Source: Actinokineospora xionganensis
Lineage (GTDB): Bacteria; Actinomycetota; Actinomycetes; Mycobacteriales; Pseudonocardiaceae
DNA: 64,000 nucleotides
Assembly (NCBI RefSeq): GCF_014323725.1
Contig: NZ_JABVED010000006.1
Span: forward strand, 124,001-188,000
Reading direction: 5' to 3'
Shown: piece after piece, positions 1 through 64,000 of the stretch
Numbering within the stretch: position 1 is the first letter of the stretch
Layout of the letters: each line of letters begins with the position of its first letter
Position numbers and translations under genes: made by a program
Notes under the pieces: generated by a model
Databases searched by the model: none
Told to the model about the DNA's origin: nothing
The model's input: the letters and a program-made list of their open reading frames with translations, nothing else

Positions 1-2124
1 CACCACGTCGGGCTGGCCGACATCCAGCGCGCGGCGGGCTCCGGGCAGCTGTTCGACTCACTGGTGGTGTTCGAGAACTTCCCGGTCGACGAGCAGACCC
101 GGATCGAGCCCGCGCCGGGCCTGCGGGTCACCGCCGCCGAGGGCATCGACGCGACGCACTACCCGCTGACCCTGGCCGTGCTGCCGGGCGCCGAACTGGA
201 CCTGCACCTGGAGTACCACCCGGAGTGTTTCGACCGCGCGGGCACGCAGCGGGTCCTCGACCGGTTCGTGCGAGTCCTCGACGGGCTGCTCACGGACCCG
301 TCGATCCGGGTCGCCGCGGTGGATCCGCTGACCGACGACGAGCGCCACCAGGTGCTCCGGGCATGGAACGACACCACGCTGCACGTGCCACCCGCGGCCA
401 CCCTCCCGAGCCTGTTCGCCGACGCGGTCGCCAACGATCCCGACGGCAGCGCGCTGGTGTGCGGAGGCAACGAGCTGACCTTCGCCGAGCTGGACGCCGC
501 GGCCAACCGGCTCGCCAACGCCCTTGTCGCCCAGGGGGTCGGGCCGGAGCGGATCGTCGCGCTGCTGCTGCCGCGGACCGCCGAGTTCGTGGTGGCGATG
601 CTCGCGGTGCTCAAGGCGGGCGGCGCGTACCTGCCGATCGACCCCGCCTACCCGGCCGCGCGCATCACGGCCACGATCGCCGACGCCGACCCGCACCTGG
701 TGATCAGCATGACCGCCGTCGCCGACGTACTCGGGGACATGCCTCGGATGCTGCTCGACGAGCAGACCTTCGAGGCCTTCCGGGAGACGGCTCCCGACGT
801 CGGCCTGCAACCCCGGCACCCGGCGTACGTGATCTACACGTCCGGCTCGACCGGGGTGCCCAAGGGTGTGGTGGTCACGCACGCCAGCGTGGTCAACCTG
901 TTCCACAGCCACCGGGAGACGCTGTACAAGCCCACCGTCGCCGCCGCGGGCGGTCGGACGCTGCGAGTCGGGCACACCTGGTCGTTCGCGTTCGACGCCT
1001 CCTGGCAGCCGCAACTGTGGCTGCTCGACGGGCACGCCCTGCACCTTGTCACCGAGGAGACACTGCGCGACCCGGCGCTGCTCACCGAGCAGGTGCGCGT
1101 CGAGAGGCTCGACTTCATCGAGGTCAGCCCGTCGCTGGCCGTCGCGCTCGCCGACGCGGGCCTGATCGGCGACGGCGAATGCCCGCTGCTGGCGCTCGGT
1201 GTCGGCGGCGAGGCTGTTCCACCGGCGTTCTGGCGCACGATGCGGACGCTGCGGAACACCCAGTGCTACAACCTCTACGGCCCCACCGAGACCACAGTGG
1301 ACGCTCTCGCGGCACGTGCGGCGGACAGCGAGACCCCGCTGGTCGGCACGCCCACCGCCAACACCAGCGCGTACGTCCTCGACGCCTCGCTGCGGCCGGT
1401 CGCGCCGGGAGTGGCCGGTGAGCTGTACCTCGGCGGCGCGGGGCTGGCCCGGGGCTACCTGCGCCGGGAGAGCCTCACCGCAGAGCGGTTCGTCGCCGAC
1501 CCGTTCGGCCCGGCCGGATCGCGGATGTACCGCACCGGGGACCTGGTGCGGTGGACCGGGAACGGGAAGATCGACTACCTGGGCCGGGTCGACGAGCAGG
1601 TCAAAGTGCGCGGCTTCCGGGTCGAACTGGGCGAGATCGCCGCGACCCTCTCGGCGCATCCTCAGGTGGCCCAGGCCGTGGTCACCGAGCTGGCGGGCAG
1701 ACTCGTCGCGCACGTTTTCCCATCCACAGTGGACAGACCGGTTGGCCTGCGAGAGTTCCTCGGCGAACGGCTGCCGGATTACATGGTGCCTGCCGCGTTC
1801 GTGGTCCTGGACGCCTTGCCGCTGACCCCGCACGGCAAGGTCGACCGGGCGGCGTTGCCCGCACCGGAACTCACCACGACCGTGGGCCGGGAACCACGCA
1901 CGCTCACCGAGAAGATCCTCTGCGGCCTGTTCGCCGACGTCCTCGAAGTGCCGTCCGTGGCGGTCGACGACGACTTCTTCGCCCTCGGCGGGCACTCGCT
2001 GCTGATCGTCGCGCTCCGCACCCGCGTCACCGAGGAATTCGGCAGGCCGGTCCCGGTCGCCGCCCTGTTCGCCAACCCGACACCCGAACTGCTAGCCGCC
2101 ATCATGGAAAGGAACGAACCGTGA
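1..2124 (+). CDS. Nonribosomal peptide synthetase, C-terminal part (C-A-PCP), 5' truncated by window
   Basis: The open frame runs in from base 1 without a start, so only the last 707 residues are visible. Order: end of a condensation domain (visible residues 1-125), adenylation domain (about 140-610) and carrier domain (about 640-705). The A3 loop [12 protein letters not shown]5 YGPTETT, A7 YRTGDL and A10 [10 protein letters not shown] are intact. The carrier motif LGGHSL places the phosphopantetheine Ser at visible residue 666. By hand alignment to GrsA the specificity residues are roughly D-A-Q-E-G-G-L-V-D-K, which I cannot assign firmly; it is nearest in feel to Gln/Glu-type codes. No thioesterase follows. 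The stop overlaps the MbtH start by four bases (GTGA), so the genes are translationally coupled. The downstream genes make a siderophore synthetase the likely role (inference). Confidence 0.95.
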
Positions 2125-2330
2125 CCAACCCGTTCGAGAACCCCGACGGCACGTACCTGGCGCTGGTCAACGACGAGGGCCAGCACTCGCTGTGGCCGGA
2201 GTTCGCCGACGTGCCCGCGGGCTGGACGGTCGCGTTCGGCCCGGACACCCGGCAGGCCTGCCTGGACCACATCAGCGCGAACTGGACCGACATGCGGCCC
2301 AAGAGCCTGATCGAGGCGATGGGCGAATGA
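2121..2330 (+). CDS. MbtH-family NRPS accessory protein
   Basis: 69 residues from a GTG that overlaps the NRPS stop. The family signature is complete: N-x-E-x-Q-x-S near residue 17 ([10 protein letters not shown]), PAGW, and the C-terminal WTDMRPKSL. MbtH proteins bind adenylation domains and are often needed for their folding or activity, so this one probably serves one or both NRPS proteins of the operon. Its own stop overlaps the ATG of the next gene (ATGA). It is too short to appear as a separate reading frame starting with ATG. Confidence 0.97.
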
Positions 2331-3535
2331 ACACCGCCGAACTGGCGGACACGCCCCTCGAACGGTCGGTCGACGGGCGTCCGCTCTACGCGCTCTACCC
2401 CGCGCGCCGCGGCGAGGACCCGGGCCCGCTGCCAGAGGGCGCCGGGCTGGTGCTGTCCCGGTTCGCGGTGATCCACCGCGAGGGCACCGCACTGCTCCTC
2501 GAGTCGCCGCGCGCCTGGTGTGACGTGCGGGTGCACGACCCGGCCGTGCTGGCGGTCATCGGCGCGCTTTCCACGCCGCTGCGGTTCTCGGCGCTGCCGG
2601 AGGTCCTGCCCGCCGAGGCGACCGAACTGCTGATCGCCGACCTGTGGCGGGCCCGGCTGGTCGTGGCGTACGGCGCGGAGGAGGAAACCGAGCTACGCCT
2701 GCGCCAGTGGAGTCCGTTCGAACTGTGGCTGCACAACCGCAGCAGGCTCGGCGAGTCCGGCGGCTTCAACGCCTCCTGGGGCCTGACCGCATGGGCCGAC
2801 GGGACTTTCCGGCCGCTGCCCGCGCGCCCCGAGCCCTACCCCGGCACACCGATGGACTTGTTCCGGCCGGACCTGGAAGCGCTGCGCCGCGACGATCCCA
2901 GCCTTACCACCGTGCTCGAAGACCGACGCTCGATCCGCGAGCACGATCATGGCAACCCGCTGACCGTCGACCAGCTCGGCGAGTTCCTGTTCCGCTGCAC
3001 GCGAGTGCGCGGCACCCACCTGCTCGACGGCATCGAGCACGTCGACCGCCCGTACCCCTCCGGCGGCGCGCTGCACGAGCTGGAGATCTACCCGGTCGTC
3101 CGGTACGTCGACGGCCTTGAGCCCGGGATGTACCACTACGACGGGCACACCCACCAGCTTCAGCCGGTGTGCGGGGAGAACGACGCGACCAAGACGCTGA
3201 TCATGGCCGCCGAACTGGCCACCGGCGCCAAGGACCCGCAGCTGGTCTTCGTCGTCGCCGCCCGCTTCGGCAGGCTGCTGTGGAAGTACGAGGCGATGGG
3301 CTACGCGGCGATCCTCAAGGACGTCGGTGTGCTCTACCACGTCATGTACTCCGTGGCCACGGCGATGGGCCTGGCCGCGTGCGCGATCGGGGGCGGCCAC
3401 GCCGAGGTGTTCACCGCGGCGACCGGCCGGGACTACTTCACCGAGGGCGCGGTCGGCGAGTTCATGCTCGGCAGTGTCGCTCAGGGCGCCGCCCAGGAGT
3501 CCACCCAGGAAAACGGAGCAGCAGCAGGTGTTTGA
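2327..3535 (+). CDS. SagB/ThcOx-type FMN-dependent dehydrogenase (azoline oxidase)
   Basis: 402 residues. The C-terminal half is a SagB-type nitroreductase fold: RRSIREHD near residue 203, the [10 protein letters not shown] segment typical of SagB oxidases, then [19 protein letters not shown] and an AACAIGGG segment. The N-terminal half is a poorly conserved winged-helix-like region, as in stand-alone SagB proteins. Family members oxidise thiazolines or oxazolines to thiazoles or oxazoles with FMN. It lies directly before a heterocyclization-domain NRPS, and the ATGA and 8-base overlaps on each side put it in the same operon. It is therefore likely to aromatise the ring that NRPS makes (inference). 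The ATG at 2327 is chosen because of the coupled overlap. Confidence 0.9.
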
Positions 3536-6500
3536 CGCATTCCCGACGGTCGAGCCCGCGCCGAACGCGCGGTTCGAGCCGTTCCCCGTCACCGACCAGC
3601 AGCACGCCTACCTCGTCGGCCGGACCGGTGAGTTCGAGCTGGGCAACGTGTCCACCCACGCGTACTACGAGTACGAGGGCGAACTCGACCTGGACCGGTT
3701 CACCCGCGCGTGGCAGCGGATCGTCGATCGGCACGACATGCTGCGCGCCGTCCTGCTGCCCGACAGCGAGCAACAGGTGATCCTCGCTGACGTACCGCCC
3801 TTCGCGCCCGAGGTCGTCGACCTGCGAGGCCTGGGCACGGACGAGGTTTCCGCCCGGCTGACGGAAATCCGCGACCGGATGTCGCACGAGGTGCGGCCCG
3901 CCGACCGGTACCCACTGTTCGGTGTCGTGGTCAGCAGGCTCACCGACGAGCGCGCCCGGGCGCACATCAGCTTCGACGGGCTCACCCTCGACTACCTGAG
4001 CTGGCAGTTGCTCGTCGCCGACCTGACCCGGTTCTACGCCGACCCGGACCTGAAGATCGACCCGCTCGACCTGACCTTCCGCGACTACGTGCACACCCAG
4101 CGGGCGTTGAAGGACACCGAGTCCTACCGCCGCGCCGAGGAGTACTGGCGCGGCCGGGTCGAGGACCTGCCGGAGTCGCCGAGGCTGCCGATCCGCACCG
4201 ACCCCGCGACCATCTCCCACCCGCGCTGGACCAGCCGGGCGGGCACTCTCGACGCCGAACCGTGGCGCGCCCTCAAGGCGCTGGCCGGTCGGGCCGGGCT
4301 CACCCCGACCGCCCTCGTGCTCGCCGCGTTCGCCGAGGTGCTCGCGGTGTGGTCCGAGGAGCCGCGGTTCACCGTCAATGTGCCGCGGATGAACCGGCTT
4401 GCGCTGCACCCGCAGGCCAACGAGATCCTCGGCGAGTTCGCGTCGTTCTCGCTGCTGGCCGTCGACCACGACGGCTCGGCGCCCTTCACCCAGCGGGCCA
4501 AGGCCGTACAGCGGCAGCTGTGGACCGATCTGGCGCACCAGCAGGTCAGCGGGGTGCAGGTGCTGCGCGAGCTGAGCCGGGTCCGCGGCGGCGTCCACCG
4601 CGCGGCCATGCCCGTGGTGCTGACCAGCACGCTCGGCTTCGACGCCGGGCCCGCTCCGCTGCTCGGCGGGCAGATCGAGCGGGTGTTCGCGATCTCGCAG
4701 ACCCCGCAGGTCTACCTCGACGTGCAGGTCGAGGAGTCCCCGTCCGGCGCGATGACCTACAACTGGGACAGCGTCGACGAGATCTTCCCGGCCGACCTGA
4801 TCGCCGACGCCTTCGCCGCGTTCGGCGCGCTGCTGTCACGCCTGGCCACCGACCCGCAGAGCTGGTCGGCCACCGACTTCGCGCTCGCGTCCGCCGGTCC
4901 GCTCTCCGGCGCGGAGCGCCCGGTGCCCGAGACGTTGGTGCAGCAGCTTTTCCTCGACCAGGCCGAGCAGCGGCCCGACGATGTCGCCGTGATCACCTCC
5001 GGCGGCTCGCTGACCTACCGGGACGTGTGCTCGCGCGCCTGGCAGGTCGCCCACTGGCTGTGCGAGCACGGCGCGTGCGCCGAGACCCCGGTGGCGGTCG
5101 TGCTGGACAAGGGCTGGGAACAGGTGGTGGCGGCCTACGGCTCGCTGTTCGCCGGGTCGCCCTACCTGCCCGTGGACGCCGCGCTGCCGCCCGCACGGAT
5201 CGCCGCGCTGCTCGACGCGGCCGGTGTCTCGCTCGTGCTGACCAGAAGTGCGCTCTACGAGTCCCTTGTGGACAGTGTCGGGGCACGACAGGTGCTGTGC
5301 GTCGACGACGCGAGCGACCTGCCGGACACACCGCTCGACACCGTCCAGACCCCGTCGGACCTCGCCTACGTGCTGTTCACCTCCGGCTCCACCGGCACGC
5401 CCAAGGGCGCGATGATCGAGCACGCGGGCATGGTCAACTGCCTGCGCGACACCATCGACACGTTCGGCATCGGTCCGGGCGACCGCGCCCTGGCCGTGAC
5501 CGCCCTGCACCACGACATGTCGACGTTCGACGTCTTCGGCGTCCTGGGTGCGGGCGGCGCGATCGTGATCCCGGACGCGGTGCGCGCCCGCGACGCCGAG
5601 CACTGGGCCGACCTGATCGCCGAACACGGTGTCACGGTGTGGAACTCGGTGCCCGCCATGATGGAGATGCTCCTGCAGACGGGGCAGGCGCCGTCGTCGC
5701 TTCGGCTGGCTTTCCTTGGCGGCGACTGGATTCCGCTGCGGCTGGCCGCCGAGGTGACGTCGAGCCTGCGCCTGGTGTCGGTGGGCGGACCGACCGAGAC
5801 GACGCTATGGAACATCTGGTACCCGGTCGAGGAGTTCGACGAGTCGTGGCGCAGCGTCCCTTATGGCGCGCCGATCGCGAACACGCGCTACCACGTCCTC
5901 GACCCGTGGCGGCGTGCTCGACCCGCGGGCGTGACCGGTGAGCTGTACTGCGCCGGTCCCGGTGTCGCCCGCGGCTACCTCGGCGACCCCGAGCGCACCT
6001 CGCAGTCCTTTGTGGAACACGACGGGGAACGGCTCTACCGCACCGGCGACCGCGGGCGGCTGCTGCCGGACGGGGTGATCGAGTTCGCCGGGCGCGAGGA
6101 CACGCAGGTGAAGATCCGCGGGCAGCGCATCGAACTCGGCGAGATCGAGGCGGCGCTCGCCGCGGTCCCCGGCGTGCGCGACGCCGTCGTCACCGCCGTG
6201 CCGCACACGGACCGACCCGGATACCGGGCGCTCGCCGCGCACGTCGTCGGCGAGTCGCTCGACGTGGAGGAGATCCGCCGAGCGCTGTCGGCGCGGCTGC
6301 CCGCGCACATGGTGCCCGCGACGGTGGCGGTGCTCGACCGGTTCCCGCTGACCCGCAACGGGAAGGTCGACCGGGCCGCGCTCGCGTCGGCTGACGCGGA
6401 GCCGGTGGACCCCGTGGTCGATGGCGACGTGAGTCCGCTCGAAGAGGTCATCGCCGGGGTGTGGGCGGAGGTACTGGAGGTCGAGCGGGTCGGCGTCACC

Positions 6501-6749
6501 GACGACTTCTTCGCCCTGGGCGGGGATTCGCTGCTCGCCACCCGGATCGTCGCCCGACTGCGCGAGGCGCTGGACACGCCGGGTCTCGGCCTGCTGTCGG
6601 TGCTGTCCACCGTGACCGTCCGCCAACTCGCCGCCGCGATGGTCGTCGATCAGGAGCAGCCGGGCCGGATCGAACAGGTCGCCGAGCTGTACCTGGAGAT
6701 CTCGCGGATGCCGGAGGCTGAAGTCGCCGCGGAGCTGATGGGCCGATGA
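3528..6749 (+). CDS. NRPS with heterocyclization, adenylation and carrier domains (Cy-A-PCP)
   Basis: 1073 residues from a GTG overlapping the previous stop; a purine-rich stretch (GGAAAACGGAGCAG) precedes it. The first domain is cyclization, not plain condensation: it opens with FPVTDQQHAYLVGR (Cy1) and has DGLTLDYLS near residue 150, the DxxxxDxxS form that replaces HHxxxDG. The A domain (about 450-950) has FTSGSTGTPKG, GGPTETT, YRTGDRG and [10 protein letters not shown]. The carrier motif LGGDSL is near residue 997. Hand-aligned specificity residues are D-M-F-N-F-G-V-L-W, closest in pattern to Cys codes, with Ser/Thr not excluded. Cy domains condense and cyclise Cys, Ser or Thr to a thiazoline or oxazoline. 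There is no terminal TE; the protein ends in a short helical tail and overlaps the next gene by ATGA. Confidence 0.95.
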   Translation: MFDAFPTVEPAPNARFEPFPVTDQQHAYLVGRTGEFELGNVSTHAYYEYEGELDLDRFTRAWQRIVDRHDMLRAVLLPDSEQQVILADVPPFAPEVVDLRGLGTDEVSARLTEIRDRMSHEVRPADRYPLFGVVVSRLTDERARAHISFDGLTLDYLSWQLLVADLTRFYADPDLKIDPLDLTFRDYVHTQRALKDTESYRRAEEYWRGRVEDLPESPRLPIRTDPATISHPRWTSRAGTLDAEPWRALKALAGRAGLTPTALVLAAFAEVLAVWSEEPRFTVNVPRMNRLALHPQANEILGEFASFSLLAVDHDGSAPFTQRAKAVQRQLWTDLAHQQVSGVQVLRELSRVRGGVHRAAMPVVLTSTLGFDAGPAPLLGGQIERVFAISQTPQVYLDVQVEESPSGAMTYNWDSVDEIFPADLIADAFAAFGALLSRLATDPQSWSATDFALASAGPLSGAERPVPETLVQQLFLDQAEQRPDDVAVITSGGSLTYRDVCSRAWQVAHWLCEHGACAETPVAVVLDKGWEQVVAAYGSLFAGSPYLPVDAALPPARIAALLDAAGVSLVLTRSALYESLVDSVGARQVLCVDDASDLPDTPLDTVQTPSDLAYVLFTSGSTGTPKGAMIEHAGMVNCLRDTIDTFGIGPGDRALAVTALHHDMSTFDVFGVLGAGGAIVIPDAVRARDAEHWADLIAEHGVTVWNSVPAMMEMLLQTGQAPSSLRLAFLGGDWIPLRLAAEVTSSLRLVSVGGPTETTLWNIWYPVEEFDESWRSVPYGAPIANTRYHVLDPWRRARPAGVTGELYCAGPGVARGYLGDPERTSQSFVEHDGERLYRTGDRGRLLPDGVIEFAGREDTQVKIRGQRIELGEIEAALAAVPGVRDAVVTAVPHTDRPGYRALAAHVVGESLDVEEIRRALSARLPAHMVPATVAVLDRFPLTRNGKVDRAALASADAEPVDPVVDGDVSPLEEVIAGVWAEVLEVERVGVTDDFFALGGDSLLATRIVARLREALDTPGLGLLSVLSTVTVRQLAAAMVVDQEQPGRIEQVAELYLEISRMPEAEVAAELMGR

Positions 6750-7741
6750 CGATCTTCCGCGGCGACTGGGTCCGCTGCTACAGACCGCGGCCGTACGCGA
6801 CCCGGCGGCTGGTCTGCTTCCCGCACGCGGCGGGCGCGGCGGGGTTCTACCGGCAGTGGGTGGACACCCTGCCCGCCGACATCGAACTGTGGGCGGTGCA
6901 GTACCCGGGCCGCGAGGACCGCTTCACCGAGCCGTGCGTGCCGGACATGGAGACGCTGGCCGACTTGGTCGCCGACGCGCTGGCGCCCGCGCTCGACCTG
7001 CCGACGGCGTTGTTCGGGCACAGCATGGGCGCGGCCGTCGGATACGAGGTCACCCGCAGGCTGTTGGGCGGCGGGGCTCCTGTGGAGCGGCTGTTCGTGT
7101 CCGCCCGGCCGTCACCCTCGCACCAGCGGGCCACCCGGACCGAGGTGTACCTGTGTGACGACGACGGGATCGTCGCGGAACTGGCGACGCTGCGCGGGTC
7201 GGGCCTCGCCGTACTCGACCAGCCCGAGCTGCGCGAGCTCGTGCTTCCCATGGTCCGCAACGACTTCCGGCTGATCGAGACGTACCGTCCCGCCGTCGCC
7301 GCGCCGCTGCCGATCCCGATCCTGGCGCTGGCGGGCGCGGACGACCCGCGGATGACCGTGGCGCAGGCGGCGGACTGGGCCGAGGCGACCGACGCCGGGT
7401 TCGGCCTGGAAGTGTTCCCCGGCGGCCACTTCTACCTGGAGCCGCTGCGCGGCCAGGTGATCAAGACCGTGATCGACCAGCTGACCGATGAGGAGAAAGC
7501 CATGACGACCCCGGACGAGCTGACCGTGGACGGAATCCGCGCGTCGGTCGCGGAGCTGCTGGCCATCGACGTGGACCGCGTCGGACCGGAGGACAACCTG
7601 CTCATGCTGGGCGTCGACTCGATCAAGCTGATGGGCCTGGCCAGCCGCTGGCAGCGACACGGCGTCGAGGTGCCGTTCGTCGACCTGGCCGAGAACCCGA
7701 CGGCCGCCCACTGGTCGAAGCTGCTGAGCGGAGCGGCCTAG
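6746..7741 (+). CDS. Type II thioesterase fused to aryl/peptidyl carrier protein
   Basis: 331 residues. Residues 1-248 are an alpha/beta-hydrolase thioesterase of the type II (editing) class: PHAAG near 27, nucleophile elbow GHSMG with Ser93, Asp199 or 200 in LAGADDP, and His228 in PGGHFY. Residues 255-331 form a carrier domain with LGVDSIKLM (Ser292) and a tail ending LAENPTAAHW, which resembles the aryl carrier domains of EntB/VibB/DhbB-type proteins. Type II TEs of siderophore operons are normally stand-alone, so this fusion is odd. An ATG at 7502 with a well-spaced AGGAG could also give a free 79-residue carrier. It starts by ATGA overlap with the NRPS and is the last biosynthetic gene in view. 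Confidence 0.9.
   Translation: MTIFRGDWVRCYRPRPYATRRLVCFPHAAGAAGFYRQWVDTLPADIELWAVQYPGREDRFTEPCVPDMETLADLVADALAPALDLPTALFGHSMGAAVGYEVTRRLLGGGAPVERLFVSARPSPSHQRATRTEVYLCDDDGIVAELATLRGSGLAVLDQPELRELVLPMVRNDFRLIETYRPAVAAPLPIPILALAGADDPRMTVAQAADWAEATDAGFGLEVFPGGHFYLEPLRGQVIKTVIDQLTDEEKAMTTPDELTVDGIRASVAELLAIDVDRVGPEDNLLMLGVDSIKLMGLASRWQRHGVEVPFVDLAENPTAAHWSKLLSGAA
7491..7504 (+). promoter_or_regulatory. Internal Shine-Dalgarno plus ATG for a free carrier protein
   Basis: AGGAG at 7491-7495 lies six bases before an in-frame ATG at 7502, exactly at the junction between thioesterase and carrier domains. This is as good a ribosome-binding site as any in the operon. It could allow a separate 79-residue carrier protein (7502-7741) from the same reading frame. 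It may also be a relic of two genes that fused. Confidence 0.55.
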
Positions 7742-7767
7742 TCTTCCGAGCCCGACCGGCCTCGTAC

Positions 7768-7786
7768 TAAAGTATGGCTAACCTAA
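7768..7786 (+). promoter_or_regulatory. Iron box (IdeR/DmdR1-type operator) before Fe-siderophore importer
   Basis: TAAAGTATGGCTAACCTAA matches the actinobacterial iron-box consensus TTAGGTTAGGCTAACCTAA at 15 of 19 positions, with a perfect right half. It lies 27 bases before the GTG at 7813. Repression by an iron-loaded DtxR-family regulator is the expected control. Because it overlaps the ATG at 7774, that ATG is unlikely to be the true start of the permease. Confidence 0.85.
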
Positions 7787-7812
7787 GACGACGCGGACGG
7801 GACGGGAGCCTC

Positions 7813-8844
7813 GTGGATCAGACCGTCCGTTCGGCGACCACCGGCATCCGTCCCGCGACCCGCCCGCTCGTCCTGCTGCTGGCCACCTTCCTGCTCGCGG
7901 GCCTGTGCGTCGCGTCGCTGGCGATCGGCAGCAAGACAATCCCGTTCGGCGAGGTGTTCAGCGTCCTCATCGACCCGCGGGGCGGCGAGACGGAAGCCAT
8001 CGTGCGCGGGCTGCGGCTGCCGCGGACCCTGCTGGGCCTGTTCGCCGGGGTGGCGCTGGGCCTGTCCGGCGCGCTCATCCAGGGCGTGACCCGCAACCCG
8101 TTGGCCGACCCGGGAATCCTCGGCGTCAGCGCGGGCGCGGGGTTCGCCGTGTCGCTGGCGGTCCTGGCGTTCGGCCTGTCGTCGTTCTACTCCTACGTGT
8201 GGTTCGCCTTCGCCGGAGCCGCCATCGCCAGCGTGGTCGTCTACGCACTCGGCGGCTTCGGCCGCGGTGGCGCGACCCCGGTGAAACTGGCGCTGGCCGG
8301 GGTGGCGATGCTGGCCCTGCTGACCTCGCTGACCAGCGGCGTTCTGCTGCTGGACCCGAACGCGCTGTACGTGTACCGCTCGTGGGCGGTGGGTTCGCTG
8401 ACCGGGCAGGACACCGCGATAGTGGCCCAGATGGTGCCGTTCCTGCTGACCGGGACGGCATTGGCGCTGTCCGTGGCCCCCGCCCTGAACAGCCTCGCCC
8501 TGGGTGATGACGTGGCGTCGGCATTGGGGCGCAGGATCGGCCTGATCCGGCTCGGCGGGGTTGTCGCGGTGACCCTGCTGGCGGGGACGGTGTCGGCGGT
8601 GGTGGGGCCGATCGTGTTCATCGGGTTGGTGATCCCGCATGTGGCACGGGCGATCACTGGGCCGGATTACCGGTGGATCTTGCCGTACACGATGGTCCTG
8701 GCACCGTGTCTCGTCCTGGCCGCCGACATCCTCGGGCGGGTCGTGGCGCGACCTGGGGAAATCGGCGTCGGTGTGATCACAGCCTTCCTTGGGGCGCCGT
8801 TCTTCATCGCCCTGATTCGGCGTCGTCGACTCGCGGAGTTGTGA
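7813..8844 (+). CDS. FecCD-family Fe-siderophore ABC permease, first subunit
   Basis: 343 residues. A hydrophobic multi-span membrane protein with the FecCD/BtuC signatures RLPRTLLGLFAGVALG, GALIQGVTRNPLADP and GPIVFIGLVIPHVAR. It forms the inner-membrane channel with the next permease and takes up ferric siderophore delivered by a lipoprotein that is not in this window. I place the start at GTG 7813, with GGGAG just upstream, rather than at the ATG 39 bases earlier that lies inside the iron box. Its stop overlaps the next ATG by one base (TGATG). Confidence 0.95.
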   Translation: MDQTVRSATTGIRPATRPLVLLLATFLLAGLCVASLAIGSKTIPFGEVFSVLIDPRGGETEAIVRGLRLPRTLLGLFAGVALGLSGALIQGVTRNPLADPGILGVSAGAGFAVSLAVLAFGLSSFYSYVWFAFAGAAIASVVVYALGGFGRGGATPVKLALAGVAMLALLTSLTSGVLLLDPNALYVYRSWAVGSLTGQDTAIVAQMVPFLLTGTALALSVAPALNSLALGDDVASALGRRIGLIRLGGVVAVTLLAGTVSAVVGPIVFIGLVIPHVARAITGPDYRWILPYTMVLAPCLVLAADILGRVVARPGEIGVGVITAFLGAPFFIALIRRRRLAEL

Positions 8845-9905
8845 TGGCCCTCCTCGAACTCACCCGCCAACCTGGCCGGATCGCCGTCCGCCTGGGCCCT
8901 ACCTCCGCTGTCATCCGGCCCCGCATGCTGGCCGTCTGCCTGGGCCTGGCCGTCGCCTCCGCGCTGGCGTTTGCCGTTGAGCTGTCCTTCGGCGACTACC
9001 CCATTCCCCTCCTCGACGTAGTCCGCGCTCTCTTCGGGGTCGGGGATCGCGCCACGCTCTTCGTCATCGAAGAGTTGCGTCTTCCCCGGGCCCTGGTCGG
9101 GCTCCTCGTCGGTTGCGCCTTCGGGGTTTCCGGCGCCCTGTTCCAGACGCTCACCCGCAACCCGCTGGCCAGTCCGGACATGATCGGCCTGAGCTCCGGC
9201 TCCGCCACCGCCGTGGTCGCCGCAATGGTGCTCGGGTTCGGCGCAGGTCTCGGCACGCAGGCGCTCGGGTTGTTCGGGGGGATCGCCACCGCGGTGCTGA
9301 TCTACGGGCTCGCCTGGAAGGGCGGGACCACCGGCTACCGCATCGTCCTCGTCGGCATCGGGATCTCCTGGATGTGCACCAGCCTCACCAGCTACCTGCT
9401 GGTCAAGGCCGACATGTGGGAAGCCCAGCAGGTCCTGCGCTGGATCATCGGCAGCCTCAACGGCGCCGACTGGGTGCACGTCACCCCGCTGGCCTGGGCG
9501 GTACTGGTCCTCGGCATCGCCGTGCTGCTGCTCTCCCGGTGGCTGCGCCTCCTGCAGTTGGGCACCGACGTGGCCACCGCGCTCGGGGTGCCGGTGCGGT
9601 TCGCCCAGCCCGCGCTGATCGTCACCGCCGCCGCGCTGGTCTCCTTCGCCACCGCCGCGACCGGGCCGATCGTCTTCGTCGCGTTGACCGCCCCGCAGAT
9701 CGCCCAGCGGCTCACCGGCTGCGCCTGGCCGCCGCTGGTGGCCTCCGGGCTGACCGGCTCGTTCCTGGTGCTGGGGTCCGACCTCATCGCCCAGCGCGTC
9801 ATTCCCGGCACCCTGCTGCCCATCGGCGTGGTGACCGGCGCGTTCGGCGGACTGTTCCTGTTGTGGCTGTTGACCCGCGCGAACCGGGTCGGGTCTGGAG
9901 GCTGA
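8844..9905 (+). CDS. FecCD-family Fe-siderophore ABC permease, second subunit
   Basis: 353 residues. Paralogous to the preceding permease: RLPRALVGLLVGCAFG, GALFQTLTRNPLASPD, a GISWMC segment, and GPIVFVALTAPQIAQR near the C-terminus. About ten hydrophobic stretches fit the usual membrane topology. The N-terminal 30 residues are polar before the first span. A GTG at 8841 directly before the ATG is an equally possible start. Two different permeases plus one ATPase is the FepD/FepG/FepC layout for catecholate- or aryl-type siderophores. Confidence 0.95.
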   Translation: MALLELTRQPGRIAVRLGPTSAVIRPRMLAVCLGLAVASALAFAVELSFGDYPIPLLDVVRALFGVGDRATLFVIEELRLPRALVGLLVGCAFGVSGALFQTLTRNPLASPDMIGLSSGSATAVVAAMVLGFGAGLGTQALGLFGGIATAVLIYGLAWKGGTTGYRIVLVGIGISWMCTSLTSYLLVKADMWEAQQVLRWIIGSLNGADWVHVTPLAWAVLVLGIAVLLLSRWLRLLQLGTDVATALGVPVRFAQPALIVTAAALVSFATAATGPIVFVALTAPQIAQRLTGCAWPPLVASGLTGSFLVLGSDLIAQRVIPGTLLPIGVVTGAFGGLFLLWLLTRANRVGSGG

Positions 9906-9909
9906 CCGA

Positions 9910-10749
9910 ATGCGACCCGAGATCGCGCCGACACTGCGGGCCGAGGGGCTCGCGGTGTCCTATGGCGACCGCTCCATCATCACCGACCTCGACCTGGTGG
10001 TCCCGCCCGGCAAGATCAGCGTGATCGTCGGCGCCAACGCGTCGGGCAAGTCGACGCTGCTGCGCTCGCTGGCCCGGCTGCTGTCCCCGGCCGCGGGTCA
10101 GGTCTGCCTGGACGGCGAGTCGATCCACGCCATGCCGACCCGCGAGCTCGCCCGGATGGTCGGCCTGCTGCCGCAGTCGCCGGTGGCCCCCGAGGGGATG
10201 ACGGTCATCGACCTCGTCGGCCGCGGTCGTGCGCCGCACCAGAGCTGGTGGCGGCAGTGGTCGCACAGCGACGAGGAGACCGTGCGGCACGCGCTGGAGC
10301 TCACCTCGATGCTCGACCTGGCCGAACGCCCGGTCGACGAGCTGTCGGGCGGCCAGCGCCAGCGGGCCTGGATCGCGATGGCCCTGGCCCAGGACACCGA
10401 CATCCTGCTGCTCGACGAACCCACCACGTTCCTCGACATGGCCCACCAGATCGAGGTGCTCGACCTGGTCATGGACCTCAACCGCACCCGCGGCCGGACG
10501 GTGATGATGGTGCTGCACGACCTCAACCAGGCCTGCCGCTACGCCGACCACATCGTCGCGATGAAGTCCGGCCGGATCGTCGCCCAGGGCCCACCCGCCG
10601 ACCTGCTCACCGCGGAGCTGGTGGACGAGGTCTTCGACGTCCGCTGCTGCGTGGTGACCGACCCGGTGAGCGGAACGCCCCTGGTCATCCCCATCGGGCG
10701 GCACCACGAACCACGGAATGTGGCGCGGCACCCCTTCCCAATTCACTGA
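9910..10749 (+). CDS. Fe-siderophore ABC transporter ATP-binding protein (FecE/FepC-like)
   Basis: 279 residues. Walker A GANASGKST (about residue 40), Q-loop LLPQSP, signature LSGGQRQRAW (about 140), Walker B ILLLDEPT and the H-loop in VLHDLNQ are all intact. This is the importer-type nucleotide-binding subunit that powers the two permeases. It begins four bases after the permease stop. The operon ends here, since a second iron box and a new transcription unit follow. Confidence 0.96.
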   Translation: MRPEIAPTLRAEGLAVSYGDRSIITDLDLVVPPGKISVIVGANASGKSTLLRSLARLLSPAAGQVCLDGESIHAMPTRELARMVGLLPQSPVAPEGMTVIDLVGRGRAPHQSWWRQWSHSDEETVRHALELTSMLDLAERPVDELSGGQRQRAWIAMALAQDTDILLLDEPTTFLDMAHQIEVLDLVMDLNRTRGRTVMMVLHDLNQACRYADHIVAMKSGRIVAQGPPADLLTAELVDEVFDVRCCVVTDPVSGTPLVIPIGRHHEPRNVARHPFPIH

Positions 10750-10756
10750 CGTTTGT

Positions 10757-10775
10757 TTAGCATAGGCTCACCTAA
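10757..10775 (+). promoter_or_regulatory. Iron box before bfd/bfr
   Basis: TTAGCATAGGCTCACCTAA matches the 19-bp iron-box consensus at 16 positions. It sits 20 bases upstream of the bfd start, eight bases after the ABC-ATPase stop. This position fits operator control of the ferredoxin and possibly bacterioferritin by an iron-dependent DtxR-family protein. In such regulons bfd is induced at low iron, to release stored iron. Confidence 0.88.
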
Positions 10776-10795
10776 TAAAATGATCGAGGAGAGCC

Positions 10796-10978
10796 ATGTA
10801 CGTCTGCATCTGCGCCGCGGTCAGCGAGGCCCGGGTGCACGCCTGCATCCTCGCCGGCGCCCGCACGGCGGAGGAGGTCGGCGACCGCTGCCAGGCGGGA
10901 ACCGGCTGCGGCAGCTGCCTCGATCGCATCGACGACATGCTCGAAGATCACACGATGGCGGCGACAAACGCCGCTTAA
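10796..10978 (+). CDS. bfd: Bacterioferritin-associated ferredoxin
   Basis: 60 residues. It has the Bfd [2Fe-2S] ligand pattern: C4 and C6 in MYVCICAAVS, and a C-x-x-C in the GTGCGSC loop near residue 38. Bfd proteins dock on bacterioferritin and pass electrons to reduce and release stored iron. An AGGAGAG lies five bases before the ATG. The gene lies between the iron box and bacterioferritin, the expected partner. Confidence 0.95.
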   Translation: MYVCICAAVSEARVHACILAGARTAEEVGDRCQAGTGCGSCLDRIDDMLEDHTMAATNAA

Positions 10979-11063
10979 GGGTGACCGCTCCGCTTCCGCA
11001 ATGCGAGGTCACAGGTCTGGGTTTACGGTCGGGCGTCAACCCGTTCGACCGGAGGTGCCCCCC

Positions 11064-11546
11064 GTGCGTGGCGACGAAGAAGTCATCGCGTTGCTCAATG
11101 AGCAGCTGACCAGCGAGCTCACCGCGATCAACCAATACTTCCTGCACGCCAAGATGCAGGCGAACTGGGGCCTGACCAAACTCGCCGAGCACACGCGCGC
11201 GGAGTCCATCGAGGAGATGACCCACGCGGAGATCATCACCGACCGCATCCTGTTCCTCGAGGGTCTGCCGAACTACCAGAAGTTGCTGCCGCTGCGCATC
11301 GGACAGACGCTGCGCGAGCAGTTCACCGCCGACCTGGCCATCGAGGTCGAGGTCGTCGAGCGGCTCCGCAAGGGCATCCCGATGTGCCGCTCGAAGGGCG
11401 ACGCGACGACAGCGGCCCTGTTCGAGAAGATCCTCGCCGACGAGGAGCACCACATCGACTACCTAGAGACGCAGCTGGAGCTGATGGACCGCCTCGGCGA
11501 GCAGCTCTACCTCGCGCAGACGGTCGACCGGCCGCCCACAGTCTGA
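11064..11546 (+). CDS. bfr: Bacterioferritin
   Basis: 160 residues, the normal length. The start is GTG 11064 with GGAGG at 11051-11055; the longer upstream frame adds only non-conserved sequence. The ferroxidase ligands fit the family: E18 in LTSELTAINQ, a Glu/His pair in EEMTHAE, and the ADEEHH segment near residue 127. The heme-ligand Met is in HAKMQANWG. Bacterioferritin forms a 24-mer cage that oxidises and stores iron. It is separated from bfd by 85 bases, so it may be cotranscribed with bfd or have its own promoter. Confidence 0.96.
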   Translation: MRGDEEVIALLNEQLTSELTAINQYFLHAKMQANWGLTKLAEHTRAESIEEMTHAEIITDRILFLEGLPNYQKLLPLRIGQTLREQFTADLAIEVEVVERLRKGIPMCRSKGDATTAALFEKILADEEHHIDYLETQLELMDRLGEQLYLAQTVDRPPTV

Positions 11547-11563
11547 GCCCCACAAGATCCACA

Positions 11564-11601
11564 AGAACCCCGAGTCCGACGCCAGTCCGGCTCGGGGTTC
11601 T
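11564..11601 (+). terminator. Rho-independent-like hairpin after bfr
   Basis: AGAACCCCGAG (11564-11574) pairs perfectly with CTCGGGGTTCT (11591-11601), an 11-bp stem with a 16-base loop, 18 bases after the bfr stop. There is no U-tract, which is common in high-GC actinomycetes. Confidence 0.8.
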
Positions 11602-11708
11602 GCTGTGACCGAAATCGGTCACTGGCAAAGATCAGCCGTCGCGAGCATTCCGGTCTGGTAGACCCCTCCTTCCGATTCGGCATTCACCGGCTCGAAAGGA
11701 ACTCCCCG

Positions 11709-13358
11709 ATGCAGGTTCCAAGAATCGCGCGGCGGGCCGCCTTATGCGGCGCGTTACTCGCCTTGGTGACTCCCGGCCTCGCGGTTTCGGAGACACCACA
11801 AGGCGCGGCGTGCAGCCCCTTCGGCGCGACCCAGGCCGACCGCACCGGCGAGTGGGCCAGCTGCCTCGACGTCGCCGTGCGGCTGTCCGAAGCGCCCGCG
11901 GTCGGCAAGCAGGCCAGGGTCGACATCGAGGTGCGCACCACGGCGGAGCGGTCCGACCTGGCCCTCGACGTGCGCCTGCCCGCCGGGCTGGAATGGGTCC
12001 AGACCCCCGCCGGACTGCGGGCCGAGTCGAGCGTGTCCCAGGTTCCCGCCGACAACGGCAAGGTGCACCGGGCGGTCGGCGCGGGACGGGCCGACCGGGT
12101 CCGACCGCTGCGGCTGAGCGGCACGGTCCGCGCGGTCGCCGAGGGGGCCGCGGAGATCCGGGCGGCGGCGAGCACCGCGACGGACGCCGACACGGGCAGC
12201 GCCTTCCTCACCGTCGGCGCCCAGCGCTCGACCTTCGGCATCACCGCCCGCGACACCAACGCGACGGCGCCCGCCGACCAGGGGACCCGAGCCCACGCGC
12301 ACCTCGCGCACAAGCCCGCCGGGCCGACCGGGGCGAGCGCGGGCACCGCGTGCGCCACCGGCACCTGGGGCTACGTCGACCACACCGGCGCCACCCGGGT
12401 CTCCGCGAACGCGCAGGTGGCGGTGTATGACGCCGACGCCACCGGCAGGCACGACCTGCTCGCCACCGGCCTCACCGATGCCACCGGCCGCTTCCGGCTG
12501 TGCTTCGACAACACCGACGAGGACGGCACCGGCCAGGACGTCTACGCGCAGTTCGCCACCGAGAACGCGCACTGGATGATCCAGCACGGCCGCACCAGGA
12601 AGTCCTACCGCTTCGACAGCCCGGTGCGCGCCGACCTGGCCGCGGGCGCGACCGCCGACTTCGGTGCGGTGAAGCCCGCCGACCCGGCGCTGATGCGCGG
12701 GGTGGAGGCCTTCGACGTCATGAACACCGCGTGGAACTGGACGCCCGGCACCTGCTGGGACGCCCGCGACACCACCTGCCGCAAGGGCCGGATCAACTGG
12801 GCGCCCGACTCCACCGACGGCACCTACTACTCGCTGCGGGAGAACGCGGTGCACCTCGCCGCGGCCGACCCCGACTCGAACATCCTGGTGCTGCACGAGT
12901 TCGGCCACGCGATCATGGACGACGTCTACGAGGACGACTTCCCGCCCGCCCCGGACTGCAGCCCGCACTACATCCACCGCACCAGTTCCCAGGGCTGTGC
13001 GTGGACCGAGGGATTCGCCACCTGGTACGGCGTGATGATCCTCGACGACCCGACGTTCCGCTGGCCCGACGGTCGGACCCGCGACCTGGAGGGCCCGACC
13101 TGGGGCACCCCCGAGTGGGACGACGGCGACGTCGTCGAGGGCCGCGTCCTCGGCGCCATGATCGACTTGGCGGACACCGCGAACGAGCCGGGCGACACCT
13201 GTTCCGAAGACCCGCTTGGTCCACAGTGGACGACGTTCCTGAACCACGTCTCCGGTACCTTCCAACAGTTCTGGGCCCAGCGAGCCGCTGACGGCTACGA
13301 CGTCGGGGCCGCGGCGCAGGCCTGCCTCTACCACAACACGATCGATTATCGGCACTAG
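11709..13358 (+). CDS. Secreted protein with HEFGH metalloprotease-like centre
   Basis: 549 residues. A Sec signal peptide (basic MQVPRIARRAAL, hydrophobic core, likely cleavage after residue 27) is followed by an immunoglobulin-like or adhesin-like region (about 30-200). Next comes a transthyretin-like domain (about 215-300: TGTWGYVDHTG to TGRFRLCF), then a C-terminal part with VLHEFGHAIMD near residue 400. HExxH is the zinc and catalytic motif of gluzincin/metzincin peptidases; the downstream ETFATWYG-like segment (TEGFATWYG) resembles the glutamate-containing third-ligand helix. It is probably an exported peptidase or a cell-surface protein with such a fold. AAAGGA precedes the ATG, and a strong terminator follows. 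Confidence 0.8.
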   Translation: MQVPRIARRAALCGALLALVTPGLAVSETPQGAACSPFGATQADRTGEWASCLDVAVRLSEAPAVGKQARVDIEVRTTAERSDLALDVRLPAGLEWVQTPAGLRAESSVSQVPADNGKVHRAVGAGRADRVRPLRLSGTVRAVAEGAAEIRAAASTATDADTGSAFLTVGAQRSTFGITARDTNATAPADQGTRAHAHLAHKPAGPTGASAGTACATGTWGYVDHTGATRVSANAQVAVYDADATGRHDLLATGLTDATGRFRLCFDNTDEDGTGQDVYAQFATENAHWMIQHGRTRKSYRFDSPVRADLAAGATADFGAVKPADPALMRGVEAFDVMNTAWNWTPGTCWDARDTTCRKGRINWAPDSTDGTYYSLRENAVHLAAADPDSNILVLHEFGHAIMDDVYEDDFPPAPDCSPHYIHRTSSQGCAWTEGFATWYGVMILDDPTFRWPDGRTRDLEGPTWGTPEWDDGDVVEGRVLGAMIDLADTANEPGDTCSEDPLGPQWTTFLNHVSGTFQQFWAQRAADGYDVGAAAQACLYHNTIDYRH

Positions 13359-13365
13359 CGACAAC

Positions 13366-13402
13366 GGCGGGCGCATTCCCGCGAGCCGGGGATGCGCCCG
13401 CC
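13366..13402 (+). terminator. Terminator hairpin after secreted protease
   Basis: GGCGGGCGCATTCCC (13366-13380) pairs with GGGGATGCGCCCGCC (13388-13402) with one mismatch, giving a 15-bp GC-rich stem and 7-base loop starting eight bases after the stop. It also lies just ahead of the next gene's ribosome-binding site. Confidence 0.85.
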
Positions 13403-13416
13403 TGGAGCTGTTAACT

Positions 13417-14409
13417 TTGGACACCATGGCGAACCCGAAGGTCGGCGAAGCACTGCGGCGGCTGGGAATCGGTGACGAGGCGGCCCGGATCTACCTCGCA
13501 CTGCTGGACCTCGGCCCGACACCGCTGATCGCCGTCGAGCAGGACGCGGACGTCGCCCGCGAGCGGCTGGGTCCGGCCTACGCCGAACTGGTCGACGCCG
13601 GGCTGGCCACGGCCGTCGCCGACGACTCCGACACCGCCGCTCCCCTGCCGCCCGCGGCGGGCCTGGAGATCCTGGGCAGGCACCGGGCGGCCGAACTCGA
13701 CGAGTCGAAGATCGCCATCGCAGGGGCGTTCGAGTCGTTCCGGCGGCTGCGGCTCGCCGAGTACAACGACAACCTCGTCGAAGTCGTCACCGGCGACGCC
13801 ATCGGCCCGCGGATGCGGCAGGCCTGGGCCAGCGCCCGCACCGAGATCCGCCAGTTCGACTCGCCGCCGTACTTCCCGATCGAGGGCGCCACCAACGACT
13901 CGCTCACCACCCTCGCCCGCGGCGTCACGCAGCGAGTCGTGTACTCCCGCGAATCACTGGAGTACCCGGGCTACCTGGCCGACAGCATCGAACCGTGCGT
14001 CGAGGCGGGTGAGCAGGCCAGGGTGCTGCCGTCGGTCCCGGTGAAGCTCGTGATCATCGACGACGCGTACGCCCTGGTGTCGCTGTCGGTCAAGGAGGCC
14101 GACGTGCACAACTCGATGCTGATCGTGCAGCCGTGCGGGCTGTTCTCCGCGCTGGTGGCGCTGTTCGAGGAGTCGTGGCTCCACGCGCTGCCGTTCTACG
14201 GCCGCGAACCGCAGCCGCAGCGGCTGCTGCCCGCCGACCGCAGGGTGCTCGCCCTGCTCGCGGGCGGCGTGTCCGACGACGACATCGCCCGGGAGATCGG
14301 GATCAGCAGACGAACCCTGTTCCGCCGGGTGGAACTGCTGATGACCCGCCTCGGCGCCACGACCCGCTTCCAGATGGCACTGCAGGCCCAGCGGCGCGGC
14401 TGGCTCTGA
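13417..14409 (+). CDS. TrmB-like/LuxR-type transcriptional regulator
   Basis: 330 residues. The N-terminal segment (GEALRRLGIGDEAARIYLALL) resembles the winged-helix start of TrmB-like regulators. The middle (about 120-250) is a sugar-binding or phospholipase-D-like fold seen in these proteins. The C-terminus (about 270-330) is a LuxR-type helix-turn-helix: LLAGGVSDDDIAREIGISRR. Such TrmB/LuxR hybrids are frequent in Streptomyces and Pseudonocardiales, and their ligands are mostly unknown. TTG 13417 has a GGAG nine bases upstream; the ATG at 13426 is the alternative start. It has no obvious operon partner. Confidence 0.8.
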   Translation: MDTMANPKVGEALRRLGIGDEAARIYLALLDLGPTPLIAVEQDADVARERLGPAYAELVDAGLATAVADDSDTAAPLPPAAGLEILGRHRAAELDESKIAIAGAFESFRRLRLAEYNDNLVEVVTGDAIGPRMRQAWASARTEIRQFDSPPYFPIEGATNDSLTTLARGVTQRVVYSRESLEYPGYLADSIEPCVEAGEQARVLPSVPVKLVIIDDAYALVSLSVKEADVHNSMLIVQPCGLFSALVALFEESWLHALPFYGREPQPQRLLPADRRVLALLAGGVSDDDIAREIGISRRTLFRRVELLMTRLGATTRFQMALQAQRRGWL

Positions 14410-14543
14410 CCGGGCGAGTATGTCTTTCGGGGTAGTCCCCCAGGCTGACACCCGCCGGATAGTCAAGACCGGCGGCGGTGGCGCCCGACGACCGCCGCAC
14501 GGTTGCCTTGTGCCGACAGTTTCACCGAGCACAAGGAGCGACG

Positions 14544-16073
14544 ATGGGCACACCGCGGGGACAGGGGCCGAGCACGGGAGGTCCACCCCGGCCGGGCCGC
14601 GCGGCTGTCGTGTCGGTCATGTCGGTCGCGGTGGTGGCGCTGCTGGCCGGGTGCCAGTGGACGGCGGGCGAGGCTGTCCCGATGCCGTCGACCGCCCCGG
14701 AGCCCGAGGCCGACAGCAGGCTGGCGGCGTTCTACAAGCAGCCGGTGAAGTGGGAGCCCTGCGGCAAGTTCGAGTGCGCCAAGCTGACCGTGCCGGTGGA
14801 CTACGCGAAGCCCGACGACGGCCGGAAGTTCACCCTGCCGCTGATCAAGGCCGCGGCGATGAAACCGGAGCAGCGGATCGGGGTCCTGGTCGCGGGTGCG
14901 GGCGGGCCCGGTCAGTCCGGGGTGACGATGGTGAAGGACCTCGCGCAAAGCTGGCCCGCCGCGGTGCGGGAGCGCTTCGACGTCGTCAGCTTCGACCCGC
15001 GGGGCGTCGGGGGCAGCGAACCGAGGCTCAAGTGCGAGACCCAGGGTGAGCCGCCCGCCGAGAAGCGCCCGGACCTGCCGCTGGTCGGCGACATGGTCGC
15101 GGGGAGCAAGCAGTACGCCGAGGCCTGCCTCAAGCACACCGACGCGAGCATCCTGAGCCACTTCGGCACGGCCGAGGTGGTCCAGGACCTCGACGTGCTG
15201 CGGGTCGTGACGGGCCAGGAGAAGCTCACCTACGTCGGCTACTCCTACGGCACCCGGATCGGGCAGCTCTACGCCGACCGGTTCCCGAAGAAGATCCGCG
15301 CGATGGTGCTCGACGGCGTCGACAACGTCTCCCTTGACTGGCGCGACGACCCGATCCAGCAGGCCGAAAGCATCGAGCAGGCCCTGCACGCCTATGCCCG
15401 CGACTGCGCGGCCCGCACCCGCGAACCGTGCCCGGGCCGCACCGAGGCCGAGATCATCGCCACGGTGAACCGGGTGATCGACAAGGGCGACAAGTCCGGC
15501 GACGGCGACATCCGAGGGGACATCTCAAGCAAGGTCACCTTTCCGGAGGAGTGGGACGAGCTGTCGGAGATCCTCATCGACGCCGACCGGCCCGCGGAGC
15601 CTCAGGAAGAGGAGCCGACCGAGGAAACCGAGGAAACCGAGGAAACCGCGTCGGACGACACGACCGACGCGCTGTCCGTGGTGAACTGCCTCGACCGACC
15701 GCACCCGACCGACCTCGCCGCGTATGAGGAAGCCGCGAAGCGCCTCCGCGATGTCTCCCGGCTCGCCGACGGCACCGAGCTTCTCAGCTGCGCGTTCCTG
15801 CCCCCGGCCACGAGCAAGCCGAAGGTGGTCCGCGCCGAGGGGGCGCCGACGATCCTGCTGGTCGCGACCACGGTGGACGCGGCGACCCCGTACCGGTGGG
15901 CGCAGGCCCTGGCGGCGAGCATGCCCTCGGCGGCGCTGCTGACCAACGAGGACGTCGGGCACTCCGTCTACGGCGGCACGTCGTCGTGCGTCGACGAGGC
16001 GGTCAACCGCTACCTCATCGACCTGACCCCGCCGCCCGCACCCGCCCGGTGCGCCACCAAGGCGGGCAGCTGA
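14544..16073 (+). CDS. Lipoprotein alpha/beta hydrolase (tripeptidyl-aminopeptidase/SlpD-E-like)
   Basis: 509 residues from the ATG at 14544, which has AAGGAG upstream. A lipobox LLAGC (Cys near 36) indicates a membrane-anchored lipoprotein. The catalytic domain has GGPGQSG, SFDPRGVGGS and nucleophile elbow GYSYG; the C-terminal TAP-like region has the His in EDVGHSVYGG. Homologues cleave tripeptides or p-nitroanilides from N-termini, or act as esterases. An acidic insert of repeated EET units near residue 355 is unusual. Probably secreted-peptide or cell-wall turnover, with the exact substrate unknown. Confidence 0.88.
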   Translation: MGTPRGQGPSTGGPPRPGRAAVVSVMSVAVVALLAGCQWTAGEAVPMPSTAPEPEADSRLAAFYKQPVKWEPCGKFECAKLTVPVDYAKPDDGRKFTLPLIKAAAMKPEQRIGVLVAGAGGPGQSGVTMVKDLAQSWPAAVRERFDVVSFDPRGVGGSEPRLKCETQGEPPAEKRPDLPLVGDMVAGSKQYAEACLKHTDASILSHFGTAEVVQDLDVLRVVTGQEKLTYVGYSYGTRIGQLYADRFPKKIRAMVLDGVDNVSLDWRDDPIQQAESIEQALHAYARDCAARTREPCPGRTEAEIIATVNRVIDKGDKSGDGDIRGDISSKVTFPEEWDELSEILIDADRPAEPQEEEPTEETEETEETASDDTTDALSVVNCLDRPHPTDLAAYEEAAKRLRDVSRLADGTELLSCAFLPPATSKPKVVRAEGAPTILLVATTVDAATPYRWAQALAASMPSAALLTNEDVGHSVYGGTSSCVDEAVNRYLIDLTPPPAPARCATKAGS

Positions 16074-16125
16074 CATGTGATGCTGTCTCCCGGTCGGTCA
16101 GTCGGACGAACGGGAGAGCTCAGCC

Positions 16126-17712
16126 ATGCGGGACGTCCTTGGGCGGTGGCGCCTGCCCGCGGTGGTCGGCGAACTGCTCCTCGTGGCCTGCGTGGCCGCG
16201 GTGACGGCGTACCTGGCCGACGTGCTGCCGGTGTGGGGCTGGCCGGGCGTGGTGTTCGCGACGGGCCCGGTGCTGACCGCCGTGGTCGCCCTCACGGCCG
16301 TCGTGGTGCTGCTGCGGCGTTGGTCGGCGTGGGTGGCGCTGCTCGGGGCGGCGGTCCTGTTCGGGGTGTTCCCGGCGACCGGCGTCGCGCTCGCGGTGGT
16401 CGCCCACACCGCGGGCGGGCGCTGCGGGCCACCTCTGCGGGGCCCGCTCTTCGGCGTCGCGGCACTGCTGCCGTTGGGCGTCGTGCTGATCACCCAGCCC
16501 GCCTACCGCTGGCAGTACGTGACCATCGTGATCACCACCCTGACAGTGCTGTGCCTCGCGGTGCCCGCCCTGGTCGGCGCGCTGCAGGCGCAGCAGGCCC
16601 GGCTGGTCGCCGCGCTGCGCGAGCGGGCCGAGTTCCTCGCCAGGACCCGCGACCTCGAACGTTCCGAGGCGCGGCAGCGGGAGCGGTCCCGGATCGCCGA
16701 GGAGACGCACGACCACCTCGGCCACCGGCTCAGCCTCATCGCCATGTACTCGGGCGCCCTGGAGGTGGCCGCGACCGACCAGGACCCGGAGCTGGTGAAG
16801 GCCGCGCACCTGGTGCGCTCGACCGCCCGCACCGCCCTCAACGAGCTGCGCCAGTCGCTCGGCGTGCTGCGGCCCGCCGGACAGCAGGCGGAGTCCACCG
16901 AGGCCACCGGGACCCGGGCGGACGTCACCGGCCTGGTGGAGGCCTCCCGGGCCGCGGGCGTCAGCGTCTCCCTGGACTGGCGCGGGCCGGACCTGACCGA
17001 CGCCCGGGTGCCGGTGCGCCAGGCCGTGCACCGGGTGGTGCGGGAGGCGCTGACGAACGTGCACAAGCACGCGGCGGGCGCACCGGTCACGGTCACCGTC
17101 GAGTCCGGGCCCGAGCGGCTCGTGGTCGAGGTCGGCAACGGCCCCGACGGCGTGCCGCGCCTGGCGGGCACGGGCAGCGGCCTGGTGGGCCTGCGCGAAC
17201 GGGTCCGGCTGGTCGCGGGCGGGCTGACGGCAGGCCCCACCGCGGACGGCGGGTTCGCGGTCACCGCCGTCATTCCGCTGACCGGCGAGGGCCCGGTCGC
17301 CGAAGCCGAGGCGGACGAGCGCGCCGCGGGCGCCATCCCGACCCCGCGCCGCACCGTCCGGCTGGCCGCGGCGCTGCTACCGGTCGCGGGCCTGGCCGCG
17401 GTGGCCGCGATGGTGCTCACCACCCTGGCGTTCGTCCCGCCGCCCGCGCCCGCCGACCACGAGGATCCGTTGGAGGACATCAAGCTCGGCATGACGCCGG
17501 AGGACGTCGAAGGCTGGTTCGGCCCGAACATCGTCTCCGCGGAAGCCGCCGCCTTGGACCACGAGCCTCCGTGGCCGGACGACACCTGGTGTTCGTACGT
17601 GCCCGCCGACGACCCGCCGGACGCGAAGACCGCGGCCATCTTCCGATTCTGTTTCGCCGAGGACGAGCTGGTCGAGAAGACCTGGTTCGAAATCCCCGTC
17701 TACGAGGACTGA
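16126..17712 (+). CDS. Sensor histidine kinase with extra C-terminal extracytoplasmic domain
   Basis: 528 residues. About five membrane spans (residues 10-165) are followed by a HisKA_3-type dimerisation domain with phospho-acceptor His195 in EETHDHLGHRL. A HATPase domain follows, with its N-box in VREALTNVHKHAAG and a GSGLVGLRERV lid. Unusually the chain goes on: a sixth span near 412-438 and then an 85-residue C-terminal domain (DIKLGMTPEDVEGWFGP, two Cys) that would lie outside the membrane. Its GMT/EDV pattern recalls BamE/SmpA-like lipoprotein domains. The response regulator gene starts five bases downstream. Confidence 0.88.
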   Translation: MRDVLGRWRLPAVVGELLLVACVAAVTAYLADVLPVWGWPGVVFATGPVLTAVVALTAVVVLLRRWSAWVALLGAAVLFGVFPATGVALAVVAHTAGGRCGPPLRGPLFGVAALLPLGVVLITQPAYRWQYVTIVITTLTVLCLAVPALVGALQAQQARLVAALRERAEFLARTRDLERSEARQRERSRIAEETHDHLGHRLSLIAMYSGALEVAATDQDPELVKAAHLVRSTARTALNELRQSLGVLRPAGQQAESTEATGTRADVTGLVEASRAAGVSVSLDWRGPDLTDARVPVRQAVHRVVREALTNVHKHAAGAPVTVTVESGPERLVVEVGNGPDGVPRLAGTGSGLVGLRERVRLVAGGLTAGPTADGGFAVTAVIPLTGEGPVAEAEADERAAGAIPTPRRTVRLAAALLPVAGLAAVAAMVLTTLAFVPPPAPADHEDPLEDIKLGMTPEDVEGWFGPNIVSAEAAALDHEPPWPDDTWCSYVPADDPPDAKTAAIFRFCFAEDELVEKTWFEIPVYED

Positions 17713-17716
17713 CCCC

Positions 17717-18394
17717 ATGATCCGTGTTCTCCTGGCCGACGACGAACCCATGCTCCGCGCCGCCACCGGGCTGCTTTTGAGCCAGGCCCCCGACATCGAG
17801 GTCGCAGCCGAAGCGGCAGACGGAGCCGAGGCCATCGATGCGGTCAGGCGGCTGCACATCGACGTGGCATTGGTGGACATCAGGATGCCGAAGGTGGACG
17901 GGCTGGCGGCGGTCGAGGAGATCACCCGGATCGCCCCCGCGGTGCGGGTCATCATGCTGACCACGTTCGACGAAGAGGACTACGTCACCCGCGCCCTGAG
18001 GGCCGGAGCCGCAGGCTTCCTGCTCAAGGACACCGAACCGGCCCAAATCCTCCACGCGGTCCGCGCCGCCGCGGCGGGCGACGCGGTCCTCTCGCCCGGC
18101 GTCGCCCGCCAGGTCATCGACCGTTCCCTTGCCGCACCTGGGGTTCGCGCCACCCAAGCCACGGAACGGCTCGTCGCGCTAAGCCCCCGCGAACGCGAAG
18201 TGCTGGTGTGGATCGGACACGGCCTGGCCAACGCCGACATCGGCACCCGGCTGGGATTGTCCGCGGGCACGGTCAAGGTCCACGTGAGCCGGATACTGAC
18301 CAAGCTCGCCTGCGCCAACCGGGTCCAAGCCGCCATCCTCGCCCACGAAGCCGGACTTCTGGAAGACGGCGACGAGCCGCCACAGCCGCAGTAG
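17717..18394 (+). CDS. NarL/LuxR-family response regulator
   Basis: 225 residues. The receiver domain (1-120) has the acidic pocket ADDEP, phospho-acceptor D54 in LVDIRMPKVDG, a conserved TTFD and the Lys of LLKDTEP. The C-terminal LuxR helix-turn-helix (about 158-215) contains LSPREREVLVWIGHG and LSAGTVKVHVSRILTKL. It pairs with the kinase immediately upstream, presumably cotranscribed. Its targets are unknown; autoregulation of the adjacent lipoprotein hydrolase is possible but not shown. Confidence 0.95.
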   Translation: MIRVLLADDEPMLRAATGLLLSQAPDIEVAAEAADGAEAIDAVRRLHIDVALVDIRMPKVDGLAAVEEITRIAPAVRVIMLTTFDEEDYVTRALRAGAAGFLLKDTEPAQILHAVRAAAAGDAVLSPGVARQVIDRSLAAPGVRATQATERLVALSPREREVLVWIGHGLANADIGTRLGLSAGTVKVHVSRILTKLACANRVQAAILAHEAGLLEDGDEPPQPQ

Positions 18395-18425
18395 ATCCAC
18401 AATGGACGGTGCTCGACAACGAGCG

Positions 18426-20597
18426 CTAACGAGCCGTCTCGGCTCCGGTCAAGGTCAGGTTGTCCGGCAGCCCGTCGACCGACGACTCATCCCCCACCTC
18501 CAACGTCAACCGAAACCCCGCCAACGGCAGCGACTCAATCCGCAGCGGGATCATCCGCTCCGGCAGCACCGGCGCGAACCGCACAGTCCCATCAGGCAGA
18601 TCCGGCTGGAACCGCAACAACGTCTGCGCGAGCAAAATCGGCGCCGCCGCCGCCCAAGCCTGCGGCGAACACGAAGTGGGATAAGGAATCGGCGAGGGAA
18701 ACTCCGACCGATCGAAACCACAGAACAGTTCCGGCAGTCGGCCGCCGAAATGGCGGGCCGCGTCAAGGATGCCCTTCGCGACCTTCTGCGCCTCCTCCAC
18801 GAACCCGTACCGCATCAGGCCCGCGGCGGCGATCGCGCTGTCGTGTGGCCAGACCGAGCCGTTGTGGTAGCTCATCGGGTTGTAGGCGCCCATGGTCGTG
18901 GCCAGGGTGCGGACGCCGAACCCGGTCCACATCGACGGCCCGGTCAGGTGTCCGGCGACGGAGGCCGCCTTGTCGTCCTCGACGATGCCGCACCACAGGC
19001 AGTGGCCGAGGTTCGACGTCAGCGCGTCGATGGGGCGTTTGTCCGCGTCGAGGCCGATGGCGAACCAGCCCTGTTCGGGCAGCCAGAACCGATCGTTGAA
19101 CGCCTCCTTGAGCCGCGCCGCCTTGGCTTCGCACGTCGCCGCCGTCGCCGAGTCGCCGAAGGCCGCGGCGATGCGGGCGCGGGCGGTGTAGGCGGCGAAG
19201 ACGTAGGCCTGGACCTCGGCCAGGGCGATGGGCGCGACGGAGAGCCTGCCCGCGGCGTCGTTCACGCCGTCGAACGAGTCCTTCCAGCCCTGGTTGCGCA
19301 GGCCCCGGTCGGTGGCGCGCTGGTATTCGACGAACAGGTCGCCGTCGCGGTCCCCGTACTCCTCGACCCAGGCCAGGGCTCGGTCGGCGGCGGGCAGCAG
19401 GGCGGTGAGGTCGGCTTCCGGCAACCCCCAGCGGTGCAGTTCGCCCAGCAGCGCGACGAACAGCGGGGTGGCGTCGGCGGTCCCGTAGTAGGCGTTGCCG
19501 CCGCCCAGGGTGAGCGCGGCCTCCCGGCCGAGACGCACCTCGTGCAGGATGCGGCCCGGCTCCTCCTCGGTCAGCGGGTCGACTTTCGTGCCCTGGTGGT
19601 CGGCGAGGGTCTGCAGCGTGCCGAGCGCGAGCCGCTGGTCAAGGGGCAGCGCCATCCAGCTGGTCAGCAGCGAGTCCCGGCCGAACAGGGCCATGAACCA
19701 CGGCGCGCCCGCGGCCACCACGAGCCGCCCCGGGTGGTCCGGGTCGTGGATCTGCAGGGCCCCGAGGTCCACGGCGCTGGTGCGCAGTGTGGTGGCCAGC
19801 GCGGGGTCGCTCGTGGCGATTCGCGGGATGGCGATCTGCCAGGCGTAGAGCCTGCTCGCCGGGGAGGCGACCGCGTCCGCGCCGCTGGAGGTGCGCACAG
19901 TGAACCGGGTCGACCACCTGCCGCGTGCCGGGACGACCGCCCGGAAGCTGATCTGGCCCGCCGCGATCTGCGGGCCGCCCGTGGCGCTCAGCGCCATCCG
20001 CATGGTGTGGTCGTCGGCCGACCAGGTGTAGGTGAGCGTGTCGGCGCCCGCCTCGACCTCGACCCCTGGCTGCGCCTGGACGCGGCCTTCCTTGACCTCG
20101 AACAGATCCGCGAAGTCCGCTTCCACGGTGAGGCACACCGCGACCCCGGCGGGCTCACCGGACAGGTTGTGCAGGACCAGATCCTCGCGCATCCCGCCTT
20201 CCAGCGACCGCTCACGCACGACGAGCAGCGTGCTGTCCGCCAGCCCGCCGCGCGGCGCGGCGCGGCCGACGAACTCGGCGGAGAACGGCTGCTGGGAACT
20301 GGTTCCCAGCGACTCGACAGCCTGCCCGTCGAGGGTGAGCCGCCAGCCGGAGAGCACTCTCGTGTCGCAGACGAACAGGCCGTGTGGCCGGTCCGGGTGG
20401 ATATCGCCGTCCATCGCGGACTGACAGAAGGTCGAGCCGTCGACGAGCGTCGTGGTGCCCACGCCGCCGACTGAGGACAAGGGTGGTGCGGCACTCGAGG
20501 CCCATGCCGTCAACTCGTCCGCCTCCCGGAATTTCAGCTGTTGGTACCGCCCCAGCCACCGTGCGGATGGTCGGTCACCGTGGTCCGGTGCCGTCAC
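18426..20597 (-). CDS. Amylo-alpha-1,6-glucosidase / glycogen-debranching-like protein
   Basis: 723 residues from a GTG. The N-terminal half (about 50-250) matches the glycogen debranching enzyme N-terminal domain (DGSTFCQSAMDGDI, DRPHGLFVCDTRVLSGW). The C-terminal half (about 290-690) is a six-hairpin glucosidase fold with FGRDSLLTSWMALP, AYYGTADATPLF and NGSVWPHDSAIAAAG. Proteins of this family hydrolyse alpha-1,6-linked glucose or act on related disaccharides; the exact substrate is uncertain. It lies just downstream of a decayed GT4 glycosyltransferase, the usual neighbour of this family, so the original pair has lost one member. It converges with the response regulator. Confidence 0.9.
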   Translation of the reverse strand: MTAPDHGDRPSARWLGRYQQLKFREADELTAWASSAAPPLSSVGGVGTTTLVDGSTFCQSAMDGDIHPDRPHGLFVCDTRVLSGWRLTLDGQAVESLGTSSQQPFSAEFVGRAAPRGGLADSTLLVVRERSLEGGMREDLVLHNLSGEPAGVAVCLTVEADFADLFEVKEGRVQAQPGVEVEAGADTLTYTWSADDHTMRMALSATGGPQIAAGQISFRAVVPARGRWSTRFTVRTSSGADAVASPASRLYAWQIAIPRIATSDPALATTLRTSAVDLGALQIHDPDHPGRLVVAAGAPWFMALFGRDSLLTSWMALPLDQRLALGTLQTLADHQGTKVDPLTEEEPGRILHEVRLGREAALTLGGGNAYYGTADATPLFVALLGELHRWGLPEADLTALLPAADRALAWVEEYGDRDGDLFVEYQRATDRGLRNQGWKDSFDGVNDAAGRLSVAPIALAEVQAYVFAAYTARARIAAAFGDSATAATCEAKAARLKEAFNDRFWLPEQGWFAIGLDADKRPIDALTSNLGHCLWCGIVEDDKAASVAGHLTGPSMWTGFGVRTLATTMGAYNPMSYHNGSVWPHDSAIAAAGLMRYGFVEEAQKVAKGILDAARHFGGRLPELFCGFDRSEFPSPIPYPTSCSPQAWAAAAPILLAQTLLRFQPDLPDGTVRFAPVLPERMIPLRIESLPLAGFRLTLEVGDESSVDGLPDNLTLTGAETAR
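18431..18445. terminator. Possible bidirectional terminator hairpin between convergent genes
   Basis: GAGCCG (18431-18436) and CGGCTC (18440-18445) form a short perfect stem with a three-base loop. It lies in the last codons of the debranching gene, 37 bases after the convergent response-regulator stop. The stem is short, so confidence is low. Confidence 0.35.
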
Positions 20598-20635
20598 GCT
20601 CCCCTCGGGCTGTGACCGCTGTCATGGCGCTCAGC

Positions 20636-21224
20636 GGGCCGGAGCCTGCCCGCGGTGGCGCCGTCCTCCACGATCTCCGGCGCGGCGCCCGACCGCAAGG
20701 CCACGACGAGGGTTCCGCAGGCCGGTGCCTCGATCATGACCAGCCCGAACGGCTCCGGCCACTGGATGGGGTTGAGCAATGCCCGCGCGCCCGCAGGCAG
20801 GTCCATCGCCTCGCTCACGCGCGCCTCGCCGACGTACTCGACGTCCCCGCCGAGCAGCGGCTCGATCCGTTCTTTGAAGTAGGCGTGCTCGCGGGGCTCG
20901 CGCATCTTCGCGGCGATCTTGAGCGGCTGCCCGGCCTCGCGAGCCACCTTGACGGCCTCGTGGGCGCCCTTCTCCTCGGTCATCCGGCCGAGAAAAGCAG
21001 GTGGCCGCCGCTCCCGTCGCCGGAGGGGAACCGCTCCGGATCGACCCCGTGGTGGAACTGCTTCATCGTCGCGTGTTCGAGGGCGAACAGGTTCGGCACG
21101 ACGGCCTCGCTGTCGCCGGTGGTGAACAGCATGACGTCGTGGCCCTGCTTGTCGAGCCCCGAGCCAACCGGTCCAGGAACGATTCCGTGCCGACGTAGCC
21201 CGGAGGTGGCACGGGCAGCCACGG
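20636..21224 (-). pseudogene. Decayed GT4 glycosyltransferase
   Basis: Pieces of one GT4 glycosyltransferase lie in order but in three frames. Frame one gives VPPPGYVGTESFLDRLARG (about 21215-21158). After a shift near 21156 the next gives LDKQGHDVMLFTTGDSE, then jumps directly to HHGVDPERFPSGDGSGG. After a second shift near 20995 the last frame gives FLGRMTEEKG, REPREHAYFKERIEPLLGG and IQWPEPFGLVMIEA. In intact homologues more than 100 residues separate TTGDSE from the HHGVDPERFP motif, so there is also a large internal deletion. The remnant sits right before the debranching gene on the same strand. Confidence 0.9.
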
Positions 21225-21260
21225 GGCGCGAGCAAGCCCACCGCCCGGGGGCACCCACCC

Positions 21261-22841
21261 TCAGCGGTAAACCAACCGGTGCAGGCCACCGATCACCCGT
21301 CGGTACGCCGAACCGGCCCAGCCCGCCCGCGCCAGCGCGGCTCGGGCGGCGTTGGCTCCGGCGGCGCCGTGCACGCCGCCACCCGGATGGGCCGAGCCAC
21401 CCGCGAGGAACAGGCGGTCGACCGGGGTGTCGGGTCGGCCGAGGCCGGGCACGGGTCGGAAGATGAGCTGCTGGTGGATGGCCGCGGTGCCCGCGTTGAT
21501 GGCACCGTCGACGACGCTGAGGCTGTGTCGGCGCAGTTCCGCCGGTCCCTGGACGGCCCGGCCGAGCACGCGGGCGGTGAACCCGGGCGCGTGTCGTTCG
21601 ATTGTCTTTTCAGCCAGGTCGGCGAGCCGCCGCAGGTCGTCATCGGACCAGGTCCGGTCGCGGGGGACGTGGGTGTAGGCCCAGAGGCTCTCCGTCCCTG
21701 GCGGCGAGCGGCTCGGGTCGGCGGTGGTCATCTGGCCCAGGAGCAGGAACGGCGCCTCGGGTGGGCGGTTGCCCGCCAGGTCGGCGTGCGCCCGCGCGAG
21801 TCCGTCGAGGTCGGCGCCCAAGTGGACGGTTCCGGCCCCGCCCACCGCCGCGGCGGTCCACGGGACCGGGCCGGACAGCGCCCAGTCGATCTTCACTGTG
21901 CTGTCGTCCCAGTGGAAGTTGGCCAGGTCGTCGACGAGCCGGGCGGGCAGGTGCTCCTCGCCGACCAGGTCCCGGTAGAGGATCGGCGCGGGCACGTCGG
22001 CCAGGACCGCGCGCCGGGCCCGGACCGGCTCACCCGCCCGCACCCCCATCGCGCGGCCACCGGCGACCAGCACCTCGGACACCGTGCGTCCACAGTGGAC
22101 TTCGCCGCCGCGGTCCATGAGCCTGCGCACCAGCGCGTCGGTGATGCGGTGCGCCCCGCCCTCCGGGACGGGGAATCCGTTGTCCTGGCCGAGCATGGCG
22201 AGCAGCCAGCCGAACGCGCCGCTGCCCGCGCTGTCCGGTCCGAGGTCGGTGTGCTGGGCGCTGCCCGCGAACAGCAGCGCCGCTCCTTCGCCGCCGAACC
22301 GCTCCTGGCTCAGCCGGCGGGCCGACAGGGTGAACATCCGGGCCAGGCGGAGCAGTTCGGCCGTGCCGAGTGCGCGCGCGAGCCTTCCCGCCGCCCGCAC
22401 CGGTGGGAACGGGCCGAGCAGGGCGGGCAGCAGGTCGCCGCGGATGCGCTGCCAGTAGTCGAATTCCCTACGCCACGCGGCCCCGTCGCCGGGGGCGAAG
22501 GTCTCGACGGAAGCCGCGGTCCGGTCGACGTCGCGGGAGAGCAGGACGTGCCGGTCGTCGGGCAGCACATGTGCGAGCACGGCCGGGGCGTGCGTCCAGC
22601 GCAGGCCATGGCGCTCCAGGTCGAGCTGGGCGAAGACCGGCGACGCGGCGGCGAGCGGGTAGAACGCGCTGCACAGGTCGCTTTGGAACCCTGCAACGGT
22701 GATCTCGGCGCTGCGCACCGCACCGCCGGGTTCCTCCGCGGCTTCCAGCACCAGCACGTCCCACCCGGCGTCGGCGAGCAGGTTGGCCGCCACAAGGCCG
22801 TTGGGTCCGGCGCCGACCACCACGGCGTCGGCGACCGTCAC
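21261..22841 (-). CDS. FAD-dependent phytoene-desaturase-like oxidoreductase
   Basis: 526 residues. The N-terminal dinucleotide-binding motif VVVGAGPNGLVAANLLADAG (residues 7-26) is followed by LEAAEEPGGAVRS. The C-terminal FAD-contact segment LFLAGGSAHPGGGVHGAAGA resembles the CrtI/carotenoid isomerase superfamily. Members desaturate or isomerise polyenes or are uncharacterised; no phytoene synthase is nearby, so a carotenoid role is not supported. It overlaps the upstream SRPBCC gene by ATGA, so the two are coupled. Confidence 0.85.
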   Translation of the reverse strand: MTVADAVVVGAGPNGLVAANLLADAGWDVLVLEAAEEPGGAVRSAEITVAGFQSDLCSAFYPLAAASPVFAQLDLERHGLRWTHAPAVLAHVLPDDRHVLLSRDVDRTAASVETFAPGDGAAWRREFDYWQRIRGDLLPALLGPFPPVRAAGRLARALGTAELLRLARMFTLSARRLSQERFGGEGAALLFAGSAQHTDLGPDSAGSGAFGWLLAMLGQDNGFPVPEGGAHRITDALVRRLMDRGGEVHCGRTVSEVLVAGGRAMGVRAGEPVRARRAVLADVPAPILYRDLVGEEHLPARLVDDLANFHWDDSTVKIDWALSGPVPWTAAAVGGAGTVHLGADLDGLARAHADLAGNRPPEAPFLLLGQMTTADPSRSPPGTESLWAYTHVPRDRTWSDDDLRRLADLAEKTIERHAPGFTARVLGRAVQGPAELRRHSLSVVDGAINAGTAAIHQQLIFRPVPGLGRPDTPVDRLFLAGGSAHPGGGVHGAAGANAARAALARAGWAGSAYRRVIGGLHRLVYR

Positions 22842-23299
22842 CGCGACCCGGGGACGTCGGCGGCGGCGCGGCCGGTGGCCAGGTCGGCGAGCCGGTCAAG
22901 CGCTTCGTTGTTGCGCGGAGTGAGCAGCAGGTCCTGCACGACACCGGGAACGATTTTCGCGGGTCCCGCCGAGACGTGTTCGGTCATGGTGACCCTCGTG
23001 CGGGCGGGACCGAGGTCTTCGAGTTCGAGCCGAACCAGGGCGGCGCCGAAGGGCCACGCCCAGGCGTCGAGTTCGAGCAGCCGGGGCGCGTCGATCTGGC
23101 GGACGACGGTGGCGTCGGACAGGCGCAACGGCCACGGGGCGATGTTGTGGTGGATACGCGAGCCGATGTCCGGCCAGTTCTTGTCGACCGCCCGGATGTG
23201 CGCCGCGCCGACAACCCAGCTCGCGTAGAGCCAGCCGTCGGCCAGGACCGCGAAGACGTCGGCCCGGGGGGCTTCGATCTCCTTGCTCACGACTGCCAT
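22838..23299 (-). CDS. SRPBCC (START-like) family protein
   Basis: 153 residues from ATG 23299 with a perfect AGGAGG five bases upstream. The polyketide-cyclase/START-like fold is suggested by the opening SKEIEAPRADVFAVLADGWLYASWVVG and the beta-rich remainder ending in a helix (PGVVQDLLLTPRNNEALDRLADLA). Such proteins bind hydrophobic ligands. Its translational coupling to the CrtI-like oxidoreductase suggests a shared lipophilic substrate (inference). The divergent promoter region (23300-23423) is shared with the epimerase gene. Confidence 0.85.
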   Translation of the reverse strand: MAVVSKEIEAPRADVFAVLADGWLYASWVVGAAHIRAVDKNWPDIGSRIHHNIAPWPLRLSDATVVRQIDAPRLLELDAWAWPFGAALVRLELEDLGPARTRVTMTEHVSAGPAKIVPGVVQDLLLTPRNNEALDRLADLATGRAAADVPGSR

Positions 23300-23423
23300 C
23301 GAATCCTCCTGCGCCGTGCGGACACTGTCGGGTGGGTACCCCTGGCCCGCTGGGACTAACCCCGTGTGTGGTGACGCCGGAGTGCGGGCATCCCTGGTGG
23401 ACGCCGAGAGAGGGAGTGTCCGG

Positions 23424-24485
23424 GTGAAGGTCGTGGTGACCGGGGCGAGCGGGAACGTCGGAACCGCGCTGCTGCGCGCGGTGCCGCAATGGGAGGCCGT
23501 GGCCAGGCGGGTGCCGCCGCCGCTGCGGCCGTACCAGCGAGCCCGCTGGATCTCCTGCGATCTCGGCGATCCCGGCGCGCACAGCGTGCTCGCCACCGCC
23601 TGCGCGGGCGCCGACGCGGTCGTGCACCTGGCGTGGGCGATCCAGCCGCCGCGGCACGACCCGGCGATGGCGCGCACGAACCGCGCGGGCACCGCGGCCG
23701 TCCTTCGGGCGGTCGCCCAGGCGGGGGTGCCTCAGGTGGTGTCGGCGTCGTCGGTCGCGGCGTATTCTCTCGCCCCGCGGTGGGACAGCGTCACCGAGGA
23801 CCATCAGATCGGCGGAGTCCCGGGAAGCGCGTACAGCGCGGACAAAGCCGCCGTGGAGACCTTGCTCGACGAGTTCGAAGCGACCCACCCGGGTTTGCGA
23901 GTGGCCCGCATCCGCCCCTGCGCCGTCGCCCAGCGCGACGCGGGCGCCCAACTCGCGCGCTGGGCGCTGAGCCCGCTGGTGCCGCGCCGGATCCTGGGCA
24001 ACCGGCTGCTGCCGGTGCCGCTGTGGCCGGACCTGCGGATGCAGGTCGTCCACTCAGACGACGTGGCCGACGCGATCCGCCGTATGGTGACGCTCGGCGC
24101 GACCGGGGCGTTCAACCTGGCCGCCGACCCCGTCCTGCGCACCACCGACTTGGCCGCCGTCCTCGGCGGCTTCGAGGTCACCCTCCCGAGAGCCCTGCTG
24201 AGCGCCCTCGCCGCCGCGGCCTGGAAGGCCGGGCTGCAGCCCATGCACCCTGGCTGGCTGCGGCTGGCCGACGGCGCGCCGCTCATGGCGTCCACCCGGG
24301 CCCGGTCCGAACTGGACTGGACCCCGACCTGGGACGCGCGATCGGCGTTGCGGGACCTGGTCATGGGAATGCGCGCGGGCACCGGTACCTCCAGCGCGCC
24401 ACTGAAGGAACTGGCCGAGTCCCCGCGACCGCGGGCGCTGGGACGGCCGGCGTTCCAGAGCCAACACCAGCCGCGCGCTCGCTGA
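23424..24485 (+). CDS. NAD-dependent epimerase/dehydratase (extended SDR)
   Basis: 353 residues from GTG 23424, preceded by AGAGGGAG. The Rossmann motif VVVTGASGNVGTALLRA is at residues 3-19. An SVAAYS segment and YSADKAAVE (Tyr and Lys of the YxxxK pair) lie near 135-140. The C-terminal half has SDW-like TRARSELDWTPTWD, typical of the SDR group that acts on nucleotide sugars or similar. The substrate is unknown. It is transcribed away from the SRPBCC/oxidoreductase pair, and the esterase remnant converges on it. Confidence 0.85.
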   Translation: MKVVVTGASGNVGTALLRAVPQWEAVARRVPPPLRPYQRARWISCDLGDPGAHSVLATACAGADAVVHLAWAIQPPRHDPAMARTNRAGTAAVLRAVAQAGVPQVVSASSVAAYSLAPRWDSVTEDHQIGGVPGSAYSADKAAVETLLDEFEATHPGLRVARIRPCAVAQRDAGAQLARWALSPLVPRRILGNRLLPVPLWPDLRMQVVHSDDVADAIRRMVTLGATGAFNLAADPVLRTTDLAAVLGGFEVTLPRALLSALAAAAWKAGLQPMHPGWLRLADGAPLMASTRARSELDWTPTWDARSALRDLVMGMRAGTGTSSAPLKELAESPRPRALGRPAFQSQHQPRAR

Positions 24486-24486
24486 C

Positions 24487-25060
24487 CCGTCTCATCGCAG
24501 TGGATGAAGACGTCGTAGCGACGGCGGAGCAGGGTTGGGACGTAGTTGCCGATCCGCTCAGCGCCCGGCCGGTAGACCACCCCGATCGCGCGGTGCGCCC
24601 GAACCTCGTCGGCCCAGTCGTCGTCCGGGCCGGCCGTGAACACGCTGTCCGCCGCGGGAACCGCCGCGTGCGCGACGGCCTCCACGCCGTCCGCGCGGGC
24701 AGGTGGCACGGGCAGGCTCCGGACCGGGCCGCCCCAGAAGTCCGACGCGATCACGCCGCCCGGGTAGCTGCCGAATCCGACAATGGCCACCTCGCGGTGG
24801 GGCGCCGCTACCGGACCAGTTGGCCGGGGTTCACCAGCCCCTCCGACGCCATGCCCGTGGCCCGCGCGTCACCCACATGGGTGTTGTGGGCCCAGACCAC
24901 CGCTTTGGCACCCTTCCCGTAGCCGGTCATCAGCCGGTCGAGCGTGTCGGCCGTGCGCGTGTCGCGCACGTTCCACGACCGCCGGTCGCCGCGCACCATC
25001 TCCCGGCAGTAGCACTCCGCCCCGGCCACGACTTCGGACGCGGGGCAACCGTGGTCAGGC
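24487..25060 (-). pseudogene. Decayed erythromycin-esterase-like gene, C-terminal part
   Basis: Two frames on the minus strand together resemble the C-terminal half of an erythromycin esterase family protein. The first (about 25060-24808) has AECYCREMVRGD, SWNVRDTRTADTLDRLM and VVWAHNTHVGDARA. After a frame change near 24800 the second has VGFGSYPGGVIASDFWGG, HRAIGVVYRPGAERIGNYVP and RRRYDVFIHCDE. Each piece alone is too short for a functional enzyme, and the N-terminal half is missing on this strand. The family hydrolyses macrolide lactones or related esters. Confidence 0.85.
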
Positions 25061-25104
25061 GCCGTCACGGTCCCCTGAGCTCTCGTCAGCTGAGCGCGGG
25101 CTCG

Positions 25105-25152
25105 GACGCGGAGCTGACGAAGTGGCTGATCGCCGAGCGCGGGTTTCAAGCC
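25105..25152 (+). pseudogene. Inverted N-terminal scrap of the esterase-like gene
   Basis: On the plus strand this stretch reads DAELTKWLIAERGFQA, which resembles the N-terminal conserved region of erythromycin-esterase family proteins (the helix after the STHG-type motif). It points away from the C-terminal remnant on the opposite strand directly to its left. This suggests that an inversion broke the gene. The match is only 16 residues, so it needs alignment to confirm. Confidence 0.45.
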
Positions 25153-25168
25153 TATTCGGTCGTCACCC

Positions 25169-25357
25169 CTATTCGGTGGTCACCGAGCGCAGGATCTCGT
25201 CCAGGTTCGCGTAGGTGTCCGGCGGGATGGACCGCAGCTCCCGCAGGGTCTCCCGGTCGGCGTCGGCCTCCTCCGCGCAGCGCAGCAGGTAGTCCTTCTC
25301 GGCCGGGAAGTCCGCCTGGGACAGGGCTTCGTGCAGCCGGTGCCGGTCAGTCGCCAT
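25169..25357 (-). CDS. DUF2795-like small protein
   Basis: 62 residues from ATG 25357. The sequence (FPAEKDYLLRCAEEADADRETLRELRSIP) matches the pattern of DUF2795, in which a helix with KxxLLxxAxxxGAD is followed by LRxLPxxxY. Such proteins occur in actinobacterial stress regions and have no known activity. It follows the PEBP gene by 24 bases on the same strand and is probably cotranscribed with it. Confidence 0.75.
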   Translation of the reverse strand: MATDRHRLHEALSQADFPAEKDYLLRCAEEADADRETLRELRSIPPDTYANLDEILRSVTTE

Positions 25358-25381
25358 CGTTGAGCCTCCGATCGAGTCCGG

Positions 25382-26026
25382 TCACCGGCCGAACAGGCCG
25401 ACGAGGGTGGCGGCCGCCAGCTTGTGGCCGCGAACCGCGTCGTGCACCTGTTCCGCCGTCGCGTCCGCGCCGAGGCCGAGCGGCTCGTCGACGGCGTAGA
25501 GGCGGAAGAAGTACCGGTGCGGGTCGTCGCCCACAGGGGGCGCGGGGCCGTCCCAGCCGGTGCCGCCCCAGCTGTTGCGGCCCTGGGTGACGCCGTCGGG
25601 CAGCTTTCCCTCGGGGAGTTCGTTGACGTCCGGCGAAATCCCGGTCGCGACCCAGTGCACGAAGGTGCCGTCCGGCGCGTCCTTGTCCTCGCAGACGAGC
25701 ACCAGCTCCTGGGTGCCCTCTGGCGGCGGTGTCCACTGCAGCGGCGGCGAGGCGTTGTCCCCGTCGTGCGCGAACCGGTTCGGAATCAGCGTGTGGTCGG
25801 TGAACGCGGCACTGCGGAGCTCGATGACGTTCTCCGGTAGCGGATCGTCCATCGACCGGGTGCCCTTGCTCAGCGACGTCGGAGCCAGTTCGGCAGGCGC
25901 GTCGTCCTGCTGCAACTCCTCGTTGGCGGCCTCGTCGGCCTGGTCGTCGGGCACACCCTGCCGTTCGCGGTCCGCCCGGAGGCGAGTGCGTTTCACGTCG
26001 TACTTGTGGCTGCCGGGTTGCGGCAT
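25382..26026 (-). CDS. PEBP (YbhB/YbcL) family protein with extended N-terminus
   Basis: 214 residues from ATG 26026 with AAGGAGG nine bases upstream. Residues about 65-214 form the YbhB/YbcL phosphatidylethanolamine-binding-like domain: NRFAHDGDNASPPLQWTPPP, CEDKDAPDGTFVHWVATGI, GRNSWGGTGWDGPAPP and HRYFFRLYAVD. The first 60 residues are charged and low in complexity (ADRERQGVPDDQADEAANEE), an extension that most YbhB proteins lack. No enzymatic role is established for bacterial members. It lies in a group of small stress-type genes. Confidence 0.88.
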   Translation of the reverse strand: MPQPGSHKYDVKRTRLRADRERQGVPDDQADEAANEELQQDDAPAELAPTSLSKGTRSMDDPLPENVIELRSAAFTDHTLIPNRFAHDGDNASPPLQWTPPPEGTQELVLVCEDKDAPDGTFVHWVATGISPDVNELPEGKLPDGVTQGRNSWGGTGWDGPAPPVGDDPHRYFFRLYAVDEPLGLGADATAEQVHDAVRGHKLAAATLVGLFGR

Positions 26027-26130
26027 GGTGGAACCTCCTTCCGGTTGAGGTGGATTACCCGAACCACGCGGCGCCAATCGCCGCGTTTCGGCGAGGCCGC
26101 CACCGGTTACCCAGCGTGGAAGGAGGCGGG

Positions 26131-26769
26131 ATGTCAGTTCCGGTCGTCATCGAGTCCTCGGGCGGTGAGCTGCCCGGTGACTTGGCGGTGCCCGCCGAGG
26201 CGCGCGGCATCGTCGTGTTCGCCCACGGATCCGGGAGTTCCCGGCACAGCAGCCGCAACCGGGCGGTGGCGAAAGTGCTGCGTGACAGCGGATTCGCCAC
26301 CCTGCTCATGGACCTGCTGACCGAGGAGGAGGAACAGGTCGACCTGCGGACCAGGGAACTCCGATTCGACATCGACCTGCTCGCCTCGAGGATCTCGACG
26401 GCGGTGGAACAGATCCGGGGGCAACTGGCGGTGCGCGGCCTCCCGGTGGGTCTCTTCGGCGCGAGCACCGGCGCGGCGGCGGCCCTGGTCGCGGCCGCCG
26501 ACGACCACTCAGTGCGCGCCGTTGTGTCCCGGGGAGGCAGACCCGACCTGGCCGGGGACGCCCTCGCCCAAGTCCAGGCACCCACCCTGCTCATCGTCGG
26601 CGCACTCGACACCCAGGTCCTCAACCTCAACGAACAGGCAAGTCGGGCACTCGCCGCGCCCAACCGCATCGAAGTCATCCCCGGCGCGACTCACCTGTTC
26701 GAGGAACCAGGCACCCTCGACCGAGTCGCGGAACTGGCCGCGGACTGGTTCCGCGAGCACGTCCACTAG
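26131..26769 (+). CDS. Dienelactone-hydrolase-like alpha/beta hydrolase
   Basis: 212 residues; GGAGGCGGG abuts the ATG. The fold markers are VVFAHGSGSSRHS (oxyanion region), LFGASTGAAAAL with a nucleophile elbow GASTG at about residue 110, the Asp in VGALDTQV and the His in PGATHLFEE. The triad therefore looks complete. Homologues in actinobacteria often sit beside or are fused to phosphoribosyltransferases; none is present here. The substrate is unknown. It is divergent from the PEBP gene. Confidence 0.85.
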   Translation: MSVPVVIESSGGELPGDLAVPAEARGIVVFAHGSGSSRHSSRNRAVAKVLRDSGFATLLMDLLTEEEEQVDLRTRELRFDIDLLASRISTAVEQIRGQLAVRGLPVGLFGASTGAAAALVAAADDHSVRAVVSRGGRPDLAGDALAQVQAPTLLIVGALDTQVLNLNEQASRALAAPNRIEVIPGATHLFEEPGTLDRVAELAADWFREHVH

Positions 26770-27146
26770 GACTTCCGCCATCGCCCCCAACTCGACCCGG
26801 TGTCGCGCCGACGCGACTCCTTGCCGGTACCGGGCGGAAAGCCATGTTGGGTGAGCCGGGCCTCGCTCAGCTCGTCGGCGCTGGTCACGGTGAAATACAG
26901 GCTCAACAGCAGACCGAGCCCAAGTGCGCCCAGTGTCGGGAGCACCGGCACCGGGGTCAGCCAGGTCAGCAGCAGGAAACCGGCGACCAGCCAGGGCAGC
27001 GCCTGGACCACGATGCGGCTTGCGTAGCGCAGCAGCCAGGTCCGGGTGGTCGCGTCGTGCAGGACCCAGTCCCGGTAGTCGTCGGGCAGCCTGCCGCCAT
27101 ACGCGTAGTAGACCCACTGCAGAGGGTTCGGTCGCCGCATCGCCAT
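26766..27146 (-). CDS. DUF5313-like membrane protein
   Basis: 126 residues. It opens with RRPNPLQWVYYAYGGRLPDDYRDWVLHD, the pattern of DUF5313 proteins, followed by two hydrophobic segments (about 45-85) and a basic tail. The ATG at 27146 lies only one base after a perfect 28-bp palindrome and has no visible Shine-Dalgarno, so the message may be leaderless; a second ATG is six bases downstream. It converges with the hydrolase gene, overlapping by four bases. The function is unknown. Confidence 0.8.
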   Translation of the reverse strand: MAMRRPNPLQWVYYAYGGRLPDDYRDWVLHDATTRTWLLRYASRIVVQALPWLVAGFLLLTWLTPVPVLPTLGALGLGLLLSLYFTVTSADELSEARLTQHGFPPGTGKESRRRDTGSSWGRWRKS

Positions 27147-27147
27147 A

Positions 27148-27175
27148 CCGGACGGCTACCCGGGTAGCCGTCCGG
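27148..27175. promoter_or_regulatory. Perfect 28-bp palindrome at the DUF5313 start
   Basis: CCGGACGGCTACCC (27148-27161) is followed immediately by its exact reverse complement (27162-27175). It sits one base before the DUF5313 start codon on the minus strand, in the 192-base space before the divergent protease gene. It contains GGGTA, the minus-10 core of SigB-type actinobacterial stress promoters. It could be an operator, a promoter with dyad symmetry or a hairpin. Confidence 0.7.
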
Positions 27176-27338
27176 CCACACGAAGTCGGGCACTCCATCT
27201 CGGCCAATCCGACCACCCCCTTCACGAATGAGCGACCGTCCTAGGCCGTCCAGGCGTATTTGCGCACCCGATCTTGCTCGGCGACCCCTGGCTGCTGCAC
27301 GATCACCGCGGCACTCAGCCGAGGGGGAGGCAATCAGC

Positions 27339-28184
27339 GTGTCGGGGGTTGACACAGGCACGCGCGCGCTCGTCCTGACCGGGTTGGACCGGCTCATGGC
27401 CCGCTCCGTCGGCGACCCGGCCATCGGCATCGGTGTCCTCGACGGACCCGCCGTGCTCGACCACCCCGACCTCGCGGCCCCGATCACCGAGATCCGCCCC
27501 GGCGCCTGCGCGGTCGCGACCAGCGCCGCCTGCGGACACGGCACCCTGGTCGCGGGTGTGCTGGGCGCCCGGCGGGGAACCGAGGCCCCCGGGCTGGCGC
27601 CGCGCTGTCCGCTGCTGCTGCGGCCGATCTTCACCGAGGACGGCGCCCCGACGGTCCCGGCCGTGCTCGCCGACGGCATCGTCGAGTGTGTCGCGGCGGG
27701 CGCCAGGATCATCAATGTCAGCGCCGCCTTCACCGGCGCCGCGCCAACCGGAGCCCACCTGCTCACCGAGGCCCTGGACCACGCCGCGCGCAACGGGGTG
27801 CTCGTGGTCGCCGCGACCGGCAACGAAGCCCGGCTCGGCGGGTCACCGCTCACCACCCACCCCTGGGTCATCCCCGTGACCGCCTGCGACGACTCGGGCG
27901 TGCCGCTGGCCGCGTCGAACCTGGGCGGGTCGATCGCCCGCACCGGAGTCCGCGCGCCGGGCGCCCGGCTCGTGAGCCTGAGCAGCTCCGGCGGGTTCGC
28001 CGCGTTCGGCGGAACCAGCGCCGCCGCGCCCGTGGTCACCGGCGCGATCGCGTTGGCCTGGTCCCTCGCGCCGCATGTCGAAGCCGCCACCGTGCGGGCG
28101 GCGGTGCGCGGGCGGGCGGGGCGCGGCCTGGTGCCACCACTGCTGGACGCCGTCGCCATCCACGACGCCGTGACACGGAGCTGA
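27339..28184 (+). CDS. Subtilisin-like S8 serine protease (PatA/PatG-type, no signal peptide)
   Basis: 281 residues from GTG 27339 with GGAGG eight bases upstream; the longer frame to 27228 adds an unconserved basic stretch. The triad is complete: D35 (GVLDGP), H67 (CGHGTLVAG), S227 (GGTSAAAP), with oxyanion N162 (ATGNEA). It is short, with no signal peptide and no propeptide, so it is probably cytosolic, like the maturation proteases of cyanobactin pathways rather than secreted subtilases. It is the first of four tightly spaced genes: a 61-aa CGGC protein starts two bases after its stop, then a PatG-DUF-like protein and a peritrophin-like protein. It is a candidate leader peptidase for the small proteins (inference). 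Confidence 0.9.
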   Translation: MSGVDTGTRALVLTGLDRLMARSVGDPAIGIGVLDGPAVLDHPDLAAPITEIRPGACAVATSAACGHGTLVAGVLGARRGTEAPGLAPRCPLLLRPIFTEDGAPTVPAVLADGIVECVAAGARIINVSAAFTGAAPTGAHLLTEALDHAARNGVLVVAATGNEARLGGSPLTTHPWVIPVTACDDSGVPLAASNLGGSIARTGVRAPGARLVSLSSSGGFAAFGGTSAAAPVVTGAIALAWSLAPHVEAATVRAAVRGRAGRGLVPPLLDAVAIHDAVTRS

Positions 28185-28185
28185 C

Positions 28186-28371
28186 ATGAGCCAAGAGCGC
28201 GCGCCGCGCAAGATCCGACTGCCCGGGTTCCTGGTCGAAGAGGAGATCGGACTCGGCGACGTCATCAAACACGCCACCTCGTCGGCCGGGATCAAGCCCT
28301 GCGGCGGCTGCGCCAAACGCGCCGCCGCCCTCAACCGCTGGGTGTCGTTCGCACCCCGCACCACCAAATAG
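28186..28371 (+). CDS. 61-aa CGGC protein with PGF leader-like N-terminus
   Basis: 61 residues. The N-terminal part carries RLPGFLVEEEIGLGD; the C-terminal part reads TSSAGIKPCGGCAKRAAALN. Two Cys in a C-x-x-C arrangement could bind metal, form a disulfide or be modified. I do not recognise a characterised family, though the GIKPCGGC/RAAALNRW pattern feels conserved among bacterial small proteins. It lies one base after the protease stop and just ahead of the PatG-DUF-like gene, so it is in the same operon. Roles worth considering are precursor peptide, protease substrate or small adaptor. Confidence 0.75.
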   Translation: MSQERAPRKIRLPGFLVEEEIGLGDVIKHATSSAGIKPCGGCAKRAAALNRWVSFAPRTTK

Positions 28372-28386
28372 ATGAGTGAAGGACAG

Positions 28387-29256
28387 ATGACCGAGCTTCT
28401 CGATCCCACCCCCGGCCCGGCCTCGGTCGTGCCCGCCGCGGTGCCCGCACCCGGAGTCCGCGCCGCGGGTGGGCCCACGTCGGTGAACGTCCGCTACGTG
28501 TACGCGATCGGCCGGATCGAACCCCGCTTCCCCAGCCTGGGTTTGGAGAAGGAGTTCGCCCAGGCCACCGGCCGCGCCGACACCGCGGGCCTGACCGACC
28601 GCGAGACCGTCCACGCGGTGCTCTCCGACCCGGCGAACCGCTACCTGGCACGGCAGCTGTGCTGGGTGTTCTCCATCGAGGGCCAGGAGTGCTACCTGCT
28701 GCTCCCCCGCGACGCCAACGACCTGGACATGGTGATCGAGGCGATCCGCCCGGCCCCCGTGTCCGGTGACATCGACGTGATCATCGGCGCCGCCGCCGGG
28801 CTCGCCCCCGCCGACATGTGCAACGGCCTCATCGTGCCGATGCTCGCCTTCGACCAGGTGTACTCGTTCGACACCGAGTCCTTCATCGCGGCGATCCCGA
28901 GGCCGCAAGCCCTGGCGGAGAACGACTTCCAGGCGGCCGCCCGCGAGCTGTTCGCCCGGATCCAGCAGCTGGCGGACAACGCGGGCGCCACCGACGAGCA
29001 CCGCGCGGTCAACTACCTGGCGATGCGCTACCCGGCCATCTACGCCCACGCCACCGAGCAGTTCGCGCGCAGCCTGTCGCTGACCGGTGTCGAGGTCACC
29101 CCGTCGCGGCTCTCCGGTGTGCGCACGCTGGTCAACGTGGTCTTCACCTACACGCACCGCACCACCGCGGTCACGGAGAAGCACGCGGCGCGGGTGGACG
29201 TCACCGAGCAGTTCCCGTTCCTGGCAAGCCCGCTCGCCCCGTACTACGACCGCTGA
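28387..29256 (+). CDS. PatG C-terminal-domain-like protein
   Basis: 289 residues from ATG 28387, preceded by GAAGGA; an ATG at 28372 with no Shine-Dalgarno would add five residues. After a Pro/Ala-rich start the sequence YVYAIGRIEPRFPSLGLEKE, then CWVFSIEGQECYLLLP, resembles the domain of unknown function at the C-terminus of the cyanobactin macrocyclase PatG. In PatG this domain is fused behind a subtilisin domain; here the protease is a separate gene two positions upstream. No catalytic motif is evident. The assignment is from remembered family patterns and needs a profile search. Confidence 0.7.
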   Translation: MTELLDPTPGPASVVPAAVPAPGVRAAGGPTSVNVRYVYAIGRIEPRFPSLGLEKEFAQATGRADTAGLTDRETVHAVLSDPANRYLARQLCWVFSIEGQECYLLLPRDANDLDMVIEAIRPAPVSGDIDVIIGAAAGLAPADMCNGLIVPMLAFDQVYSFDTESFIAAIPRPQALAENDFQAAARELFARIQQLADNAGATDEHRAVNYLAMRYPAIYAHATEQFARSLSLTGVEVTPSRLSGVRTLVNVVFTYTHRTTAVTEKHAARVDVTEQFPFLASPLAPYYDR

Positions 29257-29268
29257 GCAAGGAGAACC

Positions 29269-29589
29269 ATGGCATTCCCCGGTTTCACCGCCCACCAGGC
29301 GCTCACCCCGGCGACCGGGCGCTACCGCTCCGGCGCCACCCGCGACGGCGGCATGATCGCGGTGGTCCCCGCGAGCTTCACCTACGACTGCTCAGGCAAG
29401 GTGGACGGCAACTACCCGCACCCCACCAAGTGCGACCATTACATCGCCTGTGTCGCGGGTACGCACGCCTATGAGATGCCGTGCGCGATGGGACACGACG
29501 GACAACGTCTGCACTACGTTCAGGATTCGGGACCGGACCCGGCGAAGTCGCGGTGCGACTACCCCGAGGTCGCGGGCTGCGCTTCCTAG
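29269..29589 (+). CDS. Small protein with chitin-binding type-2 (peritrophin-A) cysteine pattern
   Basis: 106 residues. The N-terminus AFPGFTAHQALTPATGRYR is leader-like; from residue 40 six Cys are spaced C-13-C-5-C-10-C-23-C-7-C. This matches the chitin-binding type-2 (CBM14) layout apart from the long fourth gap, with the aromatic residues YPHP and HYIAC in the usual places. CBM14 is typically animal or baculoviral and rare in bacteria. There is no conventional signal peptide, although the disulfide-rich domain implies export. AAGGAG precedes the ATG. It is the last gene of the protease/PatG-like operon and a candidate product. Confidence 0.8.
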   Translation: MAFPGFTAHQALTPATGRYRSGATRDGGMIAVVPASFTYDCSGKVDGNYPHPTKCDHYIACVAGTHAYEMPCAMGHDGQRLHYVQDSGPDPAKSRCDYPEVAGCAS

Positions 29590-29599
29590 TCCTGGCAAC

Positions 29600-29634
29600 C
29601 AGGTCCGGACCTGCCGAACGCAGGTCCGGACCTG
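29600..29634 (+). terminator. Terminator built from two copies of a 14-bp palindrome
   Basis: CAGGTCCGGACCTG occurs at 29600-29613 and again at 29621-29634, separated by CCGAACG. Each copy is self-complementary, and the two copies can also pair with each other to give a 14-bp stem with a 7-base loop; ATTTCG follows. It starts 11 bases after the stop of the peritrophin-like gene and so closes the operon. Confidence 0.8.
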
Positions 29635-29855
29635 ATTTCGTCAGGCGGAACGGGGGCAGGGACCTGCGCGAGCATGGCGTCGGCGGTGGCGCCGCGCCGG
29701 GCGGTGACCGGCAGGCCGAGCTGGTCGGTGAGCAGCCTGCCGGTGGTTCCGGTGCCGTACGAGCGGAATCCGGACAGTTCGGCGGAGCGCCGCCTGGCCC
29801 AGGCGAGCAAGTCGGCCTTGCGCGAGTCGTGTGTGACCAAGGCGCTCGACCGCGG
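29635..29855 (-). pseudogene. Methylglyoxal-synthase-like gene with internal deletion
   Basis: The minus strand reads ALVTHDSRKADLLAWAR, then YGTGTTGRLLTDQLGLPVT, which are the first conserved blocks of methylglyoxal synthase. It then goes straight to RGATADAMLA, matching the family's C-terminal NRATAD block. The roughly 50 residues between, including the GPLGGDQQ motif and most active-site residues, are missing without loss of frame. No start codon precedes the homology, and the frame runs into the terminator palindromes. An intact enzyme would convert dihydroxyacetone phosphate to methylglyoxal. Confidence 0.75.
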
Positions 29856-30136
29856 GCCGGATGGCGGCGGCGCGTCGTCGAGCAGCCAGTCCGGGTCGGC
29901 CGACGGGTGGAGGTGGATGGCGGCGGAGCACAGATCCGTCGGGTGATCTTGCCGTCGGCGTCCACCGAGGCGAAGTGCAGGGTCGAGTCACGGAAGTGCG
30001 GGTCGAGGTCGTACATCCGGAACATGGCGGTGATGCGGGTAACCAGTCCTCAGTGGACACCAAGGTTCCCGACCAGGGCCAGGTACACCGAGTTGTCGGA
30101 CTCGCTGAGCCCGACCGGTTCGAGCAGATACGCCAT
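29856..30136 (-). pseudogene. Scrambled remnant, possibly of a TrmB-like regulator
   Basis: An ATG at 30136 opens a 28-codon frame (LLEPVGLSESDNSVYLALVG) like the first helix region of the TrmB-like regulator at 13.4 kb, then stops at 30050. Other frames downstream give MFRMYDLDPHFRDSTLHFAS and, after a shift near 29943, DLCSAAIHLHPSADPDWLLD, which runs on into the methylglyoxal-synthase remnant. Conserved-looking pieces in alternating frames indicate decay, but I cannot name the later pieces. Confidence 0.45.
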
Positions 30137-30277
30137 GCGCACACCGTAGGAGAAACGGCCCCGGTCGGCTGTCCACAATCCGTGTCCTGTTCACGACATC
30201 GTCCGGTAACGGACTGTGAAAGTCGCCGAATCGGTCCTACAGTCGAGGTGCGCCCGTTTCGCGGGGCGCAGCGCGGC

Positions 30278-30347
30278 GGCTACCGGCAGGGGGTAGCCGG
30301 CGCGCCGGCGCCCGCCCGCATCTCCGATAGCCCTCGCGCGGGCGGGC
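30278..30347. terminator. Cluster of three inverted repeats downstream of the VOC gene
   Basis: GGCTACC/GGTAGCC (30278-30284 and 30292-30298), the self-complementary GCCGGCGCGCCGGC (30296-30309) and GCCCGCCCGC/GCGGGCGGGC (30310-30319 and 30338-30347) lie back to back. They fall within 90 bases after the minus-strand VOC gene stop. They probably form its terminator, but the stacking of three hairpins is unusual. Confidence 0.55.
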
Positions 30348-30365
30348 TGCCACCAACCGGCACCG

Positions 30366-30740
30366 TCACCCCTGCGGCTTGACGATCTGCTGCACCGCCC
30401 AGCCGTTGCCGTCGGGGTCGCTGAAGAACACGAAGCGGCCCCACGGGAAGTCCTGGATCTCGCTCGCCTCGACCCCGTTCGCGACCAGGTCGGCCCGCGC
30501 CGCCTCGATGTCGGACACCACGACCTGAAGCCCTTCGACCGAACCCGGCGCCGCCTTGGTGACGCCGTTGCCGATGGCGATGGAGCACGCCGACCCGCGC
30601 GGAGTGAGTTGGACGAAGCGGATGTCGTCGCTGACCCGGTGGTCGTGGTCGGCGACGAAGCCGACCTGCTCGGTGTAGAACGCCTTCGCCCGGTCCACGT
30701 CGGACACGGGCACCGCCACCAGTTCCAGCTTGCAGTCCAT
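30366..30740 (-). CDS. VOC (glyoxalase-like) family protein
   Basis: 124 residues from ATG 30740, with AGAGGAC upstream. It has the beta-alpha-beta-beta-beta pattern of vicinal-oxygen-chelate proteins: an opening KLELVAVPVSDVDRAKAFYTEQVGF and a closing WGRFVFFSDPDGNGWAVQQI. Members include glyoxalases, dioxygenases and antibiotic-binding proteins. The metal-ligand set is incomplete by eye, so no reaction is assigned. The 74-base gap upstream may hold its promoter. Confidence 0.85.
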   Translation of the reverse strand: MDCKLELVAVPVSDVDRAKAFYTEQVGFVADHDHRVSDDIRFVQLTPRGSACSIAIGNGVTKAAPGSVEGLQVVVSDIEAARADLVANGVEASEIQDFPWGRFVFFSDPDGNGWAVQQIVKPQG

Positions 30741-30814
30741 GGTCTGTCCTCTTTCGGTCGCGCTCGTTGACATATCCAAGCTACCGACCCTTGCGGACAG
30801 GTTCGGTCCGCAAG

Positions 30815-31075
30815 TCACTTCGGGCGGACATTCCGCAGGGAAATCCCGTCCGAGTCGGAGATGCGGTCGGCGCCGATCGCGCGCAGACCCTCCCCCAGGC
30901 GCTCACGGGCCTGGCGCAGCAGCGTGAGCGAGTTGGTGGAGGTGCTCTGGACCGCCTCGCGGTCAAGATCGGCGCCATGTCCCTCGACCAGGAAGGTCTG
31001 CAGGGCGGCGGCGACCTCGTCGACCGCCTTGAGCGCCTGGTAGATGGCGAAGTCCCGGTTGTCGTCGTCAGCCAT
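30815..31075 (-). CDS. Conserved-looking small helical protein, unknown function
   Basis: 86 residues from ATG 31075. It appears alpha-helical and acidic at the start (MADDDNRDFAIYQALKAVDEVAAALQTF), with a LTLLRQARERLGEGL segment. There is no membrane span and no Cys. I do not recognise it. Codon usage fits a real gene, and it is divergent from the cyclase gene 83 bases away. Confidence 0.6.
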   Translation of the reverse strand: MADDDNRDFAIYQALKAVDEVAAALQTFLVEGHGADLDREAVQSTSTNSLTLLRQARERLGEGLRAIGADRISDSDGISLRNVRPK

Positions 31076-31158
31076 GGGTTCGAGTATCCGGCAACCGGCG
31101 CGCCTCGGCCCGGTAAGGATCACATCGCCGAACCGCCGCGAACCCGTAGGGTTTCGCT

Positions 31159-31965
31159 GTGAGCGACGCACCAGACGAGCGGGCCGACGAACGCCGGTGG
31201 ACCCGGTTGCGGCGCCTGCTGCGCGCGTCGGACCAGCACGAGGGTGTCCTCAAGACGGTGCGGACGGTCCGACGGCTCGCCCCCGGCCACATGGCCCCGG
31301 CGATCGGCGACCGGCCATCGGACCGCATCGCCCGGCTCATCAGCCAGGCCAGGGCCGACCAGCCCAGCGCCGTGCGCGAACTCGGCCTGACCGCGGTGCA
31401 GGTGTGGCAGGCGCTCAGCGGCTCCGGTCCCGCCGCCCACGGCACGGAGGTCACCATCCTGTTCACCGACCTCGTCGGCTTCTCCAGCTGGGCGCTGGAG
31501 GCGGGCGACGACCAGGTGCTGCGGCTGCTCGGCGAGGTCGGCCAGGCCAGCGACAAGGTCATCACCCAGCATGGCGGCACAGTCGTCAAGTCTCTCGGGG
31601 ACGGGGTGATGGCCGTCTTCCGCGACACCGGGCCCGCCATCGACGCCGCCTACGAGGCGTGCACCGCCATCAGCGCCATCACCATCGAGGGCTACCGTCC
31701 GCAGCTGCGCACCGGCCTGCACTCCGGCAGGCCCCGCCGGGTCGGCTCCGACTACCTCGGCGTCGACGTCAACGTGGCCGCCCGGGTGGCCGCCGCGGCG
31801 GGCGGCGGCGAGGTGCTCGTGTCCGGACCGGCGCTGGCCAACGTCGACACCGACCGCTACACCATCCGGCGCCGCCGCCGCTTCCGCGCGAAGGGCACAC
31901 CCCGCGATCTGGAGGTGTTCTCGGTGGTCCCGCGCTACGGCGACGACGCCGTGCACGGTCGGTGA
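31159..31965 (+). CDS. Class III adenylate/guanylate cyclase domain protein
   Basis: 268 residues from GTG. An N-terminal helical region (1-90) precedes a catalytic domain (about 95-260). Both metal-binding Asp are present (LFTDLVGF and SLGDGVMAVF), as are the KSLGD Lys and the transition-state pair in GVDVNVAARV. The Lys and the Asp of YLGVDVN favour ATP over GTP. It is soluble, with no membrane span or HAMP domain, so the sensing part would be the short N-terminal helix bundle. Catalytically competent by motif, and therefore probably a cAMP-forming enzyme. Confidence 0.88.
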   Translation: MSDAPDERADERRWTRLRRLLRASDQHEGVLKTVRTVRRLAPGHMAPAIGDRPSDRIARLISQARADQPSAVRELGLTAVQVWQALSGSGPAAHGTEVTILFTDLVGFSSWALEAGDDQVLRLLGEVGQASDKVITQHGGTVVKSLGDGVMAVFRDTGPAIDAAYEACTAISAITIEGYRPQLRTGLHSGRPRRVGSDYLGVDVNVAARVAAAAGGGEVLVSGPALANVDTDRYTIRRRRRFRAKGTPRDLEVFSVVPRYGDDAVHGR

Positions 31966-32114
31966 CCACGGCGACACCCTTTTCTCGGATAACCAGCGTA
32001 AACTGAGTGGGCCGGTGCCTCGCGCACGTCGGCCACTGCGATGACACCGCAGTGACGCTTGGCAACCCAGCCGCAGCGCCAGCCGGTCGCAAGCCCGGGG
32101 ACAGGAGCGCCGGC

Positions 32115-32570
32115 ATGACGTCCGGCCAATTCGACCACCGCGCCACGGCAAGAGCGTTCACCGAGCGCACCGACGCCCGGGTCAGCCTCAAACCAGCGGG
32201 CGCGACAAAGGGGTTCTTCGACGGCGGCTGGTGGCCCCGGTCCCGCGAACCTGTCGCGGAGTTCTCCACGCTGATCTCCAGTCTCGCCGAGCGGTTCGGC
32301 CCGGTCGACCGGATCGGCTACAGCCGCGGGTCATGGGACACCGCGCCCGACCGGCTCCTCGTGGGCCAGAACACCGTGCGGCTGCAAGGTTTCCGCGGCA
32401 TGAACGCGCACACGATCGTCCTCATCGGACCGAATCTCCGCCGGGTCACGCTGCTGGTCGTGCCCGCGCACGCCGCCGCGGACCCCGCGAACACGGCGCT
32501 GGACACGGTGGCCGCCGCCGACTGTGTCGCCGACGCAGCCCTCATTCTTACCGCTATTTCCCCATTCTGA
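32115..32570 (+). CDS. DUF5994-like protein
   Basis: 151 residues from ATG 32115 with AGGAG eight bases upstream. The pattern RVSLKPAGATKGFFDGGWWPRSREP, then VDRIGYSRGSWDTAPDRL, matches DUF5994, a family of unknown function common in actinobacteria. The leader from 31966 contains a small hairpin (ACTGCG/CGCAGT around 32035-32053) of unclear meaning. The next gene begins 16 bases after its stop, so cotranscription is likely. Confidence 0.8.
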   Translation: MTSGQFDHRATARAFTERTDARVSLKPAGATKGFFDGGWWPRSREPVAEFSTLISSLAERFGPVDRIGYSRGSWDTAPDRLLVGQNTVRLQGFRGMNAHTIVLIGPNLRRVTLLVVPAHAAADPANTALDTVAAADCVADAALILTAISPF

Positions 32571-32586
32571 ACGGAAGTCCTTCTCG

Positions 32587-33744
32587 ATGGCTCTACTCAC
32601 TCTCGGCATCCTTTCCCAGTCCAGCAAGGAGAACGAACACCGGCGGCCGATCCACCCGTTGCACTTCGACCGGATCGACGCCGACCTGCGCGCCCAGATG
32701 TACCTCGAGACCGGGTACGGCGAGCGCTTCGACGTCCCCGACGAGGAGCTCGCCCCGCTCGTGGCGGGCATCCGCCCGCGCGAATGGCTGCTCGCCGAGT
32801 GCGACGTCATCCTCAACCCGAAGCCGCTGGCCAAGGACGTCGACACCCTGCGCGACGGACAGGTGCTCTGGGGCTGGCCGCACTGCGTGCAGGACGCGGC
32901 GGTCACCCAGTCGGCGATCGACGGCAAGCTGACCCTGATCGCGTTCGAGGCGATGAACCACTGGACCAGCGACGGCCGGTTCAACCTGCACGTGTTCCAC
33001 AAGAACAACGAACTCGCGGGCTACTGCTCGGTGATGCACGCGCTGCAGCTCACCGGGAGCACAGGCGACTACGGCCGCAGGCTGCGCGCGGTCGTCATCG
33101 GCTTCGGCGCCACCGCCCGCGGCGCGGTCACCGCGCTCAACGCCCACGGCGTGCACGACGTGCACATCCTCACCGGCCGGGGCGTCACCGCGGTCAGCTC
33201 GCCGATCCACTCGGCGAACATCGTGCACCTGGAGAGCGACGACACCGACCCGCGCGGCAGCCACGCGATGACCGACAGCGGCCGCAAGCCGTTGGCCGAC
33301 TTCCTCGCCGAGCACGACATCGTCGTCAACTGCGTGCTGCAGGACACCGACGCGCCGCTGATGTTCCTGATGGAGGAGGACCTCGACCGGTTCCCCCCGC
33401 GCAGCCTCATCATCGATGTCTCCTGCGACGAGGGCATGGGCTTCAGCTGGGCCGTGCCGACGACGTTCACCGAGCCGATGTTCACCGTGGGCGACCGGGT
33501 CCGGTACTACGCCGTCGACCACAGCCCGTCGCACCTGTGGGACGCCGCCACCTGGGAGATCAGCGAGGCGCTGCTCCCCCACCTGCGGACCGTGCTGTCG
33601 GGACCGGAGGCCTGGGAGTCCGACCCCACCATCGGCCGGGCCATCGAGATCCGCGACGGCGTCATCCGCAACCCGAGCATCCTGGCCTTCCAGGGCCGCG
33701 CCGCCGAGTACCCGCACGAACGGCCGATCCCGGGCGGACAGTGA
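32587..33744 (+). CDS. Alanine dehydrogenase/N5-(carboxyethyl)ornithine synthase family protein
   Basis: 385 residues. The N-terminal AlaDH/PNT domain opens with LGILSQSSKENEHRRPIHP (KENEHRRP is the family hallmark). The Rossmann motif is VVIGFGATARGAVTALNAHG near residue 175, and the C-terminal part has CDEGMGFSWAVPTTF and VDHSPSHLWD. Family members are NAD(P)H-dependent dehydrogenases or reductive condensing enzymes that join pyruvate to an amino acid. The exact substrate cannot be read from sequence. Probably cotranscribed with the DUF5994 gene. Confidence 0.85.
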   Translation: MALLTLGILSQSSKENEHRRPIHPLHFDRIDADLRAQMYLETGYGERFDVPDEELAPLVAGIRPREWLLAECDVILNPKPLAKDVDTLRDGQVLWGWPHCVQDAAVTQSAIDGKLTLIAFEAMNHWTSDGRFNLHVFHKNNELAGYCSVMHALQLTGSTGDYGRRLRAVVIGFGATARGAVTALNAHGVHDVHILTGRGVTAVSSPIHSANIVHLESDDTDPRGSHAMTDSGRKPLADFLAEHDIVVNCVLQDTDAPLMFLMEEDLDRFPPRSLIIDVSCDEGMGFSWAVPTTFTEPMFTVGDRVRYYAVDHSPSHLWDAATWEISEALLPHLRTVLSGPEAWESDPTIGRAIEIRDGVIRNPSILAFQGRAAEYPHERPIPGGQ

Positions 33745-33949
33745 CCTGCGCCACTCCCGGGAACAAACCGCCGACGCCGGCGGTTGTGCCTGGTGGTCGT
33801 CAAAGTTTGTGTTCGTGTGTCAAAGCTCGCGGAAACGATGGTTGCGGGCGCTCTCTTCTTGTTGGACAAGCTGGAGATGTCGTCGTCTGACCCGACCCGG
33901 GTACCGCGGTTCGCGGAACCCGATCCAGCACCACAAGTAGGAGAATTCA

Positions 33950-34150
33950 ATGACTCAGGGAACCGTGAAGTGGTTCAACGCCGAAAAGGGTTTCGGCTTC
34001 ATCGCGCATGAGGGTGGCCCGGACGTGTTCGTCCACTACTCCGAGATCGACTCCAACGGCTTCCGCAGCCTGGACGAGAACGCGCGCGTCGAGTTCGAGA
34101 TCACCCAGGGCCCCAAGGGCCCGCAGGCCGTCGGCGTGCGCATCGTCTGA
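33950..34150 (+). CDS. cspA: Cold-shock protein (CspA family)
   Basis: 66 residues. It has RNP1 KGFGFIAHE and RNP2 VFVHYSEI on the five-stranded OB fold, and it is of normal length. It binds single-stranded nucleic acid as an RNA chaperone. TAGGAG precedes the ATG. The 205-base gap upstream is typical of long cold-shock leaders that control translation, though I see no named element in it. A strong terminator follows. Confidence 0.97.
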
Positions 34151-34168
34151 GCAATCCCCACGGACTAC

Positions 34169-34201
34169 CGGCCCCTCGACCCGTCATGGGTCGGGGGGCC
34201 G
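34169..34201 (+). terminator. Terminator after cspA
   Basis: CGGCCCCTCGACCC (34169-34182) pairs with GGGTCGGGGGGCCG (34188-34201), a 14-bp stem with one mismatch and a five-base loop. It starts 19 bases after the stop. Confidence 0.85.
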
Positions 34202-34249
34202 TTCGTGTATGGCCGACGGTGTACCGTCGAGGATGCGAGAGGTGAGAAA

Positions 34250-34750
34250 ATGACTGCGTTCGCTCCCACCAACAAGGTGTCCACTCCGACGCTGCCAGAG
34301 GGCTGGCCGATCGGCTCCTACGACACCTACGACGAGGCCCAGCGCGCCGTCGACCACTTGGCGCGCAAAGACTTCCCGGTCGAGACGCTGACCATTGTCG
34401 GCATCGACCCGATGCTCGTCGAGCGGGTGGACGGCAAGCTGACGTGGGCCCGCGTCCTCGGCGCGGGCGCGGCGTCCGGCGCGTGGCTGGGCCTCATGGT
34501 CGGCCTGCTGCTCAGCCTGGTCACCGAGGGTGGCGCCCTCGCGCCGATCCTCATCGGCCTGGTCACCGGCCTCGCCTTCGGGATGGTTTCGGCCGCACTC
34601 AAGTACCGGCCGGCGAAGGGCAAGCGCGACTTCGTCTCGCACAGCCAGCTCGTCGCCCGCCGCTACGACGTGCTCAGCCTGCCCAAGACCGCCGAACAGG
34701 GCCGCGACATCCTCGCGCAGCTCGCGCTGGCGCGGCCGCCGCGGGGCTGA
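34250..34750 (+). CDS. General-stress membrane protein (GSP17M-like)
   Basis: 166 residues. An N-terminal soluble part (GSYDTYDEAQRAVDHLARKDFPVETLTIVG) resembles the ferredoxin-like domain of general-stress protein 17M. Next come a Gly-rich double membrane segment (about 75-118) and a short C-terminal tail. Such proteins are SigB-type stress-regulon members of unknown activity. AGAGGTGAG precedes the ATG. It converges on the IS630-derived gene. Confidence 0.85.
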   Translation: MTAFAPTNKVSTPTLPEGWPIGSYDTYDEAQRAVDHLARKDFPVETLTIVGIDPMLVERVDGKLTWARVLGAGAASGAWLGLMVGLLLSLVTEGGALAPILIGLVTGLAFGMVSAALKYRPAKGKRDFVSHSQLVARRYDVLSLPKTAEQGRDILAQLALARPPRG

Positions 34751-34754
34751 CCGG

Positions 34755-35576
34755 TCACCGGTCTTCCGTGAGGTCGACGAAACGGACGGCCGCGGCCCCG
34801 AGGTCCCAGCTCTGGGCCTGGTCGTAGCCGCGGGCGGGCAGCCAGGTCACCACCACGTTGGCCCGCCGCCGCAGGTGCGCGGCGAGCCGTTCGAGGAACG
34901 CGCGCACCTGCCCGGCGTCATACGGGTCCTCGCACGCCAGGAACGACATCGCGCCGCGGTTGGACACCGCCTGCAGCATGCTCAGGTCGAACCAGCCGCC
35001 ACCCGACGCCTCCGTCGTCCATTTCGGACTGCCGTGTCCCACCCAGATCACCTCGGCGCCGGGCAGCCAGGTCTGGCGCTCGCCGCCGCAGTACCGAGTC
35101 GCCCGGCTGACCGCCACCGCGTTGCGCCCGCGCAGCGTGCGCAGCAGGTCCTGCGGCGCGGGGAAACCCCACCGCACGAGGTAGCTGCCGACCGTCGTCG
35201 CGCCGAGCACCACCATGAACTCGCGGTTGATCAGCTCGGTCACCGCCTGGCGGGTCCACACCCGGTACCGCAGGCCGATCGCGTCCGGGGTGTGGCGCAT
35301 GATCGCCCGCGCGACCCACAGCTGCTGGGCCGGGCCCAGCGCGAGTTGCTCGCCGGGCCTGCGGCCGCGCCTGCCGGGGACGAACGCGCTGTCCCCGCGG
35401 TCCCGGTATTCGCGCACCCACAGCCCGACGGTCTGCCTGGACACCCCGAACAGCCGTGCGGCGTCCACCTGGGCCATCCCCGCTTCGACCGCCGCGACCA
35501 CCCGTCTGCGCAGGTCCGCGAGCACGTTGGCGGGCAACGCCCGGGGATCTCCGGTCACCAGTGGCACCGAACCCAT
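34755..35576 (-). CDS. IS630-family transposase relative with lost catalytic residues
   Basis: 273 residues, intact frame, AAGGAAGGCGGAGG upstream. The N-terminal half is a typical IS630 double helix-turn-helix (AARLFGVSRQTVGLWVREYR, YRVWTRQAVTELI). The C-terminal half aligns with the DDE domain (AEVIWVGHGSPKW, LQAVSNRGAMSFL, NVVVTWLPARGYDQA). However, the first catalytic DE of the usual WGDE is VG here, and the second Asp of the usual VDGHPVH is gone. The frame is otherwise uninterrupted and no flanking inverted repeats are obvious. It is probably a domesticated DNA-binding protein rather than a mobile element. Confidence 0.8.
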   Translation of the reverse strand: MGSVPLVTGDPRALPANVLADLRRRVVAAVEAGMAQVDAARLFGVSRQTVGLWVREYRDRGDSAFVPGRRGRRPGEQLALGPAQQLWVARAIMRHTPDAIGLRYRVWTRQAVTELINREFMVVLGATTVGSYLVRWGFPAPQDLLRTLRGRNAVAVSRATRYCGGERQTWLPGAEVIWVGHGSPKWTTEASGGGWFDLSMLQAVSNRGAMSFLACEDPYDAGQVRAFLERLAAHLRRRANVVVTWLPARGYDQAQSWDLGAAAVRFVDLTEDR

Positions 35577-35668
35577 CCGCCTCCGCCTTCCTTTGAGGAT
35601 GACCTGTCAACGACGGCACGGGCAGGGGGTCTCGTACTGTCGGTGGCAAGTCACGTGGTGTTTACCGA

Positions 35669-37432
35669 TCACCTGGCGGTGACCGGAACCCGAACCGTGG
35701 TCTGGTCAATCGGGGACGTGCGCACCACGACAGCGAGTTCCCACTCCCCCGGCATCGGCAGGCCGACGTCGAGCGCGGCGTAGTGCGCGGGCCCCGCGGG
35801 GACCAGCTTGACCGCGATCGGCCCGATTCCCGCCTCGGCCAGCCGCAGTTCGACGCGTACCTCCGGCACTGTCTTGGGTTTGCCGACGGCGTCGAGCACC
35901 GCGAGGTGCAGTTCGTTCTTGCCGACCTTCGACGGGGTCAGCACCATCGCCACCTGCCCTTTGCCGTGGAACCCGCCCGCGTCGAACGGCACCGCGACCG
36001 ACAGCGGACCCGCGGCCGCCTTGGGTGGGTTGGTCAGCCGCTCCTGCTCAGCCCGCGCGGGCTCGGCGGCGGCCAGAGTCGCGGTGACACCGAGCAGTGC
36101 CACCGCGAGCGCCATCTCGGCGAGGACCACTTTGCGGAACCGGCCCACCTCGACGGTCTCCGGTCCGCGCTTGGCCCGTCGCTTCTCGGTCACCGTGGTG
36201 ACCTCGAACCCGTAATGCCGGTGCACCCAGCGACGGGCGACCGCGCCGGAACCCAGCAGCAGGCCGACGAGAGCGAGCTTCCCCAGCAGCCACCAGCCAT
36301 AGGTGGTGCCGAACAGCGCTGCGAACGTGCCGACCTGCCGCCAGCCCTGGTACAGCCCGGTCACCGCGACCACGAGAACGCAGATCCCCGCGGTCGTGGA
36401 GAACCTCGGGACGGCGGTCCGCATCGCCGTGATGTCACCGGAGCGCAGCAGCACCGCGATCGCGGGCAGCCCGCCGAGCCAGACGCCGATGGCCGCGAGA
36501 TGGACCAGTCCTATGGGCACGGTGAGCGGCGCGAGGGTGTCCGCGGCGCCGTGTGCCACGAGACTCCAGGTCGCGGCGAGGACTCCCGCACCCGCGAACA
36601 CCAGGATCCCGCGGCGCATCCGCTGTCGGGTGGGCAGGTCGTCCGCTGTCTCGTCGCGGCGCAGGAAACGCACCAGGAGCGCCGAAGCGACACCCAGCAG
36701 CACGATCCGGGTGACCAGCCCGAGGCCGATCCGGCTGTCCACGGTCGCGCCGAGGACAGCCGGATCGACAATCCCCCCGAGGGACCCGCCGCTCGCGTAC
36801 GGCCCGTAGAGCCCCAGGGCCGCCACAGAGGCGGCGGTCGCCGTTCCCGCGCCGACCACCGCCAGGCGTCGGACCCCGCGTCGCGCCCGCGCTCCCGGCC
36901 AGCACACCGCGATGACGAACGCGGTGCCGACCAGCAGCGCGAAACCGGCGGTGGACAGCCACCGGGCAACGCCGTAGAACACCGCCGCCACACCGTTCCC
37001 AGCCGCCGTCGCCTCAGCCGACGCGGGCGCGGTGGCCTCGCGGACGCTGAAGGTGAAGGCGCCCTGGATCGGGTGTGTGTCGGCCGAGACGACCCGCCAC
37101 GACACGGTGTACGTGCCGTTGGCGAGCGTCTCCGGTATCCCCACGGACACCGTGTCCTGCTTACCCTCGGGGTGCGTCGCCGCCCCGAGTCCCGCGATCT
37201 CGTTGCCGCGGGGGCTGATCAGCCGGATCGTGGCCAGGCCGACATCGACCGACTCGGTGAACCGCAGCGACACCTCCTTGGGCGAGTCGCCCAGCAGCTG
37301 CCACCCGCCGGGCGTGGACGAGACAAGCACGGCGTGCGCCGACGCGGGCGCCGGGTTGACGAGCATGGCGAACAGGGCGGTCAGGAACGCGGCGAACACC
37401 AGCCGCACACGGGATGGCGACAGCACGGGCAT
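35669..37432 (-). CDS. CopC-CopD fusion with C-terminal YtkA-like domain
   Basis: 587 residues from ATG 37432. Signal peptide 1-32 ends at ASA|H, so the mature protein begins with HAVLVSSTP, the N-terminal Cu(II)-binding His of CopC. The CopC domain runs to about residue 130 with ADTHPIQGAFTF. About eight membrane spans of CopD follow (WLSTAGFALLVG to WWLLGKLALVGLLLG). The last 110 residues are an extracytoplasmic YtkA-like beta domain. Together they bind and move copper across the membrane. The gene follows the YcnI gene by 17 bases on the same strand, forming a copper operon. Confidence 0.9.
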   Translation of the reverse strand: MPVLSPSRVRLVFAAFLTALFAMLVNPAPASAHAVLVSSTPGGWQLLGDSPKEVSLRFTESVDVGLATIRLISPRGNEIAGLGAATHPEGKQDTVSVGIPETLANGTYTVSWRVVSADTHPIQGAFTFSVREATAPASAEATAAGNGVAAVFYGVARWLSTAGFALLVGTAFVIAVCWPGARARRGVRRLAVVGAGTATAASVAALGLYGPYASGGSLGGIVDPAVLGATVDSRIGLGLVTRIVLLGVASALLVRFLRRDETADDLPTRQRMRRGILVFAGAGVLAATWSLVAHGAADTLAPLTVPIGLVHLAAIGVWLGGLPAIAVLLRSGDITAMRTAVPRFSTTAGICVLVVAVTGLYQGWRQVGTFAALFGTTYGWWLLGKLALVGLLLGSGAVARRWVHRHYGFEVTTVTEKRRAKRGPETVEVGRFRKVVLAEMALAVALLGVTATLAAAEPARAEQERLTNPPKAAAGPLSVAVPFDAGGFHGKGQVAMVLTPSKVGKNELHLAVLDAVGKPKTVPEVRVELRLAEAGIGPIAVKLVPAGPAHYAALDVGLPMPGEWELAVVVRTSPIDQTTVRVPVTAR

Positions 37433-37449
37433 CACGACTCCAGGAATGG

Positions 37450-38181
37450 TCAGACCTGCGCCTTCTCCTTGGCGGGAACGCGGGCGGCCGGGATCTGCGA
37501 CCTCGGCGGGGCCGTCCGGCGTCGGACGACGGGCAGCACCGCCACACACGCGGCGAGCGCGCCGAAGGCGGTCACCGCGCCGACCAGGCCGAGCACCCGG
37601 GCGAGCACGTCGGTGCCCGAGTCGGCAGGCGCGGCGGGGGCGGCGGCCAGCGACAGCACCGGGGCCGGGTACTCCGGCTCCGGGGCGCCGCCGGTCGGCG
37701 TCTCGATCCACCGCACGACCTCACCGTCGGAGTAGGTCTGCAAAGCCTTGAACACCAACCGGTCCGCGTCGGCGGGCAGCGGGCCGAAGGACACCGGGAA
37801 CTCAGCGAACTCGCCGGGCTTGATCTGCCCGCCCTCCCAGGTGATGGACTCGACGCCCTCGGTCAGCTTGGCGCCGCCGTGGTGGCTGACCGGGACATCG
37901 AGTTTGCGGGTCTTCACCGTCGCGGTCCAGCCCGCGGGTGGCGCGACCGACGCCCGGCCGAACGGGTGGTCGGCCGGAAAGGTCACCTCCAGCCGGACCG
38001 TCGACGTGGTCTCCTTCTCGTTGGGGACACGAAAAGTGGCCTTGGTGTACTTACCCGCCACCGCGCCGTCCGCGGAGACGGACACGTGGGCGAACGCGGT
38101 GTGCGCGCCGAGGAGCATCGCGGCGCCCGCGACGATCGCCACGGCGAGAACGCGGATCGCCGACGATATGGAACGTGACAT
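37450..38181 (-). CDS. YcnI-like copper-binding membrane-anchored protein (DUF1775)
   Basis: 243 residues. The signal peptide ends AFA|H, leaving an N-terminal His (HVSVSADGA) as in YcnI proteins that bind Cu(II) through a histidine brace. The DUF1775 domain runs to about residue 170 (VPNEKETTSTVRLEVTFP, PLPADADRLVFKALQTYSDGEVVRW). A C-terminal membrane span (about 190-215) and basic tail anchor it. It sits with CopC-CopD downstream and a multicopper oxidase upstream. Confidence 0.92.
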   Translation of the reverse strand: MSRSISSAIRVLAVAIVAGAAMLLGAHTAFAHVSVSADGAVAGKYTKATFRVPNEKETTSTVRLEVTFPADHPFGRASVAPPAGWTATVKTRKLDVPVSHHGGAKLTEGVESITWEGGQIKPGEFAEFPVSFGPLPADADRLVFKALQTYSDGEVVRWIETPTGGAPEPEYPAPVLSLAAAPAAPADSGTDVLARVLGLVGAVTAFGALAACVAVLPVVRRRTAPPRSQIPAARVPAKEKAQV

Positions 38182-38211
38182 GGGACTCCCTTTCCTACGC
38201 GGGCGAACGGG

Positions 38212-39384
38212 TCAGCTCTGTGGGTGGGCGTGGGCGGGAGCCGGACCGCCCAGGGGCTCCACCGGCGCGGGAACGCCTGGCACAAGCGGCAATGCGGGCA
38301 GCGCGGGCAGCGGGAGTGCGGGCAGCGGAAGCCTTGGCACGGGCAGGTTCGGCGCCGCCGTCGGCAGCTTGCCGAGTTCGGGGAGGGCCACAGCGGCGGG
38401 GTCCACGTGCAGGATCGAGACCAGGCCGCTCATGCCTTCGTGGGTCTCGGAGTGGGAGAAGATGTGGCAGTGCAGCATCCACTTCCCCGGCTTGGTGGGC
38501 ACGAAGACGATGTCGAAGGTCTGCCCGACGCCGAGCAGGAGGGTGTCCATCCGCTGCGGGAACGGCAGCCGCTTCCCGTCCTGGGCCACGAGTTCGAAGA
38601 AGCCGCCGTGCAGGTGCATCGGGTGGATCATCTCCGGGCCGGTGCCGATGAGCCGGAACCGCACCCGCTCCCCGACCCGGGCGCGCAGCGGGGCCGTCGC
38701 CGGGAAACTCTTGCCGTTGATGACAAACCCGAGCGCGCCGTCGCCGGTCATGATCCGGTAGTCGCGGTCGGCGGGGATGTCGCCGAGGCGCGGCACGACC
38801 TCCAGTGAGCCGTACACGCCCTTGCTTTCCTGCTCTCCGTGGTGATGCGAGTGGTACCAGTGGCTCCCGGTGCTGATCGCGGTCCACTCGTAGGTGTAGG
38901 TCGTCCCCGGCTCGATCGGCGGCTGCGTGAGCATCGGCACGCCGTCCTGGTCGTTGGGCAGGTCCATCCCGTGCCAGTGCAGCGCGGTCTCCTCGGGCAT
39001 GTCGTTCTTGACCACGAAGCGCACCCGGTCACCCTCGTTGACCCGGATCACCGGGCCCGGGATCAGACCGTTGATGGCATAGCCCGCTTTGACCACGCCC
39101 GGCTTGGTCTCCCACTGCTTGGGTGCGATGTTCAGGGCGAACACCTTGACCCCGTCGACGATGCGCCACTCGGCGAGACGGGTGCCGTCACCGAGGTCCT
39201 CGCCGCCACCGGACTGCGCCTGCGCCGCCGCGGCGACCGGGGACACGTCGACGGGAAGCGACTCCTTGGCTGTGGGCGCGGAGGAACTCGAGATCAGCGT
39301 GCCTAGAAGGGCGATCACCGAGACCAGAGCGAATGTGAGAGCGGGCTTGCTGGCGAACCCGCGCGGCGATTGCGGAGAACTCAT
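38212..39384 (-). CDS. Secreted small multicopper oxidase
   Basis: 390 residues. A signal or anchor segment (about 14-33) is followed by two cupredoxin domains. All four copper motifs are there: HWHGMD, HSHHHGEQ, HPMHLHG and HCHIFSHSETHEGM, the last with the T1 Cys and its flanking ligands. The size fits two-domain laccase-like enzymes, which work as trimers and oxidise Cu(I), Mn or phenols. The C-terminal 50 residues are a repeated Leu-Pro tract (LPVPRLPLPALPLPALPALP) ending in His-rich sequence. The copper neighbours suggest cuprous oxidase activity. Confidence 0.92.
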   Translation of the reverse strand: MSSPQSPRGFASKPALTFALVSVIALLGTLISSSSAPTAKESLPVDVSPVAAAAQAQSGGGEDLGDGTRLAEWRIVDGVKVFALNIAPKQWETKPGVVKAGYAINGLIPGPVIRVNEGDRVRFVVKNDMPEETALHWHGMDLPNDQDGVPMLTQPPIEPGTTYTYEWTAISTGSHWYHSHHHGEQESKGVYGSLEVVPRLGDIPADRDYRIMTGDGALGFVINGKSFPATAPLRARVGERVRFRLIGTGPEMIHPMHLHGGFFELVAQDGKRLPFPQRMDTLLLGVGQTFDIVFVPTKPGKWMLHCHIFSHSETHEGMSGLVSILHVDPAAVALPELGKLPTAAPNLPVPRLPLPALPLPALPALPLVPGVPAPVEPLGGPAPAHAHPQS

Positions 39385-39408
39385 GGCTTTCCTCTTCCGT
39401 CGGCCGGT

Positions 39409-39444
39409 GGGTCGGGGAGCCGTCCGGCGACGACTCCCCGACCC
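39409..39444 (-). terminator. Hairpin between the 1017-aa gene and the multicopper oxidase
   Basis: GGGTCGGGGAG (39409-39419) and CTCCCCGACCC (39434-39444) form a perfect 11-bp stem with a 14-base loop. On the minus strand it starts 13 bases after the cupredoxin/propeller gene stop and lies before the oxidase gene. It may end transcription or only attenuate it. Confidence 0.75.
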
Positions 39445-39456
39445 GCTATCCGGCGG

Positions 39457-42400
39457 TTATGAACAATCGGTCGCGTAGGTGACCGGGTGCCGCTGGCGGC
39501 AGGTCAACTGGTCGTTGACCGGGTTGCTGGGCGCGTTCTGGACCCAGCCCTCGTAGGCCAGCGGAATGGGCAGCACGCCCTGTCCGCCGAAACCGGCCCA
39601 CTTGGTGATGGTTCCGTCGTTGACGGTGCCCTTGTTGCCGTCGAGCACCATCTTTCCGACCACGGCGGCGTCTTCGGGGTTGCCATCGCCGTTGGGGTCG
39701 GTGTCCACAACGGACAGGGTGTTGGCGAACTTGCTGGAGACGTAGGCGTAGTAGCCGCCGCCCTTCTTCGCCCCGAAGTTGATGCCGTGACATCCGGCGT
39801 CACACGGCAGCCACTTGACGATCTCGTCGGTCTTGGGGTCGATCACGGTGATGTTGGACGTCAACGTGTTCGCCACCAGGAGAGCCGAGTTGTCCGGTGC
39901 CACCGGCAGCTGGATCGGCAGACCACCGAACGGTCCGGTGCCACCCGCCACCGGGTCGTAGCTGCCCCACAGGTTGATGCTCTTGTGCTTGGCCTTCGCA
40001 CTGCCGTCGACACAAGCGTCTTCGTAGTTGGAGATACAGGAGACGGTCGCGCCGAGGAAGTCGGCCATGTACGTCTTCTTGCCGTCCGGCGTCATGCCCG
40101 TGGCGATCGGCATCTCGCCGGTCTTCTCGTGCCTGATGTTGCCGGTCGGGATGTCGACCAGGGTCGCGTTGTAGGTGTTGACGTTCGGCGTCGCCATGAT
40201 CTTGGCGTCACCGGTCATCCAGTGGGCGTGCGGGTGGGCGATCTTGCCGCCCGGCGCCTGCACCGGAAGACGTCGATCGATCCGGGTGCCGCCCGGCGCG
40301 ATCTCCAGGACGGAGCCACCACCGTTGATGGCCACGTGGAGCTGGTCGGTGTCGGTCCGGCTCATCACGTGCGACGGGTCGGGGCCGACTTCGAGCTGGC
40401 GGATGAACTTGCCGGTCTTGAGATCGTAGGTGTTCATCTCGTCGCCGAACCACTCATTGCCGTAGAGGACAGTCTCGTTCTTGTCCGTCCACATGTTGTG
40501 GATGTTGTTCTGGTTGATCTCCGGCGCGGAGATCTTCTGCTCGACGTTCCAGGTCGCGGTGTCGACCTTGGTGATCGAGCCGGTCTTGGACTTCTCCGCG
40601 TACTCCTCCATCTGAGTCGCGATCCAGACGTCACCGACTCCCGGCGTGGACGGCTTCTTGCCCAGGGCGGGCAGCTTCTTCGGGAAGCCGAACTTGCTCT
40701 TGAGGTACGAGTCGAGGCTGGGCACCAGTTCCGGCCTGCCCTTGTCGTCGTACATCAGGATCGGGGCGGGCGGGAACTGCGGGTTCCAGGTCCGCTCCTC
40801 GGTGTCGCTGAAGGTCTGCCAGTTGTCCTTCACCGTGATGACGAAGAACTTCTGCACCAGCTGGGCGATGATGTCGGCGTTCGACGGGACGCTCAGACCG
40901 CGAGCGTTGACGCCGAGCTTCTTGCCGAAGTCCAGACCCAGGGTCAGCGGGTCGTCGACCACGATCGCACCCAGCATGTACGGGTGGATCTTGCAGGTGA
41001 ACGCGTACAGGCCGGGCTCGGTGAGCTGGTAGCTCGTCGCGCCGACGAAGGCGCCCGGCACGTCCGCCGGGAAGCCCTTGGCGCCCTCGGGCCAGATGAG
41101 GCTCGTGGGGGTGTGCGCCGACTCGGCGTCCGGGCTCTCGATGTTGAAGTTCACCGTGACCGGCAGCTGGACGTCGTTCTCGGCGAAGGTCCGGAGGTCT
41201 TCGAGCAGGTCCTCCAGCTCGGGGCCGACCGGGAGGCTGTCCAGCGAGATCGGGGCGTCGGCCGGGAGGGCCTTCACCTGGCTGGTCAGCTGGTCGAGCA
41301 GCGAGTTCGCCTTACTGATCCGCTGGTCGCCCGTGGGGAGCAGCTGGAAGATCGCCTGCCGCATGGCGTCGAGGTTGAACAGCGAGTTCGGGTCGACCCC
41401 GAGGTCGCCGAGCAGCGGCAGGCCGCCCTTGCCGAGCACGCTGTTGACCTGGGTGATGTTGTCCAGGTTCAGCGTCTTGGCCGCGTCGAGACCGGCCAGG
41501 AGGCCGCCGCCGAGCAGCGGGACGGTGGTGCCGTCCAGCAGCGGGAGGCTGCCGCCGCCGAGCAGCGGGATGTCACCTGTGCCTGGGAGACCGCCGCCGA
41601 GACCCGGGAGCAGGCCACCGACGTCGGGGAGGGCTCCGCCGCCGCCACCGGGGAGACCCGGCAGACCCGGCAGACCACCGCCGCCACCGGGCAGGCCCGG
41701 AAGGCCCGCGCCGAGGTCGGGCAGACCCGGGAGCGCGCCGCCACCGGCACCGGGCAGCAGGCCGCCCACGTCCGGCAGACCGCCGCCACCGAGCAGCGGG
41801 ATGCCCGACGGGTTCACCGACGGGACCCCGTTGAGCACGGAGCCGAGGTTGACGCGCGGCAGGACCGCCACGGCCAGCGACTGGCCGATCGACGGGCCCA
41901 GGTTGAGGTTGGTGTCGAACCAGGAGCCGTTGGCGTCGGTCAGGTCGAACGACACCGGCAGCGGACCGACCCCGACCGGGGCGCCACCAGGGGCGCTGGT
42001 CGCGGTGCCACCGCCGCCACCGGGCGGCGGGGTGGCCGTCGGGGGCTGAGTGGCCGTCGGTGACGGCGTGGACGTCGAGCTGGTCGGGGGCGCCGTGGTC
42101 GTGGTGGGTGAGGGGCCACCACTCTCGACGACTACCCGTCCCACCATGTCGGGGTGGAACTTGCACCGGTAGTCGACGGTGCCCGGGCCGGTGAAGGTGA
42201 ACGAGTAGGACGCTCCCGGACCGAGGTCCGGCGAGTTGAGCGGTCCGCCCGTCACGCTGTGGATCACCGAGTCCGAGTTGGACCAGGTGACGGTGTCCCC
42301 GACGGCGACGGTGATCGACGCCGGGTTGTACTGCAGGTTCTGCAGTGTCACCGAGTAGGTCGCCGCCAGGGCAGGGGACGGGACCGCGGCGCCCAGCAGA

Positions 42401-42510
42401 CCGAGCGCGAGGACTGACGACGCGGCGATGAACCGTGTCGTCCGAGAGCGGCGTGGAGCGCCTCTCCCGGACGGGAACATACGCGGCGAATAATGACGCG
42501 ACGAGCGCAT
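39457..42510 (-). CDS. Secreted cupredoxin / beta-propeller chimera with Gly-Leu-Pro repeat
   Basis: 1017 residues. The signal peptide ends near residue 49 (SPALA|A). Residues 50-130 are a plastocyanin-like cupredoxin with VIHSVTGG and DYRCKFHPDMVG (His, Cys, His, Met copper ligands). A Thr/Pro linker and then a long repeat of LLPG/GLPGLPGGGGG units follow (about 205-325). A second cupredoxin-like piece has YAFTCKIHPYMLG near 505. From about 600 to the end is a YVTN/YncE-like seven-blade propeller (THN-like ITVIDPKTDEIVKWLPCD). No homologue of this whole architecture comes to mind. It is a probable extracellular copper or electron-transfer protein. AAGGGAA precedes the ATG. Confidence 0.85.
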   Translation of the reverse strand: MRSSRHYSPRMFPSGRGAPRRSRTTRFIAASSVLALGLLGAAVPSPALAATYSVTLQNLQYNPASITVAVGDTVTWSNSDSVIHSVTGGPLNSPDLGPGASYSFTFTGPGTVDYRCKFHPDMVGRVVVESGGPSPTTTTAPPTSSTSTPSPTATQPPTATPPPGGGGGTATSAPGGAPVGVGPLPVSFDLTDANGSWFDTNLNLGPSIGQSLAVAVLPRVNLGSVLNGVPSVNPSGIPLLGGGGLPDVGGLLPGAGGGALPGLPDLGAGLPGLPGGGGGLPGLPGLPGGGGGALPDVGGLLPGLGGGLPGTGDIPLLGGGSLPLLDGTTVPLLGGGLLAGLDAAKTLNLDNITQVNSVLGKGGLPLLGDLGVDPNSLFNLDAMRQAIFQLLPTGDQRISKANSLLDQLTSQVKALPADAPISLDSLPVGPELEDLLEDLRTFAENDVQLPVTVNFNIESPDAESAHTPTSLIWPEGAKGFPADVPGAFVGATSYQLTEPGLYAFTCKIHPYMLGAIVVDDPLTLGLDFGKKLGVNARGLSVPSNADIIAQLVQKFFVITVKDNWQTFSDTEERTWNPQFPPAPILMYDDKGRPELVPSLDSYLKSKFGFPKKLPALGKKPSTPGVGDVWIATQMEEYAEKSKTGSITKVDTATWNVEQKISAPEINQNNIHNMWTDKNETVLYGNEWFGDEMNTYDLKTGKFIRQLEVGPDPSHVMSRTDTDQLHVAINGGGSVLEIAPGGTRIDRRLPVQAPGGKIAHPHAHWMTGDAKIMATPNVNTYNATLVDIPTGNIRHEKTGEMPIATGMTPDGKKTYMADFLGATVSCISNYEDACVDGSAKAKHKSINLWGSYDPVAGGTGPFGGLPIQLPVAPDNSALLVANTLTSNITVIDPKTDEIVKWLPCDAGCHGINFGAKKGGGYYAYVSSKFANTLSVVDTDPNGDGNPEDAAVVGKMVLDGNKGTVNDGTITKWAGFGGQGVLPIPLAYEGWVQNAPSNPVNDQLTCRQRHPVTYATDCS
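41560..41800 (-). repeat. Gly-Leu-Pro codon repeat inside the chimera
   Basis: Repeated GLPGLPGGGGG-type units, with LLPG, DVGGLLPG and GLP variants, encode about 80 residues of low-complexity sequence. The DNA is correspondingly repetitive in CCGGGCAGACC/CCGCCGCC units and is likely to vary in length between strains. Such a segment would be a flexible or elastin-like spacer between the domains. Confidence 0.8.
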
Positions 42511-42528
42511 GCCATTCCCTTCTTATCG

Positions 42529-42577
42529 GGTTCGGGCAGCGCGATCCCGCGCAGGGTGGGATCGCGCTACCCGAACC
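42529..42577 (-). promoter_or_regulatory. Near-perfect 20-bp stem in the leader of the cupredoxin chimera
   Basis: GGTTCGGGCAGCGCGATCCC (42529-42548) pairs with 42558-42577 over 20 bp with a single G-T-type mismatch and a nine-base loop. It lies 18 bases upstream of the ATG, immediately before the AAGGGAA ribosome-binding site. A stem this long beside the site could control translation or mRNA stability, or be an operator in DNA form. Confidence 0.75.
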
Positions 42578-43063
42578 GGGGAGGTGGTGCGAATTGCTGC
42601 CTCTGCCGATCGACAAAGACCCGACGAGAACTCACCAGGGCACGGGGGTGCCTATTGGCGGGTCCTTGCCGTGCGAATCCTGGCGGCGAAGTGATCGGAC
42701 ATCGGGGCGGGCGTCTGCCAATGCGAGCTCCCAGGGGTGGACGGTACCGCCTTCTCAGGAATCCCGGAGAAGTGGGACCAAGTACCGCAATGAAGGATGT
42801 CCGGTTAATCTCTGGTTTGTTAACACGAGACGATCTTCCGATCACTCGGCCTCCACCAGGCGGGTGAGCGCAAGAATTTTCGGCCCACTTTCCACCTGAT
42901 CGAACAGTTGTCGTCCCGACCCCACCTAGGGTCAAAACAAAGCGAGTCGGCACCATCCAGGCAGGTCAAGGGCGCTTTGATAAGTGACTCATCGGTAGCA
43001 GATGACGGGTATTTGCTCGTGCGGTTATCTACCGGGCAATGCGGTTTTCCGCCATCGGTTTCA
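42578..43063. other. Long non-coding intergenic region
   Basis: About 490 bases between the leader hairpin and the direct repeats. No open frame here has a ribosome-binding site, plausible codon use or a recognisable product. A 154-codon plus-strand frame (42435-42899) starts inside the neighbouring gene and looks spurious. The base composition is less GC-rich than the genes, and it probably holds promoters for the divergent genes. I see no named RNA in it. Confidence 0.6.
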
Positions 43064-43115
43064 CCTGAGAGCCACCTGAGAGACCTCTAAGAGCAACCTA
43101 AGAGGAGCCTTAAGC
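43064..43115. promoter_or_regulatory. 11-bp-spaced direct repeats, probable OmpR/PhoB-type operator
   Basis: CCTGAGAG (43064), CCTGAGAG (43075), TCTAAGAG (43086) and CCTAAGAG (43097) begin exactly 11 bases apart; CCTTAAGC at 43108 may be a weaker fifth unit. Direct repeats at one helical turn are the typical binding site of OmpR/PhoB-family response regulators. It lies 165 bases before the MmpS-like gene and 550 bases from the divergent cupredoxin gene. No OmpR-type regulator gene is in the window. Confidence 0.75.
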
Positions 43116-43279
43116 TGGGCAAATGCGCCGCCCGGTCGCCGGTCGCGTGGTCGACCGCGCGAAGATTGCTGGAATGTTAATCGACAACCTTGTGAGATAC
43201 ACCCCTCTAGCCAAGCCCGGATCGCGCGTGCCACCATCCGACCAGTCGTTTCGGCCGTCGCCCAGGGAGGACCCGAGTC

Positions 43280-43876
43280 GTGAGTGAAACCCAAGCGAAG
43301 GCAACCGATGCCGCCGAGGACGAAGTGGGCAAGGAAACCGAGGAAACGGCAGCGGCCGAGAAAGTCGAGGACACCGCGGCGAAAGCAGTGGAATCGGATT
43401 CCGCGGTGAGCCCACCGACGACGAAATCGGGAAAGCTCGCGGAAAAGACGTGGTGGCTCCCGTGGCTGTTGGGGGTGGCCGCGCTTTTCGTCGCCGTGCT
43501 CGTTCTTACCGGCGCGTTCGACGGCGACCCGGAACCGGAGGAACAGATCCGGGACCGGCAGGCCGTGCTGCCGAAGAGCACGCACACGGTCGTCTACGAG
43601 GTCAGCGGCGTCGGCAAGTCCCCGGAGATCCGGTATGTCGTCGACGGGACCGCGCAGACCGAGAAGGTCGAAGGTGTGGACCTGCCGTGGCGCAAGGAAG
43701 TCCAGATCACCGTCGGTCCCGGCATCGGCATCGCGCAGCTCCTCGCGGCCAACGCCGACGCGGACTCGATCTCCTGCTCGGTCAGCGTCGACGGCCAAGT
43801 AGTCAACCAGGGTGTGGCGCCCGGCCAGTACTCCAATGTGGCCTGCTCCGCGGTGATCCGCCCCAACCCGAAGTAA
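43280..43876 (+). CDS. MmpS-like membrane protein
   Basis: 198 residues from GTG with AGGGAGG upstream. An acidic, Lys/Glu-rich cytoplasmic N-terminus (1-55) is followed by one membrane span (about 63-82). The periplasmic beta-sandwich has HTVVYEVSGVGKSPEIRYV and a paired Cys (ISCSVSVDGQVV, VACSAVI), as in MmpS proteins. In mycobacteria MmpS works with MmpL exporters; no MmpL is seen here. It is followed 12 bases later by a secreted Pro-rich protein, likely one operon. Confidence 0.85.
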   Translation: MSETQAKATDAAEDEVGKETEETAAAEKVEDTAAKAVESDSAVSPPTTKSGKLAEKTWWLPWLLGVAALFVAVLVLTGAFDGDPEPEEQIRDRQAVLPKSTHTVVYEVSGVGKSPEIRYVVDGTAQTEKVEGVDLPWRKEVQITVGPGIGIAQLLAANADADSISCSVSVDGQVVNQGVAPGQYSNVACSAVIRPNPK

Positions 43877-43888
43877 GGGAGCACGGAC

Positions 43889-44971
43889 ATGCGGTACCTG
43901 TCGCGTTCACGCGGTGGAGTTCACCTGTCGCCCGACCCGCGCACCGGGACAGCCGCGTCGTCCGTACCCGCGCGTGCCCGGCGGTTCGGCGTGCTGCTGA
44001 GTCTCGTCGCCATGGTGTCCGGCGGTCTACTGATGGGCGCGGGCGTCTCGTCAGCCGCCGAGACTGTCGTGCTGGAGAGCTGCTCCGCGCGCGTGGTCGG
44101 CCCGCCCGGCCAGCCCATCGCGCTGCGGCCCTCAGCCGTCGAACCGCCGATCCTCGCCGCGCTGGCGCCGTTGGATCCGCTTGGCGTGACCCGCGTGCTG
44201 TTCCGACAGGCGTGGTCGACCCTGCCGCCGATCCCGATCGGCGCGGTGCCCGACACCGGCCAGGCGATGATCAACGGCGACGTGATCGCCAACGCGGTCA
44301 CCACACAGCTGCTGGGACTGCCGGTCCTCTCCCCCGTCATCGGGACCCTGCTGCCGACGGTGTGGAGCACGATCGCCCAGACCTGCGGTGTCGTCGGCGA
44401 GGTCGCGGGCACCGCCACCGGCGGCAGTCCGGGAACCCCACCGCCCGCCCCCGGAAACCCGGGCCCGGCGCCGACGACGACAGCGCGTCCCACCCCCGGA
44501 AAGCCAGGCGCTCCAAGTACTCCCGGTGCCCCGCCGTCGTACCACGAGTCAGGCCCGGCCGTTGCGCCCGGTGTCACCCCAGACCGTGCCGCAGGCTCAC
44601 CGGGAGGCTCGAACCAGGCGCTGGAGTACCCGGTCGAGTGGAAGACCAGGGCGCCGGGCCTAGGCCTGCCACCCGAGGCCGTCGCCGTCCTCACCGCCCC
44701 GGCGGGCAACAGCCCGGTTCCGCAGTTCGGCCTGGCGGGGCAGGGCGACACGGCCGCGGACAACCGGACGACGGGCAGCGCGGTCCCGCTGACCGAGACC
44801 GCGCGCCGCCTGTCCTACGGCCCCATCGTGCTGGCCGCCCTGCTGATCGCCCTGGTCGCCGCCCAGGCCGCCCGGACCATCGCGCTGCGCCGCTCAGCCC
44901 CCGCCGGGGCGTCCCGGCTGGGGCTGCAATGGCGGCAGCTGCGGATCCCGGTCCCGGTCGTGAAGCGGTGA
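43889..44971 (+). CDS. Secreted Pro-rich protein with C-terminal membrane anchor
   Basis: 360 residues. The long signal peptide has its hydrophobic core at about 34-55 (cleavage near SSA|A). A folded part with two or more Cys (about 60-175) is followed by a Pro/Gly/Thr-rich spacer (about 180-225) and further extracellular sequence. A C-terminal membrane span (about 312-330) with a basic tail follows. The layout suggests a wall-spanning, membrane-anchored protein. I recognise no domain. AGGGAG precedes the ATG, and it is the probable partner of the MmpS-like gene. Confidence 0.75.
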   Translation: MRYLSRSRGGVHLSPDPRTGTAASSVPARARRFGVLLSLVAMVSGGLLMGAGVSSAAETVVLESCSARVVGPPGQPIALRPSAVEPPILAALAPLDPLGVTRVLFRQAWSTLPPIPIGAVPDTGQAMINGDVIANAVTTQLLGLPVLSPVIGTLLPTVWSTIAQTCGVVGEVAGTATGGSPGTPPPAPGNPGPAPTTTARPTPGKPGAPSTPGAPPSYHESGPAVAPGVTPDRAAGSPGGSNQALEYPVEWKTRAPGLGLPPEAVAVLTAPAGNSPVPQFGLAGQGDTAADNRTTGSAVPLTETARRLSYGPIVLAALLIALVAAQAARTIALRRSAPAGASRLGLQWRQLRIPVPVVKR

Positions 44972-44973
44972 CC

Positions 44974-46155
44974 TCAGCTCCGGGGTGACCACACCACCGG
45001 CACGGCGTCCGTGCCGTGCTGAACGAATCCCCTTGCCCCGTAACGGAACGACATCGGCCGGTCAGGGTCGAGGCGCAACCCGGGACAGCCGTCGAGCAAC
45101 GCGCCGACGGCCGCCCGGACCTCGATCCTGGCCAGCGGCGCGCCCACGCAGTAGTGCGGTCCCAACCCGAACCCGAGCTGCGCGGGCCGCCTGCGCACGT
45201 CGAACACCTCCGGCTCCGGGAACGCCTCCTCGTCGTAGTGCGCCGCGGCGATGCAGAAGTACGCCATGCTCCCGGCTGCGATCGGCGTCCCCGCGATCTC
45301 GACATCCTTGAGCACCAACCGATACAGCCCCGCGGACGGGTTGGCCCACCGGAACGCCTCGTCGATGGCGGGCTCGATCAGCGACCGGTCCGCGCGCACC
45401 TGATCGAGGGCGTCGGGGTTGAGCAGCAGCGAGCTGATGGTCGCCGTCATCATCTGGATGGTCGTCTCGAACCCGCCCAGGATCAGTCCCACCACCGCGA
45501 CGACACACGCCTCCAGGGAGAACTGGTCCTCGTCCAGGTGCGCCCGGATGATCTCGCCGAGCAGGTTGTCCCTCGGGTCGGCCAGCTCGGCCTCGACCAG
45601 CGTCCGCGTGTAGTCGCTGAGCTCCTGGTAGGCCTGCGTTCCCGGTGCCGCAAGCGCTTCCTCCATCGGCGAGCCGAGCCAGCTCACGATGGTCCGCACC
45701 CACGCCAGCCCTTGGTCGCCCACCTCGTCGGGAATCCCCAACAACTCCAGGAACACCTGCATCGGATACCGGGCGATGGCGTCCTCGACCAGCTCGGCCC
45801 GATCCCCCCGCAATGACCCGAACGTCCGCACGGCGATGGGAACGATCCGCTCCTCGTACCGCCTGCTGACTCCGGGGCTGAAGAACCGGTTGTGGATCCG
45901 CCGCTGCCGCGTGTGCTCGGCCCCGTCATGCGCGATCATCGAAGCCGCCATCGGCCCCATCCCGTAGAACTGGGTGCCGAACGTCCCGGTGTCGCGCAGC
46001 GCGGCGGAGACGTCCTTGTGGCGCAACACCAGCGGTGCCCCCATCCGCTGGTCGAACACGACCGGCAACTCCCGCCCCAACGCGGCGAGCCTGCGTCCCA
46101 ACGTAGTCGGCGAATCGAACTGGGCGGCGAACACACTCTCGGCGACAGTGATCAT
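44974..46155 (-). CDS. Cytochrome P450
   Basis: 393 residues from ATG 46155 with GAGAGGC upstream. Heme-binding loop FGLGPHYCVGAPLAR has the thiolate Cys336. ExxR is in DEAFRW, and the I-helix is LGGFETT, where the usual acidic AGxDT is GGFET. It is a soluble bacterial P450 of normal length that needs ferredoxin partners, none of which is adjacent. The acyl-CoA-dehydrogenase-like gene 63 bases upstream on the same strand suggests a shared catabolic or tailoring substrate. Confidence 0.95.
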   Translation of the reverse strand: MITVAESVFAAQFDSPTTLGRRLAALGRELPVVFDQRMGAPLVLRHKDVSAALRDTGTFGTQFYGMGPMAASMIAHDGAEHTRQRRIHNRFFSPGVSRRYEERIVPIAVRTFGSLRGDRAELVEDAIARYPMQVFLELLGIPDEVGDQGLAWVRTIVSWLGSPMEEALAAPGTQAYQELSDYTRTLVEAELADPRDNLLGEIIRAHLDEDQFSLEACVVAVVGLILGGFETTIQMMTATISSLLLNPDALDQVRADRSLIEPAIDEAFRWANPSAGLYRLVLKDVEIAGTPIAAGSMAYFCIAAAHYDEEAFPEPEVFDVRRRPAQLGFGLGPHYCVGAPLARIEVRAAVGALLDGCPGLRLDPDRPMSFRYGARGFVQHGTDAVPVVWSPRS

Positions 46156-46218
46156 GGACGCCTCTCTCCCGGGCAACGGCACGCCGACTACATCGCCGCA
46201 CCCGCCTGAGATGTGACG

Positions 46219-47364
46219 TCACTGAGTGACACCCGGATCGCCCAGCGTCAGTTTGCCGACGTAGGTGAGAGTCGTCTCCGGGGTGAGCGGGTGGAACTTC
46301 CCGGCCCGGACGTCGCGGTAGGCGCGTTCGAGCGGGGAGCGGCGGAAGTACGACCGGCCGCCCACGAGGTCCATCGCCAGGTCCACCACCGCGATGGCGG
46401 CGGTGACCACGTGCCGTTTGGCGGTCATGACGGTGGCGAGGACCGCGGGCTCGGCACCGTAGTCGTCGCCCAGTTCCTCGATGGCGCCCAGCAGCGACCA
46501 CCACGCCTCCCGCAGGTGCGCGTCCATCAGTCCCACCTGCCGCGACGCCTGCGGTGAGGCGGCGTGCACGGCCACATCCCGGGCTCCCGCGGCGATCCCG
46601 TAGTAGGTCGCCGCGACGACCGGCGCGAAGTGGATGGCGGCGGCCATCAGCGGCACCCCGAACTCCCCGTACGGCCGCCGCCCGGCGATCTTGTCCGAGG
46701 GCACGAACACGTCCTCCAGGACCACGTCGTGACTCGCGGTCCCCCGCATCCCGAGCGTGTCCCACGTTTCCTCGATCCGGACCCCGTCGGCCGCCAGCGG
46801 CACGCTGAAGTGCAGCACCTCCTCCCCCAGCACCGCGCAGGTGGCCACCACCGTCGCGGCGGGCGACTGGCTGCAGAAGGTCTTGCGCCCGCTGACCCGG
46901 AACCCGCCCTCGACGGCCACGGCGGTGGTCGTCGGCCACAGCCAGTCCGAACCCCCGCTGGTCGCGATGACGATCCCCTCGGCCGCCACCCGCCGCAGCA
47001 CCCCTTCGGCGTCCGGCGCCCCCTTGCGGCGGCGGAAGCCCTGCATGAGTGTCAGGTACTGGTGCATCGCACTGGCCAGCGCGGTCGCGCCGTCGTGTCT
47101 GGCGAGTTCGGCCTGGGCGTAGCAGACCTGCCGCATCGTGGCGCCCAACCCGCCGAGTTCGTCGGGCACGGACAACGCCAGATAGCCGCGCTCCCGCATG
47201 GCGTCGTACGCCTCGGCGACGAACGTGGCATCCCGGTCGTGCTCAGCGGCGTGCGCGGCGGCGACGGCGCCGATGTCGGCGGCGAGACCGACGAACCGGG
47301 TGTCGTCCGGGCGCACGGCGGTGGGGAACGAGCGGGTCTGGACAGGACGGTCGATGACGGTCAT
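46219..47364 (-). CDS. Acyl-CoA dehydrogenase family flavoprotein
   Basis: 381 residues from ATG 47364; GGAGG is nine bases upstream. The FAD-binding pieces are in place: ATSGGSDWLWP and VSGRKTFCSQSP in the middle domain, and a C-terminal helical bundle with MDLVGGRSYFRRSPLERAYRDVRAG. Together with the missing classical ETF-type Glu base, the last segment is like the branch of the family that acts as flavin monooxygenases or on non-standard thioesters. It is divergent from the HxlR regulator across a 93-base region. Confidence 0.88.
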   Translation of the reverse strand: MTVIDRPVQTRSFPTAVRPDDTRFVGLAADIGAVAAAHAAEHDRDATFVAEAYDAMRERGYLALSVPDELGGLGATMRQVCYAQAELARHDGATALASAMHQYLTLMQGFRRRKGAPDAEGVLRRVAAEGIVIATSGGSDWLWPTTTAVAVEGGFRVSGRKTFCSQSPAATVVATCAVLGEEVLHFSVPLAADGVRIEETWDTLGMRGTASHDVVLEDVFVPSDKIAGRRPYGEFGVPLMAAAIHFAPVVAATYYGIAAGARDVAVHAASPQASRQVGLMDAHLREAWWSLLGAIEELGDDYGAEPAVLATVMTAKRHVVTAAIAVVDLAMDLVGGRSYFRRSPLERAYRDVRAGKFHPLTPETTLTYVGKLTLGDPGVTQ

Positions 47365-47457
47365 GGCGATACCTCCCATATCGGTGTCCGCCCAACGGTA
47401 GGAACGCCCGTCGCCCCCAGGTAGTGCAGAAACTGAACCGCGCCCGTAACGCCGGGG
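47365..47457. promoter_or_regulatory. Divergent promoter region of the ACAD/P450 and HxlR genes
   Basis: 93 bases lie between divergent starts. A loose dyad GGTAGTGCAG/CTGAACC is near 47421-47440, but it is too imperfect to call an operator. The arrangement, a regulator facing its likely target operon, is the evidence. Confidence 0.4.
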
Positions 47458-48165
47458 GTGTCCACGCGCGACTCTGAAGGTGTGCGGCCCTACGCCCAGT
47501 ACTGCCCCATCGTCCGAGCGGTAGAAGTCCTCGGCGACCGCTGGACCCTGCTTATTGCCCGCGAGTTGCTCAACGGCGCCACCCGCTTCAACGAGATCGC
47601 GCGCGGCCTACCCGGCCTCTCCCGGGCCCTGCTGTCGCGGCGGCTGCGCCAACTGGAGAACGCGGGCATCACCACCCACGCCGGCAGCGCGTACGCCCTG
47701 ACCCAGGCGGGCGAGGACCTCCGTCCCCTGGTCTTCGGCTTGGCCGACTGGGGCGCCCGCCACGCCTTCGGCGATCCCCAACCGGAGGAACTGGACCCCG
47801 AGGTCCTGATGTGGTGGCTCCACGGCCGGGTCGACACCAGCACACTCACGAAACGAGCGGTGATCCAGATCGAGGTCGCCGACCGCTCGCGGGTGTTCTG
47901 GCTGGTCCTGGAACCCGGCGACGCCTCCGTCTGCTACACCGACCCGGGCTTCGACGTGGACGTCGTCCTGGCCTCCGACCTGGCCACCCTGTACCGCGTG
48001 TGGGTGGGCGAGATCGACTTCACCGCGGCGGCCAAGACGGGTGCCCTGACCCTCACCGGCACCCGCTGGATCGTGCGCGGACTACCCGGCTGGCTGCGAC
48101 TGAGCCCAGCGGCCCCCTACGTCCAAGCCGCCAGACTGGCGAAGCCCGCAAGTCAGAGCAGGTGA
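47458..48165 (+). CDS. HxlR-family transcriptional regulator
   Basis: 235 residues from GTG; a second GTG at 47482 would drop eight residues. The winged helix (about 14-105) has the HxlR hallmarks CPIVRAVEVLGDRWTLLIAREL, FNEIARGLPGLSRALLSRRL and the Cys near the N-terminus. The extra C-terminal half (about 110-225) is an SCP2-like ligand domain, often seen in long HxlR proteins. It probably represses the divergent ACAD-P450 operon and responds to its substrate (inference from arrangement). Confidence 0.88.
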   Translation: MSTRDSEGVRPYAQYCPIVRAVEVLGDRWTLLIARELLNGATRFNEIARGLPGLSRALLSRRLRQLENAGITTHAGSAYALTQAGEDLRPLVFGLADWGARHAFGDPQPEELDPEVLMWWLHGRVDTSTLTKRAVIQIEVADRSRVFWLVLEPGDASVCYTDPGFDVDVVLASDLATLYRVWVGEIDFTAAAKTGALTLTGTRWIVRGLPGWLRLSPAAPYVQAARLAKPASQSR

Positions 48166-48215
48166 CCCCGGAGCGGGCCGTAGAGTGAACGGGGACGATC
48201 ACTCGGAAGGACGAC

Positions 48216-48638
48216 ATGAGCGACACCAAGCGCACGGTATCCATCGAGCGGGCGGCCCTGGGTCGCTATGAGATCACCAACGCCCGCGGCGGCACCATCA
48301 CCATCGGCGAAGGCGAGGACACCGACTTCACCCCCGTGGAACTGCTGCTCGCCGCCATCGGTGGCTGCACCGCCATCGACGTCGACTACATCACGAGCCG
48401 CCGAGCCGAACCCACAGCCTTCACCGTCACCGTCACCGGCGACAAACTCCGCGACGCCGAACGTGGCAACCACATGGACAACCTGGAAGTCACCTTCACC
48501 GTCCGCTTCCCCGAAGGCCCGGAAGGCGACACCGCTCGAGAAGCCCTCCCCCGCGCCGCCAAGCAGTCCCACGACCGTCTGTGCACCGTCAGCCGCACCG
48601 TCGAGGCGGGCACCCCGGTCCACGTCGAGGTCCGCTAG
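48216..48638 (+). CDS. OsmC-family peroxidase
   Basis: 140 residues with GGAAGGA upstream. Both family Cys are present: C51 in AAIGGCTAIDV and C123 in HDRLCTVSRT, together with TPVELLLAAIGGC. OsmC proteins reduce organic hydroperoxides by a thiol mechanism. It is a stress-defence gene that fits the rest of the region. Its last four bases overlap the convergent PH-domain gene. Confidence 0.92.
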   Translation: MSDTKRTVSIERAALGRYEITNARGGTITIGEGEDTDFTPVELLLAAIGGCTAIDVDYITSRRAEPTAFTVTVTGDKLRDAERGNHMDNLEVTFTVRFPEGPEGDTAREALPRAAKQSHDRLCTVSRTVEAGTPVHVEVR

Positions 48639-49009
48639 AGCACGTAGGACCCGATCAGGTGGCCGATCTGGCGGATGTCGGCCCGCCCCTTGAACTCCAG
48701 GCGCACGTTGCCGAGCCCGCTGAACCAGAGGTCAAGCTCGGCGTCGAGGTCGAACGTCCCCGCCGTCTCGATGGAGAACGCCTGGATCCTGCTGTAAGGC
48801 AGAGAAGTGAAGTCCCGCTTCTTCCCGGTGATCCCCTGGACGTTCACCGCGATCAGCCGCTTGTTCGTGAACACCACGAAGTCCCGGGCTCCCTTGAAGC
48901 ACAGGACGATCTCCTCCCCGGCGATGATGATCGGAGCGACCGAGGGCGCGATGTCCCTGGGGTCGCAGGGAGACAGTCGGAATACGGAGCTCTTTTCAAA
49001 GTCGATCAT
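48635..49009 (-). CDS. Bacterial PH-domain-like protein
   Basis: 124 residues. The pattern GEEIVLCFKGARDFVVFTNKRLIAVNVQGITGKKRDFTSLPYSRIQAF is that of the bacterial pleckstrin-homology family bPH. It is the most distal gene of the minus-strand ESX-type cluster, nine bases after the membrane-protein gene, and so probably cotranscribed with it. The function is unknown. Confidence 0.85.
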   Translation of the reverse strand: MIDFEKSSVFRLSPCDPRDIAPSVAPIIIAGEEIVLCFKGARDFVVFTNKRLIAVNVQGITGKKRDFTSLPYSRIQAFSIETAGTFDLDAELDLWFSGLGNVRLEFKGRADIRQIGHLIGSYVL

Positions 49010-49018
49010 GAACCCATG

Positions 49019-49909
49019 TTAGTTCAAGGCTGTCGTGACAAGAAGGCGTGCGGCACGGCGTCGTTCGATCACGGCGATCGCGAGCCGACCGTCTTTTTCA
49101 TCGATGGGAATCACCCACGTCTTGTTCGAGCCGACCAACAGGAGCGCACTCCCGATCGGCAGTGGAACCTTCGCCAGCGATTTCGGTTGCGAGTCCGGAA
49201 ACGCGACAAATGACGTTTCGTTGGGAATCTCTACAACGTCGACGGTTGGCAACTCGTCGAACCTGAACACGGTCTTGCCGTTACCGTAGCGAGGCCGCGT
49301 TCTTTTTCGGCTTGTCAGGCGATCCAGCACGATGCGATCATCGAGAATGCGCAGGCGAACACTTTGCCGTGGAACCCGAAAGAGGATCTCCCAGTCGGAC
49401 TCGACCAACTCCTGGGTGATCGGCCGGGTAACGGCTCGAACCGCGAGCCGCTGCATTCCCCAGCACACCAGAACGACCACGACAGTGGCCATCAAGCCGA
49501 GGAGACCCGCGTTCCGACCGTGGACCACATTTCCGGCCAGAACTCCGGCAGAAATCCAGAACATCACGACACCTGGACCAGCGCCCCACGAGGACAACCG
49601 CCCCCAAACGCCCGAAGTGCGCCTCTTCACCACAGTCGCTATCAGAGCGGCCAAGGCGGCGGCCCAGCCCAGGCTCATGTAACCAACCGCGTCCCAGACC
49701 TCGGTGGCAAGGTCAGTCAAGCGCCGCGGCACTCCGGATCGCTCCGCGAGTGCACGGTCCGTCAGATATCTGCCCCAAGTCGCCACCACCACGGCCGAGG
49801 CAACCGGCACGAGCAAACTCAGCGCCTGCAGAGGTAGCGCCAAGCCTGCGCGTGCGCGCATGGCGTATCCGTTCGGAAAGGTCAGCGGCGTTGTCGCGTC
49901 GACAGTCAC
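49019..49909 (-). CDS. Hypothetical membrane protein of the ESX-type cluster
   Basis: 296 residues from a GTG that overlaps the upstream stop by GTGA. Four hydrophobic segments lie in the first 160 residues. A soluble C-terminal half (about 170-296) has DDRIVLDRLTSRKRTR and WVIPIDEKDGRLAIAVIERRR. The soluble half has a beta-rich look that may be another PH-like fold, in keeping with the next gene. I do not recognise the family. Confidence 0.7.
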   Translation of the reverse strand: MTVDATTPLTFPNGYAMRARAGLALPLQALSLLVPVASAVVVATWGRYLTDRALAERSGVPRRLTDLATEVWDAVGYMSLGWAAALAALIATVVKRRTSGVWGRLSSWGAGPGVVMFWISAGVLAGNVVHGRNAGLLGLMATVVVVLVCWGMQRLAVRAVTRPITQELVESDWEILFRVPRQSVRLRILDDRIVLDRLTSRKRTRPRYGNGKTVFRFDELPTVDVVEIPNETSFVAFPDSQPKSLAKVPLPIGSALLLVGSNKTWVIPIDEKDGRLAIAVIERRRAARLLVTTALN

Positions 49910-51246
49910 AGGGTTCCCTCAGTGCGCCAAGGCGCTTCCTCGCGAGACGCTGATTCGGGCGACTGGGAGCCTTCAGTGACGCCTTCGGGCTTGGGGTCAA
50001 CGGCGGTCTCGGCGACCGGACCGTAGGTTCGTTCGGGAATCGCGGCGGCGTCGCGTCGCTGTTGCTCCCAGTGCTGGGCCCAGTGCTGGTCCTTCTCGGC
50101 CTGCTTGGCCCGGGCGTCCTGCTCGCGGTGGGTCTGGTCGCTCGTGGCCTGCACGGTGGCGTCGGCGACCAAGCCCGGAATCTTGGGGAGACCCGACTCG
50201 TACTCGAACTTGCCTTCAATGCGATTCAGTCGTTCGCTGGTGGATCCGAATTTCTCCTGGAATGCGTCCTTGCGGTACTGGGCAAGATCTTTCGCGGCAT
50301 CGTTCTTGGCCGCTTTCAGGTCGTCGCCTTTCTTGCCGAGATCCGCGAGCTTGTTAGCATCTCCCTTGCCCGACAACATCTTTTTGGCTTCATGCGCCGA
50401 CTTGCCCGCATGCTTCGCCGCTGCGCGGTTGTACTTTCCAACGCTGCCATCCAGGCCCTTGATCGTGCTGTTCAAGGCGTTGCGCGACTTCTTGGCGTCA
50501 TCGGCGAACCCATCGAGTTTCTTGACGACCTTGGCGACCTTCTTGGCGTTCTTGCCAGCCAGGACCGCGCCTTCGACGACGGTGTCGGCGATGAACGCGG
50601 CCTGCGAGGCGCCGAAGGTGATCGGCGTGAGCGCGCTAGCCGCCGCGAACTTGATGATCGCGTTCGACGCGAACTCCGAAATCGTGTCACGGACCACGCC
50701 ACGGACGACGCCGACGACCTCCGCCGCGACCGTCACCGCCGCAGCCGCGTTCTGCGCGTGGCCAGCCCCGCCGGCGACGACCTGGGCGAAGTTGTTAACC
50801 GATGCCTGGTAAGCCGCGATCGCGGTTCCATCAGCCCCGGCAATGGCTTTCAGCGAGTTGGTGTAAGCCTCCGCCGTTTGCTGCATCCGGGTGGCGATGT
50901 TGGTCCAGGTCTGCGCCATCGCGGTGACGGCATCCGGGTCACCAGCTAGGAAGTCGAGAGGCTCCTTGAGGAACCCGATGTGCTCGATCAGCCAGCCGAT
51001 GACGCCGGACAGCACACTGCCGAGCGGGTCCATGGCGAAGCCGAGGAGGTCGAGACCACCGCCGACCGCATCGCCCGCGAGCGCTCCCCAGTCACCCTTC
51101 ATGCCGTCGTAGACAATGTTCGCGGCGCTGCCGAACAACCCAGACCCGTCCCATGACTGAGTCGGGCTGTCGAAGTTCGCTGGTTTGACCCAATTGGACA
51201 GTGACGCGTCGTCGGTGGCGTTGAGTGGGTTCTGCGGTTCGGTCAT
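49906..51246 (-). CDS. Large WXG/LXG-like helical protein, possible type VII effector
   Basis: 446 residues. After a Ser/Trp-rich start comes a Gly-rich hydrophobic segment (about 35-90). Helices containing DAVTAMAQTWTNIATRM then resemble WXG100/LXG-type substrates. Residues 210-370 are Lys/Ala-rich and charged (KNAKKVAKVVKKLDGF, KKGDDLKAAKNDAAKDL). The C-terminal 80 residues are hydrophilic with no toxin motif I can identify. It overlaps both neighbours by four bases. It is a candidate substrate of an ESX-like system or an inactive polymorphic toxin-like protein. Confidence 0.65.
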   Translation of the reverse strand: MTEPQNPLNATDDASLSNWVKPANFDSPTQSWDGSGLFGSAANIVYDGMKGDWGALAGDAVGGGLDLLGFAMDPLGSVLSGVIGWLIEHIGFLKEPLDFLAGDPDAVTAMAQTWTNIATRMQQTAEAYTNSLKAIAGADGTAIAAYQASVNNFAQVVAGGAGHAQNAAAAVTVAAEVVGVVRGVVRDTISEFASNAIIKFAAASALTPITFGASQAAFIADTVVEGAVLAGKNAKKVAKVVKKLDGFADDAKKSRNALNSTIKGLDGSVGKYNRAAAKHAGKSAHEAKKMLSGKGDANKLADLGKKGDDLKAAKNDAAKDLAQYRKDAFQEKFGSTSERLNRIEGKFEYESGLPKIPGLVADATVQATSDQTHREQDARAKQAEKDQHWAQHWEQQRRDAAAIPERTYGPVAETAVDPKPEGVTEGSQSPESASREEAPWRTEGTL

Positions 51247-51578
51247 TTCCGCCCCTCAAGCTGGTCGAGGATCGCATCGAACATCGCCGCTGCCTCCTGG
51301 TCACCGTTGGCGTAGGCCTCGCGCATCTCCTTGAACCGTCCGGCCATCTCCTCCCCAGCACTCTTCGCCTTGCCGACGAAATCAACCGCGTCGTTGATCC
51401 AGATGCGCAGGGTCTGGGCTGCGAGAATCCCGACAACGCCGAAGACATCCGGATTCCACAAGGACTCACCCCCGCCACCCGCATCCTCGGCGCCGGGCAT
51501 GCCTGCCAGCAGGGCCTTGAGTTCCCGCTCGTGGGCTTCGAGGACCTTCAGGTCAACTTGGAAACCACCGTCCGGCAT
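51243..51578 (-). CDS. EspC-like (DUF2580-type) small protein
   Basis: 111 residues. It begins GGFQVDLKVLEAHERELKALLAGMPGAEDAG and has a second helix FVGKAKSAGEEMAGRFKEMREAY, the length and helical hairpin pattern of EspC/WXG-type ESX substrates. It is coupled by ATGA to the large helical protein and by TAATG to the YbaB-like protein. These pairings are characteristic of type VII substrate operons. Confidence 0.7.
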   Translation of the reverse strand: MPDGGFQVDLKVLEAHERELKALLAGMPGAEDAGGGGESLWNPDVFGVVGILAAQTLRIWINDAVDFVGKAKSAGEEMAGRFKEMREAYANGDQEAAAMFDAILDQLEGRK

Positions 51579-52099
51579 TACTTGTCCCCCCGGTTGAACG
51601 GATCGCCCTGGTCGTAGTCGTGTTCGTCCTCGTCGGTCGCGCGGGCAGGCCGGGGCTGCTGAACCGGCGTGGGTCGAAGCGGTTCGGCGGCCTCTTCCTC
51701 ATTGAACTGCCGCAACACCGGCGGCGCGGGCGGCGGCTCGTCCGGCACCTCCACGGGCGGCACCTGCTCATGCAGAAACCGCATGGCGTCACTGTTGTCG
51801 CCGATGATCGGCGCCATGATCTCGGTGATCCGCTGCGTGGCCTGCGCCTGCGCCCGCCGCGCGGTAGCCATGACCATCGCCGCGAGCCGCGCCCGCGGCA
51901 TCCCCTCGGCCTCCGCGCCGAACGACAGGTCCACCAAGGCTCCCGCCGCACTGACGGTCATCGTCACCGCACCGTCCTGGCTGGTCGCCGACCCAGTCAG
52001 GTTCCTGATCTGTGCCTTCGCCTCTTCCGCTTTTTCAAGCAGCGCCGCCACGCGCTTCTCGTAGTCAGACAGGACGCGGTTGGGATCGGTGTTGGTCAT
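51578..52099 (-). CDS. YbaB/EbfC-family protein
   Basis: 173 residues from ATG 52099 with GGAG upstream. Residues 10-110 have the YbaB pattern: a long helix, then SATSQDGAVTMTVSAAGALVDLSF and an RLAAMVMATARRAQAQA helix. The C-terminal 55 residues are Pro/Glu-rich. YbaB proteins bind DNA in enterics. In actinobacteria, variants like this recur inside ESX-type gene clusters and may be chaperones or substrates instead. Confidence 0.85.
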   Translation of the reverse strand: MTNTDPNRVLSDYEKRVAALLEKAEEAKAQIRNLTGSATSQDGAVTMTVSAAGALVDLSFGAEAEGMPRARLAAMVMATARRAQAQATQRITEIMAPIIGDNSDAMRFLHEQVPPVEVPDEPPPAPPVLRQFNEEEAAEPLRPTPVQQPRPARATDEDEHDYDQGDPFNRGDK

Positions 52100-52118
52100 G
52101 GCTGCTCCAGGTCGGCCC

Positions 52119-52325
52119 TCAGGTGAGGGAGTTGACCAGTTCGTCGAGTTGTCGGGTGATGGCGGCATCGGTGTCAGGTGCGAGCGTGACCCACGCCTGA
52201 CCGCCATTCGCTGTTGTGAAACGGATCTGGGTCTTCGCCTTCCAGCGCGCGTGCATGCGCCCGCCCGTGCGGCGCCACCGTCGAGGGTGCGGGGCAAGGC
52301 AATGAAGGCACCGGTTCCGTGCTGA
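52119..52325 (-). pseudogene. Remnant of a second EspG-like gene
   Basis: The minus strand encodes GTGAFIALPRTLDGGAARAG (about 52318-52262), similar to GTGASITLPAHTLDACAARAG of the intact EspG gene at 54.2 kb. In another frame it then gives GGQAWVTLAPDTDAA and RQLDELVNSLT, like that protein's last 30 residues. About 55 residues between the two blocks are missing and the N-terminal two-thirds are gone. It occupies the place between DUF3558 and YbaB genes where a chaperone would be expected. Confidence 0.8.
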
Positions 52326-52333
52326 CGTGGACA

Positions 52334-52882
52334 CTAACCGGCCCGAAGTCGGCGCACCATGATCTCCCCCAGCGTAATGGCCTTTCCACACCAGTCCACG
52401 TTTCGCGCTAAGCCCTTGTACACGAGGTAGATCCCTTGCTGCGGCCCGGTTTCTACAGCGATTTCGCAATGTTGGCGAGATGCTTCTTGCTGACGCACCC
52501 CGGCCGACAGCCCCTCGATGATCCGAGGTTCCCAGGTCAGCCCCTCTGAGGCTTCGAGCGGGGAAACGTCCAGCGGGTTTTTAGTGGGGCGCAAGTCAAT
52601 CATTAACTCAATGTCTCCGCCGCTCCACGAGCAAATGCTGCCGTAGTCACTCGTGTCCCGGTCGGGTTCCCCCTGGAGGCCGAACGCTGCGCGCTCGTCC
52701 GGACCGAGCAGGTCGCAGGGTCGATCCAGGTAACGCCGGATATCGGCGGCGATCGGCGCACTTGACGCGCTCGTCGGACTTTGGGTGGAAGTCGTAGTCG
52801 GCGTGGTGGCTGATTGCGGTACGTCGCAACCGGCGCTTAGCACGGCCCACGCCCCGATCATCGTCAGAAGTCGGCGATTCAC
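52334..52882 (-). CDS. DUF3558-like lipoprotein
   Basis: 182 residues from a GTG overlapping the upstream stop. Lipobox LSAGC (Cys near 19) is followed by a Thr/Ser linker and the DUF3558 pattern PCDLLGPDERAAFGL, YGSICSWSG and a C-terminal HCEIAV. DUF3558 lipoproteins are common in Pseudonocardiales and are often next to ESX-type genes. The function is unknown. A second member lies at 56.3-56.8 kb. Confidence 0.85.
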   Translation of the reverse strand: MNRRLLTMIGAWAVLSAGCDVPQSATTPTTTSTQSPTSASSAPIAADIRRYLDRPCDLLGPDERAAFGLQGEPDRDTSDYGSICSWSGGDIELMIDLRPTKNPLDVSPLEASEGLTWEPRIIEGLSAGVRQQEASRQHCEIAVETGPQQGIYLVYKGLARNVDWCGKAITLGEIMVRRLRAG

Positions 52883-53847
52883 CCCGCACCTCCGAGACGC
52901 TCGGCGATAACGCCGGATGGCTCGTGTTCTTCGGTCATCTTCTTACGTTCCTCGGCTACCTTCGGACCGAACGACGCGGGTGGCTGGTAGTGGCTGGAGA
53001 ACTTGTCGTAGCTGAAGTCGGGGCTGTCGATGTCGGCGCAGGGATCCAGCGGTTCCAGCAGTGGCAGTTTGTCGCGGCTCAACTCGACTTCTTGGTTGTT
53101 GATCCAGTCGCGGATCGCCCACAGGCCGTCTTCCCAGGACCGTCGAAGCCGGTCGCGAGCGCGTTGGTAGTTGTCGATCACCTGGCCCGCTTCGGAACCT
53201 TCGAGGGCAATCTCGGCCCCTTTCGAGGTCATCGACACGAATGCGTCGATTCCTGCCCTTGCCAAGTCCTTGATGTTGCCGGTGAACAAGTTGATTCCGG
53301 CCTTGACTGCCTCCGTGCCCATGCCGAGGGCCGCTTTGGCGTCGCGAGTGGTTTGCTGCTCCATCTCCAGTTCGCATGCGGCGATGGCAGCTTCGGCAAG
53401 ATCGTAGTAGCTGTTGCGCATGTCGACGGTGAGTTGGCAAGTCATACCCATTGCCTTGACGGCGAGCAGGAGCCTGTCCTCCTGTTGGTCCATGAATGTC
53501 TGGATGAACGACATCTGTTTGGCGAACTCCGTGGCCGCCGACCCGTGCCAGGTCGCCAGCCGTGACCCGGCTACCTCGAGCTCGGCGAGCGCCTCACTGT
53601 CCTCCCCCGTTGCCCGGGCCGCTCGTTGGAGTCTTAAGTACTCGTCGGTGATCTTTTGAGGATCCAGGGCCATGAAGAGTTCAGCGTCGAAGATCACCCC
53701 GTCGGTGACGACGTTGCGAGGGTTTCCATCGCGGCCCATGCCCCCGTGATTGGGCACCCATCCGCCGGCCTTTGTGAGCATTTCAATGAACTTGCCGCCA
53801 AGTTGAAGGGCGATGTCGCGCAGGTCACTATCAGTGCGCCAAGGCAT
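52879..53847 (-). CDS. Large helical protein with WHG motif, ESX-type substrate candidate
   Basis: 322 residues. The centre (about 60-125) has RLATWHGSAATEFAKQMSFIQTFMDQQ, a WXG-type hairpin in which TWHGSAA is the turn. The remainder is helical and charged, with a Pro-rich C-terminus (SHYQPPASFGPKVAEERKK). No signal peptide. It follows a 98-residue partner gene by nine bases, repeating the small-plus-large pair layout of the EspC-like/LXG-like pair downstream. Confidence 0.7.
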   Translation of the reverse strand: MPWRTDSDLRDIALQLGGKFIEMLTKAGGWVPNHGGMGRDGNPRNVVTDGVIFDAELFMALDPQKITDEYLRLQRAARATGEDSEALAELEVAGSRLATWHGSAATEFAKQMSFIQTFMDQQEDRLLLAVKAMGMTCQLTVDMRNSYYDLAEAAIAACELEMEQQTTRDAKAALGMGTEAVKAGINLFTGNIKDLARAGIDAFVSMTSKGAEIALEGSEAGQVIDNYQRARDRLRRSWEDGLWAIRDWINNQEVELSRDKLPLLEPLDPCADIDSPDFSYDKFSSHYQPPASFGPKVAEERKKMTEEHEPSGVIAERLGGAG

Positions 53848-53856
53848 GTGTTCACC

Positions 53857-54153
53857 TCACCCCTGGCCATCTGCGCGGCGATAAAGCGCGATGATGTCGC
53901 GCAGTGCCTGGGCGGTCTCGTCAATCCGGTCGCAGCCGCGGCTCTGCCGGTGCCCGATCGAGTCGGTGAAGTTGGCGTAAGCGCCCTCCATGTCGTACAC
54001 GGCTTGAAGTCGGCCGGGCCCTTCCAAGCCTTCGTGGGCGGTGATGATCTCGACTGGCGCGCGTAGCGCGGAAGCGGCATTCGGCAGGAATTTGTTGGCG
54101 ATCTCATCGAGTGCGTTCAGCTCTACCGCGAACGCGGCCCTGTCATCTGGCAT
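53857..54153 (-). CDS. Small WXG100-like helical protein
   Basis: 98 residues, helical, no Cys cluster apart from one, starting with DRAAFAVELNALDEIANKF and ending IDETAQALRDIIALYRRADGQG. The length and the central turn (EGPGRLQAVYDMEGAYANF) fit the WXG100/ESAT-6-like or EspC-like hairpin, although no canonical WXG is present. It precedes the large WHG protein by nine bases, consistent with a heterodimer partner. Confidence 0.6.
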   Translation of the reverse strand: MPDDRAAFAVELNALDEIANKFLPNAASALRAPVEIITAHEGLEGPGRLQAVYDMEGAYANFTDSIGHRQSRGCDRIDETAQALRDIIALYRRADGQG

Positions 54154-54184
54154 GGTCCACTTACCTTCCCCCTACTGCCTGAAA

Positions 54185-54964
54185 TCAGATGCGGGCCACC
54201 GAGGTCATGAGTTCGTCAAGTTGTCGGGCGAGGGCGGCGTCGGTGCCAGGCGCGAGAGTGACCCATGCCTGGCCGCCGCTGGGACGCCTGCTGAACAGAT
54301 AACGGCCCTGCGGACTGTCGTAGACGCTCACCACATGTCCCGCGCGGACGCGGGATTCGCCTCGTGGTGTGTGGGCGACCCCGAAGTGACCGAACCGGAT
54401 GACGTTGCCGACCACTTCGACGATCTTGCGCGCCTCCTCCTTGCCGAGCCCTTCACCAACCAACGCCGCACGCAGCGCGTCACGGTTGACGCCCGCGCGA
54501 GCGGCGCAGGCATCGAGGGTATGCGCGGGCAACGTGATGGAGGCGCCGGTTCCGGGACTGTGGCGGGGGAGCAAGCCCACCGCCGCCCGCGACAACCCAG
54601 CCGCCGAGATCTCCGTCAAGGTGAGCGTTCCGGGTTCGAGCACCCCGACCGCGGCGGTCGTCCCGGCCGTGGCGACCAAGGCGGACGTGCGAGGCCCTTC
54701 TGCGGAGAGGTGCAGCCGTGCGTCGATCTCCCACTCCGGTCGGGCCAACACCGACATCGTGGTCTCGATGTCCCGATGGAAGGCACCCGGTGCGCCCAAC
54801 CCCTTGGCCGCCAGGGACTTCCACGCCTCAGCGCGGAGCTGCGCGCGCTCGTCGAAGGTGTAGCCGTTGGACTGTATTTCCAGGATCGGCCTGCGGGAGC
54901 CGAGTTGGTAGTGCTCCCAGAGGAAGTCGTACTCCGCCCAGGACAGCGTGATGGATCTGTTCAC
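54185..54964 (-). CDS. EspG-family ESX secretion chaperone
   Basis: 259 residues from a GTG overlapping the PPE-like stop (GTGA). It matches the EspG pattern: SWAEYDFLWEHYQLGSRRP at the start, alternating beta strands and helices, and a C-terminal FSRRPSGGQAWVTLAPGTDAALARQLDEL. EspG proteins bind the tip of PE-PPE dimers and deliver them to the type VII secretion ATPase. Its place directly after the PPE-like gene supports that pairing. Confidence 0.85.
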   Translation of the reverse strand: MNRSITLSWAEYDFLWEHYQLGSRRPILEIQSNGYTFDERAQLRAEAWKSLAAKGLGAPGAFHRDIETTMSVLARPEWEIDARLHLSAEGPRTSALVATAGTTAAVGVLEPGTLTLTEISAAGLSRAAVGLLPRHSPGTGASITLPAHTLDACAARAGVNRDALRAALVGEGLGKEEARKIVEVVGNVIRFGHFGVAHTPRGESRVRAGHVVSVYDSPQGRYLFSRRPSGGQAWVTLAPGTDAALARQLDELMTSVARI

Positions 54965-56253
54965 TCGCCGATCACCGGCGGTGCCGTGATGGTGCCGTCT
55001 TCCCAGAAGTCGTCATTGGTGCCGTGCAGGTAGTCGGCGGCGAAGTGCTCGCCGTCTTCTTCGCCTTGGCCCTTCCCGCCCGCACCCATTCCACCACCCA
55101 TGGGTGCGTTGGGCCTGCCGCCCGCCGCACCCGAACCGCGTGCGGACTGGTGGGCATCGGCGGCTCCCAGGGCCCCGGTGCCCGCCATCGGACCGCGCCC
55201 GCCGACTCGACCGTCGCCACCCTGGCCGCCGCCTGCACCGCCGCCGACACCGCCCGCGCGTCCCGGTCCACCGGCCCCGGCCTGCCCTCGACCGCCGCCA
55301 GTGGTGGCGGGTCCGCCAGTGCCGGGCCTACCGGTCGTGGGCTCACGCCCAGGACCGCCGCCGAGGTGACCGGGCGGGTACATGCCGATGTGTGGCTTCG
55401 GAGCGACAGACTGCCCACCACCGGTCGCGGGAGGGTTGACCCCAGTGCCCTGCGGGTTCTGGACGGTCGGAGTCGCGCTGCTGCTGGTTGTCTGCTGAGC
55501 ACCTTGGAGGGACGCGTCGGTCGACCCCGTCGGCCGCGTCGCGTCCTGGGTGCTCGGGTGGATGTTGGCGGGGTTCGAGCGCTCGCGGGAGTCGGTCCCT
55601 GAGGGCCGCACAACGGTTTCGCTCTCCCGCGTGTCGATCTGGCCCGGGTTCGTCGACGGCGGCGCGACGGCCACCGTCACCGAGGGCGGCGGCACGAACT
55701 GCCCCACACTGGACTGGGCGTTCACCGCGTCGGAGTTGTAGCCACTCATCACGCGCACGGCTTCCTGCTTCGCCTGCTGCGCTTGGGCTTCCTGCTTGTC
55801 TTGGTCGGTCTGACCACCGAAGAGGTGGGTGAATCCGGCCGGAATGCCCCCGAAGTCCGAGTTCGCCGTCGAATTGACCTCGACCGGTTCCGGCATCCGG
55901 TTCCGGGCGGAACTGTAGGAGGAGCTGAACTGGTCGACACTGGTCCCACTGGCCTGACCCGCTTCGCCCGCATCGACCGTCCACTGCGACAACGGCGTGA
56001 TGCCTGCGGTCATCGACTCGGAAGCCGAGCCTTCCCAGGCCACGCCAGCCCTGGTCAGGGCGGCATCAGTTTGGATCCTGGCTGCGGACATCAGTGAGGT
56101 GAACCGGTTCCAGCGGTCCGTGGCCGCTCCCACATTGGCCACGCCGGCACCGTCCTCGCCACCGACCCAGGTGGCGGACTCGCCGTTGATCATCTTGTGG
56201 AGATCCTTGTGCGACCAGGCATCCCAGTTGTAGCCACGATCGAAAATCGCCAT
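54961..56253 (-). CDS. PPE-like protein with Gly/Pro-rich C-terminal region
   Basis: 430 residues. The N-terminal 170 residues are a helical PPE/WXG-type domain (AATDRWNRFTSLMSAARIQTD, VAWEGSASESMTAGITPLSQW). The middle is Ser/Thr/Pro-rich, and residues 290-400 are Gly-rich (GGGRGQAGAGGPGRAGGVGG), as in long actinobacterial PPE-like proteins. The tail is acidic with DDFWEDGTI. It is flanked by a DUF3558 lipoprotein, a PE-like protein and EspG, so it is a likely ESX substrate. Confidence 0.8.
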   Translation of the reverse strand: MAIFDRGYNWDAWSHKDLHKMINGESATWVGGEDGAGVANVGAATDRWNRFTSLMSAARIQTDAALTRAGVAWEGSASESMTAGITPLSQWTVDAGEAGQASGTSVDQFSSSYSSARNRMPEPVEVNSTANSDFGGIPAGFTHLFGGQTDQDKQEAQAQQAKQEAVRVMSGYNSDAVNAQSSVGQFVPPPSVTVAVAPPSTNPGQIDTRESETVVRPSGTDSRERSNPANIHPSTQDATRPTGSTDASLQGAQQTTSSSATPTVQNPQGTGVNPPATGGGQSVAPKPHIGMYPPGHLGGGPGREPTTGRPGTGGPATTGGGRGQAGAGGPGRAGGVGGGAGGGQGGDGRVGGRGPMAGTGALGAADAHQSARGSGAAGGRPNAPMGGGMGAGGKGQGEEDGEHFAADYLHGTNDDFWEDGTITAPPVIGE

Positions 56254-56846
56254 CAGTTGCCCCCCAGCAACGTCTTCATCGCCGACTCAGCAATTTCCCG
56301 AGCGATCTCACACTTCCTGGGCAGAGCCTCCCTGGACGAGACGATCACTAGGATGTCCAACGTCTGCCCATCGGCGACGTCAACGGCGACGGAACAAGCG
56401 CTCTTGGGCGAACTCTGTGTGAAGTGGATTGCGGGAAATCCGAGGATCGCTTCGGTTCCCTCGATGTGAATCGATCGCTTGCCCTCGTCCCAGACCTCGA
56501 TGCCCTCCTTGGAGTTCAGGGTCAGATCGAAGGTAGCGAGACCGCCGCTGTTGTAGCCGCACAGCGGCTCTTTCGATGCGGGGTTCACGCCCGGCTTGCC
56601 AGGCTTCTCGAGTTCGAACTTCGCCCAGTCTGCTTGCGGGATCAAGCTGCATGGGTCCTGGCCGTTGAGCTTGATCTCGCGAGGCCGCTCGGACGTTGGC
56701 TTTCCCGACGGCTCGGTGGTCGCCGTGCTAGATGAGTTCGCGTTCGTCGGCCGTGGATCTCCCGGGGACGCCTCGCTGCACCCAGCGAGCGTCGATCCGG
56801 TAATCAGGATGGCGCCAAGGAGACTGCCTTTTCGTGCCAGCGTCAC
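56253..56846 (-). CDS. DUF3558-like lipoprotein (second copy)
   Basis: 197 residues from a GTG overlapping the upstream stop. Lipobox STLAGC (Cys near 23), a Thr/Ser/Pro linker, then DPCSLIPQADWAKFEL, EPLCGYNSGG and ACSVAVDVADGQTLDIL. It is of the same family as the 52.3-52.9 kb gene but only distantly similar by eye. Its position between PE-like and PPE-like genes is notable, because a surface lipoprotein would otherwise be unconnected to cytosolic chaperones. Confidence 0.85.
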   Translation of the reverse strand: MTLARKGSLLGAILITGSTLAGCSEASPGDPRPTNANSSSTATTEPSGKPTSERPREIKLNGQDPCSLIPQADWAKFELEKPGKPGVNPASKEPLCGYNSGGLATFDLTLNSKEGIEVWDEGKRSIHIEGTEAILGFPAIHFTQSSPKSACSVAVDVADGQTLDILVIVSSREALPRKCEIAREIAESAMKTLLGGN

Positions 56847-57220
56847 TGAAGTCCTCGCAAGAAGGTGTCTGTGTTGGTTTCTTCCACGAGGCCGTACGCC
56901 CTAGCGGTCTCGTCCAAGGCGTCGATGACGGCGCTCAACTCCATGACATACCCGTCGGCAGCCTCGATCGCCGAGCCCGCGTTCTGGCTGAAGGCCTCCG
57001 CGCTGTCCCTGCTGACAGGGTCCGCGCCCGGCGGCCGAACACGCATGAGTTCGCTCTCATATCGGAGAAAGTCTCGAACCTCGTCGCGGATCTCCGTGAG
57101 ATCGTTGCGGAGGGCGAGGATGTTCTCGGGTTTGACCACCATGGTGGCCATGCCGAGGCCGGAGCCGATGGCTCCACCTGCTTGCGCGGCTCCCCCGCCA
57201 CCGTCGTGCAGGTACGGCAT
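56843..57220 (-). CDS. PE-like protein
   Basis: 125 residues from ATG 57220. After a Gly/Ala-rich start it has two long helices: MVVKPENILALRNDLTEIRD and FSQNAGSAIEAADGYVMELS, then DALDETARAYGLVEE. The latter is close to the YxxxD/E-type secretion signal region of PE proteins. It is the expected dimer partner of the PPE-like protein encoded downstream. The upstream gap to the next gene (57221-57327) may contain its promoter. Confidence 0.75.
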   Translation of the reverse strand: MPYLHDGGGGAAQAGGAIGSGLGMATMVVKPENILALRNDLTEIRDEVRDFLRYESELMRVRPPGADPVSRDSAEAFSQNAGSAIEAADGYVMELSAVIDALDETARAYGLVEETNTDTFLRGLQ

Positions 57221-57327
57221 GACTCCCCATTTCCCCTCGGTCTTCGTCTCCCGCCAGGGAGGATATCGGAGGGGGATGACGGTTCGTGGTGGCTTCGGTG
57301 AGAAGAGTGACCGGCCACTCGATCGGA

Positions 57328-57813
57328 TTAAGCCAGGCCAGAGAATGCTTGCTGGATCTCGGCGAGGGTGTCGGCGAGGAGCGGAACGCGTTCGTTGAAG
57401 AACAGGACGCGGATTCCGGTGTCTCGGGGCAGTTCGAGTGCGAGTTCCATCGGGCCTCGGTAGGGCGGCGCGTCGGCGGGTCGGTTCGTCCACGGCGGTT
57501 GGTGGGGCATGGTGTGCGGTCGCAGGGTGAGTAGACGTTTGCCGTGTGCGGGGTGGAGTGCGGGGACCGCACAGGCGTCGCGGGTTTCGAGGGTGTCGGC
57601 GAGCATGTCGATGCCGGAGCGGTCGAGTCGCACGGCGTAGGTGCTGACCGCGCCGGGGTAGACGGCGATGTGGGTGCGGTCGGGCAGCAGGTCGAAGATC
57701 GTGGTGCACCACTGGAGGTCGTGGGTGTTCGCCTTGATCGTCCACCGGCACGCGAACCGTGGCACCCCTTCCGTCCAACCGAACACGGCGTGCAGTGCGG
57801 CGCTATCGATCAC
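57328..57813 (-). CDS. Hypothetical protein of a two-gene unit
   Basis: 161 residues from GTG 57813, which overlaps the upstream stop (GTGA) and has AAGGA six bases before it. An ATG 27 bases upstream is the longer alternative. The sequence is mixed alpha/beta with no motif I recognise (CRWTIKANTHDLQWCTTIFD, GIRVLFFNERVPLLADTLAEIQ). Together with the preceding 95-residue protein it forms a coupled unit at the head of the ESX-type cluster, and may be its first genes. Confidence 0.65.
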   Translation of the reverse strand: MIDSAALHAVFGWTEGVPRFACRWTIKANTHDLQWCTTIFDLLPDRTHIAVYPGAVSTYAVRLDRSGIDMLADTLETRDACAVPALHPAHGKRLLTLRPHTMPHQPPWTNRPADAPPYRGPMELALELPRDTGIRVLFFNERVPLLADTLAEIQQAFSGLA

Positions 57814-58097
57814 CGTGATTCCTTGCCCGACGGAAGCCACACCAGACGGGCGGACACATCGTGCGGTTGGGCGAGCAGCCGGCAGGCCCGTTCGGGCGAG
57901 CGAACACCTATCCGCAGATCACCGTCGACCCCGACGATCTCCGCTTGCCCGTCCCACGCCAGCCCCCACGCGGCGATCCGAGCGTCAAGCCGTTCGCCGA
58001 AGACTTGAACGACGGCGAACGTCCGGGGTGCCGACTCGGCCACCATGTCGTCAATCACGCGCGTGAACGCCAACTCATCCCACGCCGACACGACCAC
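57810..58097 (-). CDS. Small hypothetical protein, first gene of the minus-strand cluster
   Basis: 95 residues from GTG with GGAGG five bases upstream. The sequence is alpha/beta (SAWDELAFTRVIDDMVAES, FAVVQVFGERLDARIAAWGL), with no recognised domain. It is divergent from the DUF5753-type regulator across 114 bases and is coupled to the next gene. Confidence 0.65.
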   Translation of the reverse strand: MVVSAWDELAFTRVIDDMVAESAPRTFAVVQVFGERLDARIAAWGLAWDGQAEIVGVDGDLRIGVRSPERACRLLAQPHDVSARLVWLPSGKESR

Positions 58098-58211
58098 GTC
58101 CGCCTCCTACACCCCGTACTGAAACCAACACGCACTGTGCTGATACGCTCTCGCGAAAGCTTCAGACATAAAAGCGGGAATCCCATTTTTCACCCGTTCG
58201 GAGGTGGGCGC

Positions 58212-59096
58212 GTGGGCCAGGATGCTGGGGTCGCCGTGACGGCGACGGTGCGTCGGTGGCAGCTGACCGAGACCTTGCGGGGTCTGCGTGAGCAGAGCGG
58301 CATGACGATCGATCAAGTGGTCGAGAAGCTGTCCGAACAAGGCGGAAAGTGGTCTCGGTCGAAGCTCAGCCGCATCGAGAACCGCGAGCAGGGAGTGAAA
58401 TCCTTCGACGTGGAGCGCCTGCTCGACGCCTACGGCGTCGACGACGACGACGTGCGGGAGTGGGTCCTGAGCCTTGCCGAACGCGCGGGCGAACGTGGCT
58501 ACTGGCTGGCCATCCGCAAGGACTTGCCCGAGGACTTCCATGAGCTGCTGAACGTTGAGGCCGCTCTGCTCGCCCGCAGGCAACTGGAGACGATGATCGT
58601 TCCCGGCCTGCTCCAAACACCGGACTACACGCGCGCGCTGATCAACGGCGCGAATCCGGGTATGGCTCATGAGGTGGTAGAACGGCGAGTCCTGGCTCGG
58701 GCCGCCCGGCAGCGTGTGCTCACCCGTCCAAGCCCAGTGCGGTATCACGTGATCCTCGATGAAACGGTGCTCGAACGTCCTATCGGGACAAGCCCGACCA
58801 TGGTCGGGCAACTCAGTCGACTGACCGATGCGGCGACCCAGGAACACATCACCATCCAGGTACTTCCGAAGTCTGCTGGAGCCACCCCGGCCGTGAATGG
58901 ATCGTTCTCAATCTTGACGTTGCCGGACCCGATCCCTGATGTGGGATACGCGGAAGGCCCTGGTGGCGCCGTCTACATCGAGGACCGCGCCGAGGTGCGA
59001 ACCTGCATCGAGCGATGGGGCATTCTGACCGAGCGCGCGTTGACGGTGGCTGAGTCATTGGAAGCGATCAAGGCGGCTGGTAAAACATACGAGTGA
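58212..59096 (+). CDS. Helix-turn-helix regulator with DUF5753 (Scr1-type)
   Basis: 294 residues from GTG 58212 with GGAGG eight bases upstream. The XRE-type helix-turn-helix (about 18-75) has LRGLREQSGMTIDQVVEKL and SRSKLSRIENREQG. The DUF5753 domain (about 110-285) has the PGLLQTPDYTRALI and ALLARRQ-type motifs and a central LPKSAGA. Such proteins are very numerous in Pseudonocardiales and Streptomyces and pair with a DUF397 gene, as here 22 bases downstream; some pairs have been described as toxin-antitoxin-like or developmental regulators. Confidence 0.93.
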   Translation: MGQDAGVAVTATVRRWQLTETLRGLREQSGMTIDQVVEKLSEQGGKWSRSKLSRIENREQGVKSFDVERLLDAYGVDDDDVREWVLSLAERAGERGYWLAIRKDLPEDFHELLNVEAALLARRQLETMIVPGLLQTPDYTRALINGANPGMAHEVVERRVLARAARQRVLTRPSPVRYHVILDETVLERPIGTSPTMVGQLSRLTDAATQEHITIQVLPKSAGATPAVNGSFSILTLPDPIPDVGYAEGPGGAVYIEDRAEVRTCIERWGILTERALTVAESLEAIKAAGKTYE

Positions 59097-59118
59097 TCCC
59101 CACCTTGAGGAGCATCCG

Positions 59119-59319
59119 ATGACCCCCCAGGCCTGTGCGACGTGGCGCAAGAGCAGCTTCTCCGGCGACGGCGGCACAGGGGGCGGGGACTGTGTGGAGG
59201 CGGCGTGGCTCGATGGTGGCCGGTTCGGGCTGCGGGACAGCAAGAATCCCGGTGCGGGCACGCTTGTACTGCCCCACACCGGAATGTCCGCCCTGCTGAG
59301 CGAGATCAGGAACAGCTAG
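59119..59319 (+). CDS. DUF397 protein
   Basis: 66 residues. It has the full DUF397 signature: ATWRKSSFSGDG near the start, GGDCVEAA, then GLRDSKNPGAGTLVLP and a C-terminal helix. It is the usual partner of the DUF5753-type regulator directly upstream, and the two are presumably cotranscribed. AAGGAGC-type sequence (TTGAGGAGCATCCG) precedes the ATG. Confidence 0.95.
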   Translation: MTPQACATWRKSSFSGDGGTGGGDCVEAAWLDGGRFGLRDSKNPGAGTLVLPHTGMSALLSEIRNS

Positions 59320-59395
59320 GCGAACATCGGGCCTGCCCGATCGCTCCGGCGAACCTGGCCGGACCGGCCACAGGGCGGGTCACTATCTTTGCCGG

Positions 59396-62300
59396 ATGCG
59401 TGCGGATCTCCCCGACCTCGATCCAGGCGACCTGGCCGACGCCGTAGGCCCCGGCGCGTACGCGCGTGGTGCCCACTACGCACGCCAGAACGCGGTCGTG
59501 CGGATGCACTGGGACGCGCACGAGCAAGCACTGTTCGGCACGGTGCGAAGCCAATCGGGCGGCTTCTACGAGACCGTGGCGTTCTTCTCGTCGCGCGGCG
59601 GTGCCGTCGTGCGATTCGCGCACGGGGAGTGCAACTGCCCGGTCGAGTACGACTGCAAACACGTGGTCGCGCTGGTCCTGACCGCGAACGGCATGGACAG
59701 ACGCAAGCCCGCCGCGCCTGCCCCGCCGTCCTGGGAGCAGTCGCTGGGGTCGCTGGTCGAACCCGCACGCGCGGCTGACCGGGCGGACGCGGCGCCGATC
59801 GGAATCGAACTGACGGTCGCGGCGACGCCAACCAGGCCGACCTACGGCCGCGGGGCTGTCGAGCCCGCCCTCAAGGTCGTCGCCCGGCTGGTCACGCCGG
59901 GCCGCAACGGGTGGGTCGCGGGCGGGCTGTCCTGGTCCAAACTGAGCGCGCCATACCAGTACACCGAGTACCGCACATCGCACGTGCGGGTACTGCGGGA
60001 GCTGTACGCGGCGTACCGGTCGCACGAGGGCCTGCACTCCTACGGCTACCACAGCGAACAGAAGACGCTCGACCTGGCGTCGTTCGAGTCGCGCCAACTG
60101 TGGCCGTTGCTGGACGAAGCGGCGACACTCGGTGTGCGGCTGGTACACGGGCGCAAACGCCTGGGCCCGCTTGATCCTCCCGGTGGCGCGCGGCTGCTGC
60201 TGGACGTGACCCAGGGTGCGGAGCCGGGATCACTCGCGGTCTCCCCGGTGCTCCTGGTCGACGGGTCCGAAGTGGACGCCGCGCCGCTGAGGTTCATCGG
60301 GTCCGACGGGCACGGCGTCGTCTACGTCGACCGGGCGCAGATCCGTGCCGGAGTGGAGCACGCCGACTGGCGGCTTGGGCTGGCCAGGCTCGACGGGACC
60401 GCGCCCGCCCAGTTGCAGCGGATGGCGGTGGAGAACAAGCACCTCGTGGTTCCGCCCGGTCAAGGCGACCGGTTCCGCGACGAGTTCTACCCGCGCCTGC
60501 GGCACGTGGCGCGCGTGGTCTCCTCCGACAACTCCTTCACCCCGCCAGCGATCTCCGACCCGACGCTGGTGCTGCGCGCGAACTATGGCGAGGACCACGC
60601 GCTGGACCTGGAATGGGAGTGGGCGTACCAGATCGGCGACTCGCCGATTCGCGTTCCGCTCGACCAGGCCGGTTCCGACGACGGATACCGGGACTTGGCC
60701 AAGGAACAAGCAGTCCTGGCCGATCTTGATCTCCCGCTGGAGGAGTTCGGCCTCCGCGACCCGGAACGCGCCCTGACCGCTCGGACGCGGCTGCGCGGAA
60801 TCGACACGTTGCGCTTTACCACGGAAGTGATCCCGCTGCTCGCGGACGCCCCGGACACCGCCGTCGAGGTCGGCGGAGACCCGCTCGACTACCGGGAGGC
60901 GGGCGACTCACTGCGGATCGGCGTGTCGACCGGCGAAGTGGCGGGCGAGACGGATTGGTTCGACCTGGGCGTGACCATCACCGTCGAAGGTCGGGAGGTG
61001 CCGTTCGCCGAGGTCTTCATGGCGCTCGACGCCGAAGAGTCGCACCTACTGATGCCCGACGGCGCTTACTTCTCACTCGAGAAGCCCGAACTGCAAACCC
61101 TGCGCAAGCTGATCGAGGAGGCGCGAGCACTGCGCGACTCACCGGATGGCCCACTCAAGATCAGCCGATTCCAGGTCGGGCTGTGGGACGAACTGGCCGA
61201 ACTGGGCGTGGTGGACCGCCAGGCAGGCGCTTGGCAGCGGCAGGTCGACGCCCTGCGGACGGTCAACTCCGTCGACCCGACGCCACCGCCGGACACCCTC
61301 GCGGTTCATCTGCGCAACTACCAGCTCGACGGTTTCCGCTGGCTGAAGTTCCTGTGGGACTTCAAACTCGGCGGAATCCTCGCAGACGACATGGGGCTGG
61401 GCAAGACGGTGCAGACGCTGGCCCTGCTCTGCCACGCCAAGCAGAGCGACCCGGCCCGCCCGCCGTTCCTGGTCGTCGCACCGACCAGTGTCGTCCCGAA
61501 CTGGGCGGCCGAGGCCGCGCGGTTCGCGCCGGAACTGAACGTCGTGTCCATTTCGGACACGATGCGCCGCCGCGGCCAAACCCTCGCCGAAACCACCGCG
61601 GGCGCCGACGTGGTAGTCACCTCGTACACCTTGTTCCGCATCGACTTCGACGCCTACGCCGAACACGCGTGGTCCGGACTGGTCCTGGACGAGGCCCAGT
61701 TCACCAAGAACCACCAGTCGAAGAACTACCAGTGCGCGCGCAGGCTGCCCGCGCCGTTCAAGCTCGCGATCACCGGCACGCCCATGGAGAACAACCTGAT
61801 GGAGCTGTGGTCGCTCCTGTCGATCACCTCGCCCGGGCTGTTCCCGAACCCGACCAGGTTCCGCGACTACTACGGCCAGCCCATCGAAAAGCGCGGCGAC
61901 ACCGAACTCCTCGCCCAACTGCGGCGCCGGATCAAGCCGCTGGTACAACGCCGCACCAAGGAACAGGTCGCCGCGGACCTGCCCGAAAAACAGGAGCAGG
62001 TACTCGAAGTCGACCTGCACCCGAAGCACCGCAAGATCTACCAAACCCACCTGCAACGCGAGCGCAGGCGGGTGCTCGGCCTGGTCGACGACATGAACAA
62101 GAACCGGTTCACGATCCTGCGCTCGCTCACCCTGCTCCGCCAGCTGAGCCTGCACGCGGGACTTGTCGACGACGCCAACCAGGACCTCCCCTCCGCCAAG
62201 ATCGACGCCCTGCTCGAACACCTGCGAGAGGTCGTCGACGGCGGCCACCGAGCGCTCGTATTCAGCCAGTTCACCGGGTTCCTCGACAAAGTGCGCGACA

Positions 62301-62695
62301 GCCTGGACGCGGCCGGAGTCGAGTACTGCTACCTCGACGGCAAGACCCGCAACCGAGCCACCGTGCTGAAACGGTTCAAGGCCGGCTCGGTTCCGGTGTT
62401 CCTGATCAGTCTCAAGGCAGGCGGATTCGGCCTGAACCTGACCGAGGCCGACTACTGCTTCCTACTGGACCCGTGGTGGAACCCGGCAACCGAAGCACAG
62501 GCCGTCGACCGGACCCATCGCATCGGCCAGACCCGAAATGTCATGGTGTACCGGCTCATCGCGAAGGACACCATCGAAGAGAAGGTGATGGCCCTCAAGG
62601 CCCGCAAGGCCGACCTGTTCACCAGCGTCATGGACGACGGCAACATGTTCGGCACTGGCTTGGACGTTGAGGACATCCGGGAACTCTTCGCATAG
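59396..62695 (+). CDS. SWIM-domain SNF2-family helicase
   Basis: 1099 residues. A SWIM zinc finger lies near 79-90 (CNCPVEYDCKHVV, the CxCx(n)CxH form). A long poorly conserved middle region precedes the SNF2 ATPase domain: Walker A DDMGLGKT at about 664, motif Ia VVAPTSVVPNWAAE, motif II LVLDEAQ (DEAQ) at about 764, and motif III ITGTPMENNL. The second RecA domain has LVFSQFTGF, SLKAGGFGLNLT and QAVDRTHRIGQ. It is an ATP-driven double-stranded DNA translocase. The role may be DNA repair or remodelling; beside a defence-type ATPase an anti-phage role is possible. Confidence 0.93.
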   Translation: MRADLPDLDPGDLADAVGPGAYARGAHYARQNAVVRMHWDAHEQALFGTVRSQSGGFYETVAFFSSRGGAVVRFAHGECNCPVEYDCKHVVALVLTANGMDRRKPAAPAPPSWEQSLGSLVEPARAADRADAAPIGIELTVAATPTRPTYGRGAVEPALKVVARLVTPGRNGWVAGGLSWSKLSAPYQYTEYRTSHVRVLRELYAAYRSHEGLHSYGYHSEQKTLDLASFESRQLWPLLDEAATLGVRLVHGRKRLGPLDPPGGARLLLDVTQGAEPGSLAVSPVLLVDGSEVDAAPLRFIGSDGHGVVYVDRAQIRAGVEHADWRLGLARLDGTAPAQLQRMAVENKHLVVPPGQGDRFRDEFYPRLRHVARVVSSDNSFTPPAISDPTLVLRANYGEDHALDLEWEWAYQIGDSPIRVPLDQAGSDDGYRDLAKEQAVLADLDLPLEEFGLRDPERALTARTRLRGIDTLRFTTEVIPLLADAPDTAVEVGGDPLDYREAGDSLRIGVSTGEVAGETDWFDLGVTITVEGREVPFAEVFMALDAEESHLLMPDGAYFSLEKPELQTLRKLIEEARALRDSPDGPLKISRFQVGLWDELAELGVVDRQAGAWQRQVDALRTVNSVDPTPPPDTLAVHLRNYQLDGFRWLKFLWDFKLGGILADDMGLGKTVQTLALLCHAKQSDPARPPFLVVAPTSVVPNWAAEAARFAPELNVVSISDTMRRRGQTLAETTAGADVVVTSYTLFRIDFDAYAEHAWSGLVLDEAQFTKNHQSKNYQCARRLPAPFKLAITGTPMENNLMELWSLLSITSPGLFPNPTRFRDYYGQPIEKRGDTELLAQLRRRIKPLVQRRTKEQVAADLPEKQEQVLEVDLHPKHRKIYQTHLQRERRRVLGLVDDMNKNRFTILRSLTLLRQLSLHAGLVDDANQDLPSAKIDALLEHLREVVDGGHRALVFSQFTGFLDKVRDSLDAAGVEYCYLDGKTRNRATVLKRFKAGSVPVFLISLKAGGFGLNLTEADYCFLLDPWWNPATEAQAVDRTHRIGQTRNVMVYRLIAKDTIEEKVMALKARKADLFTSVMDDGNMFGTGLDVEDIRELFA

Positions 62696-62833
62696 CCGGG
62701 TCGCCGAGGAGTGAGATCGCCCTGCTGTGACACGCGCCCATTGGCGCCACGAGTGCGGAGAAAGGTAGATTGTCGTACGTATGTGACGAAATCGCGGTCG
62801 TGGCAGCGGCCTCAGCGCCAGGAGGGACACGCG

Positions 62834-64000
62834 GTGCTGATCCGATTCGAAGTATCGAACTTCCGTTCAGTGCTCGAGCCCGTCGAGCTGTCGATGGTCG
62901 CCGTGGACCGAGACCGGCCGGAGGCACGCCCGGCGCCCAACTTGGGGGAGAGCCTCCTGCCGGTGGCCGCCATCTTCGGCCCCAACGCGTCCGGCAAGTC
63001 CAACGTCATCGCCGCCATGAGCTGGCTGCAAACGGCGGTCCATGAATCGTTGCGTTTCTGGGACGACGAGATTCCGCTCGAGCCGTTCGCCTTCACCGAC
63101 GGCCCAAGCCTGCCCTCGGAATTCACCATCGAATCCATGGTGTCGAACGTGAGATTCGAGTACGTACTCCAACTTGATCGGCACGCGATCCACTACGAAG
63201 GATTGTTTCACTACCCGGAGAAGAAGCGGCGACGAGTCTTCGAACGCGAGGGCCGAGATTTTATCCTGCAACGGGGCCTCGGCAGCCTATCCGGCACCCG
63301 CGAACTCCTGACGCCACGCACCTTGGCGCTGTCCATCGCAAGACGATTCAACGAACCGGTGGTCTCGGATTTCGCCCGCACCCTTTTGTCCACTCAGACG
63401 CTCGGACAGAAGCCGCGCACACGCCGTTTCACGGGCCTTACAAACGTGAGTTCGACCCGTCGCTGGTTCGACGATTCCCCCGGCGGCGATCAGTCAGCAC
63501 TGTGGGAGCTGGAAGACCCACTCAGCCCTACCCGAGAAGATCGAGTCCAGGCACTGGCCTTGCTACGCATGGCCGATCTCGGAATTGATGATGTCGTATT
63601 CGACGAATATGAGGTCTCTTCGCCCGGAAGCGGCAGTGAGTCGGGGCGAACGCGTACACGGCGCAGAGTGCGCCTGGTCCACCGTACCGGCAGCGAGCGA
63701 GTGCCTTTCGATCTCGCTGCCGAATCGGAAGGCACCCGCACATGGTACGCACTCATCGGCCCTGTCCTGGCCGCACTCAAAGCTGGGTCGCTCGTGTTGT
63801 TCGACGAACTCGACGCAAGTCTGCATCCCACCTTGTCGATGCACTTGATTCGACTATTCCATGATCCGGCGACAAATCCCAAGAACGCACAGCTGATCTT
63901 CACGTCGCACGACACCAGCTTGCTCAACCATCTCAATCGCGACGAAGTCTGGCTGACCGAGAAAACCGAAAGTGGCGCCACTCGACTCGGCGCTTTGGCG
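62834..64000 (+). CDS. AAA-family ATPase (OLD/RloA-like), 3' truncated by window
   Basis: 389 codons are visible, from GTG 62834 with AGGAGGG seven bases upstream, without a stop to the window edge. Opening VLIRFEVSNFRSVLEPVELS and Walker A IFGPNASGKSN (about 50) are typical of the AAA_15/AAA_21 ATPases related to OLD and RloA. Walker B is LVLFDELDASLHP (about 320), followed by IFTSHDTSLL. The rest, including any TOPRIM or other nuclease part, is beyond the edge. Such ATPases often precede an RloB-type gene and are implicated in phage defence; which type this is cannot be seen here. Confidence 0.9.
   Translation, partial: MLIRFEVSNFRSVLEPVELSMVAVDRDRPEARPAPNLGESLLPVAAIFGPNASGKSNVIAAMSWLQTAVHESLRFWDDEIPLEPFAFTDGPSLPSEFTIESMVSNVRFEYVLQLDRHAIHYEGLFHYPEKKRRRVFEREGRDFILQRGLGSLSGTRELLTPRTLALSIARRFNEPVVSDFARTLLSTQTLGQKPRTRRFTGLTNVSSTRRWFDDSPGGDQSALWELEDPLSPTREDRVQALALLRMADLGIDDVVFDEYEVSSPGSGSESGRTRTRRRVRLVHRTGSERVPFDLAAESEGTRTWYALIGPVLAALKAGSLVLFDELDASLHPTLSMHLIRLFHDPATNPKNAQLIFTSHDTSLLNHLNRDEVWLTEKTESGATRLGALA

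Follow-up and report, generated by a model that had tools for sequence, protein, structure and literature searches.

A split PatA-like protease cassette and the proposed leader-directed maturation of small cysteine-rich proteins in Actinokineospora xionganensis and other bacteria

In the 64,000-nucleotide stretch of the Actinokineospora xionganensis genome analysed here (the window), four open reading frames lie head to tail on the forward strand, with gaps of 1, 0 (or 15) and 12 bases. They encode a PatA-type S8 serine protease of 281 amino acids (27339..28184), a 61-aa CGGC protein regarded as an accessory component (28186..28371), a stand-alone 294-aa protein with the domains PatG_D and PatG_C, the C-terminal DUF of PatG and PatA (28372..29256; PatG_DC in the following), and a putative precursor, the candidate substrate, of 106 aa with six cysteines (29269..29589). 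The arrangement described in a previous sequence-only reading of this DNA is therefore real by ORF coordinates, with the correction that its start of the PatG_DC gene at 28387 is a second ATG and the ORF begins at 28372. The start of the protease gene has been taken as the GTG at 27339, which is also the first start of a 91%-identical relative (G014), while the frame is open upstream to an alternative ATG at 27228. Behind the precursor gene, two copies of a 14-bp palindrome, CAGGTCCGGACCTG, at 29600..29634 of the forward strand fold as a 15-bp hairpin (-41.2 kcal/mol over a 66-nt stretch, z -7.3), which is the probable end of the operon; of the terminator proposed earlier the double palindrome stands, and a clean U run 3' of the hairpin is absent. 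A scan of ten neighbour proteins (21261 to 34747) showed no apparent relation to the cassette; amine oxidase, epimerase, PEBP, DLH hydrolase, DUF5313, glyoxalase, guanylate cyclase domain, AlaDH-like and YflT families are represented, and one protein has no family.

The protease (Pfam S8, 4.8e-24) possesses the intact catalytic triad D35, H67 and S227 already recognized from the sequence, and the three residues are kept in 53, 53 and 56 of 56 aligned rows, respectively, the remainder being gaps. Neither a signal peptide nor a propeptide was seen by eye in the window protein, which is presumably cytosolic. Among solved chains it is most similar to 4h6w ('N-terminal cyanobactin protease'; 2.7e-30), and the four chains 4h6w, 3zxx, 4h6v and 3zxy, the last three of which we take to be PatA, score between 2.7e-30 and 5.7e-27; a match to TIGR03895 stays under the cut-off with 100.7 of 421 bits. 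The alignment to the cyanobactin N-terminal protease extends over residues 12-243 of 281, while the macrocyclase aligns weakly over 77-254. The subtilisin macrocyclase of PatG, PatGmac, possesses a specific helical insertion. The window protease is not closest to PatGmac, as similarity to the macrocyclase chains 4aks, 4akt and 4h6x is partial and, at about 2e-12, lower than to ordinary subtilisins (1e-16).

Equally, the third gene product is readily assigned. Profile search with Pfam identifies PatG_D (1.1e-29) and PatG_C (6.4e-33), and the fold of the PatG C-terminal DUF (PDB 4UVQ) is found as well, so that the previously suspected resemblance to this domain is strong in sequence and in structure. 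As PatA carries the same C-terminal DUF as PatG (PMC4259220) and the protease resembles PatA, the S8 protease and PatG_DC are, by sequence, better read as a split PatA; the earlier proposal of a PatG divided around a small gene was correct about the division but not about the protease, which resembles PatA (4h6w) and not the PatG macrocyclase. A role of the DUF in leader binding is weakened by the absence of binding between the isolated PatG-DUF and the precursor PatE in NMR (PMC4259220). The N-terminal tail of the window PatG_DC, modelled with low confidence (pLDDT about 43-56), contains at 28426..28437 (forward strand) the motif VVPA, which also closes the leader of its own precursor, and is devoid of the Cys pair common in its relatives. 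Among 58 PatG_DC tails, [VILM]xP[QAS] occurs in 47 (shuffled mean 14.2, maximum 23), the stricter [VILM]xPQ in 30 (shuffled mean 2.6, maximum 8) and CxC or CxxC in 48 (shuffled mean 4.2, maximum 12).

The 61-aa CGGC protein, confirmed at its position between the S8 and PatG_DC genes, is characterized by an [LI]PGF block near the N-terminus and a CxxC, the latter placed where the second helix of a two-helix hairpin begins in the AlphaFold model (pLDDT 88.2). No Pfam family matches the window protein, both cysteines are invariant in 45 rows, identity of 44 others to the window protein is 48-76%, and the gene is single copy in most genomes searched, with a second copy in L042. Five genomes with PatG_DC, S8 and precursors (G461, G469, G470, G471 and G483) have no CGGC gene that could be found, and in two more, G462 and G465, it is broken with the other components retained; the protein would thus help but is not universal. 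The S8 match of one of the five, G471 (locus L035), changes frame. G496 is also without CGGC, but its contig is cut. A view of CGGC as the true product, which would be the invariant precursor of a small molecule or cofactor with the leader-bearing proteins being secondary, might be taken from its small size, its conservation, the position of its gene between those of the enzymes and the [LI]PGF block in common with the leader, a weak similarity (hhalign P 2.7e-4, probability 41%). This alternative is nevertheless very unlikely, as the leader proteins multiply and diversify while the CGGC protein does not, and as it is missing or broken in seven cassette genomes; conserved and mostly single copy, the CGGC protein does not behave as a variable product.

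How far the gene set extends beyond the window was assessed by one scan of GTDB genomes with two peptide patterns, which delivered 52 loci and, because only two patterns were used, favours the split type and is no census. In 60 PatG_DC-bearing loci (the window, L002, L006 and L008-L064), S8 was found in 56 and CGGC in 53. The order S8-CGGC-PatG_DC on one strand is observed by ORF coordinates in 46 of 51 complete loci, rising to 48 once the over-long ORFs of L013 and L045 are discounted; three complete loci (L006, L036, L060) are rearranged. Cassette rows derive from nine phyla as labelled by the submitters' record titles, many MAGs included, with nitrifiers, methanotrophs, acidobacteria, actinomycetes and cyanobacteria among the groups. 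As S8, CGGC and PatG_DC co-occur in records of other phyla, the four-gene neighbourhood is not a product of chance, and the co-occurrence anticipated by the sequence-only reading is found for three of the four genes, which constitute a conserved cassette. Distances of S8 and PatG_DC correlate with r 0.82 (n=50) and those of CGGC with either at about 0.5 (n=50), in Mantel and tree analyses which take in near-identical Nitrosospira. Within the Actinomycetota, PatG_C is rare (4/396 genomes, in two of the four as fused genes), and it is present in 2 of 16 genomes of the window's genus.

The fourth gene is connected to the cassette by its 5' part. In tblastn searches with the six-Cys protein, matches in other cassettes are found mainly at its N-terminus; two of seven outside the near-identical L002, those of L010 and L013, extend past the leader into the Cys-rich part, so that some cores may be distantly related. 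A simple leader pattern retrieved 71 ORFs from 43 sources and a profile 138 ORFs from 53 of 63 sources examined, with zero matches of the profile on reversed or shuffled ORF sets. As an overlapping pair (L026, 9479-9748 and 9501-9728) and four ORFs under 55 aa are included in the 138, the number of precursors is given as about 135. The leader follows the consensus M-x-x-PGFTAExSLY-x5-Y-...-V-x-P-(Q/A) and starts in 50 of the 138 ORFs no more than about 100 nt from where PatG_DC ends. Its end motif [VILM]xP[QAS], which terminates near residue 36, occurs in 100/135 precursors (shuffled mean 12, maximum 24) with Q (62), A (30) or S (8) as the P1 residue, and is missing in its exact form from the other 35; D/E at position -5 is rare (6/100), and a cysteine precedes the motif in 13 of 99 precursors. 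In the window, the leader MAFPGFTAHQALTPATGRYRSGATRDGGMIAVVPA (29269..29373, forward strand; profile E 1.9e-12) ends with VVPA (29362-29373), and we infer that the S8 protease cuts at or near V-x-P-(Q/A), here after residue 35. A model for the leader was not found in Pfam or NCBIfam with 133 precursors, and the strings PGFTAE, PGFTAEASL, PGFTADASL and PEFTAEASL are absent from open-licence PMC full text. Seven of the 60 loci have no leader ORF, namely L011, L012, L032, L043, L058 (contig ends), L059 and L064. In L064 a divergent leader can be recognized by eye, and in the genome of L059 a weak match (E 1e-4) lies on the same contig; a different gene stands downstream in L032 and L043, whose genomes are without leader match.

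Behind the leader the sequences diverge. Clustering of 134 cores resulted in 59 clusters with 44 singletons and one cluster of 47 members joined by loose similarity, and 131 of 133 precursors match no family in Pfam at E 0.01. Cysteine content rises from 0.4% in precursor residues 1-36 to 12.2% beyond. With each cluster counted once by its first member, 55 of 58 Cys-containing representatives have an even number of cysteines (p 1e-13 versus one half), compared to 60% of control ORFs; all 138 ORFs divide into 127 even, 7 odd and 4 without cysteine. The precursor pattern is hence a leader plus a disulfide-type core. In the window, the mature product would be a protein of 71 residues (29374..29586, forward strand) with six cysteines (41, 55, 61, 72, 96 and 104 of the precursor) and likeness to peritrophin-A, a chitin-binding domain, as judged from a CBM_14 match at residues 41-75 (9.7e-8; 32.5 bits with a gathering threshold of 22.1; profile positions 1-34 of 53). 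The peritrophin-like nature ascribed to the fourth protein thus holds for the window, but as CBM_14 is matched by 1 of 133 precursors it does not characterize the system as a whole; a copy in G014, outside the 133, is 90% identical. As its leader recurs in about 135 Cys-rich proteins that are for the most part unrelated in other respects, the small six-Cys protein is a likely product, so that of the two small proteins once regarded as products of maturation this one is retained, while the conserved CGGC protein is not.

Besides macrocyclase similarity, other hallmarks of a cyanobactin pathway have been considered, and this assignment was rejected. In agreement with the sequence-only reading, which noted the absence of YcaO and of a precursor of known cyanobactin type, no YcaO is found among the ten neighbour proteins, and the window precursor, read directly, contains neither of the cyanobactin sites G(L/V)E(A/P)S and AYDG. 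The window genome encodes two YcaO proteins on other contigs, and YcaO is missing in 6/10 cassette genomes tested. A PatA/PatG-type S8 protease together with the C-terminal DUF, a feature by which cyanobactin pathways are recognized, is present, but as separate genes. On the other hand, conserved leader, variable core and linked processing enzyme, as expected of a RiPP precursor in general, are all found. Macrocyclisation of the cyanobactin type, in which S8 would join the core ends, might be suggested by PatG_D and PatG_C being known from PatA and PatG (PMC4259220), but is highly improbable in view of the alignment of S8 with the N-terminal protease, the lack of YcaO in the majority of the ten genomes and the distribution of the cores over many clusters, in which no common C-terminal recognition sequence is seen.

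Leader and cassette are also associated beyond the locus. In the 6.8-Mb window genome, this gene is the sole leader match at E<=1 (150/249 candidates scored). Among 61 relatives, the leader is found in the two with the cassette, with a weak match (E 0.0024) in G050, which is without PatG_DC; among 396 Actinomycetota (18 candidates per genome scored) it is found at E<=1e-4 only in the two genomes with split PatG_DC, the two that have fused PatG being without it. The family of G459 (Nitrosospira) was sampled with 120 genomes, of which 16/16 with PatG_C and 1/104 without possess the leader; G518 has a leader gene with PatG_C absent. Overall, the search covered the cassette genomes of 46 of the 52 loci and gave leader matches in 43, the exceptions being the genomes of L032, L043 and L064. 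Several Nitrosospira genomes harbour additional leader genes on other contigs, and in 12 distant stretches leader genes occur without S8, CGGC and PatG_DC alongside. Furthermore, similarity to the PatG_DC 3' end is present in the 200 nt upstream of 17/88 precursors not directly behind PatG_DC, compared to 3/2000 same-strand control windows at equal database size. Fourteen of the 17 stretches end 30-47 nt before the precursor and one, in L041, at 116 nt; those at 139 and 164 nt (L015, L060) are probably the true end of the PatG_DC gene. This sequence pattern suggests that precursor arrays grew by duplication or recombination at the PatG_DC-leader junction.

At the level of sequence, the conservation of the cassette, the common leader, the variable even-Cys cores, the co-occurrence throughout genomes, the PatA type of the protease and the PatG-DUF fold point to a stand-alone system in which small disulfide-rich proteins mature under the direction of a leader, a reading to which a probability of about 0.8 is given. 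Each precursor would start with a leader about 36 residues long and nearly devoid of Cys, in which the blocks are PGFTAExSLY...Y and V-x-P-(Q/A); this leader would be recognized by the PatA-type S8 protease, in the cytosol, and by the PatG-type DUF protein, usually with the CGGC helper, and S8 would cut at or near V-x-P-(Q/A) to free an even-Cys core, which would presumably form disulfides, be exported and exert its action. A single machine might serve several precursors, adjoining or far off on the chromosome, and new cores might arise behind the constant leader. Neither a transporter nor a modifying enzyme recurs beside the cassette across phyla, a weakness of this reading where export of a disulfide-rich product is concerned. 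The lack of a recurrent local exporter, the precursors in trans, the resemblance of the cores to extracellular disulfide proteins and the absence by eye of a hydrophobic stretch from the leader, which is hence not an ordinary Sec signal, would fit a leader that acts as a sorting or export tag, with S8, PatG_DC and CGGC docking or coupling translocation to a distant exporter and cutting being secondary. This possibility is considered unlikely, since the protease is PatA-like with conserved triad, a cleavage-like motif closes the leader and, by eye, the three cassette proteins do not resemble membrane proteins. PatG_DC and CGGC are found together on four plasmids, and S8, alone of the four, matches a PADLOC subtilase (2.6e-14), as might be expected of an anti-phage or toxin-antitoxin type operon with S8 as the effector; with no PADLOC match at E 0.01 for the other three genes, no relative in pattern-matching stretches of viral contigs and the leader-core pattern left unexplained, such a function is scarcely credible.

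The leader-directed maturation system can tentatively be extended to a phylum-spanning cytosolic disulfide-protein factory, which as a whole is rather doubtful. Each block of the leader recurs in a partner protein, [LI]PGF in CGGC with weak support and V-x-P-Q in the flexible PatG_DC tail, where CxC or CxxC comes after it in most relatives; the DUF tail might dock in S8 or be cut by it, CxxC motifs might shuttle thiols, with oxidative folding before or during leader removal, and recombination at the 3' end of PatG_DC might extend the arrays, with remnants of that end 30-47 nt before some later precursors. The DUF would then be a protease-organising scaffold with a redox tail, which, if true, would give a role to the long-unexplained PatG/PatA domain. 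What this DUF does could not be answered in the 2014 structure paper (PMC4259220). As it is encoded here on its own, next to putative natural substrates and, for 6 of 10 genomes tested, with YcaO absent, the cassette can provide a handle on its function; as products, small even-Cys proteins in large and unexplored number would be expected.

In comparison with known systems, the closest likeness is to PatA of the patellamide pathway, an S8 protease of the leader-removing type with the same C-terminal DUF (PMC4259220), which cuts after the N-terminal leader of a ribosomal precursor. Here, in contrast, protease and DUF are separate genes with the CGGC gene between them and no linked YcaO, the leader is different, and the cores are longer, with even Cys numbers and, in the window precursor, no cyanobactin-type sites. 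Compared to the PatG C-terminal DUF in 4UVQ, with 17% identity, PatG_DC is free-standing and extended by an N-tail with V-x-P-(Q/A/S) and, in most relatives but not in the window, the Cys pair. ElxP of epilancin 15x is a cytoplasmic S8 peptidase with the motif (D/E-5)-(L/V-4)-X2-(Gln-1), to which V-x-P-Q corresponds at positions -4 to -1 but not in D/E at -5 (PMC10885120). Unlike for ElxP, no lanthipeptide enzyme recurs beside the cassette. Precursors of the prochlorosins lie in trans, as do some of those described here. A single machine, many precursors and a constant leader with variable cores are shared as well (PMC10783134), whereas in our cassette a lanthionine synthetase is absent, the leader is another one and the cores are of the disulfide type. 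Fused actinomycete S8-PatG_DC proteins (L003, L005, L007) combine the same two domains with a Cys-rich linker in one polypeptide; the PGF leader was not found in these three loci nor in the genomes of L005 and L007, where the fused gene is neighboured by small peptides that are poor in Cys and have a P(V/I)DRT stretch. The precursor family and its processing cassette are apparently undescribed, and the cassette unnamed, as far as found in open-licence PMC text. Built from PatA/PatG components, the cassette consists of parts of known kinds, of which the combination and the substrates appear to be new.

In two actinomycetes, genes in which the S8 protease and the PatG_D+PatG_C protein (PatG_DC) are fused into one polypeptide have as neighbours small peptides that are poor in Cys and contain a P(V/I)DRT stretch (L007 199-1185, L123, L005 2203-2367 / L122 6308-6472); L007 has four copies that resemble one another. 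These peptides beside fused S8-PatG_DC probably constitute a second precursor family. In two Streptomyces loci placed close to the branch of the window, a gene for a 196-198-aa protein with four Cys, from which the PGF leader is absent, is located 3' of the cassette (L032 7331-7921, L043 8944-9540) and possibly encodes a different type of client.

In L042, a leader ORF with a long Cys-rich core (9933-10814) lies on the strand opposite to the cassette, close to an additional, second CGGC copy (11066-11236). In genome G518, a leader gene is present (L112 2640-2939) and PatG_C was not found; a relic or an assembly gap is possible. On a Photobacterium plasmid, a pair of neighbouring, divergent PatG_C-like stretches (L012 6584-8639) occurs with no S8 or CGGC match across the 14.6-kb locus.

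As to the surroundings of the cassette, six nitrosomonad loci (L024, L031, L033, L034, L037 and L038) harbour close to it the same gene, which we take from its sequence to be tyrosinase-like. In the window itself, the ORFs of 48635-58000 are mainly on the minus strand and many have a third-position GC below the rest; this stretch has possibly been acquired.

The CGGC gene is disrupted in two Nitrosospira multiformis strains (L026 and L029, about 7568-7747) and whole in a third (L023). The CGGC protein matches PHROG 32048 at 4.8e-7, and a function-unknown protein of Nonlabens phage P12024S (L065 2501-2602) resembles its residues 22-55 with 50% identity.
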